This document shows positions 1 to 23,713 of a stretch of DNA of 23,713 nt, piece by piece. The DNA is taken from positions 1 through 23,713 of the forward strand of contig NZ_CAMPGZ010000037.1 of NCBI RefSeq assembly GCF_946885725.1. The letters are read 5' to 3'. The stretch is from an uncultured Nocardioides sp. Lineage in GTDB: Bacteria; Actinomycetota; Actinomycetes; Propionibacteriales; Nocardioidaceae. The position numbers and the translations under genes were made by a program. The notes beneath the pieces are model-generated. The model saw only the letters and a program-made list of their open reading frames with translations, did not search any database and was not told the origin of the DNA. Each line of letters opens with the position of its first letter. Positions within the stretch are counted from its first letter, which is position 1.

Positions 1-1411
1 CGGCGGACTTGCTGCCGGGGTGGGCGAGCAGGGCGCGTACGGCGTGCTCCAGGCGACGGTCGGGGGAGTCGGCGGCACGGAGGCGGGCGAGCTCGCGATC
101 GGCGAACGCCAGCAGCCGGTCGTCGTCGCGGAGCAGCGCGAGCAGCCCGCGCACGTGCACGTCCTCGAGGCGGTGCAACCGCGGCGAGTCAGGTGTACGC
201 CGAACCGCCCGGAGCACCTGCTGCGCCTCGCGCAGCGTCCGGTCGGCGCGGGCGAGGTCGTCCACGGGGGTGCCGCTGGCCGCGACGGCGTCGTGCCGGC
301 GCAGCAGGGGGAGGACCACGTCGTCGGTGACGCGCTCGGCGTCGCCGCGAGCCGACACCGCGAGCAGCACGTGCACGTCCTCGTCGATCACGCCGACCAG
401 CGCGGGTGTCCTCGCGACCTCGGCGGCGTGCAGCACGGCGGCGACGAGCTCGTCGGAGCCGGCCGGCGTCGGCGGCCGCAGCCCGACACCGACGTACCGC
501 CGCCGCTCGACCGGGAACCCGGCCAGCTCGCAGCGCCGGCGCAGGTCGTCGCGGTCGCCGCCGGTGAGCAGGCCGACCAGCAGCTCGTGGTGCAGGCGGC
601 GCTGCTCGCTGTCGCGCTGCCGGTCGTTGAGTCGGTGCAGGGCGAGTGCCGCCGCGCCGCGTTCGGCCACCGCCACCAGCCGCTCGTTCGCGCCGTCCGG
701 GCAGTCGATCACCAGCCGGCCCCAGTCGCGCTCGGGCCGGCCGACCTGGGTGACCAGCCAGCCGGTGCTCTCGTCCCAGGCGGTACGGCGGTCGAGGTGC
801 ACGCCCCGAGAGCGCCGCTCCCAGTCGTCCAGGAAGGCGTCGACGTCGCCGGGTCCCGGCCGGTAGTCGAGCACCCGGTGCCGGCCGTTCTCCAGGACCA
901 CCGCCGAGCCGGCCAGTGCGGCGACGGCGTCGAGGATCTCGCGCGGCCCCGCCTCGGCCACGGACAGGTCGGTGAACACCTCGTGCACGTGCTGCGCCTC
1001 GCGCAGCCGTGCGAGCTGGTCGTCGACGATCCGCTCGCCGACCGACTGCGCGACCGTGGCGAACCGCACCTCGCGGCGCAGCGCCACCAGCGGCAGCCCG
1101 ACCCGGTCGCAGGCCTCCACCAGCGCGGCCGGGACCTCGGTCCAGCGCCGACCGAGCTCGATCGCCAGGCCCGCCGCCCGCGACTCCCACAGCGAGTCGG
1201 CGAACGCGGCCAGCGCCGCCGGCGCCTCCGGCAGTGCGATGCCGGTGGTCAGCACCAGGTCGCCGCCGCGCAGCAGCGGCCCGATGTCGGGGAGCTCGGT
1301 GGTGTGCACCCAGCGCACGGCGCGGCCCAGCCCGTCGGCACCGGCGAGCACTGTGGGCGACGCGCTGCGCACCGCCGGCATGGTGAGCACGTCGGCCACC
1401 GTCACGGCCAT
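1..1411 (-). CDS. PucR-family transcriptional regulator, 3' end cut by window edge
   Basis: The minus-strand frame is open from an ATG at 1411 to the left edge and gives 470 residues without a stop. The N-terminal ~120 residues match the PucR domain (starts MAVTVADVLTMPAVR, followed by WVHTTELPDIGPLLRGGDLV). A GGDEF-like middle region follows. The last visible residues (RRLEHAVRALLAHPGSKSA) are the lead-in to the PucR C-terminal helix-turn-helix, so the DNA-binding domain lies outside the window and roughly 50-70 residues are missing. PucR proteins are usually activators of neighbouring catabolic genes that respond to the substrate. The gene is divergent from mmsA across 88 bp, so it probably controls the dehydrogenase/aminotransferase operon. 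The family is clear; the ligand is not known. Confidence 0.88.
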   Translation of the reverse strand, partial: MAVTVADVLTMPAVRSASPTVLAGADGLGRAVRWVHTTELPDIGPLLRGGDLVLTTGIALPEAPAALAAFADSLWESRAAGLAIELGRRWTEVPAALVEACDRVGLPLVALRREVRFATVAQSVGERIVDDQLARLREAQHVHEVFTDLSVAEAGPREILDAVAALAGSAVVLENGRHRVLDYRPGPGDVDAFLDDWERRSRGVHLDRRTAWDESTGWLVTQVGRPERDWGRLVIDCPDGANERLVAVAERGAAALALHRLNDRQRDSEQRRLHHELLVGLLTGGDRDDLRRRCELAGFPVERRRYVGVGLRPPTPAGSDELVAAVLHAAEVARTPALVGVIDEDVHVLLAVSARGDAERVTDDVVLPLLRRHDAVAASGTPVDDLARADRTLREAQQVLRAVRRTPDSPRLHRLEDVHVRGLLALLRDDDRLLAFADRELARLRAADSPDRRLEHAVRALLAHPGSKSA

Positions 1412-1499
1412 CGAGGCTCCCGTCAGAGTGTCGGAGAAGTCGCTCAGATCCTACGCTCTGTCGGGTGTGCCGCGGGGCGGGCGCTGCGAGGATCGCGCC
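1412..1499. promoter_or_regulatory. Divergent pucR/mmsA promoter region
   Basis: This 88-bp gap must hold the promoters of both divergent genes. On the minus strand TAGGAT (1453-1448) is a possible -10 for the regulator. A short imperfect inverted repeat, CAGAG at 1424-1428 and CTCTG at 1456-1460, could be part of a regulator site but is too short to trust. GAGGA about 7 bp before 1500 is a ribosome binding site for mmsA. The regulatory role follows from position; the motifs are weak. Confidence 0.4.
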
Positions 1500-3017
1500 A
1501 TGACGACCACGATCACGCACTGGGCCGGCGGTGCGCCGTACCCCGGCACCAGCGACCGGACCGCCCCGGTCACGAACCCCGCCACGGGCGCGGTGACCGG
1601 TGAGCTCGCGCTCGCCTCCCGCGCCGACGCCGACCACGTCATCGCCGCCGCGAGCGCCGCCGCGAAGGAGTGGGGCCGCACCTCGCTGGCGCGGCGGACG
1701 CAGGTCATGTTCGCGTTCCGCGAGCTGCTCAACGCCCGCAAGGGCGAGCTCGCGCGGATCATCACCTCCGAGCACGGCAAGGTGCTCTCCGACGCCATGG
1801 GGGAGATCGCCCGCGGCCAGGAGGTCGTGGAGTTCGCCTGCGGCATCTCGCACCTGCTCAAGGGCGGCCACTCCGAGTCCGCGTCAACCGGCGTCGACGT
1901 GCACTCCAAGCGCGACCCGCTCGGCGTCGTCGGCATCATCTCGCCGTTCAACTTCCCGGCGATGGTTCCGATGTGGTTCTTCCCGATCGCGATCGCGGCC
2001 GGCAACACGGTCGTGCTCAAGCCCAGCGAGAAGGACCCGTCCGCGTCGCTGTGGCTGGCGCAGCTCTGGAAGGAGGCCGGCCTCCCCGACGGCGTCTTCA
2101 ACGTGCTGCAGGGCGACAAGGAGGCCGTCGACGCGCTTCTCGAGCACCCCGACGTCCAGGCGATCAGCTTCGTCGGCTCGACCCCGATCGCGGAGTACGT
2201 CTACGAGAACGCCGCCAAGCACGGCAAGCGGGTGCAGGCGCTCGGCGGCGCCAAGAACCACATGGTCGTCCTCCCCGACGCGGACCTCGACCTCGCCGCG
2301 GACGCGGCGGTCAACGCCGGCTACGGCAGCGCGGGCGAGCGGTGCATGGCGATCAGCGTCCTCGTCGCGGTCGGCTCGATCGCCGACGAGCTGGTCGCGC
2401 GCATCGCGGACCGCACCCGCACCCTGGTCACCGGCGACGGCAACCCGTCGGACGGCAGTGCCGAGGCCGACATGGGCCCGCTCGTCACCAAGGCGCATCG
2501 CGACCGCGTCGCGTCGTTCATCGAGTCCGGCGAGAAGCAGGGCGCCAAGCTCGTCGTCGACGGCCGCGAGGTCCAGGCCAAGGGTGCCGCCGAGGGCCTC
2601 TCTCTCGGCCCCACGCAGTCCGACCACGACACGCCCGACATGGACATCTACCGCGAGGAGATCTTCGGGCCGGTGCTCTCGGTGGTCCGCGCCGAGACCT
2701 ACGAGGAGGCCGTGGCGCTGATCAACGCGAACAAGTACGGCAACGGTACGGCGATCTTCACCAACGACGGCGGTGCTGCCCGTCGCTTCGAGCAGGACGT
2801 ACAGGTCGGCATGATCGGCGTCAACGTGCCGATCCCGGTGCCCGTCGCCTACTACTCGTTCGGCGGCTGGAAGAGCTCGCTGATGGGCGACACCCACGCG
2901 CACGGCACCGAGGGCGTGCACTTCTTCACCCGCGGCAAGGTCGTCACCACCCGGTGGATCGACCCGGCCAACCGCCCCGAGGGCGGCCTCGAGCTGGGGT
3001 TCCCGCGCAATGACTGA
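1500..3017 (+). CDS. mmsA: CoA-acylating (methyl)malonate-semialdehyde dehydrogenase
   Basis: This 505-residue aldehyde dehydrogenase oxidises methylmalonate or malonate semialdehyde with NAD and CoA, giving propionyl-CoA or acetyl-CoA and CO2. The start ATG at 1500 has GAGGA about 7 bp upstream. Seen motifs are SPFNFP (149-154) with the oxyanion Asn151, the cofactor segment VVLKPSEKDPSA, and GSAGERCMAISV with catalytic Cys282. The usual ALDH general-base glutamate motif is replaced by QALGGAKNH, as in the CoA-acylating MMSDH subfamily. Length fits the family (about 500). The downstream aminotransferase overlaps it by 8 bp, so the two are co-translated. That partner suggests the aldehyde comes from beta-alanine, beta-aminoisobutyrate or a similar omega-amino acid rather than only from valine breakdown. 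Confidence 0.93.
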   Translation: MTTTITHWAGGAPYPGTSDRTAPVTNPATGAVTGELALASRADADHVIAAASAAAKEWGRTSLARRTQVMFAFRELLNARKGELARIITSEHGKVLSDAMGEIARGQEVVEFACGISHLLKGGHSESASTGVDVHSKRDPLGVVGIISPFNFPAMVPMWFFPIAIAAGNTVVLKPSEKDPSASLWLAQLWKEAGLPDGVFNVLQGDKEAVDALLEHPDVQAISFVGSTPIAEYVYENAAKHGKRVQALGGAKNHMVVLPDADLDLAADAAVNAGYGSAGERCMAISVLVAVGSIADELVARIADRTRTLVTGDGNPSDGSAEADMGPLVTKAHRDRVASFIESGEKQGAKLVVDGREVQAKGAAEGLSLGPTQSDHDTPDMDIYREEIFGPVLSVVRAETYEEAVALINANKYGNGTAIFTNDGGAARRFEQDVQVGMIGVNVPIPVPVAYYSFGGWKSSLMGDTHAHGTEGVHFFTRGKVVTTRWIDPANRPEGGLELGFPRND

Positions 3018-4356
3018 GACCAGCGACCTGACCCAGATCACGCCCGAGCGCGCCTACGAGCTCGACCGCCGGCACGTCTTCCACTCCTGGTCCGCCCAGG
3101 CCCAGATCACCCCGATGGTGGTCACCAAGGCCGAGGGCAGCTACCTCTGGGACCAGGACGACAACCGGCTGCTCGACTTCACCTCGCAGCTCGTCTACAC
3201 CAACCTCGGCCACCAGCACCCGCGGATCGTCGCCGCGATCCAGGAGCAGGCAGCCACGCTGTGCACAGTCGCGCCGCAGCACGCCAACGCCACCCGCTCC
3301 GAGGCGGCCCGGCTCATCGCCAGCCACACCCCGGACGGCCTCGACAAGGTGTTCTTCACCAACGGCGGCGCGGACGCCAACGAGCACGCCGTGCGCATGG
3401 CGCGGCTGCACACCGGCCGGCCCAAGGTGCTCACGACGTACCGCAGCTACCACGGCGGCACCCAGCTCGCCATCAACATGACCGGCGACCAGCGGCGGTG
3501 GGCCAACGACAGCGCGTCGGCCGGGACCGTGCACTTCTTCGGGCCCTACCCCTACCGCAGCCCGTTCCACTCCACCTCCGTCGAGGAGGAGTGCGAGCGC
3601 GCGCTGGCGCACCTGGAGCAGACCATCCTGTTCGAGGGGCCGGAGACGTTCGCGGCGGTCGTGCTCGAGTCGATCCCCGGTACGGCGGGGGTGCTGGTGC
3701 CGCCACCCGGGTACCTGCGCGGCGTCCGGGAGCTGTGCGACCGCTTCGGCATCCTGCTCATCGCCGACGAGGTCATGGCCGGGTTCGGCCGGGCCGGCCG
3801 CTGGTTCGCCGTCGAGCACGACGGGGTCGCGCCGGACCTGATGACCTTCGCCAAGGGCGTGAACTCCGGCTACGTCCCGCTCGGCGGCGTCGCGATCAGC
3901 GGCCCGGTCGCGGCGACGTTCGACAACCGGGCCTACCCGGGCGGGCTGACCTACTCCGGCCACCCGCTGGCGTGCGCCGCGGCAGTCGCCACCATCCGCG
4001 CGATGGAGGACGACCGGGTCGTCGAGCACGCCGCGGCGCTGGGCGAGGAGGTCTTCGGCCCCCGGCTGCGGGACCTGGCCGACAGCGACCCGTGGGTCGG
4101 CGAGGTGCGTGGCACCGGCGCGTTCTGGGCGGTCGAGCTCGTCGCCGACAAGGACACGCGCGAGCCGCTGGCGCCGTACCCGGGCAGCAGCCCGCAGATG
4201 GCCGCCGTCCTCGCCGCCTGCAAGCGCCGCGGCCTGCTGCCGCTGACCGTCGTCAACCGGGTGCACCTGGTGCCGCCGCTGACCGCGACCGCCAGCCAGG
4301 TGCACGAGGCCGTCGACATCCTCACCGAGGCGCTGGCCGAGGCCCGCGACGCGTAG
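3010..4356 (+). CDS. Class III PLP-dependent aminotransferase (omega-amino acid type)
   Basis: This 448-residue class III aminotransferase moves the amino group of an omega- or beta-amino acid to pyruvate or a keto acid and releases a semialdehyde. The fold-type I signatures are present: NGGADANEHAVRMAR binds the cofactor phosphate, IADEVMAGFGR carries Asp253 (pyridine nitrogen), and LMTFAKGVNSGYVPLGG carries the Schiff-base Lys282. Length is normal. The ATG lies inside the end of mmsA (8-bp overlap), indicating translational coupling. Coupling to a malonate-semialdehyde dehydrogenase suggests beta-alanine or a related beta-amino acid as substrate, with the divergent PucR protein as likely regulator. 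Taurine-pyruvate or other omega-aminotransferase activity cannot be excluded from sequence. Confidence 0.88.
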   Translation: MTETSDLTQITPERAYELDRRHVFHSWSAQAQITPMVVTKAEGSYLWDQDDNRLLDFTSQLVYTNLGHQHPRIVAAIQEQAATLCTVAPQHANATRSEAARLIASHTPDGLDKVFFTNGGADANEHAVRMARLHTGRPKVLTTYRSYHGGTQLAINMTGDQRRWANDSASAGTVHFFGPYPYRSPFHSTSVEEECERALAHLEQTILFEGPETFAAVVLESIPGTAGVLVPPPGYLRGVRELCDRFGILLIADEVMAGFGRAGRWFAVEHDGVAPDLMTFAKGVNSGYVPLGGVAISGPVAATFDNRAYPGGLTYSGHPLACAAAVATIRAMEDDRVVEHAAALGEEVFGPRLRDLADSDPWVGEVRGTGAFWAVELVADKDTREPLAPYPGSSPQMAAVLAACKRRGLLPLTVVNRVHLVPPLTATASQVHEAVDILTEALAEARDA

Positions 4357-4420
4357 GACAACGATTCGTCTGCGGTCGGCCCGTGTGAATCACCCCGTAA
4401 ACCGCAGACGAATCGTTGTC
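4357..4420. terminator. Perfect 20-bp inverted repeat between convergent genes (REP copy 1)
   Basis: The arms 4357-4376 and 4401-4420 are perfect reverse complements, separated by a 24-nt loop (4377-4400). The left arm starts directly after the aminotransferase stop codon; the right arm runs into the stop codon of the minus-strand gene. A strong stem with no T-run between converging genes suits a bidirectional actinobacterial terminator. The arm core CGATTCGTCTGC matches the arms of the repeats at 10212-10274 and 12582-12643 (CGATTCGTCCGC), so it also belongs to a small repeat family. Confidence 0.8.
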
Positions 4421-5165
4421 AGGCCTGCTCGTCCGGAAGGGTGATCTCGGCCCAGACGAGCTTGCCGCTGCCGGGGCCTTCCTCGATGCCCCAGGCGGTG
4501 GTGAGCGCGTCGATGAGGAGCAGGCCGCGGCCGTGCTCCTGGGTGGTGCTGGGCGGCTGCGGCTCGGGCGTGCCCTGGCCGAAGTCGATGACGTCGATGC
4601 GCAGGGTGCGCTGGGTCAGTGACAGCTGGATGCGGAAGGCCGAGTCGGCGTGGGTCACCGCGTTGGCGGCGAGCTCGCTGGCGACCAGCAGGGCCGGGTC
4701 GATCAGCGGCTGCAGCGACCAGTCGGTCAGGGTCGCGGTCACGAACCGGCGGGCCAGCGCGGCGCTGGTCAGCGCCTTGGGCAGCTCCAGCACGGACTGC
4801 CGTGTCGCGCGGGCGCCGACGGAGGCGAGCAGGTCGACGAGGTAGTCGATCTCCTCGTCCTTGAGCACGTAGCCCTCGACGTGCTCGCGCACCCAGGTGT
4901 CGTCGGCCTCGTGGCCGGAGTAGACCACGACCTTCGAGGTGGGGGAGAGCTCGCGGATCCGGCTCAGCACCTCCCGGCCGGCGAGGTCGGGGAGGCCGAG
5001 GTCGAGCACGACCACGTCGGGGTGCTGCTCCTCGGCGAGCCGGACCGCCTCGGCGCCGTCGCGGGCCTCGGCCACGACCTCGAACCCGCCGTGGACGCGC
5101 AGCGCGGTGCGGACGAGACGTCGTACGTCGTCGACGTCGTCCACGAGGAGGGCACGGATCGGCAC
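4419..5165 (-). CDS. Response regulator receiver fused to RsbW-like HATPase
   Basis: The 248-residue protein has two domains. Residues 1-120 form a CheY-like receiver with acidic Asp9/Asp10, phosphoacceptor Asp55 (VVVLDLGLPD), Ser83 and Lys102. Residues about 130-248 form a GHKL ATPase of the anti-sigma/RsbW type: N-box SELAANAVTHA, DFGQGTP and a HGRGL glycine loop. There is no DNA-binding domain, so output is probably through the ATPase, for instance a phosphorylation-controlled kinase or anti-sigma switch (inference). The start is GTG at 5165, 9 bp after the stop of the upstream histidine kinase, so the two form an operon and likely a signalling pair. Its 3' end meets the inverted repeat at 4357-4420. 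Confidence 0.85.
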   Translation of the reverse strand: MPIRALLVDDVDDVRRLVRTALRVHGGFEVVAEARDGAEAVRLAEEQHPDVVVLDLGLPDLAGREVLSRIRELSPTSKVVVYSGHEADDTWVREHVEGYVLKDEEIDYLVDLLASVGARATRQSVLELPKALTSAALARRFVTATLTDWSLQPLIDPALLVASELAANAVTHADSAFRIQLSLTQRTLRIDVIDFGQGTPEPQPPSTTQEHGRGLLLIDALTTAWGIEEGPGSGKLVWAEITLPDEQA

Positions 5166-5174
5166 GAGGCAAAC

Positions 5175-7148
5175 CTAAGGGGAGAACACGGTCGTGTCGT
5201 GCGCGGGGAGCTCCAGCACGAACGAGCCGCTGGGGCGGTCGGGGGTCGGCGCCTCGTAGCGGGTGTCCCCGCCGTGGGCGCGGGCGAGCTGTCGGGCGAT
5301 GTAGAGGCCGAGGCCGGTGCCGCCGGCGCGGCCGGAGGCGAACCGGTCGAACAGCCTGTCGCGGAGCTCCTCGGGAACGCCGCCGCCGTTGTCGGCGATG
5401 CGTACGACGACCGACTCGTCGGTGCTCTCGGCCGACACCTGCACCGGCGGCGCGCCGTGGCGCACGGCGTTGCCGACGAGGTTCTCGAGCACCTGAGCCA
5501 GCCGGTCGCGGTCGCCCTCGACGGTCAGGTCGGGCACGTCGTCGAGCACGATGTCCGCCTGTGGCAGTGTCGACTTCACGGTCATCACGACGGCGTCCAC
5601 GAGCTCGGGCACGCGCACCGGCGCGCGGTTCAGCTCGAGCGCCCGGGACTGCAGCCGGGAGGTGGTCAGCAGGTCGGACAGCAGTCGCCGCAGGCGCCCG
5701 CTGCCGGAGGAGATCGCCCCGACGATGTCGTTGCGCTCCTCGTCGGTGAGCTCGGCGGCGTGCGCTGCGAGCAGGTCGGCCGACCCGGCCAGCAGCCCCA
5801 CCGGCGTGCGCAGCTCGTGGGCGGTGACCGCGAGGAACTGCGACTGCTCGTCCGCGGCCGCCCGCAGCTTGGCGTTGAGCCCCTCCAGCTCCCGGTTCGC
5901 GTCCGCGAGCGCGGTCACGGCCTGCTCCCGCTCCTGCTCCAGGCGGCGCCGCTCGGTCGTGTCCCGGGTGACTTTGGTGAAGCCGACGTGCTCGCCCTCG
6001 GCGTTGAACACGGCGGTGATCAGCACGCTGGCCCAGTAGCGGGACCCGTCCTTGCGGACCCGCCAGCCCTCCTCCTCGTACTGCCCCTCGCGCAGCGCCT
6101 CCTCGAGCTCGCGCTCGGGGTGCCCCTCCTCCGCGATCTCCGGCGGGTAGAACACCCGGAAGTGCTGCCCGATGATCTCGTCGGCGGGGTAGCCCTGGCT
6201 GCGCTGGGCGCCGCTGTTCCAGCTCATCACGTGACCGGACGGGTCCAGCATGAAGATGGCGTAGTCCTCGACGGCCTCGACCAGCAGCCGGAAGCGCTCC
6301 TCGCTGCGGCGGAGCCGCTCCTGCGCCTGGTGCTCCGCGGTGACGTCCTGGAGCTGCATGAAGAGGTACAGCGCCCGTCCGGCCGAGTCGCGGACCGGCG
6401 CGAGGGTGGTCCGGACCAGCGGTGCGGCAGTGGCTCCGGTCAGCGTGTGCTCGAGGTGGACCACCTGGACCGGGCTGGACCGGATCCGCTCGAGCGCCGA
6501 TTCGATGACGTCGTCGCCTTCCGGCACGTGGTCGGCGTACCGGGTCCCGATCAGCTCGGACTCGTCCCGGCCGACCAGGATGGCCAGAGCCCGGTTGACC
6601 CGGATCAGCCGGCCGGTGAGCGTCAGCGTCGCCATGCCGATCGCGGCGCCGTCGAAGACCTCGCGGAACCGCTCCCGGTGCTCGTCGAGCAGCAGCTGGT
6701 CGTCGTCGGCGGGCACCCGCGCCGCCGCGGGGGTCGGGGGAGTGCGGCCGGCGATCTCCACGAGCCGCTCGATCAGCGTCTCCAGGGCGATCCCCTTCTC
6801 GAGGAACGCCGCCGCGCCGAGCTTCAGCGCCTGCTCGGCCAGCCCGTGCTCCTCGAAGCCGGTGAACATCACGACCCGGGTCCCAGGGGACTCCGCTACG
6901 ACCTGGGGCAGCGCCTCCAGCCCGTCGGTGCCCGGCATCGACACGTCGAGCAGCATCAGCGCCGGCTGGTGCTGCATGGCCAGGGCGACCGCCTCCGCCC
7001 CGTCCGCTCCCTCGGCCACCACGTCGAAGAGGCCCGACACCCGGAGACGGGTACGTAACAGACGGCGCACGTCAGGGGCGTCGTCGACTACGACGACGGA
7101 CAGGCGGTCGGTCACAGCCGGACCGTAACCGGAAACGGGGTCCGTCAT
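5175..7148 (-). CDS. Hybrid sensor histidine kinase (REC-PAS-PAS-HisKA-HATPase)
   Basis: The 657-residue cytoplasmic signalling protein lacks membrane segments. An N-terminal receiver domain (about 17-133) has Asp22/Asp23, phosphoacceptor Asp68, Thr96 and Lys118. A PAS domain follows at about 160-275, then a second PAS/PAC at 282-400 (WNSGAQRSQGYPADEIIGQ, and a WRVRKDGSRYWAS PAC core). A linker coiled coil (400-435) leads to HisKA with His444 in AVTAHELRTPV. The ATPase has N-box NLVGNAVRHG, G1 DNGGG and G2 GTGLGLYIARQL. The start is ATG 7148; an in-frame GTG at 7115 would lose 11 residues and is the main alternative. It precedes the REC-ATPase gene in an operon. PAS domains suggest redox, light or small-ligand sensing; the cue is unknown. 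Confidence 0.9.
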   Translation of the reverse strand: MTDPVSGYGPAVTDRLSVVVVDDAPDVRRLLRTRLRVSGLFDVVAEGADGAEAVALAMQHQPALMLLDVSMPGTDGLEALPQVVAESPGTRVVMFTGFEEHGLAEQALKLGAAAFLEKGIALETLIERLVEIAGRTPPTPAAARVPADDDQLLLDEHRERFREVFDGAAIGMATLTLTGRLIRVNRALAILVGRDESELIGTRYADHVPEGDDVIESALERIRSSPVQVVHLEHTLTGATAAPLVRTTLAPVRDSAGRALYLFMQLQDVTAEHQAQERLRRSEERFRLLVEAVEDYAIFMLDPSGHVMSWNSGAQRSQGYPADEIIGQHFRVFYPPEIAEEGHPERELEEALREGQYEEEGWRVRKDGSRYWASVLITAVFNAEGEHVGFTKVTRDTTERRRLEQEREQAVTALADANRELEGLNAKLRAAADEQSQFLAVTAHELRTPVGLLAGSADLLAAHAAELTDEERNDIVGAISSGSGRLRRLLSDLLTTSRLQSRALELNRAPVRVPELVDAVVMTVKSTLPQADIVLDDVPDLTVEGDRDRLAQVLENLVGNAVRHGAPPVQVSAESTDESVVVRIADNGGGVPEELRDRLFDRFASGRAGGTGLGLYIARQLARAHGGDTRYEAPTPDRPSGSFVLELPAHDTTVFSP

Positions 7149-7259
7149 GCCTCGACTTCGCGATGGGGTGCCCGACGCGAACTGAGCAACTCCGCCGGGG
7201 GCCAACCACCGGGGCAACCCGCGGGCGGCAGGCGGTCGGCATCCGGTCCGGCCGGGGCG

Positions 7260-7265
7260 TATGCT
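7260..7265 (+). promoter_or_regulatory. Possible -10 box upstream of the SNF2 helicase
   Basis: TATGCT at 7260-7265 matches the sigma-A/HrdB -10 pattern. No convincing -35 stands 17 bp upstream (CGGCAT at best). If used, it would make a transcript starting near 7272 with a leader of about 230 nt before the helicase start. Confidence 0.35.
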
Positions 7266-7413
7266 GGTCGTGGACGCGGGACCTGCCGCGTCCCCGAGCC
7301 CGGTCCACGACCGGCGGCAGTCACCGCGGGGGTCCTCGGCGCACGTCGGATTCAGCACGTCCGGCAGCGGCGCCGGTCCCGGAGCCCCGGTCATCTGTTG
7401 CGCTGCCGCTGCC
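7266..7413 (+). other. Hairpin-rich region in the 351-bp gap before the helicase
   Basis: The gap 7149-7499 has no credible gene. It holds two notable inverted repeats. The first pairs 7266-7275 with 7303-7312 (10 perfect bp) and nests a second stem, GGGAC at 7278-7282 with GTCCC at 7290-7294. The second pairs 7363-7371 with 7405-7413 (9 perfect bp). They lie between the divergent kinase and helicase genes, downstream of the possible -10 at 7260. They could form a structured 5' leader or small RNA, or be chance in GC-rich DNA. No known riboswitch, RNase P, SRP or tmRNA signature was recognised. Confidence 0.4.
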
Positions 7414-7499
7414 CGCCGCACTCGCGGGGAAAGACCAGGGCCTGACCGAGGCGGTACGTCGCATCGCCGCCTCGTGACGACAACGTTGAGGAGACGTGC

Positions 7500-9635
7500 T
7501 TGTCGGAGCGTCGACGTCCGCGTCGCGGCGGCGGCCGGTCCACCTCCAATGGTGGCCAGCAGCGCAACCGCGACGACGGGATCCTGTCCGTGCTCGCCAA
7601 GGCGGTGCGCGAGGTGGAGAACCGCGTGCAGCGCGGCCAGCTCGAGCCCACCCGCTTCCAGGTGATCGCGCTGCTCGTCCGCGAGGAGCGCGCCCGGGTC
7701 AAGGCCGACGAGACCCTCACCGACGCCCAGCGCGACAAGGAGCTCAAGCGGCTGGACGGGATCGCCACGATCCTGGCCCAGATCGCCACCCGCGCCCCCG
7801 CGCTGTTCACCCTGCTGGGTGAGGACGCCGAGGTCACCGACGCGGCGCGGCGGCTCAAGCGCGAGATGCAGATCGCCGGCGGCCTCGAGCCCGACCCCGA
7901 GGTCGAGCCCGCACGCGCCAACAACGGGGTGCTGGCCGAGCGGCAGGTCGTGCCGCCGTCGGTCCGGGCCGCGCAGCTGGCCAACCCGTTCCTGCCGCCG
8001 GACTACTCCGCGCCGCCGCCCCCGCGGCTGACCGAGCGCCGGCTGCTCGGCTGGGAGCTGATCGAGCCGCTGCTCACCGCCTTCGAGGAGGCCCCCAGCG
8101 GCGCGGTCTCCTGCATGGACCTGCCCGAGGACGCCCCGCACCTCAAGGTGCCGCCGGGCCTGGAGCTGATGCCGCACCAGCGCCGCGTGGTCGCGGCCGC
8201 CGCCAACGGGCACCGCACCTTCCTGCTCGCCGACGAGCCCGGCCTGGGCAAGACCGCCCAGGCCCTGCTCGCCGCGCAGGCCGCCGAGGCCTACCCGCTG
8301 CTGTGCGTCGTACCCAGCGTCGTCAAGACCAACTGGGCGCGCGAGGCCGCGCTCTGGACGCCGCGCCGTACGAGCACCGTCATCCACGGCAGCGGAGAGA
8401 CGATCGACGGGTTCGCCGACATCGTCATCGTCAACTACGAGGTCCTCGACCGGCACGTCGGCTGGATCGCCAACCACGGCTTCCGCGGGATGGTCGTCGA
8501 CGAGGCGCACTTCATCAAGAACAAGAAGTCCCAGCGCTCGCAGCACGTCCTGCAGATCGCGGACCGGATCCGCGAGCGGATCGCCCGGCCGCTGATGATG
8601 GCGCTCACCGGTACGCCGCTGATCAACGACATCGAGGACTTCCGCGCGATCTGGCAGTTCCTCGGCTGGATCGACGAGCGCAAGCCGACCCGCATGCTGA
8701 TGGCGAAGCTCGAGGAGACCGGGCTGACCCCGCTCGACCGCGGCTTCCACGCCGCCGCGCGCAAGGCGGTCATCGACATGGGCATCGTCCGGCGCCGCAA
8801 GCACGACGTCGCCGCCGAGATCCCGGCCCGCCGGATCGCCGACCTGCCCGTCGAGCTCGACGCGGTCTCCGCCCGCTCGATCCGCGAGGCCGAGCGCGAG
8901 CTCGCGCAGCGGCTGCTGCAGCGCTACGACTCCGCCGTGGCCGCCCGTGAGGAGCACTCCGGCGTCCGCACCGAGGGCATCGACGAGGAGCTCGTCCGCC
9001 GTGTCGCCGGCTGGGAGCTCGCCGCCTCCGAGGACTCCTCGACCGGCGAGAACGTCTTCTCGATGGTGCGCCGGATCGGCCAGGCCAAGGCGATGCTGGC
9101 CGCGGACTACACGCTGCAGCTCGCGCACAGCGCCGGCAAGGTCGTGTTCTTCGCCAAGCACATCGACGTGATGGACGCCGCCGAGCAGTTCTTCGAGCAG
9201 CGCGGCGTCCGCTACGCGTCGGTGCGAGGCGACCAGACGCCGACCGTGCGGCAGCGCAACATCGACGCGTTCGTCAACGACCCGGAGGTCGCGGTCGTGG
9301 TCTGCTCGCTCACCGCGGCGGGTGTCGGCCTGAACCTCCAGGTCGCCAGCAACGTCGTGCTCGCCGAGCTGTCGTGGACCAACGCGGAGCAGACCCAGGC
9401 CATCGACCGCGTGCACCGGATCGGCCAGACCGACCCGGTCACCGCTTGGCGGATCATCGCCGCGCAGACGATCGACGCGCGCATCGCCGAGCTGATCGAC
9501 TCCAAGGCGTCGCTCGCCGCCCGTGCGCTCGACGGCTCCGACGAGGAGGTCGCGGCGTCGGCCGACATCCAGCTCGAGGCGATGGTGTCGATGCTCAAGG
9601 AGGCGCTGACCCGGCGGGAGTCCCAGCTGGTCTGA
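7500..9635 (+). CDS. SNF2-family DEAD/DEAH-box helicase (SMARCAL1-like)
   Basis: The 711-residue protein starts at TTG 7500, chosen because GAGGAG at 7488-7493 is ideally spaced and the frame begins there with a basic, disordered tail (residues 1-25). Residues 26-220 are a helical charged region of no recognised function. The SNF2 ATPase core has Walker A DEPGLGKTAQ (Lys251), DEAH box VVDEAHFIKN (334-337), motif III ALTGTPLIN and, near residues 635-650, motif VI QAIDRVHRIGQT. It is expected to translocate on double-stranded DNA, remodelling protein-DNA complexes or forks. No nuclease domain or DNA-modification neighbour is present, so a defence role is not supported. It stands alone, convergent with the PGPGW gene. 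Confidence 0.9.
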   Translation: MSERRRPRRGGGRSTSNGGQQRNRDDGILSVLAKAVREVENRVQRGQLEPTRFQVIALLVREERARVKADETLTDAQRDKELKRLDGIATILAQIATRAPALFTLLGEDAEVTDAARRLKREMQIAGGLEPDPEVEPARANNGVLAERQVVPPSVRAAQLANPFLPPDYSAPPPPRLTERRLLGWELIEPLLTAFEEAPSGAVSCMDLPEDAPHLKVPPGLELMPHQRRVVAAAANGHRTFLLADEPGLGKTAQALLAAQAAEAYPLLCVVPSVVKTNWAREAALWTPRRTSTVIHGSGETIDGFADIVIVNYEVLDRHVGWIANHGFRGMVVDEAHFIKNKKSQRSQHVLQIADRIRERIARPLMMALTGTPLINDIEDFRAIWQFLGWIDERKPTRMLMAKLEETGLTPLDRGFHAAARKAVIDMGIVRRRKHDVAAEIPARRIADLPVELDAVSARSIREAERELAQRLLQRYDSAVAAREEHSGVRTEGIDEELVRRVAGWELAASEDSSTGENVFSMVRRIGQAKAMLAADYTLQLAHSAGKVVFFAKHIDVMDAAEQFFEQRGVRYASVRGDQTPTVRQRNIDAFVNDPEVAVVVCSLTAAGVGLNLQVASNVVLAELSWTNAEQTQAIDRVHRIGQTDPVTAWRIIAAQTIDARIAELIDSKASLAARALDGSDEEVAASADIQLEAMVSMLKEALTRRESQLV

Positions 9636-9663
9636 GCCCCGCCCCGCAGCAGGAGTGGGGTCA
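9633..9663. terminator. Weak terminator-like hairpin between convergent genes
   Basis: Between the helicase and the PGPGW gene, TGAGCCCC (9633-9640) can pair, with one bulged base, with GGGGTCA (9657-9663). The stem uses both stop codons. It is short with no T-run, so the call rests mainly on its convergent position. Confidence 0.3.
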
Positions 9664-10116
9664 GGCGGTGTCGGGCGCGGTCTTCTCGGTGACCACGATC
9701 TCGCCGGCCTCCTCCTTGCGGTGCAGCCACACGGCGGCCACGGTCGTCACGATGACGATGGTGCCGGTGGCGACCACACAGCCGCCGGTGACGTTGGTCC
9801 AGAACGTGTCGATGAACGAGTCCAGGACGGGCCATCGCACGTCCTCGATCATGATGATGGTCAGGCCGACGCCGATCGTGGCGCAGGCCGACGCGAACGT
9901 CGTCAGCAGCCGCGGCCAGGTCTCGACCGCCGCCTTCTGCGCCTCCCAGGCCTTGTCGCGGGTCCGGTGCAGCAGCGAGTGGGCCCAGTCGAACTGCGTG
10001 GCCAGCACCGCGATGCCCAGCACCACGATCACGAAGCCGGGCCCGGGCAGCGGCATCAGCACCACGCCGAGCGCCATCAGTCCGCCGCCGACGATCGCGG
10101 CGAGCAGCTTCTTCAT
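9661..10116 (-). CDS. PGPGW-family (TIGR02611-like) small transmembrane protein
   Basis: The 151-residue membrane protein starts at ATG 10116 behind GGAGGG about 4 bp upstream. Residues 1-40 hold two closely spaced hydrophobic stretches around the family signature LMPLPGPGFVIVVLG, followed by FDWAH. Two further membrane helices lie at about 75-92 and 112-132, ending in a charged cytoplasmic tail (HRKEEAGEIVVTEK). The PGPGW family is common in actinobacteria and has no assigned function. It has no obvious partner: helR lies upstream on the same strand across a repeat-bearing gap of about 170 bp. Confidence 0.85.
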   Translation of the reverse strand: MKKLLAAIVGGGLMALGVVLMPLPGPGFVIVVLGIAVLATQFDWAHSLLHRTRDKAWEAQKAAVETWPRLLTTFASACATIGVGLTIIMIEDVRWPVLDSFIDTFWTNVTGGCVVATGTIVIVTTVAAVWLHRKEEAGEIVVTEKTAPDTA

Positions 10117-10211
10117 CAGCCCTCCCAGGACAACGGCGGCCGTGTCCCTGCGTCGACCGCGCTCTCAGGCGTACCCCGTCGGCGCGCCGGCCACGCCTGC
10201 GCCCCGTCCTG

Positions 10212-10274
10212 ACCCCCGGTTCGTCCGCAAAGCTGCGTCCGGCTCAGGCAGAGGCGTTGCGGACGAGTCGGGGT
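10212..10274. repeat. Palindromic intergenic repeat, copy 2 (after helR)
   Basis: The left arm 10212-10230 and right arm 10257-10274 are near-perfect reverse complements, ending in GTCCGCAA and TTGCGGAC, with a 26-nt spacer. The arms and about 17 of 26 spacer bases agree with copy 3 at 12582-12643, in the same orientation. The element begins 11 bp after the helR stop on the minus strand, so it probably also acts as the helR terminator. Confidence 0.75.
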
Positions 10275-10285
10275 GCCATCGGGGT

Positions 10286-12436
10286 TCAGCGGAGCACGAC
10301 CAGCCGCTCGGTGGCCCGGGTCATCGCGACGTACCGGTCGACCGCACCCTCGATCCCGTCGCCGAACGCGTCCGGCTCGACCAGGACGACGAGGTCGAAC
10401 TCGAGACCCTTGGCCAGCTCCGGGGTCAGCGAGCGCACGCGTGGCCGGGAGGGGTACGACGGGGTGCCGATGACGCAGGCGACCCCGTCGGGGTGCTCCT
10501 CCAGCCAGGTGTCGACGACGGCGTCCAGGTCGGCCACTGAGCCGTAGGTCACGGGCACGCCGCCGGACCGGATGGAAATGGGCACGTTGGCGTCGGGCAG
10601 CGCGGCGCGGATGACCGGCTCGGCCACGGCCATCACCTCCTCGGGCGTGCGGTAGTTGACGGTGAGCGAGGCCAGCTCGACCCGCTCCAGCCCGACGCGG
10701 GCGAGCCGCTCCTGCCAGGACTCCCTGAACCCGTGCCGCGCCTGGGCGCGGTCGCCGACGACGGTCAGGCTGCGCGACGGGCAGCGCTGCAGCAGCATCT
10801 GCCACTCCGCGTCGGTGAGCTCCTGGGCCTCGTCGACGACCACGTGTGCGAACGGCCCCGCGAGAGGGTCGCCCTCGGCCGCGAGGAGGCCGGCCTCGTC
10901 CATGAGCGCCTCCTCGAGGTCGTGCACGCGCAGCATCGACATCACCTGCATCTCGGTGTCGTCTGTGGCGACCAGGTGCTCGACGACCTGGGAGCGCACC
11001 TCCCGCTCGGCGGCGAGCGCGGCCTCCCGCCGGCGGCGCAGCCGCGCACCCTCGGGGTCGCCGAGGCGGCGTCGGGCGGCGTCGAGCAGCGGCAGGTCCT
11101 CGACGGTCCAGGCATGCGGGTGCCCGCGCTGCAGCAGGCGCACCTCGTCCGGGGAGAGCCACGGGGCGCACAGCCGGAGGTACGCCGGAACCGTCCAGAG
11201 GTCGCCGACCAGGTCGGTAGCGTCGACCATCGGCCAGGCTCGGTCGAACGCCTCGGCGAGGTCGGGGGTGCGGGCGAGGGCCTGCCGGAACTGCTCGGGC
11301 GGCACGTCCGGGTCGTCGAGCTTGTCGACGAGCAGGTCGAGCAGCGCGTTCCAGACGTCGTCGCGCGCGTCGTTGTGCGGCGTACCGGGGTCGGCCGACG
11401 TGAACGCCTCGGCCCAGTCGTCGGCGCCGAGCCAGACGCCGCCCCACGGCGTCTCGACGTCCATGCCCTCGGTCGGTGGCTCCTCGTAGAACCGGACCGC
11501 CGGCTCGATCGCCCGCGCCATCGCGGCGGTGGACTTCAGCGCGGCCACCGCCGGGTCCCGCTCCGGCCGGGCGGCCGCGCCCTGGGGGACGAGGTCGCGC
11601 AGGGTGCAGGTGCGCACGCCCTCCTCGCCGAGGCTGGGCAGCACGTCGGCGACGTAGGCGAGGTACGGCTCGTGCGGCCCGACGAACAGGACGCCGCCGC
11701 GGCGGTGGCCGAGCCGCGGGTCGGCGTACAGCAAGTACGCCGCGCGGTGCAGCGCGACGACCGTCTTGCCCGTGCCGGGACCACCGTCGACGACGAGCGC
11801 ACCGCGCGAGCTCGCACGGATGATCGCGTCCTGGTCGGCCTGGATGGTGGCGAGCACGTCGCGCATCCGCCCGGAGCGGTGCCCGCCCAGCGAGGCGATG
11901 AACGCCGACTGGTCGTCGAGCGTGGCGGCGTGCGCGGACAGCTCGCCCGGTACGAACACCTCGTCCCAGTAGTCGGTGATCCGGCCGTTCGTCCAGCGGT
12001 ACCGCCGCCGGCTCGCGAGGCCCATCGGGTTGCCGTGCGTCGCGCCGAAGAACGGCTCGGCCACCGGGGACCGCCAGTCCACCAGGAGCTGGCGGCCGTC
12101 GGCGTCCTTGAGCCCGAGCCGGCCGACGTACACCGGGTGCTCGGGGTCGTCGGCGGGCACCATGCGGCCCAGGCACAGGTCGAGGCCGAACCGGCGCAGT
12201 GTGCGCAGCCTCGCGGTCAGCCGGTGCACCTCCTGGTCGCGGTCGAGCGCCTGCTGGCCGTGCCGGGCGGGTGCGCGGCGCGCTTCCTCGAGCCGGTCGG
12301 TGAGGTCGGTGATCGAGCGCTCGAGGCCGGCCTCGATGGCGGCGAAGTGCTGCTCGTCGGCGGAGATCAGGGCGGGGTCGGCCTTGGCGGCCAGGTGTGC
12401 GGGCAGGTCGAAAACACTGGTGCGGACAGGGTTCAC
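10286..12436 (-). CDS. helR: HelR-type RNA polymerase recycling ATPase (HelD family)
   Basis: The 716-residue superfamily 1 helicase-like ATPase is of the actinobacterial HelR/HelD class. An N-terminal helical hairpin (about 25-85) is the arm that enters RNA polymerase channels. Walker A is VVDGGPGTGKTVVAL (Lys224), motif II is VVVDEAQELTD, motif IV is VNYRTPEEV, and the C-terminal motif is YVAMTRATERLVVL. HelR proteins bind core RNA polymerase, remove stalled complexes and displace rifamycins, giving rifampicin tolerance. The start is GTG 12436 with GAGGGG 5 bp upstream. The promoter region carries a RAE-like palindrome (12503-12523), the rifamycin-responsive element known at helR in streptomycetes, which strongly supports HelR rather than a generic UvrD helicase. 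A palindromic repeat follows its stop. Confidence 0.9.
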   Translation of the reverse strand: MNPVRTSVFDLPAHLAAKADPALISADEQHFAAIEAGLERSITDLTDRLEEARRAPARHGQQALDRDQEVHRLTARLRTLRRFGLDLCLGRMVPADDPEHPVYVGRLGLKDADGRQLLVDWRSPVAEPFFGATHGNPMGLASRRRYRWTNGRITDYWDEVFVPGELSAHAATLDDQSAFIASLGGHRSGRMRDVLATIQADQDAIIRASSRGALVVDGGPGTGKTVVALHRAAYLLYADPRLGHRRGGVLFVGPHEPYLAYVADVLPSLGEEGVRTCTLRDLVPQGAAARPERDPAVAALKSTAAMARAIEPAVRFYEEPPTEGMDVETPWGGVWLGADDWAEAFTSADPGTPHNDARDDVWNALLDLLVDKLDDPDVPPEQFRQALARTPDLAEAFDRAWPMVDATDLVGDLWTVPAYLRLCAPWLSPDEVRLLQRGHPHAWTVEDLPLLDAARRRLGDPEGARLRRRREAALAAEREVRSQVVEHLVATDDTEMQVMSMLRVHDLEEALMDEAGLLAAEGDPLAGPFAHVVVDEAQELTDAEWQMLLQRCPSRSLTVVGDRAQARHGFRESWQERLARVGLERVELASLTVNYRTPEEVMAVAEPVIRAALPDANVPISIRSGGVPVTYGSVADLDAVVDTWLEEHPDGVACVIGTPSYPSRPRVRSLTPELAKGLEFDLVVLVEPDAFGDGIEGAVDRYVAMTRATERLVVLR

Positions 12437-12502
12437 GCGGTCCCCTCAGGTGGTCGTGCGGTGGTCGTGAGCCGGCTGGGCCGGGAATTCTCCGCCTGGA
12501 CC

Positions 12503-12523
12503 GGGGCCTTGCCGCAAGACCCC
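12503..12523 (-). promoter_or_regulatory. Rifamycin-associated element (RAE)-like palindrome upstream of helR
   Basis: On the minus strand the 21 bases read GGGGTCTTGC, a central G, then GCAAGGCCCC: two 10-base arms with one mismatch. As recalled, the streptomycete RAE has the same arms (GGGGCTTGC / GCAAGGCCCC), so this copy differs by one inserted base. It lies 6 bp downstream of a -10-like box and 66 bp before the helR start. RAEs induce rifamycin-inactivating enzymes and HelR on rifamycin exposure. Confidence 0.85.
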
Positions 12524-12529
12524 CACTCC

Positions 12530-12535
12530 GCTATA
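12530..12535 (-). promoter_or_regulatory. Possible helR -10 box
   Basis: The minus strand reads TATAGC at 12535-12530, inside the only A/T-rich patch of the gap. Transcription would start near 12523, at the edge of the RAE, giving a leader of about 85 nt. No clear -35 is seen. Confidence 0.45.
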
Positions 12536-12545
12536 CGTTGTACAT

Positions 12546-12566
12546 GGAGAGGGCACGTCCCTCTCC
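12546..12566. repeat. Perfect 8-bp hairpin upstream of the helR promoter
   Basis: GGAGAGGG (12546-12553) and CCCTCTCC (12559-12566) form a perfect 8-bp stem around a 5-nt loop; outer ACATG/CATGT arms add partial symmetry. It overlaps where a helR -35 would lie. It could be an operator, or a second terminator for the methyltransferase gene transcribed towards it. Confidence 0.5.
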
Positions 12567-12581
12567 TTCTTCATGTCGACA

Positions 12582-12643
12582 ACCCCGATCCGTCCGCAAA
12601 CTTGCGTACGGTCCACGCGGGGTCGTTGCGGACGAATCGGGGT
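12582..12643. repeat. Palindromic intergenic repeat, copy 3 (after methyltransferase)
   Basis: Arms 12582-12599 and 12626-12643 are 18 bases each and reverse-complement at 17 of 18 positions, with a 26-nt spacer. The element lies 7 bp after the stop of the minus-strand methyltransferase gene. Arms and spacer resemble copy 2, and the arm core resembles copy 1. The spacer also allows a small competing stem (CGCAA with TTGCG next to the left arm). Confidence 0.78.
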
Positions 12644-12650
12644 CGGCGCG

Positions 12651-13436
12651 TCAGCGCGCTACGGCGAGCAGGTCCTCGTGGTGCACGGTCACCGCCAGTG
12701 CGCCTTGATCCAGCTGGGCCTGGCGGGTCTTGGTCCAGGCTCGGGCGGGCTCGGCCAGGTCCGGGCGCTGCTCGACGGCGGCGCCGGCCCAGCCCGCCAT
12801 CCACGCCCGCAGCAGCTCGCTCATCGAGGCGTCGAGGCGCCACGGGCTCGGGGCGGTGTGCACGTCGTACCCGCGGGAGCGGAACGCCTCCGCCGTCGTC
12901 GCCGGGGCGTCCGGCCCGAGCAGCCGGCCGCCGCGGGCTTCGCGTCGCTGGTGGTCGTTGAACGCGTTCCGCAGGTCGGCGTCGAGCGGGTCGGCAGGCT
13001 CCAGCTCCACCACCCCGGTGACCTCGAGCGTGACGAGCACCGGCACGCGTGCCGTCGCGCACCCGTCGGCGAAGCCGGCCAGCTCGCCCTCGGTCAGCAC
13101 GTCGACGATCGCGGACGAGGTGACCAGGCCGGCGCCGTCCAACGCGCCCGGCGACAGCGCGGTGACGTCGTCGATGCGGGTCTCGACCGGCACGCCGGCG
13201 GGCGGCTGGGACGCGGCGACGGCCAACAGCCCCGGGTCGCGGTCGTGCAGCACCCAGCGCTGCTCGACCGGCAGCAGCGGCGCGAGCCAGCGGCCCATCG
13301 AGCCGGTGCCGCAGCCGAGGTCGTGCACGGCGACGGGACCGGGCAGCAACGGTCGCAGCACGTCGACCAGGTCGCGCGACCGGGCGGCCGCGTCGGCCGG
13401 CTCCCGCAGGGCGAGCCAGTCGGAGAACGTCGTCAC
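12651..13436 (-). CDS. Class I SAM-dependent methyltransferase
   Basis: The 261-residue Rossmann methyltransferase starts at GTG 13436 with GAGAGG about 7 bp upstream. Motif I is HDLGCGTGSMGRWLAP (residues 38-53), followed by an acidic position after beta-2 (VLHDRDPGLL) and motif IV-like GAGLVTSSAIVDVL. There is no signal peptide or membrane segment. It is divergent from the CDP-alcohol phosphatidyltransferase/methyltransferase fusion and ends 7 bp before a palindromic repeat. From memory, very similar proteins stand beside the pterin-synthase-like and glycosyltransferase genes in other actinomycetes, so I place it in the same locus. The acceptor is unknown; a sugar, pyrimidine or lipid head group would all be possible. 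Confidence 0.82.
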   Translation of the reverse strand: MTTFSDWLALREPADAAARSRDLVDVLRPLLPGPVAVHDLGCGTGSMGRWLAPLLPVEQRWVLHDRDPGLLAVAASQPPAGVPVETRIDDVTALSPGALDGAGLVTSSAIVDVLTEGELAGFADGCATARVPVLVTLEVTGVVELEPADPLDADLRNAFNDHQRREARGGRLLGPDAPATTAEAFRSRGYDVHTAPSPWRLDASMSELLRAWMAGWAGAAVEQRPDLAEPARAWTKTRQAQLDQGALAVTVHHEDLLAVAR

Positions 13437-13459
13437 GGTCGGGCCTCTCGCTCGCGGGG

Positions 13460-13487
13460 TGAACCTGCTGGTGGTCGGGTCCGTACT
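13460..13487 (+). promoter_or_regulatory. SigL-type ECF promoter for the fusion gene
   Basis: TGAACC (13460-13465), a 16-bp spacer, then CGTACT (13482-13487) fits the mycobacterial SigL consensus TGAACC-N16-18-CGT. The predicted transcript begins near 13493-13495, at the GTG used as the start of the fusion gene, implying a leaderless mRNA. The same pattern with the same spacing precedes sigL and the sulfatase gene. Confidence 0.78.
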
Positions 13488-13494
13488 ACCAGAC

Positions 13495-14790
13495 GTGCTC
13501 CCGACCGTCGTGACGTTCGCCTGCCTGGCGGGTCTCGGCGTGGCGGTGCGCCGCGGGCTGCGGGCGTACGGCGACTACCTCGGCCCGGCCGACCTCGTCA
13601 CGCTCGTGCGTGCGGGCCTGGCCTGCGTGTGCGCGGGCCTGGTCGCCGCACGGCTCGGGGGACCACCGGCGCTCGACGCGCTGGCCTGGCTGGCGGCCGC
13701 CTCGCTGACGCTCGACCTGGTCGACGGCCAGGTCGCGCGCCGCACCGGAGGCGGGTCGCGCTTCGGCGCCCGGTTCGACGGCGAGGCCGACGCGTTCCTG
13801 ATGCTCGTGCTGTCCGTGTACGTCGCGTCCTGGGCCGGCGCCTGGGTGCTCCTGCTGGGCGGGGTGCGCTACCTGTTCGGCGCGGCCGGCTGGCTGCTGC
13901 CCTGGATGCGCGACGAGCTGCCGCCGCGCCCGTGGCGCAAGGTGGCGGCCGCGACCGGCGGCATCGCCCTGGTCGTGGCGACGGCCGGCCTCACCACGCT
14001 GCTGCTCCCGGTCGCCGCGGCCCTGCTCGCCGAGTCCTTCGGCCGCGACGTGCTCTGGCTGTGGCGGCACCGCCGCGGCCGGCACGATGCCGCGACCCGG
14101 GCGGCGCGCGAGGCGGCGTACGGCCCGGGGGAGTTCGTCGGCCAGGAGAGCTTCGTGCGCGCGAGCGACGTGGTGGCGCTCGCGACGAAGGCCGGAGTCG
14201 GGCCGGGCGTCTCCGTGCTCGACGTCTGCTGCGGCGTCGGCGGTCCCGGGATCCACGTCGTGCGGTCGCTCGGCGGCCACTACCTGGGCGTCGACCGCAG
14301 CGCCTCCGCGATCGCGGTGGCCCGCCGCCGCGCGCGGGGGCTGGACTGCCGGTTCGAGGCCGCGTCGGTGCCGCCGCTGCCGCCGGGACGGTACGACGTG
14401 GTGCTGCTGATCGAGACGCTGCTCGCGTTCGAGGACAAGGACGCGATGGTCGGTTGCGTGGCGGAGGCCCTGCCGCCCGGTGGCCGGTTCGCGTTCACCG
14501 TGGAGGAGGGCCCGCCGCTCGCCGCGGGGGAGCGGGCGGCGATGCCCGCCTCCGACACCGTCCACCCGGTGCCGTTCGGGGAGCTGGAGCCGCTGCTGGA
14601 GCGGCACGGCTTCCGCGTCGCCTGGTCCGAGGACCACACCGACGTGCACCGTGACGTCGCCGGCGCCCTGGCGACGACGTACACCGATCCCGATCTCGTC
14701 GCCTCCCACCAGCTGTGGCACACGTGGCTGGCGAGCGGACGCATTCGGAAGCGTTCCGTGGTCGCGGAGCGCGTCGGTGCATCAGGATGA
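13495..14790 (+). CDS. CDP-alcohol phosphatidyltransferase fused to SAM methyltransferase
   Basis: One uninterrupted frame encodes two enzymes (431 residues). Residues 1-195 are a membrane CDP-alcohol phosphatidyltransferase: the signature D-G-x2-A-R-x8-G-x3-D-x3-D is complete (Asp77, Gly78, Ala81, Arg82, Gly91, Asp95, Asp99) amid several hydrophobic helices. Residues about 205-431 are a class I methyltransferase with motif I VLDVCCGVGGPG (241-252). The first half would transfer a phospho-alcohol from a CDP-lipid or CDP-alcohol; the second would methylate a linked product. The start is GTG 13495, chosen because a SigL-type promoter would begin transcription there; an in-frame GTG at 13459 is the alternative. 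No stop or clear internal ribosome site separates the halves. Confidence 0.82.
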   Translation: MLPTVVTFACLAGLGVAVRRGLRAYGDYLGPADLVTLVRAGLACVCAGLVAARLGGPPALDALAWLAAASLTLDLVDGQVARRTGGGSRFGARFDGEADAFLMLVLSVYVASWAGAWVLLLGGVRYLFGAAGWLLPWMRDELPPRPWRKVAAATGGIALVVATAGLTTLLLPVAAALLAESFGRDVLWLWRHRRGRHDAATRAAREAAYGPGEFVGQESFVRASDVVALATKAGVGPGVSVLDVCCGVGGPGIHVVRSLGGHYLGVDRSASAIAVARRRARGLDCRFEAASVPPLPPGRYDVVLLIETLLAFEDKDAMVGCVAEALPPGGRFAFTVEEGPPLAAGERAAMPASDTVHPVPFGELEPLLERHGFRVAWSEDHTDVHRDVAGALATTYTDPDLVASHQLWHTWLASGRIRKRSVVAERVGASG

Positions 14791-14815
14791 ACCGGCACGG
14801 GTCCGTCTCCGTGCT
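14788..14815 (+). promoter_or_regulatory. SigL-type autoregulatory promoter of sigL
   Basis: TGAACC (14788-14793), a 16-bp spacer, then CGTGCT (14810-14815). The -35 shares its TGA with the stop codon of the upstream fusion gene. Transcription would start near 14822, just before the GGAGG that serves the ATG at 14832. Autoregulation through TGAACC-N-CGT is known for mycobacterial sigL. Confidence 0.8.
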
Positions 14816-14831
14816 TACGGGTGGAGGTGTC

Positions 14832-15344
14832 ATGCCTGAGACGCCGGCAGCAGCCATGAAGGAGCTGTACGACGAGCACGCGTCGGCGCTCTGGGCGTTC
14901 TGCATGCGATTGACGGGGCAGGACCGGCAACGCGCCGAGGACGTGGTGCAGGAGACCCTGCTGCGCGCGTGGCGCAACGAGACCGTGCTCGAGGGCGGGC
15001 ACGGGTCGGTGCGCGCCTGGCTCTACACCGTCGCACGCAACATCGTCATCGACGAGTGGCGCACCCATCGCTCGCAGAAAGAGATGTCCGTGGCAGCGGT
15101 CCCCGACCCCACCCCGGTCGGGGATCGCACGGACGACCTGCTCACCTCGTGGATCGTCGCTGAGGCGATTGGGAAGCTGTCGCCGGAGCACCGCGGGGTG
15201 CTGCTCGAGTGCTACTACCGCGGCGCGTCCGTCGCCGAGGCCGCCCGCCGGCTCGGCATCCCGCCGGGCACGGTGAAGTCCCGCTCCCACTACGCGCTGC
15301 GGGCCCTCGCGCTCGCCCTCGAGGAGATGGGGGTGCGGCCATGA
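14832..15344 (+). CDS. sigL: ECF RNA polymerase sigma factor, SigL-like
   Basis: The 170-residue ECF sigma factor has region 2 at about 10-80 (LYDEHASALWAF, RAEDVVQETLLRAWR, RAWLYTVARNIVIDEWR) and region 4 at about 110-165 (LSPEHRGVLLECYYRGASVAEAARRLGIPPGTVKSR). The overall sequence resembles Mycobacterium tuberculosis SigL. The ATG at 14832 is chosen for GGAGG 4 bp upstream; longer in-frame starts would run into the preceding gene. The anti-sigma gene overlaps it by an ATGA junction. Its own promoter and two neighbouring promoters carry TGAACC-N16-CGT, so it likely drives itself, the fusion gene and the sulfatase. It sits inside the locus and probably serves as its local regulator. Confidence 0.9.
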   Translation: MPETPAAAMKELYDEHASALWAFCMRLTGQDRQRAEDVVQETLLRAWRNETVLEGGHGSVRAWLYTVARNIVIDEWRTHRSQKEMSVAAVPDPTPVGDRTDDLLTSWIVAEAIGKLSPEHRGVLLECYYRGASVAEAARRLGIPPGTVKSRSHYALRALALALEEMGVRP

Positions 15345-16021
15345 CGTGCGAGCACGCGCACGAGGACGCCGCCTACGTCCTCGGGGCGCTGTCGTCGGCC
15401 GAGCGGGCCGCGTTCCAGGAGCACCTCGCCGGTTGCCCCGAGTGCAGCCAGGCCGTACGCCGGCTCTCCGGACTGCCCGGCCTGCTGTCGCGGGTCAGCC
15501 TCGACGTGCTCGAGGAGCCGGCACCGGAGGAGCCGGTGCCCGACACGCTGCTGCCCGCCCTGGTCGCCGAGGCGCGCCGCCACCAGCGCCGCCGCTCGTG
15601 GACGATCGCCGCGGCCGCCGCGGCTGCCGCGATCGTGATGACCGGCGGGGCGCTCGTGGTCGGCGGCGTGCTCTCCGACGACGAGGCGCCGACGCCCGCG
15701 GCCACGCAGGAGCCGATGGAGAAGCTGGCCGACATCCCGGTGTCCGCCGAGGTCGGGATCACCGAGGTCGACTGGGGCACCCGCATCGACGTCACCTGCA
15801 TCTATCCGAAGCCGGAGTCCGGGTCCGCGCGGGACTGGCCCTATGCGCTGGTGGTGCGGACGCGGGAAGGTGAGACCGAGCACGTGGCGAGCTGGATCGC
15901 CAAGCCGGGTCGCATCTTCAACGTGAGTGGCGCCACCGCCAGCCCGGCCGACGACATCGAGACCGTCGAGATCCAGACGCTCGATGGCCAGCCGCTGCTC
16001 CGGCTGGACGTCCCGTCCTGA
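15341..16021 (+). CDS. Zinc-binding membrane anti-sigma factor (RslA-like)
   Basis: The 226-residue protein starts at ATG 15341, overlapping the sigL stop. The N-terminal zinc anti-sigma domain has H-x3-C-x2-C (His28, Cys32, Cys35 in EHLAGCPECS), with further His and Cys at positions 3-7. One alanine-rich membrane helix at about 87-110 places residues 111-226 outside the cell. That outer domain contains TVEIQTLDGQPLLRLDV and is of the anti-sigma-K/RskA-like type. It should hold SigL inactive until the zinc site is oxidised or the outer part senses stress, as known for RslA. It converges with the sulfatase gene across 14 bp with no visible terminator. Confidence 0.87.
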   Translation: MTCEHAHEDAAYVLGALSSAERAAFQEHLAGCPECSQAVRRLSGLPGLLSRVSLDVLEEPAPEEPVPDTLLPALVAEARRHQRRRSWTIAAAAAAAAIVMTGGALVVGGVLSDDEAPTPAATQEPMEKLADIPVSAEVGITEVDWGTRIDVTCIYPKPESGSARDWPYALVVRTREGETEHVASWIAKPGRIFNVSGATASPADDIETVEIQTLDGQPLLRLDVPS

Positions 16022-16035
16022 GGTCGACGACCGTG

Positions 16036-17679
16036 TCAGCCCGCACCGAAGGCCTCCACGAAGCGGTCCCGGAACGTGTCCATCCGCGAGACCGGGCTGC
16101 CGGGTTCGGGTCGCAGACCCGGGTCCCATCCCCAGTCGTCGATGCGGTCGAGGACGGCGGGGTCGCGGGCGACCAGGCTGACCGGCACGCTGTGGTCGGG
16201 GTCGCCGCCGGTGACGTAGGTGTGCGGCTGGTGGTCCCCGAGCAGCACGACGACGAGATCGTCGTCGGGCCAGCTCTCCAGCCACGAGACGACCGACTCG
16301 AGCGAGTAGGCGATGCTTCGGCCGTACCCGATGCGTGTGGCGACCGTGTCGGCCAGCATGGTGTCCGAGTCGATCTGCCCGCGGCGCTGCCCGCGGAACG
16401 CCTCGGGACCGTCCAGCTCGTCCCAGGGCACCATCCGGGGCACCGGAGTCCACGGGTGGTGGCTGGAGGACAGCTCGATCTCGGCGAAGACCGGCGCCCG
16501 GTCCTGCGGTTCGAGCTCGGCTCGCCGGAACGCGTCGAGGGCGACCTGGTCCGGCACGCGCGACCAGCCGAACTTCGGCCCGTCGTACCCGGTGTCCGTC
16601 TTGTCGAACAGCTCGTCGTACCCGTAGAGCCGCTGCCCCTCCGGCCACTCACGGCTGACGGACGGCAGCGCGAAGACCGTGCGCCAGCCCGCCCGGCCGA
16701 AGGCCTCGGCCAACGTGAGCCGGCGGGGTGCCTCGACGAGCTGGTCGTACCGCTGCTGCGTGTCGACCCACAACCCCGACTGCAGGGTGGCGTGCGCGAG
16801 CCAGCTGCCCGCGCCGTACGTCGGCGAGTCCAGCCACCCGCTGCGGGCGGTGAAGCCGCGCCGCTCGAGCGTCCGGGTGCCCTCGTCCAGCACGCCCCGA
16901 ACGCCGGCCATGAGCGGGTCGGTCAGCGCGACCTTGCCGTAGCTCTCGACGAACACCACGAGCACGTCCTTGCCGCGCAGGGCCGCGAGCGCGTCGCCGT
17001 CGAGCTCGCCCGCGAGCGGGTCGTCCGCGATGGCCGCCGCGAACGACGCCCGGTCGGCGACGTCCTCGCGGAACTGCCGCGCGTCGGACCACAGCCGGGT
17101 GACTGCCCGGGCCGACGCCACCTCGCCGTCGTCCGCGACCTGCCAGTCCGCGGCTCGTCCGACCGCCCACACGGTGGCGAGCACGGCCACCACGACGGTC
17201 GCGTGCCGGCGGTGCTCGGCAGTCACGCGCGCCAGGCGCCGCGCCGCCAGGGGCAGCAGCACCAGCAGTGCGAGCGCGGCCACGGCCGCGCCGACCGCGG
17301 CGGCCACCGCCACCGGCAGGCCCTCGGTGTCGCGCAGCACGCCGACACCCGGGCCGACGTACGCCCAGTCGACGACCGGGTCGACCTCGCGGGCGAACAC
17401 CAGCATGAAGCCGATGTTCGCCACGGTCACGATCAGCGCCACGGCCAGCAGCAGGCCGCACAGCACCGCGACCGGACCTCGCACCCGCCTCGGCAGCAGG
17501 ACTCCGAGCGCGAGGATCGCGACCAGCTCGACCGGCACCCGCACGAACGCGGCGGGGGTCAGGTAGCGGGCCTCGTCCGGCAGCACCGCGGCGGCCCACA
17601 CGGCGACCACGGCGAGCGTGGTCAGGACGGCGGCGGCCGTCACGGAGGCGGCCGGGCTCGTCCGGCGGGGACGTCGCAC
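16036..17679 (-). CDS. Membrane sulfatase / lipoteichoic-acid-synthase-like enzyme
   Basis: The protein is about 547 residues, of the alkaline phosphatase superfamily. Four to five hydrophobic helices fill residues 1-190. The extracytoplasmic catalytic domain follows with DVLVVFVESYGKV (metal Glu), DSPTYGAGSWLAHATLQSG (nucleophile region) and VVLLGDHQPHTYVTG (metal Asp-His). LTA-synthase-like members transfer or hydrolyse phosphoglycerol or similar phospho-groups on lipids or glycans; true sulfatase activity is less likely because the Cys/Ser formylglycine motif is absent. The start is GTG 17679, chosen because the upstream SigL-type promoter puts +1 there; ATG 17688 (three residues longer) is the likely alternative in automated annotation. 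It is divergent from the dehydrogenase gene. Confidence 0.85.
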   Translation of the reverse strand: MRRPRRTSPAASVTAAAVLTTLAVVAVWAAAVLPDEARYLTPAAFVRVPVELVAILALGVLLPRRVRGPVAVLCGLLLAVALIVTVANIGFMLVFAREVDPVVDWAYVGPGVGVLRDTEGLPVAVAAAVGAAVAALALLVLLPLAARRLARVTAEHRRHATVVVAVLATVWAVGRAADWQVADDGEVASARAVTRLWSDARQFREDVADRASFAAAIADDPLAGELDGDALAALRGKDVLVVFVESYGKVALTDPLMAGVRGVLDEGTRTLERRGFTARSGWLDSPTYGAGSWLAHATLQSGLWVDTQQRYDQLVEAPRRLTLAEAFGRAGWRTVFALPSVSREWPEGQRLYGYDELFDKTDTGYDGPKFGWSRVPDQVALDAFRRAELEPQDRAPVFAEIELSSSHHPWTPVPRMVPWDELDGPEAFRGQRRGQIDSDTMLADTVATRIGYGRSIAYSLESVVSWLESWPDDDLVVVLLGDHQPHTYVTGGDPDHSVPVSLVARDPAVLDRIDDWGWDPGLRPEPGSPVSRMDTFRDRFVEAFGAG

Positions 17680-17685
17680 GTCTGT

Positions 17686-17713
17686 CATACGCAACGAGAG
17701 TCCCATGGGTTCA
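17686..17713 (-). promoter_or_regulatory. SigL-type promoter for the sulfatase gene
   Basis: On the minus strand TGAACC (17713-17708), a 16-bp spacer and CGTATG (17691-17686). The expected transcript start falls near 17679-17681, on or beside the GTG start codon, again implying a leaderless mRNA. No matching plus-strand site for the divergent dehydrogenase gene was found in the same gap. Confidence 0.78.
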
Positions 17714-17743
17714 GGCTGCTTCTCTCGGGTTCGGGGGTGACCG

Positions 17744-18721
17744 ATGGCTGACGCCACGGCGTTCTGGGTCACCGGCCCCGGGACCGGCGAGCTGCGGCCG
17801 GTCGAGCTGCCGAGCCTCGGGCCCGGCGACGTGCAGGTGCGCACGCTGCACACCGGCGTCAGCCGCGGCACCGAGACGCTCGTGCTCGGCGGGCACGTGC
17901 CACCGGACCAGTACGACCGGATGCGGGCGCCGTGGCAGGAGGGCGACTTCCCGGCGCCGGTGAAGTACGGCTACCTCAACGTCGGCGTCGTCGAGCACGG
18001 CCCGCCGGAGCTCGAGGGCCGGACGGTCTTCGCGCTGTACCCGCACCAGGACCGGTACGTCGTGCCGGCCGACGCGGTGACGGTCGTGCCCGACGACGTG
18101 CCGCCACGCCGGGCCGTGCTCGCGGGCACCGTCGAGACCGCGGTCAACGCGCTGTGGGACGCCCGCCCGCTCGTCGGCGACCGGGTGAGCGTCGTCGGCG
18201 CCGGCATGGTGGGCTGCTGCGTCGCACGGCTGCTGGCCGGGATCCCCGGCACGACGGTCACGCTCGTGGACGTCGACTCGTCTCGTGCCGCGGTCGCGGA
18301 GGCGTTGAGGGTCGGTTTCGAGTCGCCGGAGTCGGCGCCCCGCGGGCAGGACCTCGTCCTGCACGCCAGCGCGACCTCGGCCGGGCTCGCGCTCGCGCTG
18401 GACCTGCTTGGCCAGGAGGGCGAGGTGCTCGAGCTCAGCTGGTACGGCGACCGACCCGTGACGGTCCCGCTCGGCGGCGCCTTCCACGCACGGCGGCTGG
18501 CGGTCCGGGCCAGCCAGGTCGGCTCCGTGTCGCCCGCCCGCCGCTCCCGCCGTTCCACCAAGGAACGGCTCGCCCTCGCCCTCGACCTGCTCCGCGACCC
18601 GGCGTACGAGGCGCTGCTCACCGGCAGCTCGCCGTTCGCCGAGCTCCCCGATGTGCTGCCCCGGCTGGCGTCGGGGGAGCTGCCCGCCCTGTGCCACACG
18701 ATCGACTACCCGGAGGCCTGA
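17744..18721 (+). CDS. MDR-family zinc-type dehydrogenase lacking the catalytic cysteine
   Basis: The 325-residue medium-chain dehydrogenase/reductase has a GroES-like N-terminal half and a Rossmann NAD(P) domain with VVGAGMVGCCVARLL (G152-x-G154-x2-G157). The usual zinc-ligand motif G-x-C-G-T-D is replaced by GVSRGTE (residues 38-44), as in the BchC-like branch, so classical zinc alcohol dehydrogenase chemistry is doubtful. The ATG at 17744 has GGGGTG nearby. It begins a tight set of genes running to ribA: the next ATG lies 3 nt after its stop. It probably oxidises or reduces an intermediate made by the pterin-synthase-like and RibD-like enzymes (inference). Confidence 0.85.
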   Translation: MADATAFWVTGPGTGELRPVELPSLGPGDVQVRTLHTGVSRGTETLVLGGHVPPDQYDRMRAPWQEGDFPAPVKYGYLNVGVVEHGPPELEGRTVFALYPHQDRYVVPADAVTVVPDDVPPRRAVLAGTVETAVNALWDARPLVGDRVSVVGAGMVGCCVARLLAGIPGTTVTLVDVDSSRAAVAEALRVGFESPESAPRGQDLVLHASATSAGLALALDLLGQEGEVLELSWYGDRPVTVPLGGAFHARRLAVRASQVGSVSPARRSRRSTKERLALALDLLRDPAYEALLTGSSPFAELPDVLPRLASGELPALCHTIDYPEA

Positions 18722-18724
18722 GCG

Positions 18725-19111
18725 ATGTTCAGCGTGACCGTCCGCGACCACATGCTCGTGGCGCACAGCCTGCGCGGGGAGGTGTTCGGGCCGGCGCAGC
18801 GGCTGCACGGCGCGACGTACGTCGTCGACGTCACGTTCCGCGGCCCGACCCTCGACGACGACGGGATCCTCGTCGACATCGGCTGGGCGACGGAGGCGCT
18901 GCGGGAGGTCGTCGGCGGGCTGAGCTACCGCAACCTCGACGACGAGCCGGACCTCAAGGGCATCAACACGACCACCGAGGAGCTCGCGCGCGTGGTCGCG
19001 GACCGGGTCGTCGAGCGGCTGCCTGCCTCTGCCAGGGGCGTCGTGCGGAGCGTCGCGGTCACGCTGAACGAGTCGCACGTCGCGTCCGCCGGCTACGAGC
19101 GGGAGGTGTGA
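18725..19111 (+). CDS. 6-pyruvoyl-tetrahydropterin synthase/QueD-fold protein, divergent active site
   Basis: The 128-residue protein has the PTPS/QueD T-fold pattern: His14 (VAHSL), a LHGATY motif (27-32), Asp51 (ILVDIGWAT), NTTTEELA (81-88) and the pterin-anchoring glutamate NESH (Glu116). Normal enzymes have HGH, a catalytic Cys shortly before it and an Asp-His pair in LDHRNLN. Here the second His of HGH is Ala30, no Cys precedes it, and the pair is replaced by LSYRNLDD (66-73). The pterin-binding side looks kept while zinc and catalysis look altered. From memory this variant recurs in other actinomycetes, so it is not decay. It starts 3 nt after the dehydrogenase stop. True pterin synthase activity is unlikely. 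Confidence 0.85.
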
Positions 19112-19114
19112 GCC

Positions 19115-20074
19115 GTGCGCCGGCTCCGTGCCGTCGTGCCCGCCGGGCTGGACGACCCCACGCGGCCCAGCGGCGGCAACGACTACGACCGCCGGGTGCT
19201 CGACGGGCTGCTTCGGCGCGGCTGGGTGGTGCGCGAGACCGACACGTTCGACGGGGTGCGCGACGGCGCGCTGGTGCTCGCCGACGGGATGCTCGTGGCG
19301 CGGGACCCGGACGGCGCGCGCGACGTCGCCGAACGGTGCCGGCTGGTCGTGCTGGCGCACATGGACTGGGGGACGGACCGGCACGTGCTGGCGGAGGCGC
19401 ACGCGGTGGTCACGACCAGCCGGCACACCCGCGACCTGCTGGCGTTGCCCGACGAGCGGGTGCACGTGGTGCGGCCGGGCGTCGACCCCGCGCCGCTCGC
19501 CGACGGCACGGGGCTGCTCGCGGTCGGCGCGGTCGTGCACGGCAAGGGTCACGACGTGCTGCTGCGAGCCCTCGGCCGGGTCGACGACCTGCCGTGGTCG
19601 TGCACGATCGTGGGCGCGCTGGACCTCGAGCCGGAGTTCGTCGCCCGGCTGCCGAGGCACGACCGGGTGACGTTCACCGGGCCGTTGCGCGGCCGCAGCC
19701 TCGAGCGGGCGTACGCCGCCGCCGGGCTGCTGGTGCTGCCGTCGCGGCACGAGGCCTACGGGATGGTCGTCACCGAGGCGCTCGCGCGCGGCATCCCGGT
19801 GGTCGCCAGCGACGTGGGCGGCGTGCGCGAGGCGCTGGGCACGACCCGGGGCGGCTACCCCGGGTTGCTGGTGCCGCCCGACGACGACGTCGCGCTCGCC
19901 GAGGCGCTGCGGCTGTGGCTGACCGACCCGGTGCTGCGGGCGCGGCTGCGGCGGTGGGCCGTCGACCGGCGCACCCGGCTGGCGAGCTGGTCGACGACGG
20001 TGGCCACGATCGCCGACGTGCTGACCGCGGCGGCGGCTGAACCGGCCGGGCGTCCGGCTCGTACAGGCAGGTAG
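19115..20074 (+). CDS. GT4-type glycosyltransferase
   Basis: The 319-residue glycosyltransferase has the GT-B fold. The C-terminal donor-binding half has VGAVVHGKGHDVLLRAL, the E-x7-E motif EAYGMVVTE (Glu213, Glu221) and GIPVVASDVGGVREAL. The N-terminal half is short for the family and opens with AVVPAGLDDPTRPSGGNDYDRR, matching the GG-loop of acceptor domains. The start is GTG 19115, 3 nt after the pterin-synthase-like gene. There is no signal or membrane helix, so it acts in the cytoplasm, probably adding a sugar to the product of the locus or to its lipid carrier (inference). Confidence 0.87.
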   Translation: MRRLRAVVPAGLDDPTRPSGGNDYDRRVLDGLLRRGWVVRETDTFDGVRDGALVLADGMLVARDPDGARDVAERCRLVVLAHMDWGTDRHVLAEAHAVVTTSRHTRDLLALPDERVHVVRPGVDPAPLADGTGLLAVGAVVHGKGHDVLLRALGRVDDLPWSCTIVGALDLEPEFVARLPRHDRVTFTGPLRGRSLERAYAAAGLLVLPSRHEAYGMVVTEALARGIPVVASDVGGVREALGTTRGGYPGLLVPPDDDVALAEALRLWLTDPVLRARLRRWAVDRRTRLASWSTTVATIADVLTAAAAEPAGRPARTGR

Positions 20075-20087
20075 GAGGTCCCGCGAC

Positions 20088-20915
20088 ATGACCAGCCCGG
20101 CACGGTGGGCCGGCCGCGCAGCGGGGGCGGCGGTACTCGTCGTACTCGTGATGCGGTTCGGTAGGGAGCCGTTCAGGCACGGGCTCGTCTCGGTCGGGCC
20201 GGCCGCCCTCGCCGTCGCGCTCGCCGTCGGCGCCCTCACCACCCTGGCGTGTGCCTGGCGGTGGCGGCTGGTCGCGCGGCACCTCGGTCTCGAGCTTCCG
20301 TGGGGCGTGTCGTTCGCGGCCTGCTACCGCGCTGCGCTGCTCAACGCGTCTCTCCCGGGGGGAGTCCTCGGCGATGTGCACCGTGCCGTCGACCGGGGGC
20401 GTCACACCCGGGCCACCGGACTCGCGGTCCGGACGGTCGCCTGGGAGCGCGGTCTCGGCCAGCTCGTGCAGGTCGTGGTCGCGCTGCTGCTGCTCCGGCT
20501 CTGGATCGCCGCCCTCGCGGCCGCGGTGCTGCTCGTCGCCGTGCTCGCGCGGTTCCGACCGGTGGCCGCGGGCATCGTCGTGGCGTCGCTCGTGGCGGTG
20601 GCCGGCTATGCGTTCATGTTCATGGTCGCGGCCGCCGCGACCGGCACCCGCCCGCCGCTGTCGGTGGTGCTGCTGGTGCTCCTGGCGGCCGCCGTACCCC
20701 TGAACCTGGGTGGGTGGGGACCGCGCGAAGGCGCTGCGGCAGGCGCCTTCGCGGCGGTCGGCCTGGGGGCGGAGCACGGCCTGGCAGCGTCGGTGGCGTA
20801 CGGCGTGATGGCGCTCGTCTCGACGTTGCCGGGCCTGCTCGTGCTGCTGCTCCCACGCCTCAGCCGAGGTACAGACCGACCCGTCCCGGAGACGCCGGAG
20901 GTGAGCCGTGCCTGA
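20088..20915 (+). CDS. Flippase-like / lysylphosphatidylglycerol-synthase-type membrane protein
   Basis: The 275-residue integral membrane protein has about seven to eight hydrophobic helices. The segment ALLNASLPGGVLGDVHRAV (about 84-102) is the N-x-LP-GG-x-GD-x-R signature of the LPG_synthase_TM/UPF0104 family, and NLGGWGPREGAAAGAF in the C-terminal third is typical too. These proteins lack the catalytic aminoacyl-transfer domain and are often found beside glycosyltransferases as suspected lipid-linked product transporters. The ATG at 20088 has GGAGG about 11 bp upstream. It overlaps the next gene by 8 bp. Its presence suggests the locus makes something that ends up in or across the membrane. 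Confidence 0.83.
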   Translation: MTSPARWAGRAAGAAVLVVLVMRFGREPFRHGLVSVGPAALAVALAVGALTTLACAWRWRLVARHLGLELPWGVSFAACYRAALLNASLPGGVLGDVHRAVDRGRHTRATGLAVRTVAWERGLGQLVQVVVALLLLRLWIAALAAAVLLVAVLARFRPVAAGIVVASLVAVAGYAFMFMVAAAATGTRPPLSVVLLVLLAAAVPLNLGGWGPREGAAAGAFAAVGLGAEHGLAASVAYGVMALVSTLPGLLVLLLPRLSRGTDRPVPETPEVSRA

Positions 20916-21609
20916 GCTGCCCTACACCGTGCTGTCGTGCGCGATGTCGCTGGACGGCTACCTCGACGACGCCGCCGACCAGCGGCTGGTGCTGTCCAAC
21001 GACGCCGACCTGGACCGCGTCGACGCCGTGCGGGCCTGGAGCGACGCGATCCTCGTCGGTGCCGGCACCGTCCGCCTCGACGCGCCGCGGCTCCTCGTGC
21101 GCGACCCCGGGCGTCGCGCGCAGCGGGTCGCGCTGGGTCGGACGCCGACCCCGGTGAAGGTCACCGTCACCGGCAGCGGCGACCTCGACCCGGCCGCGCC
21201 GTTCTTCACCACCGGTGACGTCGACAAGATCGTCTACTGCTCGTCCGACGCCGCCGACAAGGCCAACCGGCGGCTCGGCCACGTCGCGACCGTCGTCGAC
21301 GTCGGCCGGCCGGTGGGCATGGGCGACGTGCTGGTGAACCTGCACGACTGCGGCATCCGGCGGCTGATGGTCGAGGGCGGCGGCACCGTGCTCACCCAGC
21401 TGCTGACGGCCGGGCTGGCCGACGAGCTGCACCTCGTGGTGGCGCCGTTCTTCGTCGGCGACTCCGAGGCGCGCCGGTTCGTCGACGCGGGCCGGTTCCC
21501 GTGGTGCGCCGACCGCCCGGCCTATCTGCTCGAGACCCGTCCGCTCGGGGACGTGGTGCTTCTGCGCTACGCGCTGTCCGACCGGGTCCAGGAAGGGGGA
21601 GTGGCATGA
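20908..21609 (+). CDS. RibD C-terminal-type reductase (dihydrofolate reductase-like)
   Basis: The 233-residue protein covers only the reductase domain of RibD (RibD_C, DHFR-like fold); the deaminase domain is absent. It starts CAMSLDGYLDD and has DAILVGAGTVRLDAP (about 46-60), the NADPH loop MVEGGGTVLTQLL (154-166) and ADELHLVVAPFFVGD near 171-185. RibD_C enzymes reduce the ribosyl group of the pyrimidine made by GTP cyclohydrolase II. The next gene, overlapping by ATGA, is exactly that cyclohydrolase, so they probably act in series. GTG 20908 starts inside the end of the flippase-like gene. No ribB, ribH or ribE is nearby, so ordinary riboflavin synthesis is not the obvious goal. Confidence 0.88.
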   Translation: MPELPYTVLSCAMSLDGYLDDAADQRLVLSNDADLDRVDAVRAWSDAILVGAGTVRLDAPRLLVRDPGRRAQRVALGRTPTPVKVTVTGSGDLDPAAPFFTTGDVDKIVYCSSDAADKANRRLGHVATVVDVGRPVGMGDVLVNLHDCGIRRLMVEGGGTVLTQLLTAGLADELHLVVAPFFVGDSEARRFVDAGRFPWCADRPAYLLETRPLGDVVLLRYALSDRVQEGGVA

Positions 21610-22232
21610 CAACACTGCCGGCCGCTGTCGTACGCACCGAGGTTCCGCTGCCGCTGCATCGTGGCGACGACTTCCGCGTGGACGCCAGGGCGTACACGTT
21701 CGACGGGCTCGTCGACGGCGGCGAGCACATCGCGCTGGGACTCGGCTGTCCGCCCGTCGACGCGCCGCCGCTGGTGCGGCTGCACAGCGAGTGCCTCACC
21801 GGCGACGCGCTGGGCAGCGAGCGCTGCGACTGCGGGCCGCAGCTCGACGAGGCGGTGCGCAGGATCGCGCACTCCGGCGGCTACCTGCTCTACCTCCGGC
21901 AGGAGGGCCGCGGGATCGGGCTGTACGCCAAGCTCGACGCCTACGTCCTGCAGGACACCGGTCTCGACACCTACGACGCCAACGTGGCGCTCGGCTTCGA
22001 CCCGGACGGCCGCACCTACGCCGCCGCTGCGCAGATGCTCCACGCACTCGGTGTCTGCGAGGTCGACCTGCTCACCAACAACCCCGACAAGGTGGCGCAG
22101 CTCGAGGCCAGCGGCGTCCGGGTCCGGCAGCGGGTGCCGACCGCGCTGCACCTGAGCCACGCCAACGGGCGCTACCTCGCCACGAAGGCCGAGCGCGGCG
22201 GCCACGAGCTGCTCTACCCGCCCGTCTCGTAG
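21606..22232 (+). CDS. ribA: GTP cyclohydrolase II
   Basis: The 208-residue zinc enzyme opens GTP to 2,5-diamino-6-ribosylamino-4(3H)-pyrimidinone 5'-phosphate, formate and pyrophosphate. The zinc triad C-x10-C-x-C is intact (Cys63, Cys74, Cys76 in ECLTGDALGSERCDC), as is the catalytic segment YLRQEGRGIGLYAKL (Tyr96-Arg102) and QDTGLDTYDANVALGF. The Tyr in YLRQEGRG is the residue of true cyclohydrolase II rather than of formamidopyrimidine-releasing paralogues (family knowledge, from memory). It stands alone, without the fused RibB domain common in actinobacterial riboflavin operons, and overlaps the RibD-like reductase. It is probably a paralogue dedicated to this locus. Streptomyces coelicolor is reported to carry three such paralogues. 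Confidence 0.93.
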   Translation: MTTLPAAVVRTEVPLPLHRGDDFRVDARAYTFDGLVDGGEHIALGLGCPPVDAPPLVRLHSECLTGDALGSERCDCGPQLDEAVRRIAHSGGYLLYLRQEGRGIGLYAKLDAYVLQDTGLDTYDANVALGFDPDGRTYAAAAQMLHALGVCEVDLLTNNPDKVAQLEASGVRVRQRVPTALHLSHANGRYLATKAERGGHELLYPPVS

Positions 22233-22242
22233 CCTTGCCGCC

Positions 22243-23364
22243 GTGCGGTGCGGCTACTACGACGCGGGACTCTGCCGGTCCTGCACGTGGCTGGAGACGC
22301 CGTACGCCGAGCAGGTGGACGCCAAGCTGCGGCACGCGGCGTCGCTGCTCGAGCCGTGGCCGGAGATCGACTGGCTGCCGCCGGTCACCGGGCCGGAGCA
22401 GGGCTTCCGCAACAAGGCCAAGATGGTCGTCGCCGGCACCGTCGACGCGCCGACGCTCGGCATCCTCGACCCGTTCGGCCACGGCACCGACCTGCGCGAG
22501 TGCCCACTCCACGAGCCGGTGCTGCACGACGCGCTGCCTGCGCTCGCCTCGTTCGTGACGCGTGCGCGGCTCACGCCGTACGACGTACCGACGCGGGCCG
22601 GCGAGCTCAAGCACGTGCTCGCGACGGCCTCGCCCGACGGCGAGCTGATGGTGCGGTTCGTGCTGCGCTCCACGGAGTCGCTGGCCAGGATCCGCAAGCA
22701 CCTGCCGTCGCTCGTGGCGGATCTGCCGCACCTGCGCGTGGTGTCGGTGAACCTCCAGCCGCGGCACGCCGCCGTGCTCGAGGGGGAGCGCGAGGAGCCG
22801 TTGCTCGGCGACTCGCTGGCGTTCCGCGTCGACGGGATCACCCTGCACCTGCGGCCGCAGAGCTTCTTCCAGACCAACACGTTCGTGGCCTCTTCTCTCT
22901 ATCGGGAGGCGTCGGCGTGGGTCGACGAGATCGAGCCGTCGTCGTTGTGGGACCTGTACTGCGGTGTAGGCGGCTTCGCGCTGCACCTGGCTCGTGCTGA
23001 CCGCGACGTCGTGGGTGTGGAGCTGAGCGGCGCGGCCGTCGAGGCGGCGCGGCTGAGCGCATCGGAGGCCGGCGTCTCTGCACGCTTCATCGCCGCCGAC
23101 GCGACCACGTGGATGGCGTCGCAGCCCTCCGCTCCCGACCTCGTCGTCGTGAACCCGCCCCGCCGCGGCATCGGCCCCGACCTCGCCGGCTGGCTCGAGC
23201 AGTCCGGGGTCCGGCACGTGCTCTACTCCAGCTGCAATCCCACGACTCTCTCGCGCGACCTGGCCGCGATGCCGTCGTTGCGACCGGTCCGCGCCCGGGT
23301 GTTCGACATGTTCCCGCAGACCGGCCACCAGGAGGTGCTCGTCCTCGCCACGCGAACGTCGTGA
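22243..23364 (+). CDS. rlmC: 23S rRNA (uracil-C5)-methyltransferase RlmC-like
   Basis: The 373-residue protein aligns over its length with E. coli RlmC (375 residues), which methylates U747 of 23S rRNA. The four iron-sulfur cysteines are in place: Cys3, Cys11, Cys14 (MRCGYYDAGLCRSC) and Cys87 (RECPLH). PEQGFRNKAKMVV, LRPQSFFQTN, SAM motif LWDLYCGVGGFALH and VVNPPRRGIG follow, and the nucleophile is Cys331 in YSSCNPTTLSRD. The TRAM domain is absent, as in RlmC. It starts at GTG 22243, 10 bp after ribA, so it may be read from the same transcript, although an rRNA enzyme has no clear link to the locus. In actinomycetes the exact uridine modified could differ. Confidence 0.92.
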   Translation: MRCGYYDAGLCRSCTWLETPYAEQVDAKLRHAASLLEPWPEIDWLPPVTGPEQGFRNKAKMVVAGTVDAPTLGILDPFGHGTDLRECPLHEPVLHDALPALASFVTRARLTPYDVPTRAGELKHVLATASPDGELMVRFVLRSTESLARIRKHLPSLVADLPHLRVVSVNLQPRHAAVLEGEREEPLLGDSLAFRVDGITLHLRPQSFFQTNTFVASSLYREASAWVDEIEPSSLWDLYCGVGGFALHLARADRDVVGVELSGAAVEAARLSASEAGVSARFIAADATTWMASQPSAPDLVVVNPPRRGIGPDLAGWLEQSGVRHVLYSSCNPTTLSRDLAAMPSLRPVRARVFDMFPQTGHQEVLVLATRTS

Positions 23365-23366
23365 CG

Positions 23367-23390
23367 TTGCGGTTTGGTCCCCAACCGCAA
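23367..23390 (+). terminator. Terminator-like hairpin after rlmC
   Basis: TTGCGGTT (23367-23374) and AACCGCAA (23383-23390) form a perfect 8-bp stem with an 8-nt loop, 2 bp after the rlmC stop. No T-run follows, as is usual in actinobacteria. It lies between converging genes. The TTGCGG core recalls the palindromic repeats elsewhere, but the rest does not align well. Confidence 0.6.
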
Positions 23391-23442
23391 GAATCGGACG
23401 CGAAATCTTGCTCTTTGTGACCAATCGACGACCCCACTCGAG

Positions 23443-23713
23443 CTAGCCGGGCGGGCCGAGAACCTCGACGTCCGCCACCGGTACGACGCCCTCGGCACGA
23501 GCCGCGAGATCCGGATCGACCGTGACGAGCGCGTCGGCCTGCAGCCTGGTGATCGCCAGGTTCTCCGCGCCGCGCACGTCGGCCCAACCGTGCTCTTGCG
23601 CCAGCTGCCACGCCACCGCGCGGGACACCCGGTCGCCGAGCAGCCGCATCTTCTGCTCCGTGACCCGCTGGTGGACGGCCAGCGCGTCCTTCTCGTCGCG
23701 ACGACCCGCGCGG
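23443..23713 (-). CDS. PIN-domain (VapC-like) protein, 5' end beyond window
   Basis: The minus-strand frame is open from the right edge to a stop at 23443, giving about 89 C-terminal residues; an internal ATG at 23649 is probably not the start because similar-looking sequence continues upstream (DEKDALAVHQRVTEQK). The visible part has the PIN-domain C-terminal pattern: AWQLAQEHGWADVRGAENLAITRLQADALVTVDPDLA, with an acidic residue (the E of GAEN) and the last Asp (VTVDP) at the metal-site positions; the more usual YDAEY is GAENL here. PIN proteins are magnesium RNases, often toxins paired with an antitoxin encoded just upstream, which would be outside this window. Toxin function is therefore inferred. 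Confidence 0.72.
   Translation of the reverse strand, partial: RAGRRDEKDALAVHQRVTEQKMRLLGDRVSRAVAWQLAQEHGWADVRGAENLAITRLQADALVTVDPDLAARAEGVVPVADVEVLGPPG

Follow-up and report, generated by a model that had tools for sequence, protein, structure and literature searches.

A cluster that we read as a dedicated accessory biosynthetic locus of the SCO6650 type was found in the window, the 23,713-nucleotide stretch of Nocardioides DNA analyzed here. At its center is a tight operon (positions 17744 to 22232) encoding an MDR dehydrogenase, a PTPS-like protein, a GT4 glycosyltransferase, a flippase-like protein, a RibD C-terminal-type reductase (RibD_C), and GTP cyclohydrolase II (GCH II). We propose, from gene content and residue comparisons, that the cluster leads from GTP to a dihydropterin-like glycoside, a reading to which we give a probability of about 0.45. 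Its genes almost certainly form one functional unit, judging by their conservation, and its product is best read as a pterin or a ribityl-pyrimidine that carries a sugar and may be joined to a lipid. In the relatives examined, comparison sets the cluster apart from the riboflavin pathway, with a core of GCH II, RibD_C, MDR, PTPS-like protein, and GT4.

ORF and domain profile scans located every gene that an earlier note on this DNA had named. The operon, all on the forward strand, opens with the MDR dehydrogenase (17744 to 18721), which is distantly BchC-like with a score far under the cutoff for that type (TIGR01202, 50.7 bits; cutoff, 291). It is followed by the PTPS-fold protein of the SCO6650 family (18725 to 19111; PF01242, 83.6 bits; cutoff, 22.4), the GT4 glycosyltransferase (19115 to 20074; PF13692, 96.8 bits; E-x7-E motif), an LPG_synthase_TM or flippase-like membrane protein (20088 to 20915; PF03706, 55.9 bits; TIGR00374, 22.3 bits, below the cutoff of 43.2), RibD_C (20908 to 21609; PF01872, 130.6 bits), and GCH II (21606 to 22232; PF00925, 186.7 bits; NF001591, 250 bits; cutoff, 148). 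The last two, previously described as fused by overlap, are separate ORFs in the window with a 4-bp overlap and form a single ORF in another group of clusters. The RNA methyltransferase RlmC (22243 to 23364) matched a housekeeping NCBIfam model, fell in no gene family common to at least four loci, and was rejected as a cluster member.

A comparison of gene neighborhoods across Actinomycetota, proposed in the earlier note as a check, found the genes kept together, not scattered as orthologues without co-occurrence, the outcome that the note had named as telling against its idea. Among 80 loci around copies of the PTPS-like gene, selected by pattern, the neighbors included MDR in 75, GT4 in 74, the flippase-like gene in 71, the CDP-alcohol transferase in 68, GCH II in 64, the MT1 methyltransferase family in 62, and RibD_C in 46. 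MDR is the most constant partner and the signature gene of the cluster; in 72 of the 75 loci that have it, it lies less than 400 bp from the PTPS-like gene and on the same strand. The 16 loci without GCH II include four in which the PTPS-like gene stands alone (L003, L007, L009, and L029) and some at a contig edge, and at least eight seem to have room for it (L001, L004, L005, L013, L040, L041, L054, and L056).

Two even genome draws agree with these counts. The first comprised 198 Actinomycetota genomes, including its center, G001, which was picked for carrying the cluster; 8 of them hold the PTPS-like gene (at least 133 bits), with MDR (at least 485 bits) beside it in 7, and these same 7 genomes have the CDP-alcohol gene (at least 154 bits). 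No other genome of the 198 scored above 223 bits for MDR or 51 bits for the CDP-alcohol gene; second-rank MDR matches (147 to 223 bits) occurred in 19 genomes, 18 of which were followed up, with G108 left out. One genome of this draw (G016) has its CDP-alcohol gene and both of its GCH II genes on other contigs. The second draw covered 81 genomes of one family, center G001 included, and the PTPS-like gene was present in 21. In 20 loci from the other 20 genomes, one of which (G003) is the genome of a locus already among the 80 (L002), the PTPS-like gene is flanked by GT4 in all 20 and by MDR in 19. Carriers of the cluster include members of Streptomyces, Micromonospora, Amycolatopsis, Nocardioides, and Rubrobacter. 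Because it is co-conserved, the neighborhood is more than chance. The four loci with a lone PTPS-like gene would fit a chance neighborhood of unrelated genes, but gene order is conserved across genera, and that of the core across three divergent groups; we consider the probability of chance negligible, and the 80-locus, 198-genome, and 81-genome comparisons led us to reject it.

Upstream of the operon lie further genes of the interval. MT1, a class I SAM methyltransferase on the reverse strand (12651 to 13436; PF13649, 27.1 bits; cutoff, 27), has 51% identity over 261 amino acids to a cluster gene of locus L020, and its orthologue sits between the GT4 and flippase-like genes in most relatives. 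A 443-amino-acid ORF on the forward strand (13459 to 14790) combines a CDP-alcohol phosphatidyltransferase domain (residues 44 to 188; PF01066, 43.6 bits; cutoff, 22) with a second methyltransferase domain (residues about 250 to 347; PF13649, 48.5 bits) that occurs in only 3 of the 80 loci. The former carries in full the motif D..DG..AR..G...D...D, which we take to be the signature of CDP-alcohol phosphatidyltransferases. An ECF sigma factor (14832 to 15344; PF04542 and PF04545) and a zf-HC2 anti-sigma factor (15341 to 16021; PF13490, 36.8 bits), both on the forward strand and both missing from the earlier gene list, lie inside the interval; the pair recurs in 7 of the 80 loci, all from genomes named Nocardioides, Marmoricola, or Aeromicrobium. 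The enzyme previously called LTA-synthase-like is a sulfatase-type membrane protein on the reverse strand (16036 to 17691), found in 26 of the 80 loci; the sulfatase-type domain has a marginal score (PF00884, 25.1 bits; cutoff, 25), the likeness to LtaS is weak, and the name holds in a loose sense only. This protein had no NCBIfam match and no PDB sequence match.

The window GCH II retains C54, C65, C67, Y105, D126, and R128 (Escherichia coli numbering), presumably the zinc cysteines and the catalytic Tyr, Asp, and Arg. The Cys, Asp, and Arg residues are kept in all 65 cluster GCH II sequences aligned and the Tyr in 33. The sequences form two separate clades, a single independent change on a tree in which long branches join (as the program warned): in clade 1, all 33 have the Tyr and RibD_C and are without creatininase, and in clade 2, 31 of 32 are without the Tyr and with creatininase. 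We predict from this pattern that the Tyr-less GCH II and creatininase constitute a split cyclohydrolase-deformylase pair. Of the 31 creatininase-type clusters, 23 have no RibD_C gene in the surrounding 10 kb, so that RibD_C is not universal; reduction there would need another enzyme.

In all eight related genomes checked, a second GCH II gene adjoins the single ribH. The cluster GCH II is thus a paralogue, as earlier supposed, and is ruled out in these relatives as the sole ribA; a sole ribA was among the outcomes that the earlier note had named as speaking against its idea. The cluster could still be a second supply of riboflavin or a flavin precursor, for secreted flavins, for example, the genes for lipid and sugar transfer being neighbors of convenience; GCH II and RibD_C are, after all, riboflavin-type enzymes. 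We regard such a supply as very unlikely given the GCH II copy beside ribH, the persistence of the GT4, MDR, and PTPS trio in clusters that have no lipid genes, and the lack of ribB, ribH, ribE, and the RibD deaminase among the 20 window ORFs scanned, which bears out an earlier observation.

The clusters were sorted into three groups by score and gene order, and the Rubrobacter-type label rests on likeness for 10 of its 12 genomes. Lipid genes were not found in the Rubrobacter-type or third group and are confined to the group of the window. In the third group, a single open frame encodes both GCH II and RibD_C in L101, L103, L105, and L107, and the corresponding frame of L106 is open to the contig end; both domains were recognized by Pfam in L101 and by similarity to L101 in the others. 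Because they are fused there, the two enzymes can be expected to act in sequence. The earlier idea of a GTP-derived pathway is thus partly supported, by co-conservation, by GCH II paralogy in relatives, and by the likely successive action of GCH II and RibD_C; the lipid genes pertain to one group.

All 12 Rubrobacter-type loci have the RibD_C-MDR-PTPS-GT4 core, head-to-head with a folB gene that is the sole FolB in 11 of the 12 genomes and may simply be a folate gene. Their methyltransferase showed no similarity to MT1, so methylation may not belong to the older core. A single GCH II is present in 11 of the 12 genomes (G049 has two further weak partial matches), and these clusters must therefore use the housekeeping enzyme or start elsewhere; in all nine Rubrobacter-type genomes checked, a RibD-length RibD_C protein adjoins GCH II elsewhere in the genome. 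Such loci lend weight to a route from GCH I, in which dihydroneopterin from FolE would be reduced by a DHFR-like RibD_C and converted by MDR, PTPS-like protein, and GT4 to a biopterin-type glycoside, GCH II being an added supply or a regulator. FolE was found in 16 of 16 genomes checked, and bacterial pterin glycosides are known (PMC13259868; PMC5683033). We nevertheless hold this route to be decidedly unlikely, as GCH II is present in 64 of the 80 window-type clusters and fused to RibD_C elsewhere, no GCH I was found among the 20 scanned window ORFs, and the PTPS-like proteins have lost their catalytic Cys. The presence of FolE in all 16 genomes also weighs against the reading that we prefer, in which a second route to ordinary dihydroneopterin would be redundant unless the product differs.

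PDB entry 3d7j (SCO6650 of Streptomyces coelicolor) was the only PDB match of the PTPS-like protein at an E value of 0.001 or better (2.5e-47 over 127 residues), and the window protein is a close homologue and probable orthologue of it. That structure was deposited as an uncharacterized protein with no pathway attached; the structure paper reportedly describes no PTPS activity, and SCO6655 is said to be a GCH II whose reaction goes no further than the formyl intermediate. In 100 PTPS-like proteins, the catalytic Cys is lost throughout (Ala in 94, Glu in 6), and the catalytic Asp-His pair, Ser-Tyr in the window protein, keeps its Asp in 5 and its His in 1, as aligned. The third zinc His is Ala in all 82 proteins of the window group and kept in all 18 of the other two groups, the motifs being AxxxHGA in the window group, AxxxHGH in the Rubrobacter type, and ExxxHxH in the third group. 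The ring-binding Glu (Glu116 in the window protein), the substrate-binding residue of PTPS enzymes, is kept in all 100.

The MDR dehydrogenase has 65 to 72% identity to ten aligned orthologues. Comparison of its predicted model (pLDDT, 80.5) using VIA-align and Foldseek did not set polyol dehydrogenases of the sorbitol/xylitol type apart from other dehydrogenases. The best NCBIfam model for RibD_C was TIGR01508, the archaeal 2,5-diamino-6-(ribosylamino)pyrimidinone 5'-phosphate reductase, at 126 bits, below its cutoff of 186; PDB matches were 5xux and 6p8c. A GCH II-RibD_C fusion would yield exactly a ribityl-pyrimidine, which raises the alternative that a ribityl-diaminopyrimidine remains uncyclized, receives a sugar on its ribityl chain and a methyl group, and is attached to lipid by the CDP-alcohol transferase, with the PTPS-like protein as a pyrimidine binder or non-redox enzyme. 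The loss of the PTPS catalytic residues fits this, and ribityl phosphate would be a plausible alcohol for the transferase. We find an open-ring product doubtful, however: it leaves no obvious job for MDR, the partner present in 75 of 80 loci, and the folB gene next to the Rubrobacter-type clusters suggests a pterin.

In the route to a dihydropterin-like glycoside that we prefer, GCH II would convert GTP to 2,5-diamino-6-ribosylamino-pyrimidinone 5'-phosphate; in creatininase-type clusters, the Tyr-less GCH II would yield the formyl compound as its end product, for the creatininase to deformylate. RibD_C would then act as in the archaeal order, turning the ribosyl group into a ribityl chain without deamination, and MDR would reoxidize a chain hydroxyl, most simply that at C2'. 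Together these two steps would equal the Amadori step of GCH I, so that the 5-amino group could close a dihydroneopterin-like ring. The PTPS-like T-fold, its kept Glu holding the 2-amino-4-oxo ring, would assist closure or shield the product, GT4 would glycosylate the chain, and MT1 would methylate. Coupling of the glycoside to lipid and its placement outside the cell may fall, in the window's group, to the CDP-alcohol transferase, flippase-like protein, and sulfatase-type protein. A start from the GCH II product is very probable and glycosylation of the product only slightly less so; a pterin and an open pyrimidine are evenly balanced, as are lipid linkage and its absence. The wider proposal, a GCH I-independent pterin route with ring closure on a PTPS fold, a new class of redox-active or signaling membrane glycolipid in actinobacteria, and a split bacterial GCH II all at once, is unlikely.

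If true, the proposal would supply a pathway and a testable function for the SCO6650 family, whose structure has so far been deposited as uncharacterized, and would lead to a molecule of members of Streptomyces, Micromonospora, Amycolatopsis, Nocardioides, and Rubrobacter. Such clusters have no polyketide, peptide, or terpene core and could plausibly be missed by routine mining. We found no description of the product or pathway in open-access literature on SCO6650 to SCO6655, on GCH II with PTPS, creatininase, or Streptomyces, or on pterin glycosides.

Among known systems, the archaeal-order riboflavin pathway (GCH, formamide hydrolase, and reductase before deaminase) shares with the cluster GCH II, a reductase whose best NCBIfam model is the archaeal one, and a partner of the creatininase family that occurs in relatives. 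In contrast to that pathway, no deaminase, lumazine synthase, or riboflavin synthase was seen in the cluster, which has MDR, PTPS-like, GT4, and lipid genes in addition. The pterin glycosides of cyanobacteria and Chlorobium likewise involve a pterin-family protein and a glycosyltransferase, and they start from GCH I with an active PTPS and sepiapterin reductase; in place of GCH I and an active PTPS, the window has GCH II, a PTPS without catalytic residues, and MDR. Chlamydia reportedly circumvents GCH I by means of a GCH II. PTPS-I (QueD), PTPS-II, and PTPS-III of COG0720 have the same fold, two or three zinc-type histidines, and the ring-binding Glu; one source gives COG0720 signatures of CxxxHGH, CxxxxxHGH, and ExxHGH and lists PTPS-V with function unclear (PMC5041015). 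None of the PTPS-I, -II, or -III signatures occurs in the window-family proteins. The creatininase-annotated BrbF deformylates the formyl intermediate of GCH in Sinorhizobium meliloti, and the enzyme that opens GTP ahead of it has, according to the same paper, yet to be identified (PMC9478397). BrbF serves riboflavin there, whereas the cluster creatininase would serve the cluster, paired with the Tyr-less GCH II. The predicted bacterial cyclohydrolase-deformylase pair thus suggests where the missing partner of BrbF may be sought.

The gene set that the earlier note had recognized at 12651 to 22232 is present in the window and conserved elsewhere as one unit; its interpretation, the diversion of a GTP-derived riboflavin precursor into a lipid-linked or exported molecule, is right in kind, with a product that is still putative. 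As far as shown, this pathway is widely kept, built from known enzyme families, and undescribed in the open-access literature searched.

All of the genes named in that note were located in the window, whose GC content is 70 to 77%. The operon at 17744 to 22232 comprises six genes on a single strand (intergenic gaps of 3, 3, 13, -8, and -4 bp) that encode, in order, an MDR dehydrogenase, a PTPS-fold protein, a GT4 glycosyltransferase, an LPG_synthase_TM/flippase-like membrane protein, a RibD_C-type reductase, and GTP cyclohydrolase II (GCH II). The gene for the RNA methyltransferase RlmC starts 10 bases past the end of the GCH II gene. To the left of the operon are genes for a sulfatase-type membrane protein, an ECF sigma and zf-HC2 anti-sigma pair (14832 to 16021), a CDP-alcohol phosphatidyltransferase joined to a methyltransferase domain, and a class I SAM methyltransferase (MT1). 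Of the label "LTA synthase," only the sulfatase-type domain stood; because its score is weak (25.1 bits; cutoff, 25) and the PDB yielded no sequence match, the gene is named sulfatase-type only. In the window, MT1 is some 4 kb away from the operon, and in most relatives it lies between the GT4 and flippase-like genes; it is 51% identical to the gene of relative L020, and the left boundary drawn previously is thus justified. Further left, a UvrD-like helicase (10286 to 12436) is apparently unrelated. Long open reading frames at 5175 to 9416 and 7590 to 9635 overlap on opposite strands; the histidine-kinase domains (Pfam) all fall between 5175 and about 7100, so any start assigned to the kinase gene is tentative.

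With the PTPS-like protein as bait, patterns matched at least 593 stretches of the genome collection, and 562 of those listed encode a relative. In the best 80 of these 562, partner genes were sought by tblastn up to 10 kb on either side of the PTPS-like gene. MDR was found in 75/80 loci, GT4 in 74, the flippase-like gene in 71, the CDP-alcohol transferase in 68, GCH II in 64, MT1 in 62, and RibD_C in 46; creatininase (31/80), sulfatase-type (26/80), and second methyltransferase (3/80) genes were less frequent. MDR, PTPS, GT4, flippase-like, and GCH II genes occur together in 61 of the 80 loci, and MDR lies less than 400 bp from PTPS on the same strand in 72 of the 75 loci having it. GCH II was not found in 16/80 loci, for some of which a contig end is the explanation and for at least 8 of which it is not. 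Four Streptomyces loci (L003, L007, L009, and L029) contain a gene like SCO6650 of Streptomyces coelicolor without MDR, GT4, or GCH II within 10 kb on either side; these lone genes (10001 to 10396 in L003) sit in a different, mutually shared neighborhood. The ECF sigma/zf-HC2 pair, found in 7/80 loci (Nocardioides, Marmoricola, and Aeromicrobium), in 6 of them next to the sulfatase-type gene, is a possible envelope-stress control of the cluster.

Evenly drawn genome sets gave the same picture, and with the 80 loci they rule out a chance neighborhood. Among 198 genomes of the phylum, including the center genome Nocardioides sp. Root1257, itself a cluster holder, the PTPS-like profile scored at least 133 bits in 8 and at most 83 in all others. 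The MDR profile reached at least 485 bits, adjoining PTPS, in seven of these eight (elsewhere at most 223), and the CDP-alcohol profile at least 154 bits in the same seven (elsewhere at most 51). In the eighth, G036, the window-type cluster (L104) ends at PTPS, at a contig edge. In G016, from the same draw, the cluster shares its contig with neither the CDP-alcohol gene nor the two GCH II genes, which lie on other contigs. Within the family of the center genome, 21 of 81 genomes, the center counted, hold a PTPS-like gene of at least 150 bits, a patchy spread as for an accessory trait. GT4 adjoins PTPS in all 20 loci from the other 20 genomes (one, G003, being the genome of L002), and MDR does so in 19; the remaining locus ends at a contig edge.

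Lower-scoring MDR and PTPS matches again adjoin each other. Of 19 genomes whose MDR match scored 147 to 223 bits, 18 were fetched, giving 12 loci of a Rubrobacter type and 6 of a third group. The Rubrobacter type has RibD_C, MDR, PTPS, and GT4 in 12/12 loci and, in 11/12, another methyltransferase showing no similarity to MT1; folB stands head-to-head with RibD_C in 12/12 (less than 300 bp between matched stretches) and is the sole FolB in 11/12 genomes. The third group has MDR, PTPS, and GT4 in all six loci. In four (L101, L103, L105, and L107) the divergent neighbor is one open frame spanning GCH II and RibD_C (Pfam for L101); in L106 this frame runs open up to the edge of the contig, and only the RibD_C part is present in L108. 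The fusion argues strongly for consecutive action of GCH II and RibD_C. Apart from the G036 contig of window type, no relatives of the CDP-alcohol, flippase-like, and sulfatase-type genes were found in the 18 loci; attachment to a lipid would therefore have been added within the window's group. In G036, a cluster of the window type (L104) coexists with one of the third group (L103), and because both types share one genome, their products may differ.

In the relatives examined, the cluster is separate from riboflavin synthesis. All eight genomes examined with window-type clusters contain two to seven GCH II genes, and in each a noncluster GCH II lies less than 1 kb from the single ribH. In 9/9 Rubrobacter-type genomes examined, a further RibD_C protein, as long as RibD (open frames, 381 to 397 amino acids), is encoded 1.3 to 1.5 kb from the full-length GCH II. 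Thus, the case that the earlier note had set against its own proposal, a cluster ribA that is the only one in the genome, does not hold in the relatives. Streptomyces griseoruber (G005, the genome of L063) has seven GCH II matches; on contig C8, one of these is separated from a RibD_C match by about 0.8 kb.

Two kinds of GCH II were distinguished in a census of 65 sequences, from the window and the 64 loci with GCH II among the best 80 of 562. All 65 retain the zinc cysteines, Asp, and Arg. Tyr at Escherichia coli position 105 is kept in 33, all with RibD_C and none with creatininase within 10 kb on either side. In the remaining 32, this position holds Met (19), His (7), Leu (3), Gln (2), or Cys (1); a creatininase-family gene accompanies 31 of these, and the sole exception, L039, is on a short contig ending soon past MT1. 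The two kinds fall into distinct clades with a long branch between them, so that one GCH II was swapped for another within the same cluster; this counts as one independent event and gives no statistical proof. Such a replacement nevertheless indicates that the GCH II reaction itself is what the cluster needs. With the Tyr-less SCO6655, the reaction reportedly stops at the formyl compound. The creatininase-annotated protein BrbF deformylates that compound in Sinorhizobium meliloti, and according to its authors the GTP-opening partner was still undiscovered (PMC9478397). A common scheme is weakest with respect to RibD_C, which was not found within 10 kb in 23 of 31 clusters of creatininase type.

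In the chemistry that employs every core gene, RibD_C would reduce the ribosyl chain, MDR would oxidize C2', the 5-amino group would close the ring to a dihydroneopterin-like pterin without GCH I, and GT4 would then add a sugar. Polyol dehydrogenases are among the closest folds to the predicted MDR model (mean pLDDT, 80.5), and other alcohol dehydrogenases lie within 2 Z, so the fold is consistent with C2' oxidation and no proof of it. An open-ring product, the pyrimidine not being closed to a pterin, would suit the GCH II-RibD_C part equally well; it accounts less well for MDR, and we regard it as rather unlikely. For the pterin route, FolE in 16/16 genomes examined means that ordinary pterin is available without the cluster, and the product should therefore differ from it in phosphate, stereochemistry, or oxidation state.

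SCO6650, whose structure was deposited as that of an uncharacterized protein (PDB 3d7j), is closely homologous to the window's PTPS-like protein. Among 100 such proteins (82 window type, the four lone ones included, 12 Rubrobacter type, and 6 third group), the catalytic Cys is lost in all (Ala in 94, Glu in 6), and of the catalytic pair Asp is kept in 5 and His in 1; the third zinc His is lost in the window group only (82/82). The ring-binding Glu is kept in 100/100. None of the three PTPS signatures given in PMC5041015 fits this family, which, with Glu kept and the catalytic residues lost, is likely to bind a 2-amino-4-oxo pyrimidine or pterin without carrying out PTPS chemistry.
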